Assembly (NCBI GenBank): GCA_902555695.1
Contig: CACDTV010000001.1
Coordinates: forward strand, 19,559 to 83,558
Direction of reading: 5' to 3'
Length of the DNA: 64,000 bases
Origin: an uncultured Alphaproteobacteria bacterium
Lineage (GTDB): Bacteria; Pseudomonadota; Alphaproteobacteria; HIMB59
The notes under the pieces: generated by a model
Seen by the model: the letters and a program-made list of their open reading frames with translations, nothing else
What the model was told of the DNA's origin: nothing
Database searches by the model: none
Shown here: one piece after another, positions 1 to 64,000 of the stretch
Layout of the letters: each line of letters opens with the position of its first letter
Numbering within the stretch: the first letter of the stretch is position 1
Program-made: the position numbers and the translations under genes

Positions 1-786
1 TAACGGGTTATTTTTTCCAATACCTGCAACCCACTGAATTACACCAGGAACGTTGAAATATCCTGAAATATCACCGCCTCCGTAACCTCCAGTAGTTCCC
101 CAAGCTCCAAACGACATAAAACTGTTCGCCATAGATAGGTCTTCAAAAAAACTTAAACCTCCTAAGTAATTAAATACACCAACACCAAGTGCTAAGAAAA
201 AAACAAAAAATAACCATGATTGAACAACGCTTACACTCACCATGGGTTTAAATCCACCAGATACTATATAAAATAAGACAACAGCAGTTAGTGCCCACAT
301 TGCAGAGTCTCTGGTTATTTCACCTCCGCTAATAAACTCTACAACATTACCTGTTGATCCAATAATTATACCAAGAAATGGAACAGCAAAAAATAATCCG
401 ATTATTAGTACTACAATTCTAAGAGTATTACTTTGATAATATTTATAATACATCTCTCCTGGAGTGATAAAATTAAATTTTCTACTTAACATCCACTGCC
501 TTTTAAAAAATAATATACTTCCAAGAGGAATTGTTATTACAATTGCAGCAGTAGCTAGAAAAGAGTATCCATCTGCATAAATTAATGATGGAAAAGAAAT
601 GATAGTTATGCCTGCAAATGTAGTTACTGTTGCAGAGAAAAAGAATACCCAAGGAGATACACTTCTATCTGCTAAATAGTAAGCCTCAGGGGTTTTATTT
701 TTTCTAAGAGTTCTAGCTCCCCAAAAAAGACAAAAGCTTATATAAAGGACAAGAAAGAAAAAAAACCAATAAAGATTAGCGACCAT
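1..786 (-). CDS. Sodium:solute symporter (SSS) family transporter, C-terminus truncated by window edge
   Basis: Translated by hand from the minus strand, start ATG at 786: MVANLYWFFFFLVLYISFCLFWGARTLRKNKTPEAYYLADRSVSPWVFFFSATVTTFAGITIISFPSLIYADGYSF...; multi-TM with SSS-like N-terminal motif. Missing from ORF track because it is open at the edge. Confidence 0.8.
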   Translation of the reverse strand, partial: MVANLYWFFFFLVLYISFCLFWGARTLRKNKTPEAYYLADRSVSPWVFFFSATVTTFAGITIISFPSLIYADGYSFLATAAIVITIPLGSILFFKRQWMLSRKFNFITPGEMYYKYYQSNTLRIVVLIIGLFFAVPFLGIIIGSTGNVVEFISGGEITRDSAMWALTAVVLFYIVSGGFKPMVSVSVVQSWLFFVFFLALGVGVFNYLGGLSFFEDLSMANSFMSFGAWGTTGGYGGGDISGYFNVPGVIQWVAGIGKNNPL

Positions 787-800
787 AACTCAAACTTGAA

Positions 801-1664
801 TTAAGAGTTGTAATCAGTCTTTTCCTTAATAATTCTGAGTGCCTCTAATAAATATACTCTAAAGACTTCATGGTTTTCACTCATCGGGAAATGACCAATA
901 TCTCTCATTTCAATATAAACTCCTCCTTTTATTTGTCTGGCAGTATCTTCTGTTGCTTCGGGAGGGGTTAGGTAGTCATAAGTACCAGTCAGCATGATAA
1001 CAGGGCACTTGTGACCATCGATATTTTGTAGCTCATCTCTTAAATCATGATCAACTGAATAAAAATGAAGGTCTCCTTTAAAAGCCTCTGATCCTTGAGT
1101 GTAATAATGCCAAGTTAACCATCTATCCATATCTGGAGATTGTGGGGCCATTAAATCCCAAACACCACTACCACACACTTGAGCTGCATTGGCATGAGGA
1201 TGCCTCCACCAATCAATATAAAAGCCAGGGGAATAATGCGCAGCCTCGACAGGGATCACAGCTTTAAATTTATTAGGATACTTCAGAGCTAATTGAAGAG
1301 CCACGTTTCCTCCAAAAGAAGAACCCATAAATATAGGGTTTTCAAGGTCTAAGGCCTTACAAAGTTCTACAATAAAATTACAGTAATGCTCTGCTGTTAA
1401 TTTGTATTCCTCTTTCCACCATTCTGTATTATGAGGTGGATCTGATTTACCATGTCTTGGAAGGTCGTAAGCGATAACTTGATAATTTTGAGTAATTTCT
1501 TCATCTTCCAGTAATCCTCTCCACTGATGATTGTGGCATCCAGCAGTATGCTGACATACTAATGGTGTGCCTTTTCCATTTGAAAGATAAAAGACTTTAT
1601 ACTGTTGACCATCTACCTCGATGGTAACGTATCTACCTATTGGGTCATGATGTTTTACTGCCAT
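801..1664 (-). CDS. Alpha/beta hydrolase
   Basis: Nucleophile elbow GSSFGGN, YDLPRHGKSDPP, terminal GHFPMSEN; co-directional with the flotillin/rhodopsin genes. Confidence 0.88.
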   Translation of the reverse strand: MAVKHHDPIGRYVTIEVDGQQYKVFYLSNGKGTPLVCQHTAGCHNHQWRGLLEDEEITQNYQVIAYDLPRHGKSDPPHNTEWWKEEYKLTAEHYCNFIVELCKALDLENPIFMGSSFGGNVALQLALKYPNKFKAVIPVEAAHYSPGFYIDWWRHPHANAAQVCGSGVWDLMAPQSPDMDRWLTWHYYTQGSEAFKGDLHFYSVDHDLRDELQNIDGHKCPVIMLTGTYDYLTPPEATEDTARQIKGGVYIEMRDIGHFPMSENHEVFRVYLLEALRIIKEKTDYNS

Positions 1665-1689
1665 AAATTTTTCCTTTCAATTCTCTTGA

Positions 1690-2079
1690 TCATACTGGGA
1701 CTCCTGATTGTCTTAGCAATTCAAATTGAACAGTAAAGTTTCTAAGATTTTGCATTAAGACTAAATGATTGCCCTCGATTTTAAGGTCTTCTCTAAATGA
1801 GGCTGCATAGATACCATGAAACATAGGTTTTGGAACAGGCTTTGCAAACTCTCTCCATGTTTGCTCTGATGCCCTTAATGCAAAGTCATATGGATCTAAA
1901 CCACCAGGGTTGGTATTAATATTTTTTACCTTTCCATCATGCATCTCGATAATTACTTTCACACTACCCATGTCGAAAAGAAATGAACAAGTATAATATT
2001 TAGCCATCGCTTTTATGGTTTCATCTTTTTCAGTAAGCTCTTTATATTTTTTTGCCCAGGATTTTACATCTATACTCAT
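1690..2079 (-). CDS. Small SCP2-like (sterol carrier protein 2-like) lipid-binding protein, tentative
   Basis: 129 aa; pattern FDMGSVKVIIEMHDGKVKNIN...DPYDFALRASEQTWREFAKPVPKPMFHGIYAA resembles the SCP2 fold; lies between flotillin and hydrolase. Confidence 0.5.
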   Translation of the reverse strand: MSIDVKSWAKKYKELTEKDETIKAMAKYYTCSFLFDMGSVKVIIEMHDGKVKNINTNPGGLDPYDFALRASEQTWREFAKPVPKPMFHGIYAASFREDLKIEGNHLVLMQNLRNFTVQFELLRQSGVPV

Positions 2080-2088
2080 GTTTTATAC

Positions 2089-4083
2089 CTACTTCTTTTT
2101 CCTGGGTGTCTTTGTGGCTTGTTCATCAAATCTCATATGCTTGTCCTTCTTAGGATCATCGTAGTCACCTAAAATATTCCTGATATTACTTGCCTCACCG
2201 GGCGACATACCAATTTCTTTTAAAAGACTATCTAAGAACGGCTGTTGTGCTCTATATCGAAGAGCAGAATTCACAACATTATCTGCTAAAGATCCTTTTT
2301 TGGAATATCCACCTGAGGACGCAGAGGGGTTATCAGCTTTGCCGCTTCCTTCAGCTCCTCCTCCTCCTCCTTGACTAAATCCAGGTAATCCATTTACATC
2401 GACAACTTTAATTGAGTCAATGTTTTGCATTGGTCTAACCCATTCTCTAATAATACCCTCAATTTTTTCAGCGAGTTTTTGTCTAAGTGCACTTCTTCTA
2501 CTTGCATCACTTCTAGCATTTTCCGCTTCATTTAGGGCTTTTTTGCCAGCTGCTTCAATTTCATATCTAATTTTCGCAGCCATCGATGCTAACTTTTCTC
2601 TCTCAGCATTTTTACTAGCGTCTATTACTCCAAGAGCTTTTGTCTTCTCAGCTTGTTCAACATCTCTAATGGTGTTGACTTTTTCCTCAGCTTCTACAGC
2701 CTTAGCGCGAGCATTTTCTTCTTCCATTTTAGTTTTTAAGACTGACTTAGATTTTTCTAGGACTTCCATTTGTTTTTGCTTTTCTTCAATTTCTATTCTT
2801 TTTGCCTTTTCAATATCTAAGACTCTTGTCTCTTGCTCAGCGGCAATTTTGAACGCATCAACATTTTTCTGTTGAGCAGTTTTTGCATTTTTAATTTGCT
2901 CCTCAGCCATAATATAAGCCTCTTCAGACTCATATCTTTTTCTAGCCTCTTCTTTTGCTGTTTGAGCTTTTTCCTCAGCAAGTTTAATATCAACTGATCT
3001 TTGTTTTTCTAGACGACTGAATTCAACATCTCTTTCCAATTCAAGAATAGTTTTTTCTGTCTCAATATCTTTCTGTTTAATCTCGATAGAAGTTTGTTGT
3101 TTAAACTCATTTTGTTCTTTTCTTCTTTTCTCAATTTCTTGGATAAGTTTAGTTTCTTGTAAACTTTTTTCCATCTCAACAAAGTCTTTCTTGCTAATCT
3201 TAGCTATCTCAATATCTTTTTCTGAGGAGATTTCAGCCAGCTCAGACTCTTTGTCTTTCTCAGCTTTTGTTTTTACTGTCTCAGTATTTTCGATAGCTCT
3301 TTGTTGTTCAATTTCACGTTTTTGTTGATACTTTGAAAATTCTTCCTCTTTTTCAATTTCAAGAGTTTGCTTGATAGATTGGAGGTTTTTATTTCGAATA
3401 CTTACCTCTGTATCTTTCTCAATATCATTTCTTTTCTTTTTACGTGACTGAGTAAATTCTGTAATTTGAGTTAAACCCTCAGCATCAAATGTATTTGAAG
3501 GGTCGAATACACCCACGGGAGCTTGGTTAAGAGATGTCAAAGACACGGTCTCTAACTCCAAACCAGTGTGCTTAATTGCTTCTTCAACATGAGATGCAAC
3601 ATTTTTAATGTACTCAGATCTATTCTCTTGAATTTCATCAAGGCTCATTTTTGCGGCAACAACACCTAATCCATCAACAAAACGACCTTGAACAAGTTCT
3701 TTTAAATGATCAGGCTCTAGTGTTCTATTTCCCAATGTTTGCGCGGCTATTGAGACAGCTTCAGTTGTAGGCGCTACTCTAACGTAGAATTCAGCGGTTA
3801 CTTCAGCCCTCATTCTATTTTTTGTGATAAAAGATTTACTTCCGTTTCGTTGAACCTCTATACAAAGAGTTTTCATACCCACTGAGGTAATGTTATGAAT
3901 AATAGGCAAAACGAAGGCACCTCCGCTGATCACAACTTGTTCACCTCCCATACCAGTTCTAACAAACGCTATTTCCTTTGAGGAACGCCTGTACAGCCAA
4001 TGTAGCAAGTAAACTATAATTGCTATTGCTAACGCTATTAAGATTATTATTGCAATAATATCTGCACCACTAGTAATGTTCAT
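2089..4083 (-). CDS. Flotillin-like SPFH/band-7 membrane scaffold protein
   Basis: N-terminal TM helix, SPFH-type domain (FVRTGMGGEQVVISGGAFVLPIIHNITSVGMKTLCIEVQR), long Glu/Lys/Ala coiled coil. Confidence 0.9.
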   Translation of the reverse strand: MNITSGADIIAIIILIALAIAIIVYLLHWLYRRSSKEIAFVRTGMGGEQVVISGGAFVLPIIHNITSVGMKTLCIEVQRNGSKSFITKNRMRAEVTAEFYVRVAPTTEAVSIAAQTLGNRTLEPDHLKELVQGRFVDGLGVVAAKMSLDEIQENRSEYIKNVASHVEEAIKHTGLELETVSLTSLNQAPVGVFDPSNTFDAEGLTQITEFTQSRKKKRNDIEKDTEVSIRNKNLQSIKQTLEIEKEEEFSKYQQKREIEQQRAIENTETVKTKAEKDKESELAEISSEKDIEIAKISKKDFVEMEKSLQETKLIQEIEKRRKEQNEFKQQTSIEIKQKDIETEKTILELERDVEFSRLEKQRSVDIKLAEEKAQTAKEEARKRYESEEAYIMAEEQIKNAKTAQQKNVDAFKIAAEQETRVLDIEKAKRIEIEEKQKQMEVLEKSKSVLKTKMEEENARAKAVEAEEKVNTIRDVEQAEKTKALGVIDASKNAEREKLASMAAKIRYEIEAAGKKALNEAENARSDASRRSALRQKLAEKIEGIIREWVRPMQNIDSIKVVDVNGLPGFSQGGGGGAEGSGKADNPSASSGGYSKKGSLADNVVNSALRYRAQQPFLDSLLKEIGMSPGEASNIRNILGDYDDPKKDKHMRFDEQATKTPRKKK

Positions 4084-4110
4084 ACCTATTTATCACCTCC
4101 TAAGTTGATG

Positions 4111-4812
4111 TTATTGTCCATTAACTCTCATGTCTTGTATTGCTGCTTTGTAAATTATTAAACCAAAAACTATTTTATTTAAAAAGTCTGCTAAATTATA
4201 AATCACATTAACACTATTGGGGTCAATGCCTCCGCCCAAATGCTCTATGAAATATCCCATTGGATATATAGCCCATCCAATTGTAATAATAAGTCTGTTC
4301 GAGAAGAAAACCATTTGTACATTTTCGTTTCCGCATCTAGCATTTGCTCTTCCGGCCTCTCCAACATATAGCTCACCGAGGATGTACAACCATCCAGCTA
4401 ACCAAACAATGAAACCTAATGTCTTGCTCATATAACCAGCTGCACCTAAGAAACCTGCTACAACAAAAACTAAAGTTCCAACCAATAATCTCCAGAACAT
4501 GCCTTGTTTAACTTTGACAACTGACATAAGCATTGCATAAAAAATAAGCACAAGCATTGGAAAGTTAAGAAACCAATCTATATATCTTAATAAAGTCGGG
4601 GCGGTGCCGCTGACTACCCAGAGATTTTTTACGAAAAAATAATGTATAGAGGACATCAAGCATACAACAGCTATCATTGTCATCGGTGTATGAAATCTTG
4701 TGCTTACTTTGCTACGCTCAAAAAAGAAAAACAATGTGGCACCAATCATGCCAACAGAAATTAACCAGAAAGACCCCCCTACAATGTCGTAAGGGAGAAG
4801 CATTTTATTCAT
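4111..4812 (-). CDS. Proteorhodopsin-family protein, flotillin-associated rhodopsin type
   Basis: Helix C LLRYIDWFLNFPMLVLIFYAML; helix G YNLADFLNKIVFGLIIYKAA with retinal Lys; helix B His (SSIHYFF); adjacent to flotillin. Confidence 0.93.
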   Translation of the reverse strand: MNKMLLPYDIVGGSFWLISVGMIGATLFFFFERSKVSTRFHTPMTMIAVVCLMSSIHYFFVKNLWVVSGTAPTLLRYIDWFLNFPMLVLIFYAMLMSVVKVKQGMFWRLLVGTLVFVVAGFLGAAGYMSKTLGFIVWLAGWLYILGELYVGEAGRANARCGNENVQMVFFSNRLIITIGWAIYPMGYFIEHLGGGIDPNSVNVIYNLADFLNKIVFGLIIYKAAIQDMRVNGQ

Positions 4813-4900
4813 TAAAACTTATTCCTCTTAAGTACATATTACCCGTCCTCTTTAACTAATAATAATTTTTGTTTCATATTTTGAAATAAATATTCATTGT

Positions 4901-4920
4901 AAAAACAACAAAATCTGTTG
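4901..4920 (-). terminator. Weak candidate intrinsic terminator between ABC permease and rhodopsin genes
   Basis: Minus strand CAACAGATTTTGTTGTTTTT: 5-bp stem followed by a T-run. Confidence 0.35.
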
Positions 4921-4935
4921 ATTAAAGACATTTTT

Positions 4936-6327
4936 TTATATTTGCTCCCTAATATGGGGTGCTCTGGAGTAAAGAGCAACAAGAGGTAAAATAAGAAGAC
5001 CAAATATAAATTGCTGACCCTCAAAACTTAAGCCTAGACCTGCCAAAAATGTACTAATTACTTGCAGTGCAAGAACACCGATTACTGTAAAGCCGTATCC
5101 TCCATATCCACCTAATAAGGAAGTTCCTCCTACAGCCACAGCTGCCACTGTTAAAAATAAATATTGATCACCTACACCAATGAACCCTCCACCGCTCCAA
5201 CCCAGTAACATTGCTCCGGTTGCTGCAGAGGTAAATCCACTAATGACATAAACTCCAACCCAATATGCTCTCTCAGAAATTGACAATCTGTCAGCAGATA
5301 ACCTTTTTCCACCAACAGCATATAAATTCCTTCCCCACTTAGTGTGTCTAAGTCCAACAATTAATAAAATTGAAATCAATATCCAAATTAAAATAACTGG
5401 AGGTATTGGAAGACCAAAAAATTTTCCATTTAATGAGGCCAAATTTTTTAACCAATCTGGAACAACACCAAAAACAGTTCCACCTGTAACAGTAGGAAGT
5501 GATACCAATATCTGTACTCCACCTACTACCATGAAGCCAACTCCAAGCGTGACTATTAGTGATTGACCTTGGAGGTTAAAACTTATCAACCCATTAAAAA
5601 GCCCGACGATCGTGCCAAATGCAAGAATAACTATAAACGCAAGCCAAGGAGGAACTCCAAGTGAAATAAGTGACATTAATCCTAAATTAGTCGCTCCAAT
5701 TAAAAATGGTATTGATAAATCGAGGCCGCCTAACATCACAACTAATGTCTGTCCAATTGTTGCAATTCCTAAGAAAGAAGCAAAAACTAACATAGATTTA
5801 ATATTCTGTAATGATAAGAAGCCATCAATAGAAACTGATCCTATTATAAAAAGACCAACTAGTACGGCGACTCCTATAATTACGCTTTTGTTAATGTTTA
5901 AAAATTTGTAAGCAAGAAATGCTAAGATTAAAAAACCTAATAATATGATTGCTGATACGACTGTTCTACCTGAGAAGAACCCGGGTACCAAAAAACATAG
6001 TAATATAAAAAGGCCTAAAAGAAGTAAAAATCCCGTAACAGCTATCCAGTTCTTTGCAATGAGGTCCCAAAAAAGGCTTCTTTTACTTGTGGTTTCAGTA
6101 GTTTCAGGAGGTTTAGATCCATCTTCCTTTACTAAAGATCGATAAGACCATCTAACTAAGAAAAAATGCCAGCCCCAAAGAATAATGGCGACAACAGCTA
6201 CAGAGTAAAATGCAACCTGTATCCAATCAGTTCTATCTACATAACCAAGAACTGCAGTACCTATCCCAGCAGCAACAGCAAAAAGAATTCCAAGTCCTTT
6301 TAAAAAATTATGAGTTCTTTTCTCCAT
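4936..6327 (-). CDS. Sugar-type (RbsC-like) ABC transporter permease
   Basis: GGLDLSIPFLIGATNLG, AVGGTSLLGGYGG motifs of the BPD_transp_2 family; extra N-terminal TM region. Confidence 0.88.
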   Translation of the reverse strand: MEKRTHNFLKGLGILFAVAAGIGTAVLGYVDRTDWIQVAFYSVAVVAIILWGWHFFLVRWSYRSLVKEDGSKPPETTETTSKRSLFWDLIAKNWIAVTGFLLLLGLFILLCFLVPGFFSGRTVVSAIILLGFLILAFLAYKFLNINKSVIIGVAVLVGLFIIGSVSIDGFLSLQNIKSMLVFASFLGIATIGQTLVVMLGGLDLSIPFLIGATNLGLMSLISLGVPPWLAFIVILAFGTIVGLFNGLISFNLQGQSLIVTLGVGFMVVGGVQILVSLPTVTGGTVFGVVPDWLKNLASLNGKFFGLPIPPVILIWILISILLIVGLRHTKWGRNLYAVGGKRLSADRLSISERAYWVGVYVISGFTSAATGAMLLGWSGGGFIGVGDQYLFLTVAAVAVGGTSLLGGYGGYGFTVIGVLALQVISTFLAGLGLSFEGQQFIFGLLILPLVALYSRAPHIREQI

Positions 6328-6330
6328 TTA

Positions 6331-8604
6331 CTAAACTTTTCTATCTTCTGATAGACCTCCCCATTTTTCAAGTCCTTCTTGAGATTTTAATTTTATTTTA
6401 TAAACACCAAACGCTTGCCATATCAGAGGCGAAATAGCTATTCCAATTGCAGTAATTAAAATCATTTTCCAATAAGGATAACCAATTGCGAAGAACATCG
6501 CAGACCATGTTAATGCAGCTATACTTAAAATAGCAATGTAAGGTCTGAATCTAGCAAATGATATTTTTGCTCCCATTGTTAAATATGTAAAAAATTGAAA
6601 TACAAATATTGCAAATATAATTAGAGCTGCTTCTTTAAGCCAAGTAACATCACTTGTGATAAATTCTCCTCGTATAGGTCTTGTATAGTTGATTGATGAT
6701 GTATCGCCAACAATTAATTCTGTAATAATTGGAGAGTAAAACTTACTTCCATCATCAGTAATAATTGTTCCAGATGGTGAGGCTAAAAAGTATACAGCGA
6801 GTATTGCTAATACACCGAGGAAAATAATGAAAACATTATTCAAATTGATATTCGAAAAAAGAGTTGGTGCCGTGAGTAAAAAAAGTAAAAATAAAATTAG
6901 TATTACAGCGTATCCATCTATGCCGAAGAAACTCTGTCTATTTGACTCAATTCCGTAATAAGATATTGCAGCAAATACAATAAATGAAATTGCTATTGCA
7001 AATAATACCAATGTTTGTGTTTTGATTTCTTTTCTAAATCTTGGCATAGCAATTATTACTATCGCAGATGTAAAGAAAACTATTCCTCCTAAAGTTGCGA
7101 CAGCGTAAGCGAGGCCAACCAAAGCACTCGAGGAAGATGAAAAATCAGGCAATCCCGCACCAACTCTTAGATATTCAGATGTAAAATACTGAGGAGCATA
7201 ATTTAAAATATATTGTAAGTTGGTACCCAAATCAGCGTTAACAAAATAAGCCTCTCTCGTGCCACTCCAAACACAACCGAAGAAAATAACAATTGCTGCA
7301 ATAATAAAAGACACTGTTGGGCCATCTCTATGTTTAACAAGCAAATAGACGAGATAAATCAAGGCTGCTATTCCGATAGCAATAAACATCCACACTGTAG
7401 AATTTCCACCCTCTGCGCATGCCTTACCTGTGATTAAACAATCACTCCCGGACTCAAGAGCTTTTTCAAAAATTTCAGCATCTTTAGATTTACCTCCAAA
7501 ACCTCCCACAGTCCCTCTGGTTACTTGATCAAATTTCATATGAATTTGAACAGCAGCAGCACTTAATGTTCCAATAATAAAAAATACAAAAACTGATAAA
7601 TTTTTGAATGCTTTTTGAATATAAGGAAGCGCAATAAGTATTAAAAGAGAAGCCACCAATACCGCACCATATGATAAGTCTGTTACAAAACTTTGAAATC
7701 TTTCAAACCTAAAAGTTGATAGAATAAAATTTATCAAATAAATGTTAACTGAACCTAGAATAGCTCCAAACGCACCGCCTCTTCCACCAATTAAACTTGA
7801 CCCACCTAATACAAGTGCTGTAACTGCCATCAATGTATAAGTAGTACCTTGAGTTGGGTCTCCAGAACCAATCAAACCTGTAAAAGCAATAGCTGCGAGT
7901 GCAGCGTAAACTCCACCGATAATATGAGCACCAATTCTTACAATGTAAATTCTCACTCCACTTGTATAAGCAGACTTTTCATCTGAACCCATTAATTTTA
8001 AATGTTGCCAGTAAGCAGTATGAGTTAGTGCATACCAAATAAGTGTCGAGAAAATCAAAAGTATCAGTGTGGGTTGTACTACCTCAGTTCCAGCGCTCCA
8101 AGATAACATCCAATCAGGTGCTCTACCTCCTGGTCTTGGTAAAATAACTAAATTGATACCAGAGAAAGCAAGAAACATACTTAAGGCAACTATTATTGGT
8201 TGAACTCTAATAAAAATTACGATTAAGGCATAAAGAAATTGGTAAATTACTCCTATTGCAAGAGCACATATGAAATACGCAACTGGCGATTGAATGTAAC
8301 CTGCAGCATAAAGTTGTATTGTCGTTACATTAATAAAACCAATAAGTGGTCCTATTGATAAATCGACTGTCACTCTGCCGGCTAAAGCCAACGCAGTAAG
8401 AGCATAAGTAGCAAGAATAAGAGGTGTTGAAACCATAATTGCAGTTCCAATACCCGAGCCTGAAATTATTTGTGGTCCTCTAATCATTGCAAAAATCATT
8501 AGGGCAAAAAATATAAATATTGGAACGATTAAGTATTTTGTTGACTGGGGATCAGAACCTGGAATTTGAGAGGGTTTTATTGCTGCTACAAGTTGATTAA
8601 CCAT
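6331..8604 (-). CDS. Sugar-type ABC transporter permease with large C-terminal membrane extension (757 aa)
   Basis: N-terminal ~335 aa RbsC-like (VTVDLSIGPLIGF, LVLGGSSLIGGRGG), then ~400 aa of additional hydrophobic segments. Confidence 0.85.
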   Translation of the reverse strand: MVNQLVAAIKPSQIPGSDPQSTKYLIVPIFIFFALMIFAMIRGPQIISGSGIGTAIMVSTPLILATYALTALALAGRVTVDLSIGPLIGFINVTTIQLYAAGYIQSPVAYFICALAIGVIYQFLYALIVIFIRVQPIIVALSMFLAFSGINLVILPRPGGRAPDWMLSWSAGTEVVQPTLILLIFSTLIWYALTHTAYWQHLKLMGSDEKSAYTSGVRIYIVRIGAHIIGGVYAALAAIAFTGLIGSGDPTQGTTYTLMAVTALVLGGSSLIGGRGGAFGAILGSVNIYLINFILSTFRFERFQSFVTDLSYGAVLVASLLILIALPYIQKAFKNLSVFVFFIIGTLSAAAVQIHMKFDQVTRGTVGGFGGKSKDAEIFEKALESGSDCLITGKACAEGGNSTVWMFIAIGIAALIYLVYLLVKHRDGPTVSFIIAAIVIFFGCVWSGTREAYFVNADLGTNLQYILNYAPQYFTSEYLRVGAGLPDFSSSSSALVGLAYAVATLGGIVFFTSAIVIIAMPRFRKEIKTQTLVLFAIAISFIVFAAISYYGIESNRQSFFGIDGYAVILILFLLFLLTAPTLFSNINLNNVFIIFLGVLAILAVYFLASPSGTIITDDGSKFYSPIITELIVGDTSSINYTRPIRGEFITSDVTWLKEAALIIFAIFVFQFFTYLTMGAKISFARFRPYIAILSIAALTWSAMFFAIGYPYWKMILITAIGIAISPLIWQAFGVYKIKLKSQEGLEKWGGLSEDRKV

Positions 8605-8609
8605 TATAA

Positions 8610-10112
8610 TTAGTCAAAATAAACGACTTTGATACCCCCTCTGTCAGACTGCGATCTTCTATGACCTACTTTAAGTTTGTCTGTTTCAACAATTTTAATT
8701 CTCTTTGAGTCCAAATCAATATTTTTAGTAAAGCCATTTTTAAAAGATATCTTACTAATAAGAGTGTTTAAATTATTTTCGATATATTTAGTGTTGTGTT
8801 TACCATCTATGAAGTTTTTGTCTTTAAGAAGACAAATTAAAAAAGGGATGTTTGTCTTAATGCCCTCAATCTGAGTGCCTTCTAAAAATTTTATTAATTT
8901 GGATATAGCATCGTCTCGAATTAAGTCGTGAGATATAATTTTTCCTATCATCGGATCATAATAGAAACTTACTTCATCTCTTTCATCGTATCCCCAATCT
9001 AATCTTATGCCATTTGGTATTTTAGGAAACTTTAATTTAGTTATTTTTCCTGGAGATGGTAAGAAATTTTGAGATGGATCCTCTGCATAGACTCTGCATT
9101 CAATTGAATGTCCATAAGTTTTAATTTTATTTTGATTTAAAAATTTATTTTTTCTATTAAAAGCAAAATTTATTTGCATAGAAATTAAATCATTATTTGT
9201 CACTAACTCTGTAACAGGATGTTCAACTTGAATTCTTGTATTCATCTCAAGAAAATAATATTTCATTTCTTGAACATCATATATGAACTCTACAGTTCCG
9301 GCTCCTTCGTAATTTACATCAGAAGATAATTTTACAGCGGCTTTTGCCATATTATTTATTAATTCTCTATCTACCTCTGGTGCCGGAGACTCCTCAATTA
9401 TCTTTTGATATCTTCTTTGCATAGAGCAATCTCTTTCGAACAGATGCACAGATCCTTTTGCACCAAATCCAAAAACTTGTATCTCTATATGTCGAGCGTT
9501 GGTGATAAATTTCTCAATAAAAATATCTCCATTACCAAAAGATTTTGCAGCAAGATTACTAGTTTTTTCAATTGAATTGGCTAGGTCTTTGAAATTTTGG
9601 ACGACGCTCATGCCTATCCCCCCACCGCCAGCACTTGATTTTACAAGTAAAGGGTAGCCAATCTCTTCACATTTTGTCTTAAGTTGTTCATCACTTAATT
9701 TGTGAACATTATTTATGCCTGGACAAATAGGAATATTGGAATTTAAAGCCAATTCACGAGCAATATCCTTATTTCCCATTGATTTTATTGATTTTGGTTT
9801 TGGGCCAATCCATGTGATACCTCTGTCTATAACCTCTTGAGCAAAAGTGTCGTTTTCCGATAAAAAACCAAAACCAGGATGAATAGCATCCACATTTGAT
9901 TTTGTAGCTATTTCTAAAATCTTATTGTAAGAAAGATAACTTTCCTGAGCTTTACTAGGTCCTATATAATAAGACTCGTCAGATAATCTTACATGCTTTG
10001 AATTCTTATCTGCATCTGAATAAACAGCTACAGATTTGTGACCTAATATTTTACAACTTTTTATAATTCTATTTGCTATTTCACCGCGATTAGCAATTAA
10101 AATTTTTTTCAT
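8610..10112 (-). CDS. Biotin carboxylase (AccC-like)
   Basis: MKKILIANRGEIANRIIKSCKILG; SSAGGGGIGMS ATP-grasp; EMNTRIQVEHPVTE; no C-terminal BCCP domain. Confidence 0.92.
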   Translation of the reverse strand: MKKILIANRGEIANRIIKSCKILGHKSVAVYSDADKNSKHVRLSDESYYIGPSKAQESYLSYNKILEIATKSNVDAIHPGFGFLSENDTFAQEVIDRGITWIGPKPKSIKSMGNKDIARELALNSNIPICPGINNVHKLSDEQLKTKCEEIGYPLLVKSSAGGGGIGMSVVQNFKDLANSIEKTSNLAAKSFGNGDIFIEKFITNARHIEIQVFGFGAKGSVHLFERDCSMQRRYQKIIEESPAPEVDRELINNMAKAAVKLSSDVNYEGAGTVEFIYDVQEMKYYFLEMNTRIQVEHPVTELVTNNDLISMQINFAFNRKNKFLNQNKIKTYGHSIECRVYAEDPSQNFLPSPGKITKLKFPKIPNGIRLDWGYDERDEVSFYYDPMIGKIISHDLIRDDAISKLIKFLEGTQIEGIKTNIPFLICLLKDKNFIDGKHNTKYIENNLNTLISKISFKNGFTKNIDLDSKRIKIVETDKLKVGHRRSQSDRGGIKVVYFD

Positions 10113-10903
10113 TTCTTATCAACGATATAAGGCATTTTGGTATGATTGCCGTTTGAAGTTTTTTGTGGAATTTTTTTATCAGAGGAAATTTTTTCTCTCA
10201 GAGCCTTTAAGATTTCTACAGCATTAGGAGTGTCAGAGTGGACACAAATTGTTTCACATCCTACAACTACATCGTTTCCTTGAACAGTTTTAACTTTATT
10301 TTCATTCATTGCTCTTAAACAACGCTCCACAGCTCTATCAGTTGGATAATATTTATTTCGACCCTTGGCTATAACCAAATAACCTGTTTCATCATATTCC
10401 AAGTCAGAGTAAAATTCTCCGTAAAATTTTATTCCTCTTTCTTTGTATACTTTTTCGTGAAAAGTATTAACCATTCCGAAAATACCAACATTAAAAATTT
10501 CAGCTGCGTCAGCAATTCCATGAGCCACATCTTCCTCTTTCGCGGAGACACCATATAAAGATCCATGAGGTTTGATATGGTTTAATGGCATTCCATACTC
10601 ATCAAGAAAGGCTTTGATGGCACCAGTTTGATACATCACAAGATTTTTGATTTCATCACGTTTCATTTTCATCGGCCTTCTTCCAAATCCTACTAAGTCA
10701 GGATAGGCAGGGTGCGATCCAACTTTCACATCATATTTTTTTGCAAGCTCGACAGTTTTCCTCATTGTGTTTGGGTCTGAGGCGTGAAACCCACAGGCTA
10801 CATTAGCAGCATCTATATAAGGCATTATTTCTTCGTCATCTGCGAAGGAGTAAATACCAAAACCCTCACCCATATCGCAATTCAAATCGACCATGAATAA
10901 CAA
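10109..10903 (-). CDS. pxpA: LamB/YcsF family protein, 5-oxoprolinase subunit A-like
   Basis: VDLNCDMGEGFG...DAANVACGFHASDPNTM...KVGSHPAYPDLVGFGRR...IKPHGSLYG; start more likely MVDLNCD at 10894. Confidence 0.9.
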   Translation of the reverse strand: MLFMVDLNCDMGEGFGIYSFADDEEIMPYIDAANVACGFHASDPNTMRKTVELAKKYDVKVGSHPAYPDLVGFGRRPMKMKRDEIKNLVMYQTGAIKAFLDEYGMPLNHIKPHGSLYGVSAKEEDVAHGIADAAEIFNVGIFGMVNTFHEKVYKERGIKFYGEFYSDLEYDETGYLVIAKGRNKYYPTDRAVERCLRAMNENKVKTVQGNDVVVGCETICVHSDTPNAVEILKALREKISSDKKIPQKTSNGNHTKMPYIVDKK

Positions 10904-11041
10904 ATTCCTCTCATTTATAATTTACAGAAAATCAGGCTTTTATGTGAAAATCTTTTCCACATGTTGGAACAATTTTGCTTATATTTTTCAGAATATAGGT
11001 ATTATTATAAATACTTATATATAAGTAAGGAGGATAAAACT

Positions 11042-12202
11042 ATGACATTGCTTAAAAAGTTCATAGCTATTTTAGCTGTTAGTTTTGTCGGTGTCGCAGG
11101 TAACTTAAATGCTGACATTTTAGACGAAATTCCAGCTGATATTAGAGACTTCGTTTATAATCCTGACTTTATGGATCCTAACCAACCGCTTGGTGAAAGT
11201 GTATACAGAAATTGGAAAAGTGATAGACCACTTCCTTGGACTATCGGTTATGCAAGTTCTTACGCAGGTAATCTATGGAGAAAAGGTGTGATGGAAAGAT
11301 TGTATGGTGACTATTTACCAAAAATGAAAGCAGCAGGTATTCTTAACGATATCGTTGTTACACAATCTAACCTAAAAGACGCGGTTCAAATTCAACAAAT
11401 GAGACAGTTAACTGATCAAGGAGTTGATGGATTAATAGTCTGTTGCTCAAATCCTGTTGCATTAAATCCAACTATTGAGTATGCATACGGAAAAGGTGTT
11501 CCTACTGCATCAATGACAGGATACTTAACTTCAGAATATGCTATCAGTACATCTGTTAACTACAAATTAACCGGATATTATATTGCACAATGGTTAGCAG
11601 AAACTATTGGTGGTGAAGGTAATGTTGTTATTATGGAAGGAATTCCTGGAACATCAGCATCTGACTCACAGCACCAAGGTATGCTAGATGGATTTGCAGA
11701 ATATCCAGACATAACTGTTGTTGCTGAAATTGCACACATGTGGACACCACAAATTGCTCAAGCTGAACTTCAAAAATGGTTATCAGCTAACACAACTCAA
11801 GTTGACGGATTTGCTGTTCAGTCTTCAGGAGAGTCCGGAGCACTTAACGCTCTAGAATCATCTGGAAGACCAATGGTGCCTATGGCTTTGGGTGGAGAAA
11901 TTGGTGCATTCTGCTATTGGAGAAATAATCCAGACTTTATCGACAGAGCGGTCTATGCATGGCCTCCTGGAGATGATGCAGAGTTTGCGATGAATGTTCT
12001 TTTAAGAACTATGTATGGTCAGGGCCTTAAAATCCAGTCTATCTTAGTTCCTCCATATGAAGAAGATGTTGAGACTATTCAGTCTTTTGTTCCTGAAGAT
12101 TGTGACAGAAACTCAAGTGAGTTTAGAACTGTTGGAATTGAAAACTGGGCAAGTGATGAATATCTAAATAATTTCTTCGATCGTGGAGAAGCATTACTTT
12201 AA
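11042..12202 (+). CDS. Periplasmic sugar-type ABC substrate-binding protein
   Basis: Signal peptide MTLLKKFIAILAVSFVGVAGNLNA; AAGG AGG Shine-Dalgarno immediately upstream; the listed ORF starts 27 codons further upstream at 10961. Confidence 0.85.
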   Translation: MTLLKKFIAILAVSFVGVAGNLNADILDEIPADIRDFVYNPDFMDPNQPLGESVYRNWKSDRPLPWTIGYASSYAGNLWRKGVMERLYGDYLPKMKAAGILNDIVVTQSNLKDAVQIQQMRQLTDQGVDGLIVCCSNPVALNPTIEYAYGKGVPTASMTGYLTSEYAISTSVNYKLTGYYIAQWLAETIGGEGNVVIMEGIPGTSASDSQHQGMLDGFAEYPDITVVAEIAHMWTPQIAQAELQKWLSANTTQVDGFAVQSSGESGALNALESSGRPMVPMALGGEIGAFCYWRNNPDFIDRAVYAWPPGDDAEFAMNVLLRTMYGQGLKIQSILVPPYEEDVETIQSFVPEDCDRNSSEFRTVGIENWASDEYLNNFFDRGEALL

Positions 12203-12214
12203 TTTAAGTAATTA

Positions 12215-13999
12215 ATGAATGAAGAAAAAACTTTGGACAGTGCCCCAAACGGGAATGGGGCACAGTCTAACTCCTCTAAAGTTGGAGGGGATATTTATGT
12301 TCAAGATGCATCAAAATCCTTTGGTGTTACAAAAGCTCTAAACGGTGTAAATTTTAAAGCTAACTTTGGTGAAATCCACGCCATTGTTGGTGGTAATGGA
12401 TGTGGTAAGAGTACATTGGCAAAGGTTATTTCAGGAGTTTTACCTTTGGACAAAGGAAAGGTCTCTATTATGGGTCATTCACCCAATTCCCCAATTGAAG
12501 CCCAAAGAGTTGGCATTGCTACAGTTTTTCAAGAAGTAATGATAGCTGAAGAGGCTACTGTTTATGAAAATTTATTTATTGGATATGACTCTTTTTTTGG
12601 AAAAAAATTAGCACATCGAGATAGGGTCGAAAAAGCTGCATCTATAATGTTAGAGCTATCCGGTGAATTTGTCGATCCATATACAATAGCAAGTCAATTA
12701 TCGCTTGGTATGAAAGCTTGGATAACAATTGGTAGAGCATTTTTAAGAAATCCTAAAGTACTAATTTTAGATGAATCATCAGCTGCACTCGATTTTGACT
12801 CTACAGAAAGACTTTTTGCAAAAATGAGAACATTAAGAGATCAAGGTGCAGCAATATTTATAGTAACTCACAGAATTGCAGAGCTAGTTAGAATAAGCGA
12901 TAGAGCAACGGTTATGAGAGATGGGGTTGATGTTGGAGTTTTAGCAGGAGAGGAAATTACTGAAAAAAATCTTCTCGGACTTATGACAGGTGATAAAAAA
13001 TTTTCTACAGCATCAGAAATAAAAGCTACACCTCCAGACTCAATCTCAGATGAAATAGTTTTGTCTGCTAAAGATTTAAAAGTTTGGGACAATGGAGATG
13101 TTATTAACTTTGATCTTCCAAAAGGTGAGATACTTGGAGTCACAGGACTTGATGGGCAAGGACAAGATAATTTTGTTAAGGCTCTGGCAGGTATCGATCA
13201 ACCACTTAGCGGAGAAGTAATTGTCAAACAGTCTGATGAGGAAAGAGAAAGAACCAAGAAAGATTACACAACTGTGAATAGCTTGTTAGATGCCAAGAAA
13301 AGTGGAGTTGGATATGTATCTGGAGATAGAAAAAAAGAGGGTATTTTTCCTAACATGAGCATATATGAAAATATGGTCATACCTTTATATAAAGGAAAAC
13401 AAGCTAAAACATCAGGTGGATTTATTGGTTTTATTAAATGGATGGAATTAAACGGTATTTTTGATTGGGAAGTAGAAAGATTAAGTATTAAGACAGGTCC
13501 AAAGAATAATCTAATTACCTCATTGAGTGGGGGAAATCAGCAAAAAGTCATGATTGCCAGAGCTTTCACAACAACTCCAAAAATACTAATACTTAACGAT
13601 CCAGCGCGAGGTATTGATGTTGGTGCAAAACGAGACTTATATAAACACTTAAGAATTTTTGTAAATGAAGGTGGTACAGCGATATTTCTATCAAGTGAAC
13701 TTGAAGAATTTATAGGATTATGTCATCGAGTTTTAGTTTTTAGAGATGGGAGTATATTTGAGACATTTGAAAAAGAGGATATCAATCCAAATACTATCCT
13801 TGAGGGAATGTTTGGTCATACTCAAAAGAAATCTAATGATAATAATTTATCAAGTACGCAAAATTCAAATCAAAAAGCTAATACTAATGCAGAAATTCAA
13901 AATAAAATTATTAAACCGACTGTGCCTACAAATGTCAAAGTAGTAGATTTTACAGATAAACCTAAGAGCAAAGAAAAAATTAAAGTTAAATATTTTTAA
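12215..13999 (+). CDS. Sugar-type ABC transporter ATP-binding protein (duplicated ATPase)
   Basis: Walker A GGNGCGKST, LSLGM, second half LSGGNQQK; low-complexity N- and C-terminal tails. Confidence 0.92.
   Translation: MNEEKTLDSAPNGNGAQSNSSKVGGDIYVQDASKSFGVTKALNGVNFKANFGEIHAIVGGNGCGKSTLAKVISGVLPLDKGKVSIMGHSPNSPIEAQRVGIATVFQEVMIAEEATVYENLFIGYDSFFGKKLAHRDRVEKAASIMLELSGEFVDPYTIASQLSLGMKAWITIGRAFLRNPKVLILDESSAALDFDSTERLFAKMRTLRDQGAAIFIVTHRIAELVRISDRATVMRDGVDVGVLAGEEITEKNLLGLMTGDKKFSTASEIKATPPDSISDEIVLSAKDLKVWDNGDVINFDLPKGEILGVTGLDGQGQDNFVKALAGIDQPLSGEVIVKQSDEERERTKKDYTTVNSLLDAKKSGVGYVSGDRKKEGIFPNMSIYENMVIPLYKGKQAKTSGGFIGFIKWMELNGIFDWEVERLSIKTGPKNNLITSLSGGNQQKVMIARAFTTTPKILILNDPARGIDVGAKRDLYKHLRIFVNEGGTAIFLSSELEEFIGLCHRVLVFRDGSIFETFEKEDINPNTILEGMFGHTQKKSNDNNLSSTQNSNQKANTNAEIQNKIIKPTVPTNVKVVDFTDKPKSKEKIKVKYF
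12236..12267 (+). promoter_or_regulatory. RNA hairpin inside the 5' end of the ABC ATPase ORF
   Basis: GACaGTGCCCC-AAACGGGAAT-GGGGCACaGTC: 7-bp plus 3-bp paired arms separated by one mismatch. Confidence 0.6.
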
Positions 14000-14004
14000 A
14001 TTCA

Positions 14005-15267
14005 ATGGTTCAAGAATATAAAAATACAGATTTAGATTTATTTCAAAAAATAGATTTAACCAATCCTAAAGATGAGTTATTAAAAAAAAATAAGATAGGG
14101 TTATCGCAACAAGAAAACAATAATATAAAATTTAATTATTTAAATCACGAGATTTCAAAATTTGAAAATTTAGAGAGTCATTTATCTCAAGATAAATCAA
14201 AAAAACTTGATGATATTTTATTCTCTCAACTCGATGTTGATGATTATGCTAGTTTCAAAAATATGTATCCTCATAATATTTCTCAACCTAAATTAAATGT
14301 AAGTAAACTCTCTGTAAAAAAACATATAAACGAGGATGGCTCTTATCCCAATTTAGTTTCAAAGAATACAAAAGATAAAACCTCAGAAATATTTCAGGGA
14401 ATTTACCCTGAGCCAAAGTTTTTACCAGGTGGTGATAAGTATTTATTAATAGAATTTGGTAATGTGATGAATTTAGAATTGAACTTTAAAGCTCAGGGGC
14501 TATCAAACTTAATTAAGACAGCAAATATTAATGGAGTTTACGAAACACTCCCATGTTTTGCCTCAATGATAGTTCACTACAATCCAGATGATATCGGCTA
14601 TCAAGATTTAATTAATGAATTGAAATCATTGCTTAAAGATATGAAAGATAATGATGATACAGTTGTAAATAGCAGACTTTTTCATTTCCCGACTGTCTAT
14701 CTTGACAAATGGACTAAAGAAGCAATTGAAGACTATATAGCTAAAATCACAATGAAAAAGCCAGATCCTGAGTTCATCACAGAGTTAAATCAATTAGATG
14801 ATGTTAATCATTTTGTTAGAGTTCACTCTGGAACTGAGTATTGGGTGGCTTCGCTTGGTTTTTGGCCTGGTTTACCATTTACAATGCCTCTTGACCCTAG
14901 GTGCAAATTAACCGCTCCAAAGTATAACCCACCTAGAACATGGACACCAAAAGGAACTGTGGGCATGGGAGGATCGTCCACAGCTATTTATCCTGATAGG
15001 CTACCTGGGGGTTATCAAATTTTTGGCAGAACGCCTGTACCCATTTGGGATCCTGACAAGAATTTTGATGTTTTCAAAGATAGTATTTGTCTATTTAGGC
15101 CAGGAGATAGAATTAAATTTGTGCCTTGTGATTATGATGAGTTTGAAATGATTGAAAAAAAAGTTGAAGATAAATCATATCGATATGATTTAATTGAAGA
15201 GCATAAATTTTCCATCAAAAAATATAAAAACTGGTTGTCTAAACTAGATTATAATAAGAAGTTTTAG
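14005..15267 (+). CDS. pxpB: PxpB/KipI (AHS1) family protein with ~135-aa N-terminal extension
   Basis: KipI-like portion starts near FLPGGDKYLLIEFGN; VHSGTEYWVASLGFWPGLPF, PRTWTPKGTVGMGGSSTAIYP...GGYQIFGRTP. Confidence 0.87.
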   Translation: MVQEYKNTDLDLFQKIDLTNPKDELLKKNKIGLSQQENNNIKFNYLNHEISKFENLESHLSQDKSKKLDDILFSQLDVDDYASFKNMYPHNISQPKLNVSKLSVKKHINEDGSYPNLVSKNTKDKTSEIFQGIYPEPKFLPGGDKYLLIEFGNVMNLELNFKAQGLSNLIKTANINGVYETLPCFASMIVHYNPDDIGYQDLINELKSLLKDMKDNDDTVVNSRLFHFPTVYLDKWTKEAIEDYIAKITMKKPDPEFITELNQLDDVNHFVRVHSGTEYWVASLGFWPGLPFTMPLDPRCKLTAPKYNPPRTWTPKGTVGMGGSSTAIYPDRLPGGYQIFGRTPVPIWDPDKNFDVFKDSICLFRPGDRIKFVPCDYDEFEMIEKKVEDKSYRYDLIEEHKFSIKKYKNWLSKLDYNKKF

Positions 15268-16236
15268 ATGTTTGAAGTTATTAAACAAGGACTAGAAACA
15301 TCAGTGCAAGATTATCCCGGGAGAGTTGGTTATCTTAACCAAGGGTTTCCTCCCTCAGGGCCAATGGATAGTTGGTCTTTTCGACTTGCCAATTTACTTG
15401 TAGGTAATGAGGAGAGCTTTGCAGCGCTTGAGTGTCAGTACACTGGTCCAACTTTAAAATTTGAAAAAGATCATGTCATTGCAGTCTGTGGTGCTGATAT
15501 GCAGCCCAAAATAAATGGTAATTCTATTCCTATGTGGGAGAGTGTTTTAATAAAATCTGGACAAACTCTTGAAATGGGTTTTACAGTATCTGGTGCAAGA
15601 TCTTATGTGTCTTTTGCTGGAGGCATTGAGTCAGAAAAATGGCTAAACTCTCAATCAACTTTTCACAAAGCAGGCGTTGGTGGCATTGATGGTCATGCTT
15701 TGAAAGACGGTCAAAGAATTCCTTTAGGTCAAGCTAATGGGAAGATCGGTAGAAAAATTAGAACTGACTCAATTCCAGAGATTAGCAATAGTGGTATTTG
15801 GGAAATTGAGGTTGTTCGGGGACCAAATGATGATTGGCTTGACGACGAAGGATATGACACTTTTCTTAAAGCAGAGTGGAAACTTCAAGCAAGAAGTGAT
15901 CGTACTGGATTTAGGTTGGATGGACCCACTTTAAGTTTTACCGAAAAAGCTACAAATAAATCTCCTGAACATGGCTATGAACCCTCAAATATAATAGATC
16001 AGGGCTACCCAATAGGTGGTATTAATTTGGCTGGTCAAACGCCAATAATACTTGTAAATGATGGGCCTAGCATGGGTGGGTTTATTGTACCTTTTACTGT
16101 TCCATCAGCCTCTTTTTGGAAATTAGGACAAGCTAAACCAAATGAAAAATTTAAGTTTAAAGAAATAAGTGTGCAAGAGGCACAGGAAATGAGATCTGAA
16201 CAAACCTCCATCTGCTCAATGGGAAGTGTCATATAA
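15268..16236 (+). CDS. pxpC: PxpC/KipA (AHS2) family biotin-dependent carboxyltransferase-like protein
   Basis: GLETSVQDYPGRVGYLNQGFPPSGPMDSWSFRLANLLVGN; typical AHS2 start, directly follows AHS1 gene. Confidence 0.9.
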   Translation: MFEVIKQGLETSVQDYPGRVGYLNQGFPPSGPMDSWSFRLANLLVGNEESFAALECQYTGPTLKFEKDHVIAVCGADMQPKINGNSIPMWESVLIKSGQTLEMGFTVSGARSYVSFAGGIESEKWLNSQSTFHKAGVGGIDGHALKDGQRIPLGQANGKIGRKIRTDSIPEISNSGIWEIEVVRGPNDDWLDDEGYDTFLKAEWKLQARSDRTGFRLDGPTLSFTEKATNKSPEHGYEPSNIIDQGYPIGGINLAGQTPIILVNDGPSMGGFIVPFTVPSASFWKLGQAKPNEKFKFKEISVQEAQEMRSEQTSICSMGSVI

Positions 16237-16237
16237 T

Positions 16238-16456
16238 ATGTCTACAGAAGTTTTAACATCAGTTCCAGGTAACATATGGAAAGTTTTAGTAGAAGTTGGT
16301 GATGAAGTAAGTGAGGGGGATATATTATTTATTATGGAAGTTATGAAATCAGAGGTCAATCATAACGCTCCAGTTAGTGGAACAATAACTCAAGTTAACA
16401 TTAGGAACGACCAAGAGGGTGTAAGCCCTGGCACTGTTGCTATAATCATTGATTAA
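16238..16456 (+). CDS. Biotin carboxyl carrier / biotinyl domain protein
   Basis: EVMKSEVNHNAPVSGTI matches biotinyl domain with Met-Lys; ORF track start 16226, second ATG at 16238 follows the PxpC stop. Confidence 0.87.
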   Translation: MSTEVLTSVPGNIWKVLVEVGDEVSEGDILFIMEVMKSEVNHNAPVSGTITQVNIRNDQEGVSPGTVAIIID

Positions 16457-17071
16457 ATGACAGATACTCCACTTTTATATAATGGGCCTACTTCTCCTTT
16501 TGGAAGAAAATGTAAAGTATCTGCTCTTGTATTAGACGTTGCTCATAAAGAAGAAAAGATAAATATTTATAAATCAAGATTTCTAGATGAATTTAATCCA
16601 TTAAGACAAGTTCCTACTTTAATAGTTGGTGATAAAACGATCACAGACAGTGATAATATTTGTTTGTATTTTGATAGTATTTCAAAAAAAGACTCTATAT
16701 ATCCAAAAGATCGTTATTGGGAAAGTATGACAATGATAAGTGTTTCAAATGGAATTATGGAAAATGCAGTTAATCGTTATATAGAAATGTCAGCTATACC
16801 AGAATTAGAGCAAAGACATAAATCTATAGAACGATATGAGAAAAAAATTTTAAGATCCATTGACTGGATTGAAAAAAAATATGATGAGTTCGTGACTGAC
16901 AAGTTAACGATTGATCAAATATCTGTTGCCTGTGCATTAGACTATACATCTTTTAGATTTACTGATGCTTGGGGAGAAAATAATATTAAATTAAAAAAAT
17001 GGTTAGAAAATATTACCAAGAATGATTTTATGAAATCAACCTTACCTGGAGAGAGTTTTAAGTATGAATAA
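16457..17071 (+). CDS. Glutathione S-transferase family protein
   Basis: LLYNGPTSPFGRKCKVSALVLD...FNPLRQVPTLIVGDKTITDSDNICLYFD thioredoxin-like N-domain. Confidence 0.8.
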   Translation: MTDTPLLYNGPTSPFGRKCKVSALVLDVAHKEEKINIYKSRFLDEFNPLRQVPTLIVGDKTITDSDNICLYFDSISKKDSIYPKDRYWESMTMISVSNGIMENAVNRYIEMSAIPELEQRHKSIERYEKKILRSIDWIEKKYDEFVTDKLTIDQISVACALDYTSFRFTDAWGENNIKLKKWLENITKNDFMKSTLPGESFKYE

Positions 17072-17114
17072 AAGATTTAGAAAATTTTTATTACAAATGA
17101 TACATTATAAGTTG

Positions 17115-17612
17115 ATGAGATATATTTTTGTACTTCTTTTAAGTTTGCCATTATTATCGCTGAATTTAAATGCAGAGTATGAGATGCACATCCCAAATTG
17201 TACTCAAAAAGGTGTTGAAAATTGCGGTGGTTTTTTATTTGATAATGAAACTGGAGATGTCCTTTTTTGCGGTTCTGAGAGTTGTATCGATTTAAAACTT
17301 CCAAAATCTTGGAAGGCAAAACAGAAAGATAAACTATCAAAACAAGATCAAATATTAGAAATGCTCTCCAATATTCAGGTTGGATCTGTCAACACAGTTC
17401 AAAATGTTGAGCCTTCCTCAGATACAAAAATTGTAAATCAAGAAGTAAAATCAGAAGAAAAGAAAGAAGAAAAAGAGGTTGTCAAAAAAGAGGAAAAAGA
17501 AGAGAAAAAGATAGAAAAGTGTGACAAAGAAAAGAAAAGTTTGTGTAAAGGTTCTGGTGGCATGCAACTTGGAGGAACCGGAATGAAACTTAAGAAACCA
17601 ACAAAAAAATAG
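17115..17612 (+). CDS. Predicted secreted protein, Lys/Glu-rich, function unknown
   Basis: Signal peptide MRYIFVLLLSLPLLSLNLNA (ORF track start 17064); several Cys; KE-rich segment. Confidence 0.6.
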   Translation: MRYIFVLLLSLPLLSLNLNAEYEMHIPNCTQKGVENCGGFLFDNETGDVLFCGSESCIDLKLPKSWKAKQKDKLSKQDQILEMLSNIQVGSVNTVQNVEPSSDTKIVNQEVKSEEKKEEKEVVKKEEKEEKKIEKCDKEKKSLCKGSGGMQLGGTGMKLKKPTKK

Positions 17613-17613
17613 T

Positions 17614-17841
17614 TTGAAAAAAAAACAAAAGAGATCATTAGCTTCTTTAATATTAATAAGAGAAAAACTTGCCTATGACTTATGTAATGAGATTTATATG
17701 ACTAAAGATGAAGCTTATGAAATTATAGACTTTGCTTTCCAGCTTAGTGATAAATTACCTGAAACTTATGATCAGCTGAAATCAGAAATAAAGTCTTATA
17801 TAATTATTAATATGTTATCTCTAGTTACTAAATTCCACTAG
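17614..17841 (+). CDS. Small hypothetical protein (TTG start)
   Basis: 75 aa, directly downstream of previous gene; tandem position supports coding. Confidence 0.45.
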   Translation: MKKKQKRSLASLILIREKLAYDLCNEIYMTKDEAYEIIDFAFQLSDKLPETYDQLKSEIKSYIIINMLSLVTKFH

Positions 17842-18430
17842 TATCAATTTCTTCTTTTGAAATATTTTCTTTATTTTCATCAAGTAAATTTTCATAGTTC
17901 GAATTTTCATTACTCAAATAAATACTATCAGTTAAAATTATATCCATTCTCCTATTATTAAAGCTATAATCACAAGTAACTGAGAAAATTAACTCACTAC
18001 TATTAGATCTATTGCTAAGATAAATTTCCCAAGTTGTTTTACTTTTAAGTTTGTTTGGAAACTGTTTCACTTCAGTTTGAAATAATTCGGTGTTTTTCTT
18101 TTGAAATGAATTAATAAAGCTATCTTGAATGTCAAGACACTCAACAGGACTGAGTTGCAATTGATTATTTGAGCCGTGAATTTCGTAAATATTTCCTGTT
18201 TTTGTTGATTTTAAAGTGTATTCAGTAAGATATTTGTTTGCTATCAAGACGTTGTCCTCTTTAATAGAAATGCTCTCAATATTACCTTTCTTTAATTTTA
18301 TACTCCCATCATTTTCATACCTAAGAATGTCCTCGTACAATTTATAACCAAAAAGCTCAATTGATTGTGCATTCAAACAAAAAAACATGCTAACCGTGAA
18401 TAATGTTTTAAACATAAGGAATTTTAACAT
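17828..18430 (-). CDS. Predicted periplasmic protein, function unknown
   Basis: Signal peptide-like MLKFLMFKTLFTVSMFFCLNAQSIELFGYKL; start trimmed from 18505 to avoid overlapping the upstream gene. Confidence 0.6.
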   Translation of the reverse strand: MLKFLMFKTLFTVSMFFCLNAQSIELFGYKLYEDILRYENDGSIKLKKGNIESISIKEDNVLIANKYLTEYTLKSTKTGNIYEIHGSNNQLQLSPVECLDIQDSFINSFQKKNTELFQTEVKQFPNKLKSKTTWEIYLSNRSNSSELIFSVTCDYSFNNRRMDIILTDSIYLSNENSNYENLLDENKENISKEEIDTSGI

Positions 18431-18434
18431 TGAT

Positions 18435-18884
18435 TTAGTTCTTTGAAATAGTGTTGAGCGGATATGGAACATCTTTGATAGAAAATTTATGACAATATTC
18501 AACACCCTCTAAAAGTTTTGACCATAATTCGTTTGCATCCTTTTCTAATTCTGGGATCGAATATGATGCTAAGCTTAAAAACCATATCTTAAAAGAGTCC
18601 TTTGATAGTCTATCGACATTTGAATTGACTAATGTTGAAAAAGTATCTTTCCACTGTAGTAAGAGAACATCAGCTTCTTTTTTTGATAAATTCTGAGGTG
18701 ATGTAAAGTATTTTTTTTGAAGTGTTGATTTATCTTGTTCTAGGATAGATGTTTTAAATTGGAATGCATTATCGAGAATTGATGCTTTTTCTTTACTATC
18801 ATTTATTTCAATCCAATTAATAAAACCTTTCAATAATCTTGAACATATGTCATGGAGTTGTTCATTATCTATTTCTTCATTCAT
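18435..18884 (-). CDS. Hypothetical protein
   Basis: 149 aa, between ParA-like gene and periplasmic protein on same strand. Confidence 0.6.
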   Translation of the reverse strand: MNEEIDNEQLHDICSRLLKGFINWIEINDSKEKASILDNAFQFKTSILEQDKSTLQKKYFTSPQNLSKKEADVLLLQWKDTFSTLVNSNVDRLSKDSFKIWFLSLASYSIPELEKDANELWSKLLEGVEYCHKFSIKDVPYPLNTISKN

Positions 18885-18899
18885 ATAATTTATTAAAAT

Positions 18900-19538
18900 T
18901 TAAAATTTCAAGAATGACTGTATCTCTTTTGCTAGAGCCAACATTTCTAAACACCCTTTTCCAGTTCTTTGTTTTTCTACAACTGTTAACCCTAATCCCA
19001 TAGTTGATACAAATATTTGTCTATTACCCAAAATCGTCTTTGCTTTTTTAACATTCATTTTATTAACAAATTTATGTGCTTCTTGAATAAGTTTAGATTT
19101 AGCATTTGCTCTATTAATAAGAATTAATATCTCTCTTTTTTCTCTTTTCGCTAATTCAATTATGGACTCCGTGGCCCAAAAATCTACTTGAGAGGGAGAT
19201 ATCGGTATAATGACAAGGTCAGCTATTTCAATTGCTGGTCTTCCATCAGCGTCAATTTTAGGAGGAGTATCAATTATTACTAAATCAGATTTTTCTTTAA
19301 GGGATTTAGCCTCATACTGTGCGCCCCAGAGGCTTGCAGTTTTAAACTGAATCATATTTTTATTTTTAAGTTTTTCATTTCTGGTAAGAAACCACTTACC
19401 TAAACTACCTTGAGGGTCTGTGTCGAGTAATGTCGTCGATAAATTATTTTTTAAAGAATAAACAGCAGCTAAATTTGCAGCTATAGTGGTTTTTCCAGAG
19501 CCTCCTTTTTGTTGAGCGATGGTAATGACCTTAGACAC
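18900..19538 (-). CDS. ParA/MinD-superfamily ATPase (orphan)
   Basis: AQQKGGSGKTTIAANLA deviant Walker A; DLVIIDTPP. Confidence 0.9.
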   Translation of the reverse strand: MSKVITIAQQKGGSGKTTIAANLAAVYSLKNNLSTTLLDTDPQGSLGKWFLTRNEKLKNKNMIQFKTASLWGAQYEAKSLKEKSDLVIIDTPPKIDADGRPAIEIADLVIIPISPSQVDFWATESIIELAKREKREILILINRANAKSKLIQEAHKFVNKMNVKKAKTILGNRQIFVSTMGLGLTVVEKQRTGKGCLEMLALAKEIQSFLKF

Positions 19539-19667
19539 ATTTCAAGTATAAAAATAAAAAACTCTTAAGAAAGCCTTATTAAAAAAAAGTTGTGGGTTGA
19601 TAGGTGCTTAGAATAGGTTTCTTAAAATTATATAGGAAATAAACCCTATATCATCTATATTGCTATC

Positions 19668-20831
19668 GTGAAAGCGTTTCAATTCAACACTACTCCTGGA
19701 ATAAGATTTGGAAGTGACTATTCAGTAAGCACAGCAGAGGAAGTTTCTAAAAAACTTGGTAACAAAATACTATTTGTAACTGATCCGGGTTTAGTAAAAA
19801 TTGGGTTACACGAAAAAACAATTAATGAGCTTAAAAAATACTCTGAAATTTTAATTTTTGATAATGTTGAAGCTGACCCATCTATAAAAACACTTATGAA
19901 TTGTGTAGAACAGGGAAGAGATTTTGATGCAACAGGTGTAATAGGATTTGGTGGTGGATCATCAATGGACGTATCGAAATTAACTGCACTTTTGATTGGT
20001 TCAAACGAAAATATTCATGAGGCTTGGGGAGTGGCTAATGCTAAAGGGCCTAGGCTCCCTCTTGCCCTTTACCCAACAACTTCTGGTACTGGTTCTGAAG
20101 TAACTCCAATTTCTATTATCACACAAGAAGATTTAGAAAAAAAAGGAGTTTCCTCTCCTATTATACTTCCAGACCTTGCAATTCTTGATCCATCATTAAC
20201 ACTCGGTCTTCCCCCTCACATTACTGCTGCTACCGGTATTGATGCAATGGTCCACGCGATAGAGTCTTATGCTTCAAAAAGTGTGAATAATAATTTGATC
20301 TCTCAAACACTCGCAAAGGAAGCATTGAAGCTTTTAGGTAGTTCTATAAGACAAGCTGTTTTAAACGGAAAGGATATTAAAGCAAGATCAAAAATGCTTG
20401 TTGGCTCTATGCTAGCAGGTGTCTCATTTGGAAACTCTCCAGTTGCTGGCGTTCATGCTTTGGCATATCCGATTGGAGGCACTTATCATGTCCCTCATGG
20501 TCTTTCCAACGCACTTGTCCTGCCATATGTGTTAAGATTTAATATATCTGATCAAAATGCATCAAAACTGTACAGTGAAATAGCCCCAATTGTTTTTCCA
20601 GATATTGACACAAGCACCAGCACTCAAGATATTTCTTCAAAATTCATTGAAAAGTTGTCAGATCTATCAAGCGAATTAGGTTTAGAACAAAGATTAAGAG
20701 ATCTCGAAATCCCTGAAACTGCATGCGAAACAATGGCTAGAGATGCAATGAAGCAAACCCGATTACTAATCAATAATCCAAGAGAAATATCTGAAAAAGA
20801 TGCTTTTGATATTTATAGGTCTGCATGGTAG
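19668..20831 (+). CDS. Iron-containing alcohol dehydrogenase (GTG start)
   Basis: GFGGGSSMDVSKLTALL, PTTSGTGSEVTP, HALAYPIGGTYHVPHGLSNALVLP. Confidence 0.92.
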   Translation: MKAFQFNTTPGIRFGSDYSVSTAEEVSKKLGNKILFVTDPGLVKIGLHEKTINELKKYSEILIFDNVEADPSIKTLMNCVEQGRDFDATGVIGFGGGSSMDVSKLTALLIGSNENIHEAWGVANAKGPRLPLALYPTTSGTGSEVTPISIITQEDLEKKGVSSPIILPDLAILDPSLTLGLPPHITAATGIDAMVHAIESYASKSVNNNLISQTLAKEALKLLGSSIRQAVLNGKDIKARSKMLVGSMLAGVSFGNSPVAGVHALAYPIGGTYHVPHGLSNALVLPYVLRFNISDQNASKLYSEIAPIVFPDIDTSTSTQDISSKFIEKLSDLSSELGLEQRLRDLEIPETACETMARDAMKQTRLLINNPREISEKDAFDIYRSAW

Positions 20832-20904
20832 AAACTTCATCTGATAAGAGATGGTAAATATAACATCTTGAATTATTAAGATTTTAAACTAAATAATATG
20901 AAAA

Positions 20905-21606
20905 ATGTTAAGCGTAATAGATATTTCTAAAAATTTTGGCGATTTTACTGCCATTAATAAACTCTCTTTTGAGGTCAAAGTTGGTGATGTGATGGGATTC
21001 CTTGGACCTAATGGTGCTGGCAAAACAACTTCCATGAGGGTAATAACTGGTTATCTTAAATCTGACAGTGGAAACGTTATCATAAATAATAAGGACATTG
21101 AAATAGAGCCCATTTACACAAAGTCAATGATTGGCTACTTACCTGAAGGTGTTCCCCTTTATTTAGACTTTTCGCCATATCTTTACCTAGACTACGTTTG
21201 CCAGGTAAGAAATATAAAAAACTCAAAAGCAGCAATCAAAAAAGTAATTAATGATCTGCAACTAGAAGAAGTAAAAGATGTTCCCATTGAAACTTTATCA
21301 AAAGGTTTTAAAAGACGTGTTGGAATAGCACAGGCTCTTATTCATAATCCCAAATTACTGATCTTAGATGAGCCAACTGATGGATTGGATCCCCTTCAAA
21401 AATTTGAAGTAAGAAAATTAATTAAAAAATTATCTAAAACAAAAGCAATTATAATTTCTACACACATTCTTGATGAAGTCCCAGAGGTTTGTAATAAGTG
21501 TCTTATTATTAATGATGGACAAAAAGTCTTTGAGGGAACTCCAGCACAGCTTAAGAAAAAAATTGGTAAATCCCTAGATGAAAAATTTAGAAAGTTAGTA
21601 AGCTAA
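20905..21606 (+). CDS. ABC-2 type transporter ATP-binding protein (GldA-like)
   Basis: GPNGAGKTTSMRVITGYL; LSKGFKRRVGIAQALIHNPKLLILDEPTDGLDP. Confidence 0.92.
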   Translation: MLSVIDISKNFGDFTAINKLSFEVKVGDVMGFLGPNGAGKTTSMRVITGYLKSDSGNVIINNKDIEIEPIYTKSMIGYLPEGVPLYLDFSPYLYLDYVCQVRNIKNSKAAIKKVINDLQLEEVKDVPIETLSKGFKRRVGIAQALIHNPKLLILDEPTDGLDPLQKFEVRKLIKKLSKTKAIIISTHILDEVPEVCNKCLIINDGQKVFEGTPAQLKKKIGKSLDEKFRKLVS

Positions 21607-22325
21607 TGTTGGCGCTAATTAAAAGAGAACTTAAATTATATTTTATAACTCCTGTCGCCTATATTTTTACTGCAATATTTATTTTGACCTCTATGTCCTT
21701 GACATTTTATTTTGGGTCGTTTTTCTCCTCAGGAGTTGCAGACTTAACGGTTTTTTTTAGTTTTATTCCATGGGTTTTTATTTTCTTTGTCTCTGCAGTT
21801 ACTATGAAAAGTTGGTCCGAGGAAAAAAGACTTGGTACTATTGAATTATTAATGACTTTACCAATTCCTTTGTGGAAGATAGTGTTGAGTAAATTTTTTG
21901 CAACTTGGGCTTTTGTTGTATTCTCTGTTGTTTTGACGTTTCCTATTTGGATTACAGTAAATTATCTTGGAAACCCTGATAACCTTGTAATTATTGGCCA
22001 ATATCTTGGTGTTATTATCATGGCAGGTGCTTATGTTTCTCTTGGAATTTTCTTTTCTTCGTTAACTAACAATCAAATAATTGCCTTTATTTTATCTATT
22101 TTAGTCTCATTTCTTTTTACCATAAGTGGTTTTCCTCTTATGATTAATTTTATAACTGGGATTTTACCTATTGAAATAGTAGAACTCATTTCTAGTTTTA
22201 GCTTTTTGACTCACTTCTCAAGTATCCAAACGGGTTTCTTCTCAATTAAAGGATTGTTTTTCTTTTTATCCTTTATTGCTCTTTGGAATTATTTAACAAT
22301 TATAAAATTTTTTAATCGAGACTAA
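21606..22325 (+). CDS. ABC-2 type permease (GldF-like)
   Basis: KRELKLYFITPVAYIFTAIF; MKSWSEEKRLGTIELLMTLPI. Confidence 0.9.
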   Translation: MLALIKRELKLYFITPVAYIFTAIFILTSMSLTFYFGSFFSSGVADLTVFFSFIPWVFIFFVSAVTMKSWSEEKRLGTIELLMTLPIPLWKIVLSKFFATWAFVVFSVVLTFPIWITVNYLGNPDNLVIIGQYLGVIIMAGAYVSLGIFFSSLTNNQIIAFILSILVSFLFTISGFPLMINFITGILPIEIVELISSFSFLTHFSSIQTGFFSIKGLFFFLSFIALWNYLTIIKFFNRD

Positions 22326-24160
22326 TGAATAAATTTTTACAAAAAAACTATCTCATAGTATCTATACTAAGCACTGTTATTTTATTTTTGTCCTTTAATT
22401 TTATAATCCAAAAAATCAATTTTAATTTGGGAGTTGATTTTACCTCTAACAAAACTTTTACTCTTTCAAGTGGTACTAAGAGAGTTATAGACGAAATAGA
22501 AGAGCCAATAAAAATTAATTTTGTATATAGCAGAGACTTATCTAAAAATATTCCAATTATTCAAAATTACGCTAATCAAGTTCAAGGTCTATTAAACAGA
22601 TATTCAGATTTAGCCTTAGGTAAAATTGAATTAAACTTTATTGAACCAGAACCTTATTCAGATGATGAAGACTATGTAAATAGATATGGTGTGCAGGGCT
22701 TTCCTATAGATCAAGAAGGGTCCAAAGTATATTTTGGATTAATTGCTTCAAATACAACAGATGACATAGAAACTGTTCCATTTTTTGATCCCTCAAAAGC
22801 TGGCACATTAGAAAAACAATTAACTGACATTGTATACAAACTTAATAGATCAAAAAAACCAATGATTGGTTTTTTATCATGGGTGGACACTACACCACCA
22901 ATGATGCCAAATAATCAACTTGGGCAAGGAGAATACACAATACTTGAGGAGCTTAGTTATTTTTATGATTTTGAGTTTTTAGATACAGACGTAGAGAGTT
23001 TTGAAGGTATAGACTTATTGATAGTTTATCACCCCTCTGACATTAGTGACAAAACTGAATATGCAGTTGAACAATTCATCTTGAATGGTGGAAAATCAGT
23101 TATTTTTGTTGATCCATTTTTTGAGAAAAATGACCATTCAAATAAATCATCAAATTTAGAAAATGTCTTAAAAACCCTCAATATTAACTATAATAGCAAT
23201 GTTATTTTAGATGGTGCTCAAGCCACAAGACTGCAAACACAACAAAACATAACTGAAAATACATCTTTGCAAACTATGTTGAAATTGAATTGGCCTGAAG
23301 TCAGAGGGCAGTTCATTAATCAAGCTGAAGAAATTGGAGACGGTTTATCTTTAATTAGACTTGTGTCTCCAGGTGGTCTTTCCCCATTAAATGAAGAAAG
23401 TGAAATTTCTTACACTCCTATTATGTCCTCCAGTGAGGTAACAATGGATCTACCTATGAAAGAGGTACATGATCCAATTAAGCTCATTAATAATTTTCAG
23501 CCAACAGGAATTAGCTATGACTTTGGAGTAAAATTAAATGGTATCGCAAAAAGTAATTTTAACGATTTTGAATTTAAAAATGATAATCATTTAGAAACAT
23601 CCTCAAAAAATATAAATGTGGTAGTTTTCAGTGATGCTGATTTTATAAGAAATGCCTTTTGGGCAAGAATTCAAAAGTTTTTAGATACCAATGTAATAGA
23701 GGCAACATCTGATAATGGAAGTTTAGTTACAAATGTATTTGACTCAATGACAGGTTATGACGAATTTATTGATCTGAGAAACAAAGAGGCTCCATTTAGA
23801 CCGTTTGTTGTAGTTCAAAAACTTCAAGCAGAAGCTGAGCAGATGTATCTAGGACAGGAACAGCAATTACAAGCTCAACTTGATAATACATTAAATCAAA
23901 TTCAAAATTTATCAGGCGGTAGAGATGTAGAAAGTGTCAATTTATCTGACAAACAATTAATGGAATTAGCAAATTTTCAATTACAAGTAGAAAATACTCG
24001 TAAACAACTAAGAGAAGTTAGAAGAAATTTAAGTAAAGACATAGATCGATTAGCAAATCAAATAAACATATTAAATACTTTTTTAATCCCTGTTCTTTTA
24101 ATTCTACTAATGTTTTTTATTCCAAGACAACTCGGTATCAGAAAAAGAAAAAGCAGATAA
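22325..24160 (+). CDS. GldG-like ABC transporter auxiliary protein
   Basis: N- and C-terminal TM helices; FTLSSGTKRVIDEIEEPIKINFVYSRDLS; FVDPFFE. Confidence 0.88.
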   Translation: MNKFLQKNYLIVSILSTVILFLSFNFIIQKINFNLGVDFTSNKTFTLSSGTKRVIDEIEEPIKINFVYSRDLSKNIPIIQNYANQVQGLLNRYSDLALGKIELNFIEPEPYSDDEDYVNRYGVQGFPIDQEGSKVYFGLIASNTTDDIETVPFFDPSKAGTLEKQLTDIVYKLNRSKKPMIGFLSWVDTTPPMMPNNQLGQGEYTILEELSYFYDFEFLDTDVESFEGIDLLIVYHPSDISDKTEYAVEQFILNGGKSVIFVDPFFEKNDHSNKSSNLENVLKTLNINYNSNVILDGAQATRLQTQQNITENTSLQTMLKLNWPEVRGQFINQAEEIGDGLSLIRLVSPGGLSPLNEESEISYTPIMSSSEVTMDLPMKEVHDPIKLINNFQPTGISYDFGVKLNGIAKSNFNDFEFKNDNHLETSSKNINVVVFSDADFIRNAFWARIQKFLDTNVIEATSDNGSLVTNVFDSMTGYDEFIDLRNKEAPFRPFVVVQKLQAEAEQMYLGQEQQLQAQLDNTLNQIQNLSGGRDVESVNLSDKQLMELANFQLQVENTRKQLREVRRNLSKDIDRLANQINILNTFLIPVLLILLMFFIPRQLGIRKRKSR

Positions 24161-25165
24161 ATGTATATTAAAAATTTAAAAATATTGGTTTTACTATCTT
24201 TTGGATTTTTAATTATTGCCCTTGGTATGTATTTTGATGGCAAAAATATCTCTAACAAGTCATCATCTGAAGTATTATTTCCTAGCTTTGATGATGTTTT
24301 ACCGAAAATAGCATACATTGAATTTTCTAATCAAAATGGAAAATCTGTTATTGAAATCATTGATAATCAATGGCTTATTTCAAGCTCAAATAATTTTCCC
24401 GCAAATACTGAGCTTTTAAGTAGGTTTTTTATTCAACTTCGTGAAGCAAATATTTTAGATGCTAAAACTAATCGTGAAGATCTTTTATACAAATTGGGTC
24501 TAGATGATGAAAATAAAATGCAATTAATATTAAAATCTGAAGATGGTGAAGTGTTGTACTCACTAGATATTGGTATTTATAATTACAATATCCCAGGATC
24601 TTACATAAAGGCTACTGAGTCTAATCAATCTTATTTGGTTTCAACAAACTTAACCGCCGATGTATCTGATTTCTATTGGGTACCAACGGATTTAATAAAT
24701 ATTGGTAAATCTCAAATTCAATCAATTCAAATTTATAATCAAAATATGATTAACTTAAGTATTAAAGAAGGAGAGCTAAAACATACAAATTTGACCTCTC
24801 AATTTAAAGAAATTGATAATGATAAAATTATTGATGCTCAAAATATATTAACTGATCTTCAACATAATGGCTATATACTTAAGACAGAATTACCTAACTC
24901 TCCAGATTTAAAAGCTAGGTTTACACTAAATAATGGAACTATAATTTTTATAAATCTTTACGATATTGAGGGTAAAGGTGTTCACGCTACTTTTGATTGG
25001 AATTATGTCGATGATAAAGTTCAAATATCAAAGTTTATAGATCCATTGCTAGATGGAAATCAAATACAAGTTAGTTCGGTTGCTTTTTTAAATAATTTTG
25101 CTTTTAGCGTTCCTCAAATATTTTTTGATACATTGAATATAAAATTAAGAGAAAAAACCGAATAA
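24161..25165 (+). CDS. DUF4340-like protein
   Basis: N-terminal TM, YIEFSNQNGKSVIEIIDNQWLI; position after the GldG-like gene. Confidence 0.75.
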   Translation: MYIKNLKILVLLSFGFLIIALGMYFDGKNISNKSSSEVLFPSFDDVLPKIAYIEFSNQNGKSVIEIIDNQWLISSSNNFPANTELLSRFFIQLREANILDAKTNREDLLYKLGLDDENKMQLILKSEDGEVLYSLDIGIYNYNIPGSYIKATESNQSYLVSTNLTADVSDFYWVPTDLINIGKSQIQSIQIYNQNMINLSIKEGELKHTNLTSQFKEIDNDKIIDAQNILTDLQHNGYILKTELPNSPDLKARFTLNNGTIIFINLYDIEGKGVHATFDWNYVDDKVQISKFIDPLLDGNQIQVSSVAFLNNFAFSVPQIFFDTLNIKLREKTE

Positions 25166-26119
25166 TTATTTGATTTCTCCAATTTCAAACTTCATTTGAT
25201 GTTTATAAATTTGTAATGGGTTTAATTGCGTTGAAGGAAATTTTCGATTATTGGGTGCGTTTGGAAAACCCTGAGTTTCAAAACACATACCTTGATATTT
25301 TTTAATTTTAATACGATTACTGGAATATTTTAAATGCTGACCAGTATAAAATTGAACACCAGGTTGATTTGAAAAAATTTTTAGGGATATATTGCTTTTT
25401 GGTGATTGTATTTTAGCTATAAACTTAGAATTCTTTTTTATAATGAAATTTTCATCAAATCCCTTGAATTTATTAGTAAATTTATCGCGTATCCTAGTTG
25501 ATTTTTTAAAATCAAAACGTGTTCCTTTTACATTCATTACCCTACCAGTAGGTATATTTTCAGAGTCATTTTCTAAGTACTGATTTGAATTGATTTGGAC
25601 GTGGTGATCAAAAATATCTTTTTTAATTTTATCTAAATTCCAATAGGCGTGATTTACCAAATTAACGTGGGTAGTTTTTGATGTTTGTGCACTTATATTG
25701 ATTTTGAGAGTCGAATTTGCAATTGAGTAATCACAACTAGAATATAATTCTCCTGGGAAACCCTGATCTTTATCTGGTGATATACAATAATAGCTAATAT
25801 GAGATTTGGAGAAGCTCTTAACTTGCCAAATTTTTGAGTCAAACCCTTTTTTACCACCATGTAGTATATTTTTTCCCTCATTTCTAGTTAATTTGTATTT
25901 TACTCCTTTGATCTGAAATTGAGCTTTTTTTATTCTATTTGCATACCTGCCACATGTTGCGCCTAAGTAGTTTTTATTATTTTTATATGATGAGATATTT
26001 CCTAAATTTAGAATTAAATTGATTTTTTTCTTTTTATAAAAAACTTCAAATAATGTTGCACCAATATTGAGAGTCTTAACTCTTAAAAACTTATTTTCAA
26101 TTGTGTGTGATTTAATCAT
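25166..26119 (-). CDS. galM: Aldose 1-epimerase
   Basis: LGATCGRYANRIKKAQF; NLVNHAYWNL; GVQFYTGQHL. Confidence 0.88.
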   Translation of the reverse strand: MIKSHTIENKFLRVKTLNIGATLFEVFYKKKKINLILNLGNISSYKNNKNYLGATCGRYANRIKKAQFQIKGVKYKLTRNEGKNILHGGKKGFDSKIWQVKSFSKSHISYYCISPDKDQGFPGELYSSCDYSIANSTLKINISAQTSKTTHVNLVNHAYWNLDKIKKDIFDHHVQINSNQYLENDSENIPTGRVMNVKGTRFDFKKSTRIRDKFTNKFKGFDENFIIKKNSKFIAKIQSPKSNISLKIFSNQPGVQFYTGQHLKYSSNRIKIKKYQGMCFETQGFPNAPNNRKFPSTQLNPLQIYKHQMKFEIGEIK

Positions 26120-26125
26120 TAATGA

Positions 26126-26956
26126 TTAAATTTTTGAAATATTCTCTAAAACTTTTTTTGTTACTTCTTTTAATCTTGGAATAGTTGAATTGATTAATTT
26201 AATACGGTCATAAGTATTTGGATCTTTTGCAATTTTCTCTCTTAAAGTATCGCCGAAAGTTTTTCTGAGTTCAGTGCCGATATTAAACTTACAAACATTC
26301 GTTGTATTTGCTATCGTTCTTTTAAGTGTATCGTCGATACCGCTGCTACCGTGAAGCACCAATGGTACTTCTGTTAAGGTTTCTATCTTCTTTATGACTT
26401 GCATATCAATCGAAGAAGATTTGTTTGTCTGTAAATGTACGTTTCCTGCACTGATGGCCATTGCATCACATTTGGTTAATTCAGCAAATGTCTTTGCTTC
26501 CTCTGGATCTGTGCTTTGTGACTTAGCACCATCATTGTAACCAACAAATCCAATTTCTCCCTCAACAGAAATATTTTGTTTATGAGCTAATTCAACGATT
26601 TCTCTTGTTTTATCAACGTTTTCATTAAGTGAAAACTTGGATCCATCAAACATTACGGATGTAAATCCGTTGTCAATTGCCTGTAAACACTCTTCTTTCG
26701 TATAGCCATGATCTAAATGACAAACTATTGGACTAGATGATTGCTCAGCCAAGTATCTAAACATTTTACCTAAAACTGGCAGAGGTGTATTTGCTCTACA
26801 ACCTGGTCCTGCTTGAAGAATGACAGGTACCTTGAGCTGTTCGGCTGTTTCTGCATAACATCTTGCATCTTCCCAACCTAATACTACTAATCCTGCAACG
26901 GCATAATTATTTTTTTTTGCTTCTTGTAAAACTTTTGAGAGGCTAGCTATCGTCAT
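26126..26956 (-). CDS. Class II fructose-bisphosphate/tagatose-type aldolase (IolJ-like by context)
   Basis: HLDHGYTKEECLQAIDNGFTSVMFDGSKF; LVLHGSSGIDD; FNIGTELR. Confidence 0.9.
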   Translation of the reverse strand: MTIASLSKVLQEAKKNNYAVAGLVVLGWEDARCYAETAEQLKVPVILQAGPGCRANTPLPVLGKMFRYLAEQSSSPIVCHLDHGYTKEECLQAIDNGFTSVMFDGSKFSLNENVDKTREIVELAHKQNISVEGEIGFVGYNDGAKSQSTDPEEAKTFAELTKCDAMAISAGNVHLQTNKSSSIDMQVIKKIETLTEVPLVLHGSSGIDDTLKRTIANTTNVCKFNIGTELRKTFGDTLREKIAKDPNTYDRIKLINSTIPRLKEVTKKVLENISKI

Positions 26957-27795
26957 TTATATTTTGCTATCATATCCTTAATACCTGGGATTGTTTCTAG
27001 TTGGTAAGCATGGGTTTTTTGGAAAGATTGAATAAGTGATCTTTGAGAAAGACCTACTAGAATTGTAAAATAATACATCTCATATCCTGGGGCAACCACA
27101 CATGGATGATATCCTTTATTAATTGCAATAGTAGAGCCATTAAAAAGTTGATAACCGTGACCCTCTTTTTCATCCTCTGATTGCATAATTTGAACACCAA
27201 AACCATGTCCTGGTTTAAATCGATAATTATAAACTTCATCATGACGTGTCTCTTGAGGAAGATCATCTGTGTCATGTTTGTGAGGAGGGAAGCCTGACCA
27301 CCCTCCAGCGCCAACAGTATATAATTCATTTACTAATAATCGACCAACTTGATCATGATGTTTCGCACCCAAGATATGTTTAATTTTTCTGTGAGTTTTA
27401 GTGTCGTCTGAGCCATATTGAACAACGTCTAGTTCTTCTTTTAAAACGAGAAATGGTTCTAATTTTTTTTCATAAATTCCACCAGCTATGAAACACTCAG
27501 AGGAGTCAGATAAACAAGTAATTTTACATTTTGAATTTGTAGGAATATAGCTACCCTCAGGTTCACCATCCCATACATCAGTTGTTCTTTTTCCAATCTG
27601 TCCTAACTTCTTATCCTCCACGGTAATCTCGACGATACCTGTTGCTGGAACTACGCTACTTTCATGTTTTGATAGTTGATATTCATAGGACTCACCTTTT
27701 TTTAAATTGATAATATTAAAATAAACTAAAGGTACTGTTTTATTTGTTTCTCCAAATAAAGCTTGATTTTTATTATCTGAATAAGGGATGTGCAT
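26953..27795 (-). CDS. iolB: 5-deoxy-glucuronate isomerase
   Basis: NELYTVGAGGWSGFPPHKHDTDDLPQETRHDEVYNYRF; adjacent iolC. Confidence 0.93.
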   Translation of the reverse strand: MHIPYSDNKNQALFGETNKTVPLVYFNIINLKKGESYEYQLSKHESSVVPATGIVEITVEDKKLGQIGKRTTDVWDGEPEGSYIPTNSKCKITCLSDSSECFIAGGIYEKKLEPFLVLKEELDVVQYGSDDTKTHRKIKHILGAKHHDQVGRLLVNELYTVGAGGWSGFPPHKHDTDDLPQETRHDEVYNYRFKPGHGFGVQIMQSEDEKEGHGYQLFNGSTIAINKGYHPCVVAPGYEMYYFTILVGLSQRSLIQSFQKTHAYQLETIPGIKDMIAKYK

Positions 27796-28758
27796 CTATA
27801 ACTCCTTTTGATTTTGGTTAATAAATTTTTCTAATTCCTGATTATTGGGCATAGCTGAGGAACATCCTACTCTTGTTACAACTATTGCAGCATTTGCGGA
27901 ACCACGAATTACTGCATCCTCTAAACTAAGGCCATTGTACAGGGAGCTTATAAAACCTCCATTGAATGCGTCGCCTGCACCTGTAGGTTTAATAGCTTCG
28001 ACATTAAATGTCCCGTATTGGCTCTCATTTTCTTTAGTAAATACTTTGGATCCCTCTTCGCCCATTTTATAGACAATCACTGATGGTTTTTTTTTAATAT
28101 ACATTTTTGCTAATTCAAGTCCATTTGTGGAATTATCAGCCACATTAAACTCTAAATCGTTTCCAATGATAATATCCATTTCATTCATTATTTCCTTATA
28201 AACATCTGATTTGATTGTATCAGACTCCCAGTTGTAAGGCCTATAATCAAGATCGATTATTAATGGTATCTTGAGATCTGAAGTTAGTTTTGAGGCAACC
28301 AAAACAGCATTCCTTGAAGGTTCTCCTGAAAGCGCAGTTCCAGTGATGAATACTGCAGAGTAATTATTGAAATTAATTTTATTAATATCCTCCTTATTAA
28401 GTTGCAGATCACAAGGATTACCTCTGTAAAGAATAGATTGATTATTTTTTAAAATAGTTTCAACAACAGCTATTTGTGTTTGAAAAGATTTATTGACTTT
28501 TCTGCAGTGTTCCACACCAACTTTGAATTCATTAAGTTTGTTAATTATGTATTCTCCGATTGCATCGTCAGATATACATGTAAGTAAATCAGTGCTGACA
28601 CCCAAGTTAGATAGAGCAACACAAGTATTTGCCGCCGAGCCTCCTAAATGAGAGGAAAAGTTATTTACATCTGAGATTTTTGTGCCGGGTGGCTCTGGGT
28701 AAATATCTAATCCAGCTCTCCCTATTACTAGAATTTTTTTTGTATTATCAAATTTCAT
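27796..28758 (-). CDS. iolC: 5-dehydro-2-deoxygluconokinase (PfkB family)
   Basis: IGRAGLDIYP, SSHLGGSAANTCVALSNLG, DLDYRPYNWES, PTGAGDAFNGGF. Confidence 0.9.
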   Translation of the reverse strand: MKFDNTKKILVIGRAGLDIYPEPPGTKISDVNNFSSHLGGSAANTCVALSNLGVSTDLLTCISDDAIGEYIINKLNEFKVGVEHCRKVNKSFQTQIAVVETILKNNQSILYRGNPCDLQLNKEDINKINFNNYSAVFITGTALSGEPSRNAVLVASKLTSDLKIPLIIDLDYRPYNWESDTIKSDVYKEIMNEMDIIIGNDLEFNVADNSTNGLELAKMYIKKKPSVIVYKMGEEGSKVFTKENESQYGTFNVEAIKPTGAGDAFNGGFISSLYNGLSLEDAVIRGSANAAIVVTRVGCSSAMPNNQELEKFINQNQKEL

Positions 28759-28792
28759 TTAATGAAAATTAAGTCTAGAGGAATTATTGTAA

Positions 28793-29950
28793 TTACTTAA
28801 GAATTTTTTGTATTTCCTCTAATGAAAAATAATCTGCCTTTTTAAAAGTAGTCTTAATCTCTTGGGGTGTTTTGGTGTCTGCTGCTTTCATTGTTGATTG
28901 AATAATATCCAAAACATGTAACGACAATTCTCCGCTACATCTGTGCTTAAGTTGATTATCAATACAGTATGCCATTTCAGCTAATCCGACACCACGGTAG
29001 TTCGCATTAGTTGGCGACTCATTAGCCCTACCGCTATGAGATGTAATATTAATTTTACCAAGGGGCATATCATCAGTTTTGTGCTCTTGCCAAACACCAC
29101 TATCATCAGTACTTGTGTATACTGAGCCTCCAAACATATTTGGATCAGGCACAATCATAGAACCTTTATCGCCGTAAAGCTCTATGTGATTACGTTGGTG
29201 AGCTACAACATCAAACGATAAAGTTATTTGAATTAAAGCCCCATTATGAAATTCTAAATTAACTAAATAGCTAGTTTGACATTCCACATCAAACTCCTGA
29301 TCTTTTTTTGGACCTATGCCTATCACTCTTTTATCGAAAACTTTGGTAGAAATACCATGAACACTTTTAGCAGGGCCAAGTAAATTTACTAAAGCTGTTA
29401 AATAGTATGGTCCCATATCTATAACTGGGCCACCTTCATTATTTGCAAACCACGGTTCAGGATTGGGATGATAAGATTGAACTCCTGGATAAGCAAAAAT
29501 AGCATTTCCAAGCCGAACATTTCCAATTTTATTATCGTTTATTAATTCAATAGATTTTTGAATTCCACCACCTAAAAAAGTATCAGGAGCATTGCCAATA
29601 TATAAGTTTTTACTTTTAGATAATTTTAAGAGATTTTCACCATCTAAAAAATTTACAGCCATTGGTTTCTCACTATAAACATGTTTACCGCTCTCCAGCG
29701 AATTTTTTGCAACCTCGTAATGAGCCTTTGGAATAGTTAAATTTAAAATAATATCGACTTCACTATCATTTAATATTTCATCAACAGAACAAGAGTTTAT
29801 ATTATAAGTTTCGGCACATTTTTTAGAATTTTCATGATTAATATCAGCGCATTTAATTATGCGAAAATTATTAAAATAATCATGTCCTCTAAAATATGTT
29901 TCAGAAATATGACCACATCCTATTAAGCCAACATTAAAGACTTTGTTCAT
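28793..29950 (-). CDS. Gfo/Idh/MocA family oxidoreductase
   Basis: GLIGCGHISETYF; SEKPMAVN; VIDMGPYYLTALV. Confidence 0.9.
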   Translation of the reverse strand: MNKVFNVGLIGCGHISETYFRGHDYFNNFRIIKCADINHENSKKCAETYNINSCSVDEILNDSEVDIILNLTIPKAHYEVAKNSLESGKHVYSEKPMAVNFLDGENLLKLSKSKNLYIGNAPDTFLGGGIQKSIELINDNKIGNVRLGNAIFAYPGVQSYHPNPEPWFANNEGGPVIDMGPYYLTALVNLLGPAKSVHGISTKVFDKRVIGIGPKKDQEFDVECQTSYLVNLEFHNGALIQITLSFDVVAHQRNHIELYGDKGSMIVPDPNMFGGSVYTSTDDSGVWQEHKTDDMPLGKINITSHSGRANESPTNANYRGVGLAEMAYCIDNQLKHRCSGELSLHVLDIIQSTMKAADTKTPQEIKTTFKKADYFSLEEIQKILK

Positions 29951-29959
29951 AAATATGAA

Positions 29960-31417
29960 TTATTTGTCTAGGCCGCACATATTGATGTATTTTATTTCAA
30001 TAAAATCATCAATTCCATACTTTGAGCCTTCTCTGCCAAGACCAGACTCTTTTATTCCTCCAAATGGTGCCTCTGCTTTTGAAGTTAATCCAGTATTGAC
30101 TCCAACCATACCGTATTCAAGTGCCTCAGCAACTCTCCATATTCTTCCGATATCTCTGGAATAAAAATAGGATGCAAGTCCATATGGTGAGTTATTTGCA
30201 AGTTTAATTACTTCTTTTTCATCTTTAAATTTGTAAATTGGAGCCACTGGTCCAAATGTTTCTTCAGTTGTAATTTTCGCTTCTGGTGCGACTTCAGTTA
30301 GGATTGTAGGCTGATAAAAGTTCATTCCCAAAGAATGCTTAGATCCACCAATTGCAACTTTTGCCCCATATTGTAATGCATCTTGGACGTGCTCCTCTAC
30401 TTTACTTAAAGAGTGCTCATCAATCATGGGTCCAGAGGCATTTTCCTCATTTAAACCATCTCCTACTTTTATTTTAGAAACAGCATCAACAAATTTTGAA
30501 CAGAACTCATCATGAACTTTTTCTTGGACATAAATTCTATTTGCACAAACACAAGTTTGTCCTGTATTTCTAAATTTGCTTTGGATTGCACCGGCAACTG
30601 CATCATCAATATTTGCATCATTAAATACAATGAATGGTGCGTGACCACCAAGTTCCATTGATACTTTCTTTACAGTTCCAGAGCATTTCTGTAAAAGTAT
30701 TTTTCCAATTTCTGTTGAACCTGTAAAAGATAATTTTCTAACAATTGGATTTGTGGCTAATTCCTCTCCGATTTCAGAGGCCTTTCCTGTAATTACATTT
30801 AGAGTACCTTTTGGGAAGCCTGCCTCCTCAGCCAAAACAGCTAGTGCAAGTGCAGAATAAGGAGTTTGACTTGCTGGTTTAATTACAACTGGGCACCCAA
30901 CAGCTAAAGCTGGTGCACATTTTCTTGTAATCATAGCATTAGGAAAATTCCATGGTGTAATTGATGCCACTACACCAACTGGTTGCTTCAAAACAACAAT
31001 TCTTCGATCGGTCATGGGATCTGGAATTGTATCTCCATAAACCCTCTTGGCTTCTTCTGAGAACCATTCTACAAAAGAGGCTCCATAGCCTATTTCTCCA
31101 CGTGACTCATTTATTGGTTTTCCTTGTTCAACTGTCATGATTTGAGCTAATTCCTCTTTATTTTCAATCATTAAATCAAACCATTTTTTGAGTATTTCTG
31201 ATCTTTGACGTGCAGATTTTGCCCTCCATTCAGGCCAAGCATTATTTGCAGCTTCTATAGCATTTCTAGTTTCAGATGTTCCACACTTAGGTACTGTGCC
31301 GATCTCTTTCAAGTTAGCTGGATTGTTAACAGATATTGTCTCACCTGAGTCGGCATTAACCCATTCACCGTTAATGTAGCACTTATCTCTATAAAATTTT
31401 GAGTCTTTAATTTCCAT
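29960..31417 (-). CDS. NAD(P)-dependent aldehyde dehydrogenase (succinate-semialdehyde dehydrogenase-like)
   Basis: TPWNFPNAMITRKCAPALA; SFTGSTEIGK; MELGGHAPFIVF; NTGQTCVCANR. Confidence 0.92.
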   Translation of the reverse strand: MEIKDSKFYRDKCYINGEWVNADSGETISVNNPANLKEIGTVPKCGTSETRNAIEAANNAWPEWRAKSARQRSEILKKWFDLMIENKEELAQIMTVEQGKPINESRGEIGYGASFVEWFSEEAKRVYGDTIPDPMTDRRIVVLKQPVGVVASITPWNFPNAMITRKCAPALAVGCPVVIKPASQTPYSALALAVLAEEAGFPKGTLNVITGKASEIGEELATNPIVRKLSFTGSTEIGKILLQKCSGTVKKVSMELGGHAPFIVFNDANIDDAVAGAIQSKFRNTGQTCVCANRIYVQEKVHDEFCSKFVDAVSKIKVGDGLNEENASGPMIDEHSLSKVEEHVQDALQYGAKVAIGGSKHSLGMNFYQPTILTEVAPEAKITTEETFGPVAPIYKFKDEKEVIKLANNSPYGLASYFYSRDIGRIWRVAEALEYGMVGVNTGLTSKAEAPFGGIKESGLGREGSKYGIDDFIEIKYINMCGLDK

Positions 31418-31441
31418 AAATATTTATAACAGTTTTAATTC

Positions 31442-31669
31442 TTATTCTACAGTGGCAATTTTACCACCTACAGGGATCGTATCTCCTTCTTGTGCAATTA
31501 TCTCTGTTAATTTTCCGTTAACTGTTGAAGGTATCTCAGCAGCTGTCTTATCAGTCTCAACTTCGCAGAGGATATCTCCCTCTTTAATTTCATCTCCGAC
31601 TTTTTTAAGCCACTTTACTACTTTTCCCTCGTCAACAGTTTCTCCAAGGGATGGCATTATTATTTCCAT
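31442..31669 (-). CDS. Stand-alone lipoyl domain protein (75 aa)
   Basis: MPSLGETVDEGKVVKWLKKVGDEIKEGDILCEVETDKTAAEIPS; complete ORF with no E2 catalytic domain. Confidence 0.9.
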   Translation of the reverse strand: MEIIMPSLGETVDEGKVVKWLKKVGDEIKEGDILCEVETDKTAAEIPSTVNGKLTEIIAQEGDTIPVGGKIATVE

Positions 31670-31671
31670 AA

Positions 31672-32655
31672 TTATTCTCCTTTTAGTTTTTTTATAACCT
31701 CATTTACAATTAGTTCCACTGAGGGAATTGTATTATCTTCGAGTATGTCGGCACTTGGTAAAGGTACATGTGGTGTAGTTACTCTAGTGACAGGGCCTTT
31801 TAAATTTTTAAAACAATGTTCTGAGATTAAAGATGATATCTCCGCTCCCCATCCACAAAGTCTTGGATTTTCTTCTACTGTCAAGACATGACCAGTCTCG
31901 ATTACAGATTTTTTTATTGTTTGTAAATCTAATGGCACTAGAGATCTCAGATCAATTACCTTTGCATTAATATCGTGTTTGTCTTTCAAAATTAATGCAG
32001 CCTCTTTTGCTCTTTGTGCCATTAAAGCTAAACCAATAATAGTAATATCTTTTCCCTCGTGAAGCGTATTAGCCTCCCCAATAGGAATTGATATATCAGT
32101 TTGTTCAATTTCTTCTTTAAATGCATAAAGTGATTTATGCTCATAAAATATAACTGGATCAGGGTCCTTTACAGCACTATCCATCAAACCTAACACGTCA
32201 CTAGGGCAACTTGGTGCGACTACTTTTAAACCTGGTATCATCATAGACCAATTTTCTAAACTTTGAGAATGTTGTGCACCAAATTTTGACCCTCCACCAT
32301 TTGCAGTCCTAATGACCAGTGGAATGTTGATTTGTCCATCTGACATATATCTAGTTTTAGCAATTTGATTTGCCACAATATCCCAACAAACAGCTAAAAA
32401 ATCTGAAAACATTATTTCTGCTATTGGTCTTAAGCCTGTCATTGCTGCGCCCATAGCTGCACCTAAAATCGCCTGTTCTGAAATTGGTGCATCCATGACT
32501 CTCTCTTTTCCAAACTCCTCTAAAAGACCAACCGTCGCTTTAAATACTCCACCCGCAGCACCTACGTCTTCACCAATAAAAAAAACTTTTTGATCTTTTC
32601 TCATGGATTGAGCTATAGCAAGTGAAACACTTGATCTGTATGTTAATTGTGCCAC
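31672..32655 (-). CDS. 2-oxoacid/acetoin dehydrogenase E1 beta subunit
   Basis: SLAIAQSMRKDQKVFFIGEDVGAAGGVFKAT; MDAPISEQAILGAAMGAAMTGLRPIAEIMFSDF. Confidence 0.92.
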   Translation of the reverse strand: MAQLTYRSSVSLAIAQSMRKDQKVFFIGEDVGAAGGVFKATVGLLEEFGKERVMDAPISEQAILGAAMGAAMTGLRPIAEIMFSDFLAVCWDIVANQIAKTRYMSDGQINIPLVIRTANGGGSKFGAQHSQSLENWSMMIPGLKVVAPSCPSDVLGLMDSAVKDPDPVIFYEHKSLYAFKEEIEQTDISIPIGEANTLHEGKDITIIGLALMAQRAKEAALILKDKHDINAKVIDLRSLVPLDLQTIKKSVIETGHVLTVEENPRLCGWGAEISSLISEHCFKNLKGPVTRVTTPHVPLPSADILEDNTIPSVELIVNEVIKKLKGE

Positions 32656-33647
32656 TCAGAACCTCCATTAGCCCATACATCAGTATAGATTTCTTTAATT
32701 TCTGGAATTGGAGAAGCCATGGAAATTTCAGTTGCTTTTTCAACTTGATCTTTAACTTTCTCCTCAATTTCAGAAATGATTTTTTCATTGATATTAAAAT
32801 CTAATAACTTTGCTCTATAATTTTTTATTGGGTCTTTATTTTCCATCCAATCTTTTACTTCCTCATCAGGTCTGTACTTACCTGGGTCAGCTCTTGAATG
32901 CCCACTGTGTCGATAAGTCTTGGCTTCAATTAAACTTGGGCCTTTACCCTCTCTCGCTTTTGAAATAGCTTTTTCTGCTGTTCTAAGCATTTCATCAGCA
33001 TCATTTCCGTCCACAATAATTTTATCTAAATCGTATGCACCTGCTCTATCAGCAGCTGGGTGCTCAACAGCAGTAACTTCATGAATTGGTGTATATTCCA
33101 TATATAAATTATTTTCACAAACAAACACTATGGGTAAATTCCATATTTTTGCCATGTTCAATGCCTCATGGAATGCTCCGATATTCGTAGTACCGTCTCC
33201 AAAAAAGCAAACGCTTACCTCATTTGTTTTATTATATTTTGATGCTAAAGCAGTTCCATTGGCAATAGTTAAATGTGCACCTATAATAGCATATGAACCC
33301 ATAACTCCTTTTTCTACATCTGTAAGATGCATGGATCCTCCTTTACCTTTCATTAAGCCACACTGTCTACCCATTAATTCTCCTAAAACTCCTTCGATTG
33401 AGGATCCTCTTGCGAGTGTATGTGCGTGTCCACGGTATGTGCAAAATGTATAATCGCCTTGTTTCAAGGCGACTCCAAAGGCACCTGCAATAGCTTCCTG
33501 ACCCAGAGCTAAATGGCTAGTACCTTTGATAAGATTTTGAAGAAAAAGATCATATGCTTTTTTTTCGACTAACCTTAATTTCAGCATCATTTCCCATAAT
33601 TGAAGTCTTTTCTCTTCTCCTATATCGTCATTTAATTTATCTACCAT
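32643..33647 (-). CDS. 2-oxoacid/acetoin dehydrogenase E1 alpha subunit
   Basis: TYRGHAHTLARG; KGKGGSMHL; FFGDGTTNIGAFHEALNMAKIWNLPIVFVCENN (ThDP motif). Confidence 0.93.
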   Translation of the reverse strand: MVDKLNDDIGEEKRLQLWEMMLKLRLVEKKAYDLFLQNLIKGTSHLALGQEAIAGAFGVALKQGDYTFCTYRGHAHTLARGSSIEGVLGELMGRQCGLMKGKGGSMHLTDVEKGVMGSYAIIGAHLTIANGTALASKYNKTNEVSVCFFGDGTTNIGAFHEALNMAKIWNLPIVFVCENNLYMEYTPIHEVTAVEHPAADRAGAYDLDKIIVDGNDADEMLRTAEKAISKAREGKGPSLIEAKTYRHSGHSRADPGKYRPDEEVKDWMENKDPIKNYRAKLLDFNINEKIISEIEEKVKDQVEKATEISMASPIPEIKEIYTDVWANGGSEWHN

Positions 33648-34936
33648 TAATATTTATTAGCAATAGGTAGATCTTCAGCAGGGAACAAGGAAATTACTTG
33701 GCATCCTTTATCAGTAACAATCAATTCTTCTTCAATTCGCGCAGCAGAATAACCATCTTTTGCAGGACAATAGGTTTCAAGAGCAAAAACCATTCCTTCT
33801 TTAATTTCATCAGGTGAGTCCATTGAAACCAATCTACTAATTATTGGTCTTTCGTGAATTGCCAAACCTAAACCATGTCCAAACTGTAATGCGAATGCTG
33901 ACATTTCATTTGCAAAACCAAATTCCTCAGCCTTCGGCCATACTGATGCAATTTTATCTGTAGATACTCCAGGTTTTACAAGTTCAATGGCTTTGTCTAG
34001 CCACTCTCGACACTGCTTGTAGGCATCATTTTGAGAGTCTGATGCTCGTCCAATATTGAAGGTTCTATAATAACAGGTCCTGTAGCCCATATAAGATTGA
34101 AGTATGTCAAAGAAAGCTTGATCACCAGGTCTAAAAATTCTATCTGTAAAATTATGTGGATGCGGATTACATCTTTCACCTGAAATGGCATTTATTGCCT
34201 CGACATCGTCTGAACCAAGTTCGTATAAAAGCTTATTTGCATTAGCAACTATTTGAGCTTCACTAACGCCTGGCTTCATAGTCTCATAAATTTGATGATA
34301 AGTTGCATCAACCATCGATGCAGCCTGGTTTAATAACATTAGCTCATCTCTTGATTTTATTTCCCTGGCTTCAAGAAGAATTTGCTGTCCGTCAATTATC
34401 TCTAAACCCTCTGCTTGAAGAGCAAACATCATTGCTGGTTCAACAAGATCCACACCTACAGGTTCATTTGCCAGTCCCTTTTCATTTAACATTGATTTTA
34501 TTTCTTTTGCGGCATTTTTCATTAATCCTGCATCAGGATGCACCGTACCCCTCAGGCCTACCATTCCTGCCTTCCAATTTTCTTTTGGAAGCCAAGGCGA
34601 AAATAATTGGTGATGTTTAGCCGCTGAACCGAAGTCCCACAGCACGGGATCATGGTCTTGAGCTAATAGAGAATATCTACATATTTTGTCTCTTGACCAC
34701 TCTCCAATAACTGTGCTTGTGATATATCGGATGTTGTTGTTATCAAAACAAAGGAGTGAACCGGCTTTTGAATTTTTTAGAGCCTCTCTGGCTCTTCCTA
34801 GTCGATATTTGTGAAGTCTAGGAAAATTAATTCTCTCTTCATAATCTACATTTGTCCTTCCATGAGAAGGTACTCTTCTATGCCAATCGTAATTTGGATT
34901 AATATCTTCGGGTTTTATGATTGAAGGTTCGCTCAT
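33647..34936 (-). CDS. M24 (Xaa-Pro aminopeptidase/creatinase-like) family protein
   Basis: AFFDILQSYMGYRTCYYRTF, FGHGLGLAIHERPI, FALETYCP, ARIEEELIVTDKG. Confidence 0.87.
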   Translation of the reverse strand: MSEPSIIKPEDINPNYDWHRRVPSHGRTNVDYEERINFPRLHKYRLGRAREALKNSKAGSLLCFDNNNIRYITSTVIGEWSRDKICRYSLLAQDHDPVLWDFGSAAKHHQLFSPWLPKENWKAGMVGLRGTVHPDAGLMKNAAKEIKSMLNEKGLANEPVGVDLVEPAMMFALQAEGLEIIDGQQILLEAREIKSRDELMLLNQAASMVDATYHQIYETMKPGVSEAQIVANANKLLYELGSDDVEAINAISGERCNPHPHNFTDRIFRPGDQAFFDILQSYMGYRTCYYRTFNIGRASDSQNDAYKQCREWLDKAIELVKPGVSTDKIASVWPKAEEFGFANEMSAFALQFGHGLGLAIHERPIISRLVSMDSPDEIKEGMVFALETYCPAKDGYSAARIEEELIVTDKGCQVISLFPAEDLPIANKY

Positions 34937-35740
34937 TTATTGAATTACCATCCCTCCATCAATCATAAGTATTTGTCCTGTCATATAATCAGACTCACTA
35001 GACGCTAAAAATGATGCCGTGCCCACTACGTCTTCAGGATAGGAATACCTCTTCATCAAAATCATATTCTCTGCAATTGAGTCCATTGACTCTCCGGGTT
35101 TGTCAAATTTTCCAATTGCAACTAAATCTTTATCTAATTGCTCCCATAGCTCTGTTCTAACTACGCCAGGGCCATATCCATTAACGGTAATGCCATGCTC
35201 AACTAAACTTTTTGCACCACCTTTTATTAGAGCAGCTATAGCATGTTTGCTCATTCCATAAACCACAACATCATCAAAAGTTTCTCTGGATAAAATAGAA
35301 GCTACATGAATAATTTTGTAGGGTTCTTTTTGTTTACCTTGTTTAATCATTTGTCGGGCTTGTTCTTGCATACCTAAAAGAGCACCTCGAACATTTATAT
35401 CCATAATAAAATCATAATTTTCCTCAGTAATATCCATGAAGAAGAGTGGTTTGTTTACTCCAGCATTATTTATAGAAACATTTAGACTACCAAAATTTTC
35501 AACTGTTGCTTTTACAGCAGCTACGTGATCTTCACGATTTCGCACGTCTACTTTACATGAAATAGCCTCACCTCCAGCTGACCTAATTCTCTCTTCAACC
35601 TCTTTACAACCTTCAAGGTTGACATCTGTTAGACAAATTTTGGCTCCTTGGGCAGCAAAGTGCTCTCCTACCGCAGCGCCCATGCCCTGAGCAGCGCCTG
35701 TAATAAGGACATTTTTCCCTTTTAGTCTCTCTTTATCCAT
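34937..35740 (-). CDS. Short-chain dehydrogenase/reductase
   Basis: LITGAAQGMGAAVGEHFAAQG; YGMSKHAIAAL; TGQILMIDGGM. Confidence 0.93.
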   Translation of the reverse strand: MDKERLKGKNVLITGAAQGMGAAVGEHFAAQGAKICLTDVNLEGCKEVEERIRSAGGEAISCKVDVRNREDHVAAVKATVENFGSLNVSINNAGVNKPLFFMDITEENYDFIMDINVRGALLGMQEQARQMIKQGKQKEPYKIIHVASILSRETFDDVVVYGMSKHAIAALIKGGAKSLVEHGITVNGYGPGVVRTELWEQLDKDLVAIGKFDKPGESMDSIAENMILMKRYSYPEDVVGTASFLASSESDYMTGQILMIDGGMVIQ

Positions 35741-35793
35741 AAATTCCCTCCACCTATATTATATAATATGTAATTAAATTACTGACTTCAAAT

Positions 35794-35810
35794 ATATTCA
35801 AAATGAATAT
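35794..35810. promoter_or_regulatory. Palindromic operator candidate ATATTCA-AAA-TGAATAT
   Basis: Perfect 7-3-7 inverted repeat in the gap upstream of the SDR gene; recurs at 40590 and (core) 44109. Confidence 0.6.
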
Positions 35811-36844
35811 TATTTACCTAAAGCCGATCTCTTTTTTTCCAGCAAAGATGTTTTTCGTTCATCAATTGTGGCAAGCAGACTTTTCCTAGCTTGCCGCGAG
35901 TCAAATACCCTAGACATAGTTTGAAAAACTATAACGATAACTAAAAGCACTGATGTAAATAATTGAACGAAATGAACCTGAAGTGCATAAAATACGAGAC
36001 CAGTATTCAAAAAATTAACTGTTAAAGCTCCGATAGCTGCTCCTAAAACACCACCCTTTCCTCCTAGTATGCTCACACCTCCGACAAAAGCTGCAACAGT
36101 TCCTGCTAAAAGAAGGTATTGTAGTCCTAGACCTTGAGCCGTTCCTGATTTCAAACCAATTACAGTTCCAGCAAAACCGGCACAAAAACCTGACAGCGCA
36201 AAGGCTATAATCATTGGGCGTCTTAAAGGTATACCTGCAGTGAGTGCTTCTTTTCTTGCTCCACCAATCGCATATATTTCCCTTCCATATTTAGTGTAAC
36301 GCATAAAAATTCCTACGCAAATGAATATGAAGATGACCGTTAGACTAGCAGGAGAAAAATACATTAAAACTTTAGTAGTAATAAAATCAGGAACTCTAAA
36401 ATCTGTTAACATAACTGTTTTTTCTTCAGCAATTAGCAAAGCTACTCCTCTAAGCAGCATTAGAGTACCAACTGTGATCACAATCGCTCTTATTCTTATG
36501 AATGCTATAACAAAACCTTGTGTTACGCCGATTAAAGTTGAAACTGAAAGTCCTATAAGCATCGCTAATGGTGCACCCAAGGGGTCTGTTAATTTTACAA
36601 CTATCACAGCGCATAAGGCTGCGTTAGACCCAATTGATAAATCAATTTCTCCAGCAATTATACAAATTGTTAATGCTAAACCTACAAGACCCAAGACTGC
36701 AAACCTTTCAAGAATAGCGAAACTAATATTGTGGCTAAAGAAAACTTCAATATTAATTGCAAAGAATACGTAAACACAAAATGATAATAAGATTGCAAAA
36801 GAGAGATCTACATCTTTTGTAATCTTTTTTATAAAATTTTCCAT
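35810..36844 (-). CDS. Sugar ABC transporter permease (RbsC-like)
   Basis: GEIDLSIGSNAALCAV; AFVGGVSILGGKGG. Confidence 0.92.
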   Translation of the reverse strand: MENFIKKITKDVDLSFAILLSFCVYVFFAINIEVFFSHNISFAILERFAVLGLVGLALTICIIAGEIDLSIGSNAALCAVIVVKLTDPLGAPLAMLIGLSVSTLIGVTQGFVIAFIRIRAIVITVGTLMLLRGVALLIAEEKTVMLTDFRVPDFITTKVLMYFSPASLTVIFIFICVGIFMRYTKYGREIYAIGGARKEALTAGIPLRRPMIIAFALSGFCAGFAGTVIGLKSGTAQGLGLQYLLLAGTVAAFVGGVSILGGKGGVLGAAIGALTVNFLNTGLVFYALQVHFVQLFTSVLLVIVIVFQTMSRVFDSRQARKSLLATIDERKTSLLEKKRSALGK

Positions 36845-37884
36845 TATTCCTGAGCCCTACTTCCTTTAGCAAATAAACCAAAAACAATGATACTAAACAC
36901 GATCATTAAGCCCACACCAACTATTCTAGGTCCACTATTAAATCCCTGTAAAACCATCATATTATCAACCATAGCAATAAAAATTGCTCCCAAACTAGTC
37001 CTTAAAGTAGATCCATAACCACCCATTATTGAATTTCCACCAACCATGACAGTTGCTATAACGAGTATTGTCATATCACCTGATGATCCAAATTCTGCAG
37101 AAAAATAATTAGATTGAGCACTATCCATTTGAGCAACAAAAGCTACTGCAACAAATGCACAACAAACAGAACAGATTGTGAAAACAATTATCGCCATAGA
37201 AAAATTTTCATGGCCAGTGGCTTTTCCAGCAGCTTTGTTTGCTCCAACTAAATAAACTTTCCTTCCAAAATTTGTATGTCTTAAAACTATCTCAGCTGCA
37301 ATGGCAATTAAAATAAAAGACCATGTGATACTTGGAAGACCCAAAAAAGAACCAGTTCCTAACCATTCTGCATCATGAGGTCTTGTAAAGTTTATTACAA
37401 GGTTATCACTCCACCATGCACCAATACCATATAGGATGCCTGCTCCACCTAATGTTACAACAATTGGGTTGCCTCCCATTCCAACAAAATATCCTTGTAT
37501 TACTCCACTTACGACACCTACTGCTAAAGCTGCTAATAGTGAAACTAAAAAGTTTCCTGCAAGATCCGGTGATCCAAAACCAGTAGCCATACCCATAGCA
37601 AACGTAACACCACAAATTGATGCTGTTTCTTTTAATGACAATAAAAAAAAATTTCCTGATAAAGTTACAAATGTAAGTCCTATAGCCATAATGCCATATA
37701 GTGCTGCATCTCTGATAATTGCTTTAAAATTGGTTATAGTTAAATAATTTTCTGTGAAAAAAATTCCATATATAAACATCACAGCAAAAAGTGACAATAA
37801 AATAGCAAGAAGTGTGCGATCCTTATAGAATTGCAAAAACTTTGCAGAAAAAGGTAATTGATTATTTTCGATGATAGCACTCAT
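36844..37884 (-). CDS. Sugar ABC transporter permease (RbsC-like)
   Basis: SGNFFLLSLKETASICG; VMVGGNSIMGGYGS; overlaps neighbours at start/stop. Confidence 0.9.
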   Translation of the reverse strand: MSAIIENNQLPFSAKFLQFYKDRTLLAILLSLFAVMFIYGIFFTENYLTITNFKAIIRDAALYGIMAIGLTFVTLSGNFFLLSLKETASICGVTFAMGMATGFGSPDLAGNFLVSLLAALAVGVVSGVIQGYFVGMGGNPIVVTLGGAGILYGIGAWWSDNLVINFTRPHDAEWLGTGSFLGLPSITWSFILIAIAAEIVLRHTNFGRKVYLVGANKAAGKATGHENFSMAIIVFTICSVCCAFVAVAFVAQMDSAQSNYFSAEFGSSGDMTILVIATVMVGGNSIMGGYGSTLRTSLGAIFIAMVDNMMVLQGFNSGPRIVGVGLMIVFSIIVFGLFAKGSRAQE

Positions 37885-39389
37885 AGGTTTGTCTCGTTAA
37901 ATGGATCAGTAATCTCTTTAAGAATAACAGGTGTTTTAATTTTTTCTAATCGGTGTTCATCAATCATCATTCCTCTATAAAATGTAATCACCCTGTCAGG
38001 AAGATATGTGATTTCTTGGATATCAGTAGAGGCAAAAATAATTGTAATTCCTCTTGCTGCTAATTCTCTCATTCTTTGATATATCTCTGATTTAGCACCA
38101 ACATCAACACCTCTTGTCGGCTCATTCACAAGCAATACATCGGGCTTGATTGAAAGCCATTTTCCTAATGCTACTTTTTGTTGATTTCCGCCACTTAAAA
38201 GACCTGACTCATCGTGCATTCTTTTGACATCAATTAAGAACTCTTTTGCTAAATTTCTGGAATAATTATCCTCAGAACTGCCAAAGTTAAAACCATATTT
38301 TGAAATAGCACCAAGTGCTGGGGAGGTTAAATTCTCAAATATTGGACGTCCAAGAAAAAGACCATCTTTTTTTCTATCGGAGGAGCAATATGCAATTTTT
38401 TTCTTTATAGCATGACTTGGTGATTTAGGTAAAAAGGTTTCACCGTTCAAAGTGAGTGATCCTGATCTAGATTGAAGTGCACCTGCTATGGAGGCTAATA
38501 CCTCACCTGCTCCACTACCAAGTTGCCCAGAGAGCCCAAGTATCTCTCCCTTGAAGGCTGAAAAACTAACCGGCTCTAAAACACCATCAGGCCAAAGTTC
38601 TTTTACTTCTAATTTTGGATCATCACTTATATGGTCAGCTTTTGATGGGAACATATTTGCCAATTCTCTTCCAAGCATAATTTCAACTAGTTTATTTACA
38701 TCAATATCTTTAGTTTCTTGAATACCTTGACTTACTCCGTCTCTTAATATTGTTATTCTTTTTGTAATCTTAAAAATTTCGTCCAGTCTATGACTTACAT
38801 AAATTATTGATTTACCATTTGCAGCAAGACGCTCAACCATTTCTAAAATTCTTCGACTCTCTGCTTCACCTAACGCAGCTGTAGGCTCATCTAAAATTAA
38901 AATTTTTGCTTCTCTAGAAATTAGTCTAGCTACTTCTACCAAATGTTGTTCACCAACAGATAATAAATTTATTCTAGTAGTTGGATCTACTTCAGTTAAT
39001 CCAACTTCATCAAGATATGGGCGTGCCATCTTTGCCAATGTATTAAGAGTGGCAAATTTTTTTACTTTAGCTCCAGTAAGAAAAATATTTTCTGCAACTG
39101 ACATATTAGGAATCAAGCTTAATTCTTGTTGAGCAATAGCAATGCCAGACTCCTCTGCTTGTGAAGGCGTTTCAAATTTTACTTCTTTACCATTGATTTG
39201 ATAGCTGCCTTTAAAACCGGGGTCAAATCCACTTATAATTTTAACAAGAGTTGATTTCCCAGCTCCATTTTCTCCAACTAGTCCCATAATTTCACCTTCG
39301 TTTATCTCAAAATTTGCTTCTTTTAGAGCCTGTATAGCCCCAAAAGTCCTAGAAACTTTTGAAATTTTAAGAATTGGATTTGTGGACAT
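37881..39389 (-). CDS. Sugar ABC transporter ATP-binding protein (RbsA-like)
   Basis: GENGAGKSTLVKIISG; LDEPTAALGEAES; LLSGGNQQKVALGKWL. Confidence 0.93.
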   Translation of the reverse strand: MSTNPILKISKVSRTFGAIQALKEANFEINEGEIMGLVGENGAGKSTLVKIISGFDPGFKGSYQINGKEVKFETPSQAEESGIAIAQQELSLIPNMSVAENIFLTGAKVKKFATLNTLAKMARPYLDEVGLTEVDPTTRINLLSVGEQHLVEVARLISREAKILILDEPTAALGEAESRRILEMVERLAANGKSIIYVSHRLDEIFKITKRITILRDGVSQGIQETKDIDVNKLVEIMLGRELANMFPSKADHISDDPKLEVKELWPDGVLEPVSFSAFKGEILGLSGQLGSGAGEVLASIAGALQSRSGSLTLNGETFLPKSPSHAIKKKIAYCSSDRKKDGLFLGRPIFENLTSPALGAISKYGFNFGSSEDNYSRNLAKEFLIDVKRMHDESGLLSGGNQQKVALGKWLSIKPDVLLVNEPTRGVDVGAKSEIYQRMRELAARGITIIFASTDIQEITYLPDRVITFYRGMMIDEHRLEKIKTPVILKEITDPFNETNL

Positions 39390-39427
39390 ATTTAAAGAAG
39401 ATTGTACACCTTATTTATTTATAAAAC

Positions 39428-39453
39428 ACACACAGGGATAGTTCCCTGTGTGT
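39428..39453 (-). terminator. 11-bp stem/4-nt loop hairpin between binding-protein gene and ATPase gene
   Basis: ACACACAGGGA-TAGT-TCCCTGTGTGT; short T-run on the minus strand. Confidence 0.8.
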
Positions 39454-39479
39454 AAAAATTGTTATGAAAAGACTAAAAC

Positions 39480-40523
39480 TTAGTCCCAAGCACCTGAGCA
39501 AAGCTCGTTGATGCCATATAACTTACCATCAAAACCTCTAAGTGCTGTGAAGTCCATAGTGGCACCAGTCACTGAAGGGTTAGGTGTAAAGTTAATGTAG
39601 TTTGCTAGCTCACCGTTCTCCATGTACTCTTTAACAAGAGCTATAGCTAATTGACCTTCATGAAGAGGTGACTGTAGAGTAGTACCAAATTGCTTTCCAT
39701 CAGTAATCATCTGCTTATCACCGTTACACACAGTACCAACTGTAATGACAGCATCACTATCTACACTGCCACTTTTGCCAGTACCTGCATACCAGTCAAC
39801 ATTATAACCAGCTTCTTCTAATGCCTTAATACCACCAGTTAAGATCGCATCGTCCATACCATATACAAAATGAATTCCCTGATCTTTAACTTTAGCTATT
39901 AGCTTAGCTGCTCCTTTATAACCGTTAGCCTGTCCAAATCCCTCACCGATGTCACCGATAAGATTTAAGTCAGTTCCAGCGATAGCTTGTTTGAAAGCAT
40001 TTATTGATAAGCCATATCCACCGTAAGAGTGAGGATATGATAATGCAATTACATTATATCCATCTCCACCTGCAGCTTGTTTCATCTTCATAGCTTTAAC
40101 CATCATCTCACCTGCGTTATAAGCGCGGAGACTATCATCTGGTCCAGCATATCCAAAGATGAATGCTTTATCTTGCTCATTAGGTAACTGATTGATTTTT
40201 AAAACTGGTACTCCAGTTTTAGCAAGCTTTCTTAACGAACCTAAACCTGCAACAGCATCAGGTGGCCACCAAATAAATACATCAGGTAGTGCTCCACTTG
40301 ACAAGTATTGTTCTACTTGTTGGTTTTGCTCTGCTTGGTTATAGTTGTTTTCAAAAACAGTAATATCATAGCCATATTGCTCTGCTGTAGCTTTAATACC
40401 TTTAACGAACGCACCAACATAAGCCTCAGATGACGCAGCATTAAAAGACACGATTTCAACTGCCTTAGCTGAACCGAAAGAAAAGCACATTAGAACAGCT
40501 AATACTTTTATTAGTTTGTTCAT
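39480..40523 (-). CDS. Periplasmic sugar ABC substrate-binding protein
   Basis: Signal peptide MNKLIKVLAVLMCFSFGSAKA; purine-rich SD just upstream of 40523 (ORF track start 40562 less likely). Confidence 0.9.
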   Translation of the reverse strand: MNKLIKVLAVLMCFSFGSAKAVEIVSFNAASSEAYVGAFVKGIKATAEQYGYDITVFENNYNQAEQNQQVEQYLSSGALPDVFIWWPPDAVAGLGSLRKLAKTGVPVLKINQLPNEQDKAFIFGYAGPDDSLRAYNAGEMMVKAMKMKQAAGGDGYNVIALSYPHSYGGYGLSINAFKQAIAGTDLNLIGDIGEGFGQANGYKGAAKLIAKVKDQGIHFVYGMDDAILTGGIKALEEAGYNVDWYAGTGKSGSVDSDAVITVGTVCNGDKQMITDGKQFGTTLQSPLHEGQLAIALVKEYMENGELANYINFTPNPSVTGATMDFTALRGFDGKLYGINELCSGAWD

Positions 40524-40571
40524 ATTGATCCTCCTAAATATCCTTATATAGAAATTATCCATGATTTATTA

Positions 40572-40586
40572 AGAGATTTAATCTCT
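40572..40586. promoter_or_regulatory. Palindrome AGAGAT-TTA-ATCTCT in divergent promoter
   Basis: Perfect 6-3-6 inverted repeat, 3 bp from the 17-bp palindrome. Confidence 0.45.
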
Positions 40587-40589
40587 AAT

Positions 40590-40606
40590 ATATTCAAATT
40601 GAATAT
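40590..40606. promoter_or_regulatory. Palindromic operator candidate ATATTCA-AAT-TGAATAT
   Basis: Perfect 7-3-7 inverted repeat between the divergent binding-protein gene and regulator gene. Confidence 0.65.
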
Positions 40607-40636
40607 TTTAATGAATTTATAATATAATACCCACAA

Positions 40637-42322
40637 ATGAATAGAAACGAGATTACTACTCTTTTAAAATTCGTTGATAAAACAAGACTTTTATTTAACA
40701 GATCTATTTCAATTAAAACAATTGACGCTGATTGGAATATTTTTTCTTACGTTATTATTAACCATCTAGACAATAAAATTACCACTACTACGAGTATCAT
40801 CCAGGCATCAGGTTTGCCATTTGCAACTGGTTTGAGAAGAGTAAAAAAACTTATTCAAGAAAAAAAATTAATACAAAGATCAAAAACAAAATCAGGTAAA
40901 TCGTTTTCTATACATCCAAGTAATAATCTCATTAAAGAATTCACGGATTATTTACTTTCAATCAAAAAAGAGGTGGCCCTGAACTTAGGTTACAGTGATT
41001 TTAATGATAATTATTTTTTTGGAACTTCTCTGTCTGCGGGAAATATTATACCTGCACCAAATGTTATAATTAATCAAAATAAAAAATACAAAAAAATTAA
41101 CTTTCTTGCCAATGATAATCCCACATTTAAAGTGATAGATAAGAATATTGATTTTTTTGAATATATACTTGATTGTGAAATTGAACTTATTATTGAAGGT
41201 GATTTGAAAAAACTACTTAATGTAATAATTAAAAATTCCTCATCAAATAAAAAGTCTAAATTTGACATAGTTGCTTTTAATATTCCATGGATTGGACAGT
41301 TAACTAAATTAAATTGCCTTCTTCCTTTGAATAATTTTGTTAAAGATGTTGGAATAAATTTGAATGACTTTCACTATTCAGGAGTAAGATCAAGTTCTTT
41401 TAATAAAAAACTTTATGGGATTCCGATCGAAGCAATTCCTGATCTATTATTTTATAGAACAGATATTTTTCAAAAATATGCTTTGAGTCCACCAAAAACA
41501 TTTCAGGATTTACTCCATGCCTGTGAGGTATTAAAAGGTGACAAACAGATAGAAAGTCCTATTTCTTGGCCAGCTAAAAAAGGTCAACCACTTGCTACTA
41601 GTTTTATTTTAGCAATGGCAAATTATGGAAAACCATATGTAAACCTTAGGTACATTGGGAAAAATATTTATGATTTAGATGTGGAAAAAATACTATTAAA
41701 AGCAAATTTTTTATCTGATGCATCTTTTGAAGCAGCTAAAATGTTGAAAAAATTGACTTTATACTCGCCAAATGAATTATCTGCTCATTCCAATGATGAA
41801 TGTGTTGAATATTATAGTCAGGGTAAATCAGCTATGGCAATGAATTGGAGTAGTAGAGCCCATTTGTTCGAACTAAATGAGGCTTCACCTGCATATAAAA
41901 AAACTGGTTATTTACCAAGACCTGCTGGAAATTCCTCTTTTCAAGTATCTCCAATAGGTGGATTTTCATTAGGCATACCCTCAAATATCTCTCCTGAAAA
42001 AATACCTTTTGTTATGAAAAATATTCGTAATTTTGTCTCTCCTGAATTTATAAAATATTATATTGAGCATGGTAGTTTATCATCTCCCGTTTTTAGTGTC
42101 GTAAATGATCCTGAAGTGAGAGCTTTAAGTCCAATATTTAATGAAATTGATAAAATGGAAAAGGAGGAAAAAATTATAGAATGGGCAAGATATCCTTTGC
42201 CAACCTATTCAAATATTATTGAAGATGTTGGTCATAAAATTTATGAGTATATTTTTTTGAATAAGGATTTGGAAACCACACTAAAGAGTTGTCAACAAAG
42301 TGCCCAAAAGTATTTAAATTAA
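40637..42322 (+). CDS. Predicted cytoplasmic transcriptional regulator: N-terminal winged-HTH fused to solute-binding protein family 1-like domain
   Basis: wHTH-like TTTSIIQASGLPFATGLRRVKKLIQEKKLIQRSKTKSGKSFSIHP; C-terminal DIVAFNIPWIGQLTKLNCLLPLNNFV...KLYGIPIEAIPDLLFYRTDIFQKYALSPPKTFQDLLHACEVL...YYSQGKSAMAMNWSSRA; no signal peptide. Confidence 0.8.
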   Translation: MNRNEITTLLKFVDKTRLLFNRSISIKTIDADWNIFSYVIINHLDNKITTTTSIIQASGLPFATGLRRVKKLIQEKKLIQRSKTKSGKSFSIHPSNNLIKEFTDYLLSIKKEVALNLGYSDFNDNYFFGTSLSAGNIIPAPNVIINQNKKYKKINFLANDNPTFKVIDKNIDFFEYILDCEIELIIEGDLKKLLNVIIKNSSSNKKSKFDIVAFNIPWIGQLTKLNCLLPLNNFVKDVGINLNDFHYSGVRSSSFNKKLYGIPIEAIPDLLFYRTDIFQKYALSPPKTFQDLLHACEVLKGDKQIESPISWPAKKGQPLATSFILAMANYGKPYVNLRYIGKNIYDLDVEKILLKANFLSDASFEAAKMLKKLTLYSPNELSAHSNDECVEYYSQGKSAMAMNWSSRAHLFELNEASPAYKKTGYLPRPAGNSSFQVSPIGGFSLGIPSNISPEKIPFVMKNIRNFVSPEFIKYYIEHGSLSSPVFSVVNDPEVRALSPIFNEIDKMEKEEKIIEWARYPLPTYSNIIEDVGHKIYEYIFLNKDLETTLKSCQQSAQKYLN

Positions 42323-42323
42323 A

Positions 42324-43145
42324 CTATTTTGTTTCCATTTTTTCTGCAGGCTGAGGAGGTGCAAAAGGATATCCTCCCCACACCGACTGGTCAAAGTTTA
42401 CAACAGAACCTGTCATCATACCTGAGTCATCAGATGCTAAAAATGTAACTGCTTTAGCTACCTCTTTTGGATCAAGCAACCTTCCAAATGGTTGAGCTTT
42501 ACCAGCATCTTCTAACCAATTTTCTGAGGCACCATGATATTTTGTTTGTATCTCATGTTCTCCATCTGAAGCCATCCAACCAATATTTAACTGATTAACT
42601 CTAATTTTATTTTTTAACAAAGCGAATGCTGTATTCCTTGTTAATGTTGCAAGAGCCCCTTTTGATACGCAATAAGTTGATATAAATGGTTGGCCAGTCA
42701 TAGCTGCCACAGATCCAATATTAATAATTGAACCCTCTATGTTTTGTTCAATCATAATTTTCACTGTATCTTGTATAAGAAAATAAGGGCCTTTTAAATT
42801 GGTGCCAATCATTTTATCGAACAGTTCTTCGCTCGTATTAACAATATCTCCCCTATCAGTAATACCGGCAGCGTTTACAAGAACATCCAATCTCCCAAAT
42901 TCTTGTTTGGCAACTGAAACTGCATTTCTACACTCTTGGACCTCTCCAAGGTCTGTTTTTACAAAAATTACTTTACATCCAGTTTCATCTTGAATTTTTT
43001 TTGCTACCTCATTTCCTTTATCCTCTTTTCTACCAATTGTGACAATACCTTCAGCTCCGCTATCGGCAAAATTTTTTGCTATTGCTGCTCCTAAACCTTG
43101 CGTTCCTCCAGTCACTAGTGCAAACTTTCCCTTAATACTATTCAT
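42324..43145 (-). CDS. Short-chain dehydrogenase/reductase
   Basis: LVTGGTQGLGAAIAKNFADSG; YCVSKGALATLTRNTA. Confidence 0.92.
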   Translation of the reverse strand: MNSIKGKFALVTGGTQGLGAAIAKNFADSGAEGIVTIGRKEDKGNEVAKKIQDETGCKVIFVKTDLGEVQECRNAVSVAKQEFGRLDVLVNAAGITDRGDIVNTSEELFDKMIGTNLKGPYFLIQDTVKIMIEQNIEGSIINIGSVAAMTGQPFISTYCVSKGALATLTRNTAFALLKNKIRVNQLNIGWMASDGEHEIQTKYHGASENWLEDAGKAQPFGRLLDPKEVAKAVTFLASDDSGMMTGSVVNFDQSVWGGYPFAPPQPAEKMETK

Positions 43146-44049
43146 CTCTATAATCCTCTATTTCATATCCATACATACTTAAGCATTCTACAAGTTCTTT
43201 ATTTCCAATTTTAGCATATTCAAATGGGTTTGCTTTGGCGGGATCTTGCTCTGCCTCAACAATGAACCATCCTTCGTAATTATTATTTGATAATGTCTCA
43301 ACTACTTCCTTAAAATTAATATTTCCATCTCCAGGCACTGTGAAGGCTCCCTCTAATACAAAATCTAAAAAACTTTTTTTTGATCGATCTAAATCATTTA
43401 CAACCTTTGAGCGAATGTCTTTAGCATGAAAGTGATTTATTCTTTTTGCATATTTATTTATTACCCTCAAAGAGTTGCCTCCTGCAAAGGTCATATGGCC
43501 TGTATCAAATAAGATTTTTACTGCCTCACCTGTGTGGTTCATTAATTTATCAAGCTCATCCTCAGTCTCAATCGCTGTACCCATGTGATGATGAAATGAA
43601 ATTGGCACACCAAAATCTGCACAAAATTCTGCAAATAATGTTAGTTTCCTTCCATACTCTTTAAAATCCTCACTATGTATTTTTCTTTTTGTGTTTAAAG
43701 GAGCATGTCTAATATTTTGGATAGTTCCAGATGTTTCTCCATATGCTAAAACTGCTGCGCCTAGATCTCTGAAAAGAGTGAGTTGTTGAAGGACTTTATC
43801 TTTTTCATTTTCTAGGTCATTATCTAGCACAGTTCCTGAATACCACCCTGATGCCAAGTATAGTTGGTGATTTTTTAAAATTGGACCAAGTTTTTCAGGA
43901 GTTTTTGGAAATTTTCCACCAGTTTCTACACCAGTAAATCCAGCAAGTTTTGACTCACTAAGGCAGGTATCTAAAGAAGTCTCTCCTCCAAGTTCAGGTA
44001 AATCATCATTGGACCATGCTATAGGTGCTATTCCCAATTTTGCTTTCAT
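43138..44049 (-). CDS. iolE: Inosose dehydratase-like TIM-barrel protein
   Basis: LGIAPIAWSNDDLPELGGETSLDTCLSESKLAGFTGVETGGKFP; FHHHMGTAIET; LFDTGHMTFAGG. Confidence 0.87.
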   Translation of the reverse strand: MKAKLGIAPIAWSNDDLPELGGETSLDTCLSESKLAGFTGVETGGKFPKTPEKLGPILKNHQLYLASGWYSGTVLDNDLENEKDKVLQQLTLFRDLGAAVLAYGETSGTIQNIRHAPLNTKRKIHSEDFKEYGRKLTLFAEFCADFGVPISFHHHMGTAIETEDELDKLMNHTGEAVKILFDTGHMTFAGGNSLRVINKYAKRINHFHAKDIRSKVVNDLDRSKKSFLDFVLEGAFTVPGDGNINFKEVVETLSNNNYEGWFIVEAEQDPAKANPFEYAKIGNKELVECLSMYGYEIEDYRDE

Positions 44050-44108
44050 AAACTCCTCCTATGGAAAGATTATAGATAAATAAACCTTTTAAAGAATACT
44101 TAAATTTT

Positions 44109-44121
44109 ATTCAAAATGAAT
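44109..44121. promoter_or_regulatory. Palindromic operator candidate ATTCA-AAA-TGAAT
   Basis: Same core as 35794 and 40590; lies between divergent iolE-like and iolG-like genes. Confidence 0.55.
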
Positions 44122-44165
44122 TTTTTTTTATTTCTAAAATTTAAAGAATACTATAATTCTGTGAT

Positions 44166-45170
44166 ATGAAAAAAGTTAGTATTGCAGTTATTGGGTGCGG
44201 GCGAATTGGCCAAATGCATGCTAAGAATATTCAACTTCATGAACAGACAAATTTAGTATGCATTTATGACCCAAATGAAGAATTTGCAAAAAAAGTATCA
44301 AATGACTTAAACGTACTTGCTGTGGAAAATGTTGATGATATTTTTAACAATAATGATATTGATGCTGTTCTTATATCTTCCCCTACAAATACACATATTG
44401 ATTTCATAGAGAGATCTGTTGCATCAAAAAAACCTGTTTTGTGTGAGAAACCTATTGACCTCGATATAAAAAAAGTTGATGAGTTTTCAAAAAGACTTGA
44501 AGGTAATAAAGTTCCAATTCAATTAGGCTTTAATAGAAGATTTGATCCTGGTCATCAAGCTGCAAAAAAATCTTTTATTAATGGTGAAATTGGTGAGCTT
44601 CATCAGTGTCTGATTACATCTAGAGATCCAGGTCTGCCAAGTTGGGATTATTTAAAAGTGTCTGGTGGGCAATTTAGAGATATGACAATTCATGATTTTG
44701 ATTTAGCTCGTTTTATGCTTGGTGAAGAGCCAGTTAAGGTATTTGCAATTTCTAATGCTTTAATAGATCCAAAAATTAAATCTGAATTAAATGATAGTGA
44801 CACCTTGATGATTATAATGGAAACAGCCTCGGGAAAACAATGTCATATAAACAACTCTAGATCAGCAACTTATGGATATGATCAAAGAGTTGAGTTGTTT
44901 GGTAGCAAAGGGATGGTTATATCTGAAAATAGAAAGCCACATGAATTGAAAAAATACAATTCAGAGTTTGTTGACAAGAGTGAACCCTATTTAAATTTTT
45001 TTATTGAGAGATACCAGGAGTCTTATATGAATTCTATTAGCTCATTTGTCGAAACAATTTTGGAAAAAAAGCCTGTATCTGTTGGCTTTGAGGACGGAAG
45101 AAGAGCTCTTCTCTTAGCCGAAACTGCTTATAAATCTGTCAAAAGTGGGAGGATGGAGAATATTGATTAA
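44166..45170 (+). CDS. iolG: Inositol 2-dehydrogenase-like (Gfo/Idh/MocA)
   Basis: IAVIGCGRIGQMHAKNI; CEKPIDLD; FNRRFDPGHQAAKK; MTIHDFDLARFMLGEEP. Confidence 0.85.
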   Translation: MKKVSIAVIGCGRIGQMHAKNIQLHEQTNLVCIYDPNEEFAKKVSNDLNVLAVENVDDIFNNNDIDAVLISSPTNTHIDFIERSVASKKPVLCEKPIDLDIKKVDEFSKRLEGNKVPIQLGFNRRFDPGHQAAKKSFINGEIGELHQCLITSRDPGLPSWDYLKVSGGQFRDMTIHDFDLARFMLGEEPVKVFAISNALIDPKIKSELNDSDTLMIIMETASGKQCHINNSRSATYGYDQRVELFGSKGMVISENRKPHELKKYNSEFVDKSEPYLNFFIERYQESYMNSISSFVETILEKKPVSVGFEDGRRALLLAETAYKSVKSGRMENID

Positions 45171-45245
45171 ATTTATGCATTTATTCATGAATAATAAATA
45201 ATTGTTATAATTATTTTTTTAAATAATTTTGATATTTAACACTAA

Positions 45246-46067
45246 ATGATTGAAAACAAAGTAAAAACTAAATGGCAAAAAAAAGAAGTGGTTGTTAATA
45301 GCTTTTTATCAATACCTAATACTTTTACTGCTGAAATTATGTCAGAGCAAGGTTATGACTCCCTTACCATTGACTATCAACATGGGATGATTGGCTTTAG
45401 TGATTTATTTAAAATGTTGCAAAGTATTAGAAATAGTGGTGTCACTCCAATCTGTAGAGTTTCAGGATTAGATCACGCAGTAATATCGAAAGTTATGGAT
45501 GCAGGTGCTTTGGGTATCATTTGCCCAATGATTAATAATAAAGAGCAAGCACAAAAACTTGTTCAAGATTGTAAATATCCACCTGTAGGTATTAGAAGTT
45601 TTGGTCCGACGAGAGCTAACTTTTCCGTTAGTTCAAATTATTTTTATGAGTCAAATGAGGGAACGTTTTGTCTTGCCATGATAGAAACTCAAGAAGCATT
45701 TGATAATCTTGATGATATAGCATCCACTCCTGGTCTTGATGGCCTTTATATCGGGACAGCAGATTTAACAATAGGGCTGAACCAAGGAAAGTTAACACCT
45801 GGGTTTGATCGAACAGAACCTGAGATGATTGAGTCTAAAAAGAAAATTTTAGATATTGCTCATAAACATGGAAAAGTTGCATGTCTTCATTGTGGGACTC
45901 CAGAGTATGCTGCCAAGGCATCCGAATGGGGTTTTGATCTTGTGACAATTACAAATGATGTAAGGTTGTTATCTGGAGCAGCAGCCACTCATGTGAGAAA
46001 ATTCAAAGAGCTTACTAATCAAAACTACGATGAGTCTGATAAAGATAATAATCCTAGCTCTTACTAG
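45246..46067 (+). CDS. HpcH/HpaI-family 2-oxo acid aldolase
   Basis: YDSLTIDYQHGMIGFSDL; RVSGLDHAVISKVMDAGALGIICPMI; GLDGLYIGTADL. Confidence 0.9.
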   Translation: MIENKVKTKWQKKEVVVNSFLSIPNTFTAEIMSEQGYDSLTIDYQHGMIGFSDLFKMLQSIRNSGVTPICRVSGLDHAVISKVMDAGALGIICPMINNKEQAQKLVQDCKYPPVGIRSFGPTRANFSVSSNYFYESNEGTFCLAMIETQEAFDNLDDIASTPGLDGLYIGTADLTIGLNQGKLTPGFDRTEPEMIESKKKILDIAHKHGKVACLHCGTPEYAAKASEWGFDLVTITNDVRLLSGAAATHVRKFKELTNQNYDESDKDNNPSSY

Positions 46068-46075
46068 TAAAAATA

Positions 46076-46864
46076 TTATACAGCTTCAAGCTCTTTGGCC
46101 AAATCACCTATTTGAGCACCGCCAGCCATTAAACGCTTAACATCATCTCCACCTAATTCTGATGACTTTCCAGATCCTATTACTTCACCTAAGCTTAAGA
46201 ATGTAAATCGATCAGCAATAAGTCTTGCGTGGATTTCATTGTGAGTAATCAAAATAATAGCTATATTCCCTAATTGTTGGACTTTTTTAATAGTTTTTAA
46301 AACTTCCATTTGTTGTTTTTGCCCAAGTGCAGATGTAGGTTCATCCAAAATTAAAATCTTAGCACCAAAGTATATAGCTCTTGCAATAGCAAGTGTCTGT
46401 CTTTGACCACCTGACATAGTTCCAACTGGCTGAGTAGGATCTGAGATATTTATGCCAATTTTTCCCATTTCAGTAATCGTAATTTCATCCATTTTTTTAA
46501 AATCTAATATTCCAAAAGGGCCAGGTCCTTTTTTTAATTCATTTCCCAAGAAAAAATTTCGTGTAACAGAGGTCAAGGCATTAAGTGCCAGATCTTGATA
46601 GACAGTTCCAATACCTGCACTAGTAGCCTCTCTTGGAGAGCTAAATTTTACTTCACTTCCCCCAACTTTAATAATTCCAGAAGTTGGCTGGTGAACTCCT
46701 GATAAGACTTTAATAAGAGTGGACTTTCCAGCACCGTTATCACCTAGTAATGCGTGAACTTCTCCTGGTAGGACATTTAAAGAGACACCATTTAAAGCTG
46801 TAAATGTTCCAAACTTTTTTACAAGATCTGTAATTTCTATAAATGGTGAATTATTGTTTTCCAT
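46076..46864 (-). CDS. Sugar ABC transporter ATP-binding protein (single ATPase domain, FrcA-like)
   Basis: GDNGAGKSTLIKVLSGVH; MSGGQRQTLAIARAI; LDEPTSALG. Confidence 0.93.
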   Translation of the reverse strand: MENNNSPFIEITDLVKKFGTFTALNGVSLNVLPGEVHALLGDNGAGKSTLIKVLSGVHQPTSGIIKVGGSEVKFSSPREATSAGIGTVYQDLALNALTSVTRNFFLGNELKKGPGPFGILDFKKMDEITITEMGKIGINISDPTQPVGTMSGGQRQTLAIARAIYFGAKILILDEPTSALGQKQQMEVLKTIKKVQQLGNIAIILITHNEIHARLIADRFTFLSLGEVIGSGKSSELGGDDVKRLMAGGAQIGDLAKELEAV

Positions 46865-46866
46865 AA

Positions 46867-48450
46867 CTAAATACTACCCATAATTCGTTTTCTAATATTT
46901 TCGTTAGTCAAAGCAGAAGCTATGATTACTAACCCTAAGAATACTCTATAAAATGATCCGTCTATGCCTGGAATATAAAAGAATGCTTCTTTAGCAACAC
47001 CAAATATAAATGCGCCTACAACAATACCGAGTATGGTGCCAAAACCTCCTGTTAAAACAACGCCACCAATCACAGCTGCAGCAATTGCCTCTAATTCTTT
47101 TAAATTACCTTTAGCCGCGTCTGCTGTATTAACTTCAAAAACTTGAGCGGTTGCAAAAATTGTTGCACAAAAAGCAGAAAACATAAATAGAGATACTTTA
47201 ACCTTATCTGTAGGTACACCATTTGCCTTGGCTGCACTCAGATTTCCACCAGTTGAGTAAATCCAGTTACCTGCTTGAGTTTTGCTCAGAACAATGTAAC
47301 AAATAATCGCTAAAATTAGCCAAATCATGACGCAGGAATATAATCCAGAGGCAAACTGATTTCCAAAATTATTAGTGTTCCAGTCAACCGGGTAATAAAG
47401 CCAATCAAAAACAGGTTCTAAAATATCTCCACCAAAAAAATTCGCAACGGGGCGAGCAGTAATGAGAGAGTCAATGTAAACTCTTGCTATATCAACATCA
47501 GTAACTGTTTTTGGTACTACTGGATCGATTTGAAAGTTAGCAATTTTTTCTTGAATCATGCCAACCATATAATCATTTCCACTTTGCTGAGCGTTTGCTA
47601 AAGCCTCTTGTAAAGGTTTAGTTCCTTTATCAAGCAAAATTTGTGTCTTGGCTTCGGCTACTCTTTGGTAAGTGTATTCTAATCTATCTGTAATTGTTGC
47701 AACTGTATCAGCTGGTATATCTTTGGCTATAGCTACTAAATCAGCTTCCGGTAAAGCTTTTGCTTTTTCTCTTACCATTTCTCCATGGCCAGGGACATTT
47801 ACAATATTTTTTATATCTGGAATCTCTGTGACAGTAGTCGCCCCTTTTGTCTGATCTGGTCTATGATTAAAAGATCTTAGAGAAACTTCTGTTAATCCTC
47901 TGAGAAAAAATAAGCCCCCAAGTGTAACAATAAATGATGGCAAACCAGACTTCACAACAATAGTTCCTTGTAACCAACCAAAAAATAAAGTGAAGCATAA
48001 AGTTATAAAGATAGCTAAAATTGGAGAGACATCAGAGATGTGAAATAATGTGTAAAATTCAATATGAAAACCACCCTCGAAAGATATGTAAGGTATGATG
48101 ACTGAAAAACCCCATCTTAAAATCATTGCCATGCAGGCACCAGCGAAACCAATCATTGATCCGATTGAAAGATCAAATTCTCCAGCGATTATTAATAAAC
48201 CTGCTCCTATTGCAATTATACCTAATTGAGAAATAACTCTTAAAAAATTTCTAATACCAAGAGCATTAAAACCCTCACCGGTAAAGGGGTTCCATGACAT
48301 CTCCCCGGCTGGAATTGAAAAGTAGCCCAACATACCAAATAAAAGGAGCATCACTCCAATTGGACCGACTTCTGGTCTAGATATTAATGCTGTAAACCAT
48401 GTCTTTTTTTGATGTCTATCTGACTCTTGTCTTTGAGTTGTAGCTGACAT
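46867..48450 (-). CDS. Sugar ABC transporter permease with large hydrophilic insertion
   Basis: GEFDLSIGSMIGF; VIGGVVLTGGFGT; insertion from about FNHRPDQTKGATTVTE to VDWNTNNFG. Confidence 0.9.
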   Translation of the reverse strand: MSATTQRQESDRHQKKTWFTALISRPEVGPIGVMLLLFGMLGYFSIPAGEMSWNPFTGEGFNALGIRNFLRVISQLGIIAIGAGLLIIAGEFDLSIGSMIGFAGACMAMILRWGFSVIIPYISFEGGFHIEFYTLFHISDVSPILAIFITLCFTLFFGWLQGTIVVKSGLPSFIVTLGGLFFLRGLTEVSLRSFNHRPDQTKGATTVTEIPDIKNIVNVPGHGEMVREKAKALPEADLVAIAKDIPADTVATITDRLEYTYQRVAEAKTQILLDKGTKPLQEALANAQQSGNDYMVGMIQEKIANFQIDPVVPKTVTDVDIARVYIDSLITARPVANFFGGDILEPVFDWLYYPVDWNTNNFGNQFASGLYSCVMIWLILAIICYIVLSKTQAGNWIYSTGGNLSAAKANGVPTDKVKVSLFMFSAFCATIFATAQVFEVNTADAAKGNLKELEAIAAAVIGGVVLTGGFGTILGIVVGAFIFGVAKEAFFYIPGIDGSFYRVFLGLVIIASALTNENIRKRIMGSI

Positions 48451-48487
48451 GCTTAAATGTAAATAAATACTCTCTGTAGTTTATAAA

Positions 48488-48513
48488 AAAGTGGGCAATA
48501 AATTGCCCACTTT
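48488..48513 (-). terminator. 11-bp stem/4-nt loop hairpin with T-tail between binding-protein gene and permease gene
   Basis: AAAGTGGGCAA-TAAA-TTGCCCACTTT; T-run on minus strand. Confidence 0.85.
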
Positions 48514-48527
48514 GAGATTAAATAAAA

Positions 48528-49430
48528 TTATCTATCAATACCTGCTAATGCAGAAACTGATGATGCGTTTGACTTGTCAACAAATCCAGGTCCTGAAGGA
48601 ATATTAGCACCTGGTAATAGCCCAGCACCGTTGTTGTATAGGTGAAGAACTACGATAGGCATATAACCTTGTAGACGTTGTTGTTGGTCGATTGTATATG
48701 CAACTTTTCCTGAAGCGATTAAATCCATAACTTCTGGACTTAAGTCAAAACAAGAGTGATGTACTGACATACCTAAATCATCAATAGCTTTTTGAACACC
48801 TGAACAAACGTGTGGTCCAACTGATAATACTGCATCGACGTCAGGGTTTGCTTGTAAACCAGCAGCAGCTCTTGTTGGGATTGAAGCAGGGTCATTAGAA
48901 GTATCTACGTTAGTTGTTGGTAGAGCTTCTGCGTAACCGCCACATCTATCTGTAAGAGCAGTGTTGTAAGCTTCCTGAATCATGCAAAGTGCTTTAGTTG
49001 CACCCTCTGCTTTAGCTCTTTCACCAGCTTTTTGACCAGCAAGAAATTCAGGCTGACCAACGTGCATTAATGCGCCAAGAGAAGCTGAAGACTCTAAACC
49101 TGAGTTCATAGTAATAACTGGAATACCAGCGGCAACAGCATCTTTGATTGCTTGACCTAAAGCTTCTGGATCAGGAAGTGAAACTACCATACCATCAGGC
49201 TGAGTAGCAGCGGCAGCTGCAATTGACTTAGCCATGTCACCTAGGTCTCCAGATGGATTGAAAATGTATTCAAAATCTGCACCTACGTGTCTAGCAGCAT
49301 CTTCACCACCTTTTTGCACAACAGGCCAGAAAGGGTCTTTACCCTCACCGTGTGTAACCATTACAAATCTCTCAGCAAAAGCAGAAAGAGATAGGAATGA
49401 TACAAGAATTGTAAGAATTATTTTTTTCAT
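48528..49430 (-). CDS. Periplasmic sugar ABC substrate-binding protein
   Basis: Signal peptide MKKIILTILVSFLSLSAFA; type I periplasmic-binding fold pattern (DGMVVSLPDPEALGQAIKDAVAAGIPVITMNSG). Confidence 0.92.
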   Translation of the reverse strand: MKKIILTILVSFLSLSAFAERFVMVTHGEGKDPFWPVVQKGGEDAARHVGADFEYIFNPSGDLGDMAKSIAAAAATQPDGMVVSLPDPEALGQAIKDAVAAGIPVITMNSGLESSASLGALMHVGQPEFLAGQKAGERAKAEGATKALCMIQEAYNTALTDRCGGYAEALPTTNVDTSNDPASIPTRAAAGLQANPDVDAVLSVGPHVCSGVQKAIDDLGMSVHHSCFDLSPEVMDLIASGKVAYTIDQQQRLQGYMPIVVLHLYNNGAGLLPGANIPSGPGFVDKSNASSVSALAGIDR

Positions 49431-49510
49431 AAATTCCTCCTATGTTTATAAACGAATGCATATTAGTCAATTTTTGTGATCAATTCCAAATAAATGTTGA
49501 AAAAAATCAT

Positions 49511-49527
49511 GCAAATAAGACATTTGC
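49511..49527. promoter_or_regulatory. Inverted repeat GCAAAT-AAGAC-ATTTGC
   Basis: Perfect 6-5-6 repeat in a ~190-bp divergent intergenic region. Confidence 0.4.
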
Positions 49528-49547
49528 GACAAAAATATCATCTCAAC

Positions 49548-49564
49548 TGTTCAATTCTTGAACA
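49548..49564. promoter_or_regulatory. Palindrome TGTTCAA-TTC-TTGAACA
   Basis: Perfect 7-3-7 inverted repeat in same divergent intergenic region. Confidence 0.5.
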
Positions 49565-49621
49565 ATGAGTTAATTAAAATTATTGATAGCTAAAATAATT
49601 TAAATAATAGAAAATGTATTC

Positions 49622-50611
49622 ATGAAAAAACAAGAGTTTGGCGCAGGTATTTGGCATTTTGCCACCTATCTTGATAGATATGCAACAGATGGTTATGGCG
49701 AACCAAGAAGTGTACTCGATGCCATAGAACTTGCTGGACAAGTAAAAGACCTTTCATACGTGGATCTAAATTTTCCATACTTTGGAGGAAGTTACTCGAA
49801 TGAGCAAATAAAAGATGCTCTCGATAAAGCAAATTTAAAGGTGATTGGTATTACTCCTGAAATTTATACAAGAGAATTCTCAAAGGGAGCGTTCACAAAT
49901 CCTGATCCGAGTATTAGAAAAAGAGCGCATGAACTAATTACTCAAGCTTGCGAGGCTGTGAGATTTTTTAATGCCAAATATGTCAAGCTTTGGCCTGGAC
50001 AAGATGGCTGGGACTATCCTTTTCAGGTTGATCATAAATCTTTATGGAAAAATTCGATGGATGGTGTGGGAAATTTAGCAAGTGAAAATACTGATTTAAA
50101 TTTCGTAATAGAATATAAACCAAGAGAGCCAAGGGTAAAAATGAGCTATGACTCTGTTTCAAGAACTATTCTTGGTATTGAAAAAATAGGTCTTCCTAAT
50201 ATTGGACTTCTTCTTGATTTTGGTCATGCTATTTATGGTGGAGAGTCAGCTGCTGACTCGGCTCAATTAGCTATTGATTATGGTAGGCTATTTGGAATGG
50301 ATGTTAATGATAACTTTAGATCATGGGACGATGATCTTTTAGCTGGCAGTCTTCACCCCATAGAGCTTTTTGAATTTTTTTATGTTCTAAGAAAAAATAA
50401 TTGGGAAGGTGTTTGGCAACTGGATCAGTTTCCATTTAGAGAAGATAGTGTGGTAATGGCAAATATCGCTATAGATTTTTTAAAAGCTGTTGATAAAGCC
50501 CTGGATGATTTAGACATTGAAGCATTAACAAAAGCTCAAGCAAATCATGATGCTATGGCTGCTTTAAAAATTGCTCAAAAAGCTTTATATAAACATTTAT
50601 CCCAAGACTAA
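49622..50611 (+). CDS. Xylose-isomerase-like TIM-barrel sugar isomerase/epimerase
   Basis: [37 protein letters not shown]; metal-site pattern E..D/H.. Confidence 0.82.
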
Positions 50612-50634
50612 AAATATTTACTATTCAATAAATA

Positions 50635-51462
50635 ATGGACTTAAATCAACTTAAAATAAAATCTTTAGAATACAGGAAGACAATATTAGATATTATTTAT
50701 AAATCTGGCGCTGGTCACACTGGTGGAAGTTTATCATGTATCGACATTTTGAATGTCTTATATAATAAGGTCTTAGATATAAATCCTAAAAACTTTAACG
50801 AAAAAGACCGAAACCATTATATCCATAGTAAAGGTCATTCAGTTGAGGCTCTTTACACCGTTCTTTGTGATCAAGGTTTTTTTTCAAGAAAAGATCTTGA
50901 AAAGCTCAATCATTTTAACTCTCATTTTATTGGACATCCCACTAGAAAAATTTTGGGAATTGAGCATAACACCGGCGCTTTAGGACATGGCCTTTCAGTT
51001 GCTGTAGGTTTAGCGCTATCTAAAAAAATAGATCAAAAAACAAATAAAGTTTTTTCTTTATTGGGTGATGGAGAGCTATCAGAGGGTTCGGTGTGGGAAG
51101 CTTGTACTACTGCTTCTAAATATCATTTGGATAATTTAATCGTAATTATTGATAGGAATGATTTACAAATTACAGGAAAAACAGAAGAAGTTAACCCAAT
51201 AGAGCCGATTGATAAAAAATTTGCGTCATTTGGTTTTGAAACTATTTCAACAAATGGAAATAATATTTCTGAATTATTAAATGTATTTAAAGAAATACCC
51301 ATTCAAAAAAATAAGCCTACAGTCATAATTGCAAAAACTACAAAAGGGTCCGGTGTAAGTTTTATAGAAAATCAAATCAATTGGCACCATAAAGTGCCAA
51401 GCGAAGATGAGTATGGGAGGGCAATCTCAGAGCTAAATGAGAAACTAAATTCATATGAATAA
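50635..51462 (+). CDS. Transketolase N-terminal subunit
   Basis: GAGHTGGSLSCIDIL; GALGHGLSVAVGLALSKK; SLLGDGELSEGSVWEA. Confidence 0.92.
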   Translation: MDLNQLKIKSLEYRKTILDIIYKSGAGHTGGSLSCIDILNVLYNKVLDINPKNFNEKDRNHYIHSKGHSVEALYTVLCDQGFFSRKDLEKLNHFNSHFIGHPTRKILGIEHNTGALGHGLSVAVGLALSKKIDQKTNKVFSLLGDGELSEGSVWEACTTASKYHLDNLIVIIDRNDLQITGKTEEVNPIEPIDKKFASFGFETISTNGNNISELLNVFKEIPIQKNKPTVIIAKTTKGSGVSFIENQINWHHKVPSEDEYGRAISELNEKLNSYE

Positions 51463-52396
51463 AATTGGTAAACCTAACCTAGAAATCTTTTCTGAGACAT
51501 TACTATCTGAGGCAAAAAAAAATAAAGATATTATTGTTGTCACTAGTGACTCAAGAGGTTCGGGTAAATTGGTTCCATTTGGTAAAGAATTACCTGATCA
51601 AATTATAGAAGTAGGTATTGCAGAACAGAATTTAGTCGGGGTTTCATCAGGCTTAGCTGCAGGAGGAAAGATTGTATTTGGCGTCTCTCCTGCAAGTTTT
51701 TTAACTGCAAGATCTTTAGAGCAGATTAAGAATGATGTTGCTTATTCTGATCGCAATGTCTCGTTGATAGGAATTAGTGCAGGGATTAGCTATGGACAGC
51801 TAGGATCAACGCATCACTCGATACATGATTTTGCCACATTGAGAGCAATTAATAATATGACAATAGTTGCACCTGCAGATAACTTTGAAGCATCACAAGC
51901 TATCAAACAATCTGTTTCATATGATCATCCCCTTTACATTAGGTATGGAAAAAAACCAATGATGGATATTCATCCTCCAGGAACAGAATTTAAAATTGGA
52001 AAATCTATTGTAGTAAAAAAAGGTGAGGATTTAACAATTGTAGCAACTGGTGAAACTTTGCAACGAGCATACTTGGCTAGTGAAATTTTAAAAGAAAGTA
52101 ATATTCATTGTTCAATTATCAGCATGCATACAATAAAGCCCTTTGATAAAAAAACATTTATTGAATTTTCTAAAAACTCTAAAGCTATCTTAACAGTCGA
52201 AGAACATAGTATATTTGGAGGACTTGGTGAATGTTGTGCGAGCCTGATTGCTCAGAATAATATAAATGTAAAACTCAAAATACTTGGCATACCTGACGAA
52301 TATATGATTAATGGATCTCAAGCTGATGTATTAGATCATTATGAAATGAGTCCGGAAAAAATAGCTAAAATATCAAAAGACTTACTTAACAAATGA
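51455..52396 (+). CDS. Transketolase C-terminal subunit
   Basis: DQIIEVGIAEQNLVGVSSGLAAGG; STHHSIHDFATLRAINNMTIVAPAD. Confidence 0.92.
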   Translation: MNKIGKPNLEIFSETLLSEAKKNKDIIVVTSDSRGSGKLVPFGKELPDQIIEVGIAEQNLVGVSSGLAAGGKIVFGVSPASFLTARSLEQIKNDVAYSDRNVSLIGISAGISYGQLGSTHHSIHDFATLRAINNMTIVAPADNFEASQAIKQSVSYDHPLYIRYGKKPMMDIHPPGTEFKIGKSIVVKKGEDLTIVATGETLQRAYLASEILKESNIHCSIISMHTIKPFDKKTFIEFSKNSKAILTVEEHSIFGGLGECCASLIAQNNINVKLKILGIPDEYMINGSQADVLDHYEMSPEKIAKISKDLLNK

Positions 52397-53868
52397 GCTA
52401 TATAACTATTGACTCAAGTACGTCATCTACGACAGTCATTGTTTTTAATGAAAAATTAGATGTCTTAAAAAGATTTCAAAAGGAACACCGACAAATAATC
52501 ACAGATGAAGGTTATATTGAACACGATTTAGAAGAAATTTATCAAAACTTATTAGAGTTAGTTAAAAAAGCATCAGAAATTATCTCAAATCCTAAATTCA
52601 TCAGTCTAACTAATCAAAGAGAAACATTTACGCTCTTTAACAAAAAAGATGGAAAGCCAATACATAATGCAGTTGTTTGGCAGTGCACTAGAGGTCAAAA
52701 AATTTGTGAGGATATTCTAAATGATAGGTCAAAAAATAAAGAAATTATTGATAAAACTGGTCTTAAACCAAATACTTTTTTTTCTGGCAGTAAATTAAAA
52801 TGGGTTTATGAGAACAAATCAGAAGTTAAATCGAAAATCGACAATGGAGATATCTTATTTGGAACAATCGAAACATATCTCATTTATAGACTTACAAACC
52901 TTAATTCTTATGTGACTGATACTACAAATGCATCAAGAACCTTATTATTTAATTGTTTAGAAAATTCTTGGGATCAAAATTTATTAAATATTTTTGATGG
53001 CAATAATCTGAATTTTCCAAAAATACTCAATAGTTCAAATATTTTTGGAGAGAGTAATTTTAATAAAGCATTTGAAAAGTCAATACCTATAATTGGAGTT
53101 GCTGGTGATGCTCAAGCTTCATTTTTTGCAAATTTTTGTTTTGATAAAGGTGATACTAAAATCACGACAGGAACTGGTTTTAACATTCAAACAAATATTG
53201 GTCATGAAATGATTGTCGATGAAAATTCACTTACCTCCCTGGCTTTCACAAATGATAAAGGGAATATCTACGCATTAGAATGCCTAAATTCATTTGCTGG
53301 AGGAACAATTTCATGGCTTAAAAACAATTTAAAATTAATCAGTAAGGCTGAAGATAGTGAAGTTTTATCAAAAAAAGTAAAAGATAATAATGGTGTCTAT
53401 TTAATACCTGCCTTTTCAGGGCTAGGTCCTCCATTTTGGGTATCCGACGCTAGGGCTGCATTCTTTGGTATAAGTGCGTCTACAAATACCAATCATTTAG
53501 TCAGAGCTGGGCTAGAGTCTGTTGCTTATCAAATGGTCGTGTATTTAGAGTTTATGAAAAAATCGAGAAATCTTAATTTAAAAAACTTATCTGTTGATGG
53601 TGGTATGGTAAAAAATAAGTTTTTCCTTCAACTAATTAGTAACCTATTAGAAATTGAGTTAAATATCCCTGAAATGGAGGATATGTCATCTTATGGTGCG
53701 TTACTTTTTGGAATGCAGTATTATCATAATTTAAAAAATACCAGTGATTTAAATGATTTTAAGGTGAAAAGCTCTAAAATTATTCCTAATATCGATGACA
53801 CTATCAGAAACTCTTTTAATTCCTGGAAAGAAATAGTTGATAAACATTTCCTGAAAAATCAAGACTAA
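52393..53868 (+). CDS. FGGY-family carbohydrate kinase (glycerol-kinase-like)
   Basis: ITIDSSTSSTTVIVFNE; SLTNQRETFTLFNKKDGKPIHNAVVWQCTRG; GVAGDAQASFF. Confidence 0.9.
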   Translation: MSYITIDSSTSSTTVIVFNEKLDVLKRFQKEHRQIITDEGYIEHDLEEIYQNLLELVKKASEIISNPKFISLTNQRETFTLFNKKDGKPIHNAVVWQCTRGQKICEDILNDRSKNKEIIDKTGLKPNTFFSGSKLKWVYENKSEVKSKIDNGDILFGTIETYLIYRLTNLNSYVTDTTNASRTLLFNCLENSWDQNLLNIFDGNNLNFPKILNSSNIFGESNFNKAFEKSIPIIGVAGDAQASFFANFCFDKGDTKITTGTGFNIQTNIGHEMIVDENSLTSLAFTNDKGNIYALECLNSFAGGTISWLKNNLKLISKAEDSEVLSKKVKDNNGVYLIPAFSGLGPPFWVSDARAAFFGISASTNTNHLVRAGLESVAYQMVVYLEFMKKSRNLNLKNLSVDGGMVKNKFFLQLISNLLEIELNIPEMEDMSSYGALLFGMQYYHNLKNTSDLNDFKVKSSKIIPNIDDTIRNSFNSWKEIVDKHFLKNQD

Positions 53869-53944
53869 AAAATTAATATTTAACTAGCATGTAGACATGA
53901 CAATAGGATATTGTGAACATGACTATATATAGGAGGAAATAACT

Positions 53945-54979
53945 ATGAGAAAATTATCTCTAGTTCTGGCTTCACTTATGGCTGTCGCTTTTACTTTTGC
54001 TACTATGCCAGCAAAAGCAGGAAGTCATGCTGTTGAAGCTTGCTTAATTACAAAAACAGACATCAATCCTTTCTTCGTTAAAATGAAAGAGGGAGCAGAA
54101 GCGAGAGCTAATGAATTAGGTGTCAAATTATCATTCTTTGCGGGTAAAGTTGATGGTGACCATGAGACTCAAGTAAGAGCTATTGAGACTTGTATTGCTT
54201 CAGGTGCAAAAGGTATTTTAATTGCTGCATCTGACACAAAAGCTATTGTTACTCCATTAAAAAATGCTCAAGACAATGGTTTACTAGTCATTGCTCTTGA
54301 CACACCACTAGAGCCAATTACAGCTGCAGACTCTACTTTTGCAACTGATAACTTCAAGGCAGGTGAATTAGGTGGAGCATGGGTTGCTGCAAAGTTAGGA
54401 GCAGATGCTGCTAATGCCAAAATTGCAATGTTAGACCTTAACGAGAGTCAACCTTCTGTTGGTGTTCTTAGAGATCAAGGTTTCTTATCTGGATTTGGAA
54501 TCGATGTAAAAGATGTTTCCAGATGGGGAGATGAAGATGATCCAAGAATTATCTGTAATGAAGTTACAAACGGTAACGAAGAAGGTGGAAGAACTGCAAT
54601 GGAAAAATGTCTACAAAAAGACCCAGACATAAACGTTGTGTACACTATTAATGAGCCAGCAGCTGTTGGTGCTTATGAGGCATTAAAAGCAGTTGGAAAA
54701 GATGATGGTAGCGTTCTTATTGCTTCAGTTGACGGAGGTTGCCCAGGTGTAGCTGACGTAGAAAGAGGAATTATAGGTGCTACATCTCAGCAATACCCAC
54801 TATTAATGGCTTCACTTGGTGTTGAGGCTATTAAAGCTTGGGCTGAAGATGGTTCAAAGCCTGAAAATACTCCAGGTCTTGACTTTTTTAACACTGGTGT
54901 GAACTTAGTTACAGATGATGCTGCTAGCGGAGTTCCATCAATTAGTGTCAAAGAAGGTATGGATAGATGTTGGGGTTAA
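53945..54979 (+). CDS. frcB: Periplasmic sugar ABC substrate-binding protein (FrcB-like)
   Basis: Signal peptide [54 protein letters not shown] upstream. Confidence 0.88.
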
Positions 54980-54995
54980 TCCAATAATTTTATTA

Positions 54996-55021
54996 TTCAG
55001 GGCAGATTATTCTGCCCTGAA
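54996..55021 (+). terminator. 11-bp stem/4-nt loop hairpin between binding-protein gene and permease gene
   Basis: TTCAGGGCAGA-TTAT-TCTGCCCTGAA; T-run TATTTTTT 11 nt downstream. Confidence 0.8.
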
Positions 55022-55038
55022 GTCATGATATTTTTTAA

Positions 55039-56133
55039 ATGAATAAAGTTTCTGACGACATTTCTAAAGATCTAAAAGATCAACCTAAATTCACAACTGA
55101 TATAGGTGAAAAAGATCAAGATCATCACTCTTTTGATTTAGGTGAACAAACTACATTAAAAAAAATTCAACATTTTCTTCACGGTAATCCAACAATAGTT
55201 CCTGTTATTATTTTAATATTAAGCGTTATTGCATTTGGTTTCATAGCTGGAGGAAAATTTTTCTCTGCTTTTAATTTATCTCTGATTGTACAACAAGTTA
55301 CAATTGTCGGTATTCTTGCAGCAGCTCAAACTCTAATAATATTAACTGCTGGAATTGATTTAAGTGTTGCGGCAATGATGGTGTTAGCATCAGTGTTCAT
55401 GGGTAAGCTTTCTGTTGAAATGGGAGTTCCAACCCTCCCAGCAATAGCAGTAGGGTTTATCTCTGGTATTGCAACAGGTGCTTTCAATGGGTTACTGGTA
55501 ACTCGCTTAAGATTACCCCCGTTCATAGTTACTTTAGGAACTTGGAATATATTTTTTGCACTAGTAATTTTCTTTACTGGATCTCAATCTATCAGAAGCT
55601 CTGATATTGAAGTAAACGCTCCTCTTCTACACTTTTGGGGTGAAAGAATTAATCTTGGAGGTTTTGTATTCACTTACGGTGCGTTCCTCATGATTGGTAT
55701 TTTTGTTTTTCTATGGTTTTTACTCAATAAAACTGCTTGGGGGAGACATGTTTACGCAATTGGCGATGATAAGGAGGCTGCTGAGTTATCGGGTATTAGA
55801 ACTGACAGGATGTTAGTTTCAATTTATGCTGTTGCTGGGCTTGTTGTTGCGATTGGAGCATGGGTTTCAATTGGTAGAGTTGGTTCAGTGTCTCCAACAT
55901 CTTTTTATGAAGGTAACTTAGACTCCATTACAGCTGTTGTTATAGGTGGAACTTCTCTTTTTGGTGGAAGGGGCACTATAATTGGTTCTTTATTTGGGGC
56001 TTTGATTGTGGGAGTATTTAGCTCAGGTCTGTCCATAGCAGGTCTTGATGTATTGTGGCAAAGATTTGCTTTAGGTTGTCTTATAATAGTGGCGGTAGGA
56101 ATAGATCAATGGATAAGAAAGGTCTCAGCGTAA
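55039..56133 (+). CDS. frcC: Sugar ABC transporter permease (FrcC-like)
   Basis: AGIDLSVAAMMVLASV; VVIGGTSLFGGRGT. Confidence 0.9.
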   Translation: MNKVSDDISKDLKDQPKFTTDIGEKDQDHHSFDLGEQTTLKKIQHFLHGNPTIVPVIILILSVIAFGFIAGGKFFSAFNLSLIVQQVTIVGILAAAQTLIILTAGIDLSVAAMMVLASVFMGKLSVEMGVPTLPAIAVGFISGIATGAFNGLLVTRLRLPPFIVTLGTWNIFFALVIFFTGSQSIRSSDIEVNAPLLHFWGERINLGGFVFTYGAFLMIGIFVFLWFLLNKTAWGRHVYAIGDDKEAAELSGIRTDRMLVSIYAVAGLVVAIGAWVSIGRVGSVSPTSFYEGNLDSITAVVIGGTSLFGGRGTIIGSLFGALIVGVFSSGLSIAGLDVLWQRFALGCLIIVAVGIDQWIRKVSA

Positions 56134-56897
56134 TGCAGCCAGTGCTAGTAGCAAAGAAGTTATCAAAAAAATACGGTAAAGTTGTTGCACTTGATAGTGC
56201 TGATTTAGAGCTTTATCCAGGTGAAGTTTTGGGAGTAATTGGAGACAATGGCGCTGGAAAGTCTACACTAATTAAGGTGCTATGTGGTGCTGTTATTCCT
56301 GATAGCGGTGAAATATTGCTTGATGGTAAAAATGTTACTTTTACATCACCTATAGAAGCAAGAAAATTAGGTATCGAAACTGTTTATCAGAACCTTGCAC
56401 TTTCACCTGCTTTATCAATAACTGATAATATGTTTTTAGGTAGAGAAATTAGACAAAAAGGCTTTATGGGTAGTTTTTTAAAATTTTTAGATAAAAAAGC
56501 AATGGCAGATGAAGCTAGAAAACGACTATCTGATCTTGGTCTATTAACCATACAAAATATAAATCAATTAGTTGAAACATTGTCTGGAGGTCAACGACAA
56601 GGTGTTGCAGTTGCAAGAGCAACATCATTTGGAACTAAAGTCGTTATTATGGATGAGCCTACTGCAGCTCTAGGTGTTAAAGAAAGTAGAAGAGTTTTAG
56701 AGTTAATTGGTGAGGTGAGGTCTAGAGGAATACCCATCATATTAATTTCACATAATATGCCTCATGTTTTTGAAGTAGCTGATAGAATACACATTCATAG
56801 ACTTGGAACTCGATTATGTGTAATTGACCCTAAGAAACATGAAATGTCTGATGCTGTCGCATATATGACAGGTGCTAAGCAACCACCTCAAAATTAA
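56133..56897 (+). CDS. frcA: Sugar ABC transporter ATP-binding protein (FrcA-like)
   Basis: GDNGAGKSTLIKVLCGAV; LSGGQRQGVAVARA; start at TAATG overlap with permease stop rather than ORF track 56055. Confidence 0.9.
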   Translation: MQPVLVAKKLSKKYGKVVALDSADLELYPGEVLGVIGDNGAGKSTLIKVLCGAVIPDSGEILLDGKNVTFTSPIEARKLGIETVYQNLALSPALSITDNMFLGREIRQKGFMGSFLKFLDKKAMADEARKRLSDLGLLTIQNINQLVETLSGGQRQGVAVARATSFGTKVVIMDEPTAALGVKESRRVLELIGEVRSRGIPIILISHNMPHVFEVADRIHIHRLGTRLCVIDPKKHEMSDAVAYMTGAKQPPQN

Positions 56898-57532
56898 TTT
56901 ATTAAATTAAATTCAGCAGAAATACTTTTACTAATAACATTTAATCCATTTGGAAGATCATTTTTATAAACTTTATTTTTAATTTGATCATTAGATAGTC
57001 CAAAACTCTCCCATCTTTCAATTAATCTTTTTTCTAAAATATCTTTATTACAATCAATCATTATAGTTGTATCAAAAAAATTATGAATTTTTCTCCATGG
57101 TTCTTGATCAAGCAATAAATAATTACCCTCTACTATTATAATTTTTGTATTCTCAGATATGACTAAAGCAGATGATCTTGATAGTTCTAATGATCTATCA
57201 AAGATAGGGACAATCACTTCACCCTCGTTTTTCAATCTTAATAAACAATTTAATAAACCCAGTACATCAAATGTTTCTGGTGCCCCTTTTCTCTCAATTA
57301 ATTTTTTTGTCTCAAGTATATTATTATCAAGGTGGAAACCATCCATTTGAAGAACACTTGATTTATGACTATTTAATATTAGTTCTGACTTTAATTTTTC
57401 AGATATTGTGCTTTTTCCAGATGCTGGTGCTCCAGAAATTGCTATAAAATAACGACTTTGATTAATTTTAATAACATTCTCTAATATTTTTTTTACTAAT
57501 TCTGGGAATTCTATTCTTTGGTTGCTAGACAT
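56894..57532 (-). CDS. P-loop kinase, uridine kinase/FrcK-like
   Basis: ISGAPASGKSTISEKL; QMDGFHLDN; IIVEGNYLLLDQEPW. Confidence 0.85.
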   Translation of the reverse strand: MSSNQRIEFPELVKKILENVIKINQSRYFIAISGAPASGKSTISEKLKSELILNSHKSSVLQMDGFHLDNNILETKKLIERKGAPETFDVLGLLNCLLRLKNEGEVIVPIFDRSLELSRSSALVISENTKIIIVEGNYLLLDQEPWRKIHNFFDTTIMIDCNKDILEKRLIERWESFGLSNDQIKNKVYKNDLPNGLNVISKSISAEFNLIN

Positions 57533-58979
57533 TTTTTCCTAAATAAAAGCTTTTCCACTTTAAAAACCTGTCTTTTAAGATACCTGTTTGAATTTCATTT
57601 TTACCTATAATTTTTTTGACTTTTGGAAGACTAAGGGCTTCACTTGGTTTTAAATTATTGTAACCAAGAAATGCTATTCTAGCAGCTCCAAAAGCAGCCA
57701 TTGTGTCTGAAGCATCAGTTATTGATAAATCTCTCTCCATCAATGAAGCAAGTATTTGTATCCAGCTGTCATTTTTAGAACCACCTCCTATTACAAAGAT
57801 GTTATCTAACTTTATACCAGTCTTAACTAAGGATGAATAATTATCATACAAACCAAAAGAAATACCTTCTATTAAACTATAGATTAATGTATTTCGATTA
57901 GTGTCTATACCCATTTCGTGAAAACTTGCTCTTACATGAGGATCATTAATTGGTGTTCTCTCACCAGTAAGATAAGGAAGATAATAAGGATATCTACTTA
58001 CATCAGAAAAATTATTTAAAACAGAATTTAACTCTTTATTAATCTCATCAATTGATGAATTAAAATTATTTATAAACCAATTAACATTTGAGGTGCAAGA
58101 GAGCATCACTGACATGAGGTGCCATGTTTCAGGTAAGCAGTGACAAAAGGAATGTATCGCATCATCATAATTTTTTAAAAAGTTTTTTGTTGAACCAAAA
58201 ATAACACCAGAAGTGCCTAAAGATAATGAAGCATTTCCCTCTTGGTAAAGCCCTAATCCAACAGCGGCTGCAGCATTATCTCCTGCTCCACCAAAAACTT
58301 TGCAAGAGTTACTAAAACCATATTTTTCTGCAATCTCTTTTTTAATTACGCCTGTTTGATCTGTCCCCTCACAAGTTTTAGGCATTTGCGAGATATCCAT
58401 TGAGCCAATATCTAAAAGTTTATTAGACCAAGTTCTATTTTTTACATCTAACCAATAAGTGCCTGCTGCGTCTGACAAATCACTAAAAAACTCTCCAGTT
58501 AAATAAAATCTTAAATAGTCTTTCGGCAATAAAACCTTTGCAATTGAATTAAAATTTTCACTTTCGTGTTCTTTCATCCATAAGATTTTTGGTGATGTAA
58601 AACCAGGCATTGCTATATTTCCAGCTATATCCATAACAGTTTCGTCAGCCATAATTTGACTGCACTGCCTAAAACTACGTGTATCATTCCATAGTATACA
58701 AGGCCTTATGACCTTTTGATTTTTATCAATACAAGTTGCACCATGCATATGTCCGGAAAAAGATACAGCTTTGATCTGCGATAAATCAAATTTTAAAACT
58801 ATTTGTTTGATACACTGATCTAATGCTTTTATCCAAAATGATGGATCTTGTTCTGACCAACCATTTTGAGGAGTGGACAATGGTATATTTTCACTATTGA
58901 CACTAAACAAGATTTCTTGTTCTTCTCCGAGTAGCAAACACTTCATCGAAGAAGTACCAAGATCAATACCTAAATACAT
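57525..58979 (-). CDS. xylB: Xylulokinase
   Basis: LGIDLGTSSMKCLLL; SFSGHMHGATCIDKNQKVIRPCILWNDTRS; GAGDNAAAAVGLG. Confidence 0.9.
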   Translation of the reverse strand: MYLGIDLGTSSMKCLLLGEEQEILFSVNSENIPLSTPQNGWSEQDPSFWIKALDQCIKQIVLKFDLSQIKAVSFSGHMHGATCIDKNQKVIRPCILWNDTRSFRQCSQIMADETVMDIAGNIAMPGFTSPKILWMKEHESENFNSIAKVLLPKDYLRFYLTGEFFSDLSDAAGTYWLDVKNRTWSNKLLDIGSMDISQMPKTCEGTDQTGVIKKEIAEKYGFSNSCKVFGGAGDNAAAAVGLGLYQEGNASLSLGTSGVIFGSTKNFLKNYDDAIHSFCHCLPETWHLMSVMLSCTSNVNWFINNFNSSIDEINKELNSVLNNFSDVSRYPYYLPYLTGERTPINDPHVRASFHEMGIDTNRNTLIYSLIEGISFGLYDNYSSLVKTGIKLDNIFVIGGGSKNDSWIQILASLMERDLSITDASDTMAAFGAARIAFLGYNNLKPSEALSLPKVKKIIGKNEIQTGILKDRFLKWKSFYLGKNV

Positions 58980-59039
58980 TTTTATATTATATATAGAATA
59001 AAACTATTTTCTATTTATAGAATTGAGTATAATCAGATT

Positions 59040-60032
59040 ATGAAGAAGTCTTTAGATCAAAAAATTCTTAGAATAAAAAAAAATAAATATTCGCCAAGAG
59101 ACTTCATTATAGCAGATGCTAAAGATGGTGATTTAGCAATGGGTGTCACAACACCTGGATCAAAAAGAAATGAAAATGGAAAAATACTAAAAGGATATAA
59201 AAACCTAGTAGATTACAAAAATGCGATGATATCAATGACTAAATCTGATTTAGTAGATATTATGCTGATGTCTGCATCAGTTGGTGAAGATCTCGTAAAA
59301 AGAAATTTATTTAAAAATTCAACTATTACACCTGCAATTAGAATGAATGATACGACTGATATCTGGCTTATGAGAAATGGAAATTATAGAAAAACTAACC
59401 CTAGACCTTTTCGGTCTGCTCAAATGGACAAAGTAAGTAAGTTAGTTAACCTAGGTTTATTTTCTGTAACGTTTTCTAATAATGTTGACTATGACCTTGC
59501 AATGTTAAATGCCTATAAAGAGTTTAGAATTGAAGCTTCTAAATATAAATTCAAACATTTTTTAGAAGTATTCAATTCCCCAATTGATCTAAATATGAAC
59601 ATAAGACAAATGGGTGATTACGTTAACGATTGCATTATAAAAGCAATAGCTGGGCAGACTAAAGATGAGAGACCTCTTTTTTTGAAAATAGCTTACAATG
59701 GTCCAAAAGCAATGGAGGAGCTAGCCAGCTTCGATCCTGAAAATCTTATTGTTGGCATTCTTGGGGGTAGCAAAGGCACAACAAGAGATTGTTTTGAATT
59801 AATAAAAAAAGCCAGTCAATATGGTGCAAAAGTAGCTTTGTTTGGTAGAAAAATAAACTTAGCTGAAGATCCCATCTTATTAGTAAAAATTATGAGAGAA
59901 GTTGTTGAAAATAACATTAAACCTATAGATGCTGTTAAATTTTACCATTCTGAATTAAAGAAAAATAAACTCATACCTGACAGGAAGCTTTTAAAAGACG
60001 TTGAGATCACTGAAAAAGTTTTAAAATTATAA
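59040..60032 (+). CDS. Aldolase-like TIM-barrel protein, substrate unknown
   Basis: IIADAKDGDLAMGVTTPGS; PLFLKIAYNGPKAMEELA; GILGGSKGTTRDCFELIKKASQYGAKVALFGRKI. Confidence 0.65.
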   Translation: MKKSLDQKILRIKKNKYSPRDFIIADAKDGDLAMGVTTPGSKRNENGKILKGYKNLVDYKNAMISMTKSDLVDIMLMSASVGEDLVKRNLFKNSTITPAIRMNDTTDIWLMRNGNYRKTNPRPFRSAQMDKVSKLVNLGLFSVTFSNNVDYDLAMLNAYKEFRIEASKYKFKHFLEVFNSPIDLNMNIRQMGDYVNDCIIKAIAGQTKDERPLFLKIAYNGPKAMEELASFDPENLIVGILGGSKGTTRDCFELIKKASQYGAKVALFGRKINLAEDPILLVKIMREVVENNIKPIDAVKFYHSELKKNKLIPDRKLLKDVEITEKVLKL

Positions 60033-61004
60033 TTTAGATATATTAGGTAAATTTCCAGAGGAAGCATTAACTTTCATCATAGATGTCCCAGCTGCATGAG
60101 CCTTTTTGAGAGTTTTTTTTATGTCCCAATTTTCATGTATTCCAAATATAAACGCTGCACAAAAAGCATCTCCAGCTCCAACCGAATTTATTACTCTGCT
60201 TTTTGGTAAAACCTTTGATTTAGTATAGATTTTTTTTGATCTATCAAAATAGAGCGACTCAGTTGGACTATGAATAACAACTCCTCTAATAATACCCTTT
60301 TTGAAAACTTTACTAATTAACTCAGTTAAGATTTTTTGATTAAGTTTTTTATTGAAGTCGTAAATTTTTTTATTAAATAGTATCTCTGCTTCAATTTCAT
60401 TCAAAAGTAAATAATCGGTGAATGGCAATGAGCTTTCAATAATATTTTTGTATTTAGGGTGCTTATTTGAAACTAAATCTAAAACTGTTATCACATTTTT
60501 ACTTTTAGCTTTTTTTAAAACTTTTGATAAACGAGTTTTTTTGTCAACATCAAATTTGTCCAATTTACCTAGTAGTGTAATATATCCGACATAAAGAACT
60601 TTAGGTGCAGTTTTTAATTGGTTTATTTTAAAATGTTTTTTGTCAAGTAAGCTGTTTGCCCCTGGATAATATAAAAAAGTTCTTTCTTTTTGTTTTTCAA
60701 ACATACAAACGGTATGAGAAGTAGAAATTTGCTTTGATACAATCAAATATTTAGTCTCTATTTTATTTTCTCTACAATGTTTCTTTATAATTGATGCATC
60801 TGTATCAAGTCCAATTGATCCCATTGCGTACATTGGATGTTTAAATCCTAAAGAATTTAAATCTGTTAAAACATTTGATGGACCTCCACCTACACATTGA
60901 AAAGTATTCGAAATTGGCTCTAATTTACCTCTCTCAGGTAAATTATCTATTTTGTAAGTGGTATCTACACACCACATTCCAAGGCCAATTATACCTCTTT
61001 GCAT
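60027..61004 (-). CDS. PfkB-family sugar kinase
   Basis: CVGGGPSNVLTDLNSLG; NSVGAGDAFCAAFIFG. Confidence 0.88.
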   Translation of the reverse strand: MQRGIIGLGMWCVDTTYKIDNLPERGKLEPISNTFQCVGGGPSNVLTDLNSLGFKHPMYAMGSIGLDTDASIIKKHCRENKIETKYLIVSKQISTSHTVCMFEKQKERTFLYYPGANSLLDKKHFKINQLKTAPKVLYVGYITLLGKLDKFDVDKKTRLSKVLKKAKSKNVITVLDLVSNKHPKYKNIIESSLPFTDYLLLNEIEAEILFNKKIYDFNKKLNQKILTELISKVFKKGIIRGVVIHSPTESLYFDRSKKIYTKSKVLPKSRVINSVGAGDAFCAAFIFGIHENWDIKKTLKKAHAAGTSMMKVNASSGNLPNISKL

Positions 61005-61669
61005 TATATTTCATTCCAGAGAGGATGAATCGCAACTTGATCTTCTTCAATTTCAGTAAACCTTCCTACACTTTCTAAAAAATAGTTATCTTTATTATCA
61101 TCGTTGACTTGAGAAACCTCTCCTGCCATAACCATTCCTGAACCCTCAGCTGAGTAAAATTTATGATATATGTTTCTTTCAACAGTGACGCTCTGACCTC
61201 TTTTTAAAATTAAGGGTTCTCTTGGTGCTACAGAAACTATTTCACCATCAACAAGAACATCAATTTTAGAGTTTAATTCAATTTGATTTGAGTCGACTTC
61301 TAAAAATTCAATTACTAATTCCCCGCCTCCCCGATTAATTATATCTTCTAGTTTTACCTTATGGCTATGAAAAGGAATTTCTTGACCTTCTCTCATAAAC
61401 AATAACTTTTCTGCATAGGGTTTGTCATCGTTATTACCCTGTATTCCATTCCTTATACAAAACAGGGTGATACCTTTTTTTTCAAATTCGCCTTTACCAA
61501 AATCAGTAACATCCCAGCCCATTTGATGATTTTTTAAATAATTTTTTAAGTTAGGATTATTGTTGTACTCTTCTTTAGACCAATAGCCCCATTTAGGTAG
61601 AACCCACGAATATCTATCGATCATGTCTTTAGCTTCAGATATTGCTGCATTTATTTCAGATCTTTTCAT
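61004..61669 (-). CDS. D-lyxose ketol-isomerase-like cupin
   Basis: MKRSEINAAISEAKDMIDRYSWVLPKWGYWS; PFHSHKVKLEDIINRGGGELVIEF. Confidence 0.87.
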   Translation of the reverse strand: MKRSEINAAISEAKDMIDRYSWVLPKWGYWSKEEYNNNPNLKNYLKNHQMGWDVTDFGKGEFEKKGITLFCIRNGIQGNNDDKPYAEKLLFMREGQEIPFHSHKVKLEDIINRGGGELVIEFLEVDSNQIELNSKIDVLVDGEIVSVAPREPLILKRGQSVTVERNIYHKFYSAEGSGMVMAGEVSQVNDDNKDNYFLESVGRFTEIEEDQVAIHPLWNEI

Positions 61670-61715
61670 TTAAACTTAGATTATCAAAAAAATAAATAAT
61701 TGATATAATCAAGTA

Positions 61716-62732
61716 ATGAAGACAATAATTGTTGATCCTTTTCCAAGACAAATGAATCTTATTTTCTCTAAAGATAAGCTTGTTTATTTAAAAAAAAATT
61801 TCAAACTTATTAACGCACCAATAAAAAATAAAAAAAAATTTTATCAAAACAATATATCAAAAGCAGATTTTATAATTGGACAACCTGATCTTCCGAATTC
61901 AATTTTAAAAAAGGCAGCAAAACTTAAAGCTATATTCAATGTTGAGAGCAACTTCATGGACAATATGGATTATGAATATTGTTTTAGAAATAGTATCTAT
62001 ATTCTATCCACTGCTCCTGTTTTCGCTCAAACAGTTGCTGAAATAGCAGTTGGTTTTACTTTATCTCTCAAAAGGGAAATTCATCAATCACATATTGATT
62101 TTATTAATAATAAAGAAAAATATGGATTAGAAAGTAATATGAATTCTAGTTTATTGCAGAATAACACTGTCAGTTTTATTGGTTTTGGAGATCTGGCCAA
62201 AAAGTTAAAACCCTTGTTAGAGCCTTTCACAAATAATTTTCTTGCATACGACCCTTGGCTTCCAAGAAAGTTGCTTGAAGATAATAATTGTAAAATTAAT
62301 TCTCTTAATGAAATATTTAAAAAATCAGATGTGATATATGTTCTAAGTTCGATCACGACAAAAAACAAACATATGATTGATAAAAAGCTACTGAATCTGA
62401 TGAAACAAAATTCTTGTTTACTAATTCTAAGTAGGGCTAATGTAGTGAATTTTAAAGACCTGCTAAAAATTTCAAAAAAAAGAAAAATAAAAGTTGCAAC
62501 AGATGTATTTCCCGAAGAACCAGTAAAAAAAGATGATCCCATACGTAAATCAAAAAATATTCTTTTCTCAGCACATAGAGCGGGAGCTCTAGAGTCTGTA
62601 TTTTATGAAATGGGCGAAATAGTGTTTGAAGATTTAAAACTTATAAATAAAGGTCTCCCTCCAAAGCTTTGCAGGAAAGCAGAGCCAGAGACTGTCAGAA
62701 AGCTAAGATCCAAACCAGTAAAGATTAATTAA
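61716..62732 (+). CDS. D-isomer-specific 2-hydroxyacid dehydrogenase family protein
   Basis: NTVSFIGFGDLAKKLKPLL; NSCLLILSRANVVNFKDL; TDVFPEEPVKKDDPI. Confidence 0.87.
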   Translation: MKTIIVDPFPRQMNLIFSKDKLVYLKKNFKLINAPIKNKKKFYQNNISKADFIIGQPDLPNSILKKAAKLKAIFNVESNFMDNMDYEYCFRNSIYILSTAPVFAQTVAEIAVGFTLSLKREIHQSHIDFINNKEKYGLESNMNSSLLQNNTVSFIGFGDLAKKLKPLLEPFTNNFLAYDPWLPRKLLEDNNCKINSLNEIFKKSDVIYVLSSITTKNKHMIDKKLLNLMKQNSCLLILSRANVVNFKDLLKISKKRKIKVATDVFPEEPVKKDDPIRKSKNILFSAHRAGALESVFYEMGEIVFEDLKLINKGLPPKLCRKAEPETVRKLRSKPVKIN

Positions 62733-62771
62733 TTAAGTTGAATTCAAGGAATTAATTTAGTTCTATATACC

Positions 62772-63230
62772 ATGCTTATTAATATTGATCCTATTCTCAG
62801 TCCAGAGGTTTTGCACACTCTAAGAGCAATGGGACATGGAGATAAATTAATTTTATGTGACTCAAATTTTCCTGCCTATTCGATGAACTCCAGAGTTCAT
62901 CGTATTGATGGTGTAAATGCTTCAAGAGCCGCCGAGGCTATACTCTCCGTATTTCCTCTAGATAGCTTTGTTGACTCTCCTATTCAAAGGATGGAAATTG
63001 ATGGAAATCCAGATCAGTTAAATGAAGTTCACCAAGAAATAATTGACATAACTAAGAAAATCTCAGGAGAACATTGGAAAATTTCATCTATTGAGAGGTT
63101 TAAATTTTATGATGAAGCCAAGAAAGCATTTGCCATAATAACAACAAACGAAACTAGACCATTTGGATGCTTTATCTTAACTAAAGGAGTTGTCAAACCT
63201 GATGGTACTGTTTGGGTACTAGATAAGTGA
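62772..63230 (+). CDS. RbsD/FucU family sugar mutarotase
   Basis: MLINIDPILSPEVLHTLRAMGHGDKLILCDSNFPAYSMNSRVHRIDG. Confidence 0.9.
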   Translation: MLINIDPILSPEVLHTLRAMGHGDKLILCDSNFPAYSMNSRVHRIDGVNASRAAEAILSVFPLDSFVDSPIQRMEIDGNPDQLNEVHQEIIDITKKISGEHWKISSIERFKFYDEAKKAFAIITTNETRPFGCFILTKGVVKPDGTVWVLDK

Positions 63231-64000
63231 GTATTTGTGTATTTGGGATATTTGTTGCAGATCTATGTTTTTTTGCAAATGATATTCCAATTCCAGGTCA
63301 AACAATATTAGGAAAAAAATATATTATCGGACCAGGTGGTAAGGGATCTAACCAAGCAATTGCAGCAGCAAGAGCTGGGGGTAATGTATCTTTTATAAGC
63401 AAAGTAGGTAAAGATAACTATGCCGATCTTGCAATCTCTTTATATGAGAGAGATAAAATAAATTATGATGGTTTGGTTATCTCTGAAAATGAATCAACTG
63501 GTGCTGCAGGTATTTTGATTAATGAAAAAACTGGGCAAAATGCAATAAATGTTGTTCCAGGAGCTGCTGGTACAATTGATGAAAAGTTAATCGACTCAAA
63601 GTTAAATATAATAGAGTCTTCTCATGTTTTCTTAACTCAGTTAGAGACACCAAAAGAGGTAACACTCTATGCTATAAAAAAAGCAAAGAATTTTAATTGT
63701 ACAACAATTCTAAATCCAGCACCCGCCAGTGAAATAACTGATGATAACTTTCAATATTTTGATTTTTTTACCCCCAATGAAACGGAAGCGAGTTTTTATT
63801 ACGGTCAATCAATTAAAAATGAGGAAGACTGTAAAAAAGCAGGAAATTTTTTTTTAGATAAAGGGATAAAGAATATAATTATTACACTTGGAGAAAATGG
63901 TTGTTATTTTAAAAACAATAAAGAGGAGTTTATAGTACCTGCTTCTAATTTAAAAAAACCAGTAGTTGACACAACAGGTGCGGGAGATGCATTTAATGGG
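63227..64000 (+). CDS. Ribokinase-like PfkB kinase, truncated by window edge
   Basis: Hand-translated from GTG at 63227: VSICVFGIFVADLCFFANDIPIPGQTILGKKYIIGPGGKGSNQAIAAARAGG...TTGAGDAFNG; GTG overlaps upstream TGA. Confidence 0.88.
   Translation, partial: MSICVFGIFVADLCFFANDIPIPGQTILGKKYIIGPGGKGSNQAIAAARAGGNVSFISKVGKDNYADLAISLYERDKINYDGLVISENESTGAAGILINEKTGQNAINVVPGAAGTIDEKLIDSKLNIIESSHVFLTQLETPKEVTLYAIKKAKNFNCTTILNPAPASEITDDNFQYFDFFTPNETEASFYYGQSIKNEEDCKKAGNFFLDKGIKNIIITLGENGCYFKNNKEEFIVPASNLKKPVVDTTGAGDAFNG

Follow-up and report, generated by a model that had tools for sequence, protein, structure and literature searches.

What does an opsin that lacks the carboxylate proton donor of a pump do beside a flotillin gene, and does it still need retinal? 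Both questions are raised by a gene of an uncultured HIMB59 alphaproteobacterium, carried on a stretch of 64,000 nucleotides (the window, by which we mean the whole of the DNA analysed). An earlier note, made from the letters of the sequence, had read this gene as a flotillin-associated rhodopsin (FArhodopsin, FAR). FArhodopsins were defined by Haro-Moreno et al. in 2023, who give DNI as the HIMB59 motif, leave the function of the family open and report none in cultured marine genomes (PMC10308929).

The window opsin and its family

Read in frame from the minus-strand ATG at 4812, codons 4578-4576 (gat), 4566-4564 (aac) and 4545-4543 (att) encode Asp79, Asn83 and Ile90 of the opsin. In a MAFFT alignment with proteorhodopsins, from which all GPR position numbers used here are taken, these residues correspond to GPR 97, 101 and 108. 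The reading frame and codon coordinates given by the earlier note proved exact on re-reading, and its alignment by eye had arrived at the same three positions. The protein scores 110.5 bits against the type-1 rhodopsin domain PF01036 (cut-off 24.6), has Leu at GPR 105 and Ala in place of Glu142, and retains His75, Arg94, Asp227, Asn230 and Lys231, the last of which is the Schiff-base lysine and Lys213 of the window opsin. As had been claimed, the lysine is present and the proton-donor carboxylate missing, Asn101 and Ile108 replacing the corresponding residues of the DTE triad. DNI is one of the three motifs (DTT, DTL and DNI) that replace DTE in FArhodopsins, and the note's mention of it as a recorded motif agrees with the 2023 paper (PMC10308929). 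As D-N-I/V is fixed in 17 of 17 distinct HIMB59-type sequences of the alignment, the motif reflects neither chance nor an assembly error.

Among solved chains, 9r23 and 9r21 come closest to the window opsin; each bears the name flotillin-associated rhodopsin, and 9r21 shares 58% identity with the window opsin over the whole length. In a maximum-likelihood tree, the FArhodopsins form one clade that is nested among proteorhodopsins and distinct from the pumps, with support of 99/97 for lysine-bearing and lysine-less members together and of 90/83 for the lysine-bearing members by themselves; the lysine-less opsins sit on long branches. The phylogenetic check that had been suggested consequently places the window opsin inside the FAR clade and outside the canonical pumps. 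Of the contigs that have a name, the nearest belong to single-cell genomes under the label uncultured Alphaproteobacteria. Together with the flotillin neighbour and a DTE pump elsewhere in the genome (see below), the identity to 9r21 and the position in the tree identify the window gene, by sequence, as a FArhodopsin derived from proteorhodopsin.

Protein and motif are already known, since a FArhodopsin with DNI is the published HIMB59 type. The HIMB59 FArhodopsin described in the 2023 paper shares with the window not only DNI and the adjacent flotillin, but also an N terminus shorter by 23 residues, a canonical pump elsewhere in the genome and an island-like cluster that includes SCP2-type, symporter, PxpA and biotin carboxylase genes (PMC10308929).

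A canonical pump in the same genome

The genome to which the window belongs (1.08 Mb, 37 contigs, 71% complete) contains one other PF01036 gene (L001, contig C11), and this is the second, canonical proteorhodopsin that the earlier note had advised looking for: it carries DTE and Gln105 and lies beside carotenoid genes, on the same contig as Blh, the retinal-forming dioxygenase (PF15461). The pump is 49% identical to the window opsin and adjoins carotenoid genes rather than flotillin. It has 255 amino acids against the 233 of the window opsin, whose N terminus is about 23 residues shorter (a 23-column gap in the alignment). The pump and Med12 (4jq6) share with the window opsin the fold family, Lys231, Asp97, Arg94 and Asp227; unlike it, they have Thr101, Glu108 and an open pocket (Val102/Met134/Gly138/Gly155).

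A DTE pump and Blh in the same genome, with Lys231 and the counterions kept in the window opsin, would suit the hypothesis put forward in the 2023 paper, namely that FArhodopsins are helpers of proteorhodopsin (PMC10308929). In such a scheme, a retinal-binding FArhodopsin would form a heterocomplex with the pump in a flotillin raft and so widen the range of light harvesting to dim water. The same source reports an abundance in the lower photic zone, which fits, as well as recruitment of the DNI-type HIMB59 FArhodopsins in the upper photic zone, which does not (PMC10308929). Further evidence against this hypothesis comes from the neighbouring genes, the pocket and the lysine-less orthologues described below.

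A candidate statement that six genomes with lysine-bearing FArhodopsins (G140, G160, G123, G138, G001 and G004) are without proteorhodopsin was discarded as too risky: in G000 and G111 the pump gene is a near neighbour of Blh, so that a single gap in an assembly would take out the two together.

The gene cluster around the opsin

The features of the cluster are collected in Table 1.

Table 1. Features of the FArhodopsin gene cluster (window coordinates)
Feature	Position	Strand	Basis or remark
Sodium:solute symporter, N-terminal part	1..786	-	continues on contig C1 beyond the left edge of the window
Alpha/beta hydrolase, 287 aa	801..1664	-	76-88% identical to the copies in SAR11 and Rhizobiaceae
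129-aa conserved protein, after flotillin	1690..2079	-	64-79% identical across clusters
Flotillin, 664 aa, SPFH/Band_7 + Flot	2089..4083	-	Pfam domains
FArhodopsin (opsin), 233 aa, ATG start	4111..4812	-	ORF list, PF01036 match, MAFFT alignment
ABC importer permease 1 (BPD_transp_2)	4936..6327	-	directly upstream of the opsin
ABC importer permease 2 (BPD_transp_2), long C-terminal membrane extension	6331..8604	-	Pfam
Biotin carboxylase subunit, urea-carboxylase/AccC-like	8610..10112	-	profile matches
PxpA / LamB-YcsF 5-oxoprolinase-type subunit	10109..10903	-	profile matches
Periplasmic substrate-binding protein of the importer (Peripla_BP_4)	10961..12202	+	47-52% identity to its counterparts in lysine-less clusters
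ABC importer ATPase, two ABC domains	12215..13999	+	Pfam
PxpB- and PxpC-like (KipI/KipA) genes	14005..16236	+	profile matches
Iron-containing alcohol dehydrogenase (Fe-ADH)	19668..20831	+	53-55% identical to Fe-ADH of lysine-less clusters

That flotillin lies next door, as the earlier note had it, was readily confirmed: the Band_7 and Flot gene starts 27 nt downstream of the opsin on the same strand, behind the ribosome-binding site AGGAGGTG, and flotillin adjoins the opsin in all FAR-bearing loci that are long enough. The gene after flotillin is annotated with an SCP2-like sterol-carrier domain in the 2023 paper (PMC10308929), an assignment that we could not support, the 129-aa protein having no Pfam, NCBIfam or PDB match. 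The alpha/beta hydrolase is the best-conserved cluster member (86-88% in SAR11), homologues of the sodium symporter occur in SAR11 and in the lysine-less clusters, and a homologue of permease 1 (51-58% identical) stands directly upstream of the lysine-less opsins. A promoter scan gave no excess over shuffles.

Several further features were recorded. Permease 2 has 757 aa, of which BPD_transp_2 covers residues 64-319; what remains extends the protein by a long hydrophobic stretch that matches nothing in Pfam. The split urea-carboxylase-like set (8610-10903 and 14005-16236), not found in the rhizobial clusters, flanks a divergent importer promoter region. On contig C1 to the left of the window, a 784-aa protein (L081:15402-18184) carries an N,N-dimethylformamidase beta-subunit C-terminal domain, and its 142-aa partner is likely the small subunit; the pair is conserved with SAR11 FAR clusters, the large subunit at 74-77%. 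A sugar/inositol-like catabolic cluster occupies 25166-31417 of the window (aldose epimerase, aldolase, IolB-like, kinase, oxidoreductase and succinate-semialdehyde dehydrogenase genes), and a further ABC importer lies at about 35.8-40.5 kb.

Conservation of the cluster across HIMB59, SAR11 and the order

The window cluster and the SAR11 loci have in common an island of FAR-associated genes, comprising the opsin, flotillin, the 129-aa protein, the alpha/beta hydrolase, the dimethylformamidase-like subunits, the sodium symporter, an AttM-type lactonase and Fe-ADH. Permease 1 is found directly upstream of the opsin in HIMB59 and a sister family (L102, L103), and no importer homologue was found within 10 kb upstream of the opsin in the SAR11 loci.

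Within the order of the window's genome, FArhodopsins are carried by 40 of 162 genomes, a count over incomplete and related assemblies. Cluster-type flotillin is present in all 40, and two more genomes have flotillin fragments with no FAR hit; the cluster AttM is present in 38 of the 40, and four genomes with AttM, one of them with a flotillin fragment, lack a FAR hit. AttM exceeded its curated cut-off in each of the nine FAR genomes tested and was absent from two FAR-free congeners. Both FAR and flotillin are absent from same-genus genomes such as G111, which is 99% complete, a distribution that makes the cluster island-like. Judged by gene order and identity, the neighbourhood of the FArhodopsins is conserved. 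In our search for a viral origin, neither phage records nor IMG/VR yielded a FArhodopsin and there was no PHROG match; a profile scan across viral contigs contributed a single locus. As a separate observation, the viral contig L176 (IMGVR_UViG_3300046323_000337) encodes a proteorhodopsin-like protein that is 42% identical to the pump of the window's genome.

A possible link to lactone catabolism

The lactonase of the window's genome (C1:13808-14758) scores 427 bits against the AttM/BlcC equivalog NF045700, above its cut-off of 390, and the Fe-ADH reaches 217 bits against the 4-hydroxybutyrate dehydrogenase NF058672, below the cut-off of 500. A succinate-semialdehyde dehydrogenase (TIGR01780, over cut-off) lies 9 kb beyond Fe-ADH, inside the sugar/inositol-like cluster. 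In Agrobacterium, blcABC (attKLM) converts gamma-butyrolactone to 4-hydroxybutyrate and succinic semialdehyde (PMC5924552). The FAR cluster resembles this system in its AttM/BlcC-type lactonase over the curated cut-off and its Fe-ADH and, in the plasmid versions described below, in an IclR regulator and a semialdehyde dehydrogenase as well; to this set it adds the ABC importer, flotillin, opsin, SCP2-like protein and hydrolase. A further difference is that the FAR-cluster Fe-ADH matches its family below cut-off.

The lactone reading draws on one curated equivalog, AttM. AttM passes its cut-off and Fe-ADH fails, while PxpA/B/C and biotin carboxylase would suit an amide or a lactam. On these grounds we propose that the substrate is a small compound resembling a lactone, a lactam or a hydroxy acid, and the profile matches suggest the lactone type. 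The main text of the 2023 paper makes no mention of lactonase, ABC transporter, rhizobia or butyrolactone (PMC10308929), and as far as that text allows us to judge, the linkage of FArhodopsins to AttM and the importer is new.

The retinal pocket

In 51 distinct pump-type opsins, Val102, Met134, Gly138, Glu142 and Trp197 are invariant and position 155 is Gly in 47. All 34 distinct lysine-bearing FArhodopsins fetched have Phe102, Phe or Trp134 and Ala142, and every one of them has either Glu/Gln138 or Trp155. Position 138 is Glu in one HIMB59 subclade (L031-L034) and Gln in SAR11 and relatives; the window's subclade combines Gly138 with Trp155. The window opsin thereby presents bulky residues at three pocket sites (Phe84, Phe116 and Trp137, GPR 102, 134 and 155). 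GPR 134, 138 and 155, which we take to be BR M118, G122 and S141, presumably line the beta-ionone end of retinal. Summed over 14 pocket positions, side-chain volume in the window opsin exceeds that of the pump in its own genome by 266 Å3, in the clade with the highest values, compared with +146 to +201 Å3 in other SAR11/HIMB59-type FArhodopsins, +65 Å3 in 9r21 and -4 to +34 Å3 in other proteorhodopsins. The retinal pocket of the window opsin accordingly looks plugged as far as its residues tell. That this argument is drawn from sequence, and that AlphaFold2 on 25 FAR sequences returned a poor model (mean pLDDT 54.7, pTM 0.52), counts against a retinal-free reading.

The chains 9r21 and 9r23 belong to the same FAR clade as the window opsin and keep the lysine; 9r21 has Thr101, His102, Met108, Met134, Glu138 and Gly155 where the window opsin has Asn101, Phe102, Ile108, Phe134, Gly138 and Trp155. 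The two chains differ from each other only at GPR 102 (His/Val) and 138 (Glu/Gly). Because Val102 and Gly138 of 9r23 are pump residues and Glu138 is natural in FArhodopsins, 9r23 is probably an engineered, unplugged variant. Because the sister subclade, the outgroup and 9r21 have E138/G155 or Q138/G155, the simplest course for the window lineage would be loss of a plug at 138 and gain of another at 155. Since the plug has moved, with G138 and W155 replacing E138 and G155, the blockage seems to have been maintained rather than to have decayed. The Trp155 subclade and the plug swap are new in the present analysis.

All lysine-bearing FArhodopsins keep Lys231, Arg94, Asp227 and Asp97, with one D97E (L046 from Pelagibacteraceae AG-319-F18, the only Glu97 among the lysine-bearing sequences fetched). 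Retention of these four residues after loss of the pump motifs is what one would expect of a light sensor or slow-photocycle opsin that holds retinal in an altered pocket and does not pump. We consider this unlikely, given a cluster without a transducer, retinal sites crowded by Phe102, Phe134 and Trp155, and DTT relatives that bound no retinal in E. coli, as cited in the 2023 paper (PMC10308929).

Orthologues lacking the Schiff-base lysine

Lysine-less FArhodopsins from freshwater are reported in the 2023 paper (PMC10308929); lysine-less orthologues in cultured, non-streamlined bacteria are new in the present analysis. A random phylum sample, in which the natural source of 9r21 was not found, exposed the first of them in G352 (3.8 Mb, 100% complete), where an opsin with R94P, D97G, E108T, G138R and K231R (L125) sits between homologues of permease 1 and flotillin. 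Further cases were found in G1041, G1123, G1077, G1099 and G1065, near-complete alphaproteobacterial genomes being among the carriers. Four more are plasmid-borne, in rhizobia of soil and sea: Hoeflea sp. IMCC20628, Martelella sp. AD-3, Pararhizobium gei and Shinella sp. PSBB067. In all ten lysine-less opsins, Lys231 is replaced by Arg or Leu, Asp97 by Gly or Thr, and position 138 is Arg; Arg94 is lost in seven. Their summed pocket volume is not clearly raised.

The Hoeflea, Martelella and Pararhizobium plasmids share one gene order: IclR regulator, 129-aa protein, alpha/beta hydrolase, AttM lactonase, binding protein, ATPase, permease 2, permease 1, opsin, flotillin, small protein, sodium-symporter-like protein and Fe-ADH, to which the Martelella cluster adds a semialdehyde dehydrogenase adjacent to Fe-ADH. 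Identity to the window copies is 64-67% for the 129-aa protein and 76-78% for the alpha/beta hydrolase, and the plasmid AttM lactonases are 55-65% identical. The permease-1 and flotillin trees split in the same way as the opsin tree. The alignments place the loss of Lys231 and Asp97 within orthologous clusters, and as the neighbouring genes persist where the Schiff-base lysine and counterion have been lost, the opsin would have a role without need for retinal in these lineages. The caution of the earlier note that some FArhodopsins may not bind retinal is strengthened by these orthologues and by the pocket residues.

The search for other opsins and for Blh covered the six lysine-less genomes. 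In G352, G1041, G1123, G1099 and G1065 it yielded neither a further opsin above the PF01036 cut-off nor Blh; in G1077 there is a partial match to Blh where a contig ends, so that Blh is lacking in five of the six. Orthologous clusters hence persist in near-complete genomes without pump or Blh, around opsins without Lys231 and Asp97, and their conserved partners are importer and catabolic genes rather than phototrophy genes. These findings and the bulky residues filling the pocket make the proteorhodopsin-helper hypothesis improbable in our judgement.

Lys231 might alternatively form a Schiff base with a smaller aldehyde or a carotenoid product, the opsin then being a chemoreceptor or carrier. 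The lysine-bearing clade retains lysine and counterions as a set, Asp97 being absent in 10 of 10 lysine-less opsins, and the clusters contain alcohol-oxidising enzymes and, in Martelella, the semialdehyde dehydrogenase, all of which would agree with such a ligand; the same neighbours are nevertheless kept by the lysine-less members, and we hold this proposal to be quite unlikely.

Selection and gene exchange

The ratio omega for FAR between the window's genome and its congeners was 0.01-0.05 in pairs with measurable dS, several pairs being synonymously saturated; for proteorhodopsin in the same genome pairs it was 0.03-0.16. These values place the FAR gene under purifying selection and not in decay. 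A functionless, decaying paralogue, which the loss of proton-donor and pocket residues could bring to mind, is contradicted by such omega values over many synonymous changes, by 97-100% identity of the FAR protein across many species-level genomes and by the strict flotillin linkage, and is very improbable.

Proteorhodopsin distances among HIMB59 congeners do not track those of FAR (one pair with 96% proteorhodopsin and 90% FAR identity, another with 74% and 91%). Because the two distances are very different in some pairs, horizontal exchange of FAR, proteorhodopsin or both is likely.

A possible role for the opsin and its neighbours

Taken together, we lean slightly towards a light-independent accessory protein of opsin fold that serves a flotillin-organised module for uptake and lactone catabolism. 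With Ile in place of the donor Glu108, the opsin would no longer be a proton pump, and with Phe102, Phe134 and Trp155 filling the cavity it would most likely carry no retinal; the residues of the window opsin point in that direction. It would instead sit in the membrane as a partner of the flotillin and ABC importer encoded next to it, coupled to them in function as their linkage suggests, and the three would constitute a microdomain-based uptake and catabolic module in which flotillin and opsin organise the importer in the membrane. This module, with its binding protein, two permeases, ATPase, sodium symporter, AttM-type lactonase, alpha/beta hydrolase and Fe-alcohol dehydrogenase, would import and open a small lactone-, lactam-, amide- or hydroxy-acid-like compound. 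The opsin's own part could, as a guess, be that of a scaffold, a flotillin-recruiting anchor or a ligand sensor. Because relatives without the lysine keep the same uptake and breakdown neighbours, its job is probably not related to light, and retinal independence would extend by parsimony to the lysine-bearing clade, where plug residues would be maintained by exchange.

Two observations weigh against a retinal-free opsin beyond the limits of the pocket argument. Retinal is available in the window's genome through Blh, and the whole Lys-Asp-Arg-Asp set is kept, which argues for a retained interaction in lysine-bearing FArhodopsins, possibly a Schiff base, or else a Lys-Asp salt bridge. The summed pocket volume of the lysine-less opsins, not clearly raised, and their long branches in the tree also speak against our reading. 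The SAR11 opsins, with no importer homologue in the 10 kb upstream, count against the module, as do the single curated equivalog behind the lactone substrate and the Fe-ADH score below cut-off. For FArhodopsins as a whole, we propose more tentatively, and at somewhat less than even confidence, that they are a non-photoreceptor, retinal-free part of flotillin-organised import and lactone/hydroxy-acid catabolism in streamlined HIMB59, SAR11 (there without adjacent importer) and Rhizobiaceae plasmids, in which exchangeable plugs hold the former retinal cavity shut and some lineages have given up lysine and counterion altogether.

If the module reading holds, an opsin would have been put to a new use in organising the membrane or taking up solutes, and counting FAR genes in metagenomes would be no measure of light use. 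The conserved ABC-importer/lactonase module has lysine-less carriers outside streamlined plankton; the plasmid-borne ones in cultured Hoeflea, Martelella and Pararhizobium make FArhodopsin function testable by ordinary gene deletion, and near-complete relatives without the retinal-forming enzyme likewise bring the question within reach of experiment.

Flotillin within importer operons seems to be a wider theme. Variovorax and Yoonia flotillins were considered as FAR carriers and rejected, no opsin being adjacent. These related flotillins lie directly behind ABC importer genes on plasmids (L178:8082-10617 in Variovorax, L179:8093-12396 in Yoonia), in catabolic operons with a PEP-hydrolase-like gene at the opsin's place, and the Yoonia flotillin ORF is very long.

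Follow-up and report, generated by a model that had tools for sequence, protein, structure and literature searches.

A putative cytoplasmic one-component regulator combining a winged helix-turn-helix with a MalE-like solute-binding domain in marine HIMB59 alphaproteobacteria

The open reading frame at 40637..42322 (+) of the window, the 64,000-nucleotide stretch of DNA analysed here, belongs to the marine HIMB59/AEGEAN-169 alphaproteobacteria and very probably encodes a cytoplasmic one-component regulator governing the uptake and catabolism of a sugar or cyclitol that it senses in the cytoplasm, as judged from its sequence and structural models. Its product of 561 amino acids consists of a winged helix-turn-helix (wHTH, residues ~3-116), a conserved linker (~117-150), and a family-1 solute-binding protein (SBP) domain (~153-561). 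The wHTH is MarR-like in its modelled fold, the SBP domain is complete, an export signal is lacking, and a palindrome occurs at three promoter regions of the locus. Because a DNA-binding domain and the lack of an export signal coincide with a conserved DNA site preceding the neighbouring sugar and inositol genes, the protein is very likely a gene switch. On balance, it seems to represent a family of regulators that are misannotated as extracellular solute-binding proteins and are not described in the literature searched. In this family, a MalE-type receptor would have turned into a cytoplasmic sugar or cyclitol sensor carried by a modular MarR-like wHTH, with a similar operator kept across Alphaproteobacteria and a Vibrio.

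An earlier note on this DNA had proposed that the protein has no signal peptide, and the three sequence motifs it quoted are present in the product. The reading frame counts 564 codons for 561 residues; since it reaches only ~3 codons further upstream, a signal peptide is impossible, and a mis-called start is ruled out by the same upstream limit together with the low hydropathy of the N-terminus. No hydrophobic N-terminal stretch was detected in 15-residue Kyte-Doolittle windows, the best of which scores 0.77 versus 2.48 in a genuine exported SBP of the window. Neither a signal peptide nor a lipobox, as expected of SBP_bac_1 transport receptors, was found, and the export check that the earlier note had suggested thus lends no support to a periplasmic location. 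The strong SBP_bac_1 match and the RefSeq label of the relatives, "extracellular solute-binding protein", would suit an ordinary extracellular receptor with a mis-called start or an unusual N-terminus. However, this explanation is extremely improbable given the short upstream frame, the non-hydrophobic N-terminus, the conservation of the wHTH, and a palindrome that is both conserved and specific to the locus. Moreover, none of the CUT1 permeases on which a MalE-type SBP would depend lies alongside in the window, whereas the adjacent transporter is of the CUT2 class, which counts in favour of a regulator. An assembly artefact as the source of the fusion is likewise ruled out because over 20 HIMB59 genomes, as well as distant taxa, contain the same fusion.

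The N-terminal domain (40637..40984, +, residues 1-116) had been described as wHTH-like, an assignment now borne out by structure prediction. An AlphaFold2 model built from 19 aligned N-terminal domains displays a clear winged HTH at residues 3-116 (pLDDT 88.7, pTM 0.79), with helices at 3-24, 31-44, 51-58, 62-74 and 96-116 and strands at 78-82 and 90-94. The wing motif GKSFSIHP is near-invariant in the family. Foldseek matches of the model are almost all MarR-type winged HTH structures (probability 0.97-1.00), with a best E-value of 3.8e-3 and none below 1e-3. As a single sequence, the regulator matches no HTH family above the Pfam or NCBIfam cut-off; similarity to the MarR profile is sub-threshold and weak, and individual members among the 12 scanned match MarR_2, HTH_24, HTH_IclR and TrmB weakly.

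The same wHTH is also found outside the SBP fusions. In HIMB59 relatives, it occurs alone, without an SBP domain, in proteins of 144-146 aa (L031:3813-4247, L032:7400-7840, and L062) that adjoin an ABC operon with a TAT-signal PotD-like protein. In same-class genomes of one family, response regulators (L090, L091, L093, L094) carry it as the output domain, C-terminal to a CheY-like receiver domain. As it is seen alone and behind a receiver domain, besides the SBP fusions, the wHTH is by sequence a movable DNA-binding output module.

A linker (40985..41089, +, residues ~117-151) connects the wHTH to the sensor domain. Its motif, (Y/F)FGxS...IIPxPxV, is kept across the fusions, and model confidence in this part is low (below 50). 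The full-length model is of modest confidence as well (pTM 0.51). The SBP_bac_1/MalE-like domain (41093..42319, +, residues ~153-561) agrees with the proposal of a full-length family-1 solute-binding domain: Pfam SBP_bac_1 matches residues 201-450 with an E-value of 4.3e-19 (70.1 bits versus a cut-off of 26), SBP_bac_8 matches the C-terminal part at 5.5e-17, and this part also matches structurally characterised sugar-binding proteins, for example 1eu8 (3.5e-16). The best Foldseek matches of the domain are 5iai, 6dtq and 1eu8, and all 12 of the 12 family members scanned match SBP_bac_1. The domain might have lost its ligand and serve only dimerisation or protein contacts, an idea to which the existence of stand-alone wHTH relatives and the predicted nature of ligand binding lend some weight. 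It is nevertheless unlikely, considering that ~400 residues of the domain are retained with the YRxD, P(I/V)GG and PW motifs conserved throughout the family, and that sugar and cyclitol genes adjoin the family members throughout. A ligand-binding sensor therefore remains the preferred reading of this domain.

The regulator gene is divergent from a sugar ABC operon, as had been noted, and the operon proved to be ribose-type. Its first gene (39480..40523, -) encodes a ribose-type periplasmic binding protein (Peripla_BP_4), the start of which is probably at 40523 (MNKLIKVLAV...) rather than at 40562; an ABC ATPase and two ribose-type permeases of the CUT2 class follow (35810..39389, -). Beyond the operon lie genes for a short-chain dehydrogenase (SDR), an M24-peptidase-like hydrolase, and E1 alpha and beta dehydrogenase subunits (31672..35740, -), followed by a succinate-semialdehyde-type dehydrogenase. 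On the other side of the regulator, at 42324..46067, an SDR gene and iolE (-) face iolG and an HpaI-like aldolase gene (+), with iolB, iolC and a class II aldolase gene further along. The regulator had been called the only recognisable transcription factor in the 64 kb; this holds for the ~40 window proteins scanned, a subset of the ORFs, among which no other was found. Elsewhere in the window, a bacteriorhodopsin-like protein (proteorhodopsin) is encoded at 4111-4812, and a short MipZ/ParA-like ATPase fragment of 212 aa at 18903-19538, next to two ORFs that have no Pfam match. At 20905-25165, a GldA-similar ABC ATPase precedes ABC_transp_aux (GldG-like) and DUF4340 proteins; they make up a gliding-type ABC exporter set, here in a genome that is small and streamlined.

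The ABC transporter, SDR, M24 and E1 genes accompany the regulator even in Vibrio and the Roseobacters. On plasmids of Phaeobacter and Marinovum, the regulator again faces away from a ribose-type ABC operon and stands at the head of the SDR-M24-E1alpha-E1beta genes; in Vibrio, the M24-E1alpha-E1beta genes lie less than 10 kb from it. The SDR, the M24 hydrolase and the E1 alpha/beta subunits form a conserved catabolic module, with M24 proteins ~65% identical between HIMB59, Vibrio and the Roseobacters. Rhizobial members adjoin Gfo/Idh/MocA dehydrogenases, sugar-phosphate isomerases and ABC transporters.

Orthologues within the HIMB59 genus are 62-100% identical to the regulator. Full-length two-domain relatives with ~27-34% identity occur in Natronohydrobacter, Actibacterium, Palleronia, Phaeobacter, Marinovum, Tritonibacter, Skermanella, Mesorhizobium, Rhizobium, Agrobacterium, Sinorhizobium, Shinella and Vibrio penaeicida, so that the family spans Rhodobacterales, Rhizobiales, Azospirillaceae and a Vibrio. 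Its distribution is sparse (matches of fusion length in 5 of 383 sampled class genomes outside the genus), and one sampled genome has three paralogues. One HIMB59 lineage has acquired a second wHTH-SBP fusion (L052:2410-4053 and L124:14318-15961), which is 41% identical, is accompanied by an iolG-like gene of its own, and separates the ABC permease from the SDR gene. The open-access literature searched yielded nothing relevant on regulators combining an HTH with a family-1 SBP. Architectures of a GntR-type HTH plus SBP_bac_1 are probably present in databases for Firmicutes. The breadth of the family, the co-conserved catabolic module, and the second and third operator sites described below go beyond the earlier note.

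The palindrome that the earlier note had pointed out in the divergent promoter of the regulator, predicted operator site 1 (ATATTCAAATTGAATAT, 40590..40606), is exact (ATATTCAANTTGAATAT), deeply conserved and locus-specific, and has further copies. Every HIMB59 orthologue, even at 62% identity, retains it, with one mismatch in orthologue L051, while the surrounding intergenic DNA diverges. Predicted site 2 (ATATTCAAAATGAATAT, 35794..35810) lies between the last permease gene and the SDR-M24-E1alpha-E1beta genes, in the 69-bp gap preceding the latter. A weaker, probable site 3 (TATTCAAAATGAATT, 44108..44122) is located in the divergent iolE/iolG intergenic region; of the 20 scanned HIMB59 loci that cover this region, 17 have it, and L051, L053 and L054 lack it. 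The 52 genomes of the genus that were scanned for a 17-bp pattern, two positions of which were left free, were also scanned for the reversed pattern as a control. The near-complete genome G029 has exactly two occurrences of the 17-bp pattern, at sites 1 and 2. Across the 52 genomes, all matches but one, a lone copy unrelated to the locus in G794, are in the regulator locus or spaced as in it, and the reversed pattern had no match. Three apparent carriers of the motif without the regulator (G797, G009 and G034) turned out to be contig-end truncations of the same locus.

Generalised symmetrically, the palindrome reads TATYCRANNYGRATA, which about half of the distant members have in promoter regions. 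It occurs without mismatch near the regulators of Vibrio penaeicida (TATCCAAAATGGATA), Marinovum (TATCCAAATTGGATA), Phaeobacter (TATTCGATTTGGATA), Sinorhizobium and Rhizobium (TATCCGAAACGGATA), and two further genomes. These members share just ~30% protein identity, and shuffled sequences yield essentially no TATYCRANNYGRATA. Within ~20 kb of the distant members L060, L107, L108, L113 and L114, the motif is absent. Upstream of two stand-alone wHTH genes, the half-site TATCCAAATT occurs; near the stand-alone genes, no copy of the operator motif was found at up to one mismatch. The palindrome could also serve a different regulator whose gene lies elsewhere, with the proposed architecture still correct: palindromes are common in promoters, binding of the motif by the regulator is predicted, some family members lack the motif, and contig ends in incomplete genomes blur the comparison of motif and regulator presence. 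This is very unlikely, however, as the motif recurs beside family members in distant taxa, is confined to the regulator locus within the genus, and is brought along by the second fusion of L052 and L124, which has a copy in its own divergent promoter. The palindrome is thus best regarded as the operator of the regulator itself.

From these features, the following mode of action may be proposed. A dimer of the regulator would bind TATYCRANNYGRATA, and its SBP domain would close on a cytoplasmic sugar or cyclitol, either the imported substrate or an early intermediate, thereby altering DNA binding. The regulator would thus control the ribose-type ABC transporter, the SDR-M24-E1 operon and probably iolE/iolG, and may repress its own gene via site 1. 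This site overlaps a promoter-like element of the regulator gene, TTGAAT-18-TATAAT, which is no commoner there than in shuffles; negative autoregulation is favoured because the overlap includes the -35-like part. For the target operons, repression relieved by the ligand is slightly preferred to activation.

Since public annotation files the family as transport receptors, regulon surveys overlook a set of carbon-uptake regulators. If the proposal is true, each member offers a sensor with its operator, ready for use, for a pathway of sugar or cyclitol metabolism, and one abundant, streamlined group of the ocean surface has a regulator for inositol-type catabolism. MalE-like domains would then have been recruited as transcriptional sensors, as were the type-I domains of LacI.

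The sensor domain is homologous to family-1 sugar-binding proteins such as TMBP (1eu8), MalE3 (6dtq), SmoF (7nbz) and Arad_9887 (5iai). Those are exported transport receptors, whereas the regulator lacks a signal peptide and possesses a DNA-binding domain. With the MarR family (MepR, TcaR, SlyA), it shares the winged-HTH fold and a palindromic site, but its wHTH is fused to a large separate sensor and its similarity to MarR models is far below the cut-off; it is MarR-like in fold and not a MarR member by profile. LacI-family proteins combine an HTH with a sensor derived from periplasmic binding proteins and control sugar ABC operons. The regulator resembles them in pairing an HTH with a binding-protein-derived sensor. 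However, LacI sensors have the type-I fold of ribose-binding protein, while the regulator joins a MalE-like type-II domain to a wHTH, and neither the LacI HTH nor a type-I sensor was matched in it by Pfam or NCBIfam. The earlier note had cited SgrR, with its family-5 SBP, as a precedent, which is a fair comparison: DsvR (Vca0578) of Vibrio cholerae is described as HTH plus SBP_bac_5, and E. coli SgrR as negatively autoregulated (PMC13060122). Like SgrR and DsvR, the regulator unites an N-terminal HTH and a C-terminal solute-binding domain in one cytoplasmic protein without an export signal. It differs in that their domain is SBP_bac_5 (peptide/nickel type) and its own SBP_bac_1, and in that it sits in sugar/cyclitol catabolic loci. 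Because no SBP_bac_5 match was found at E-values up to 5 in any of the 12 family members scanned, it is not classified as SgrR. By analogy, it may work like SgrR, with an unrelated family of binding domains.
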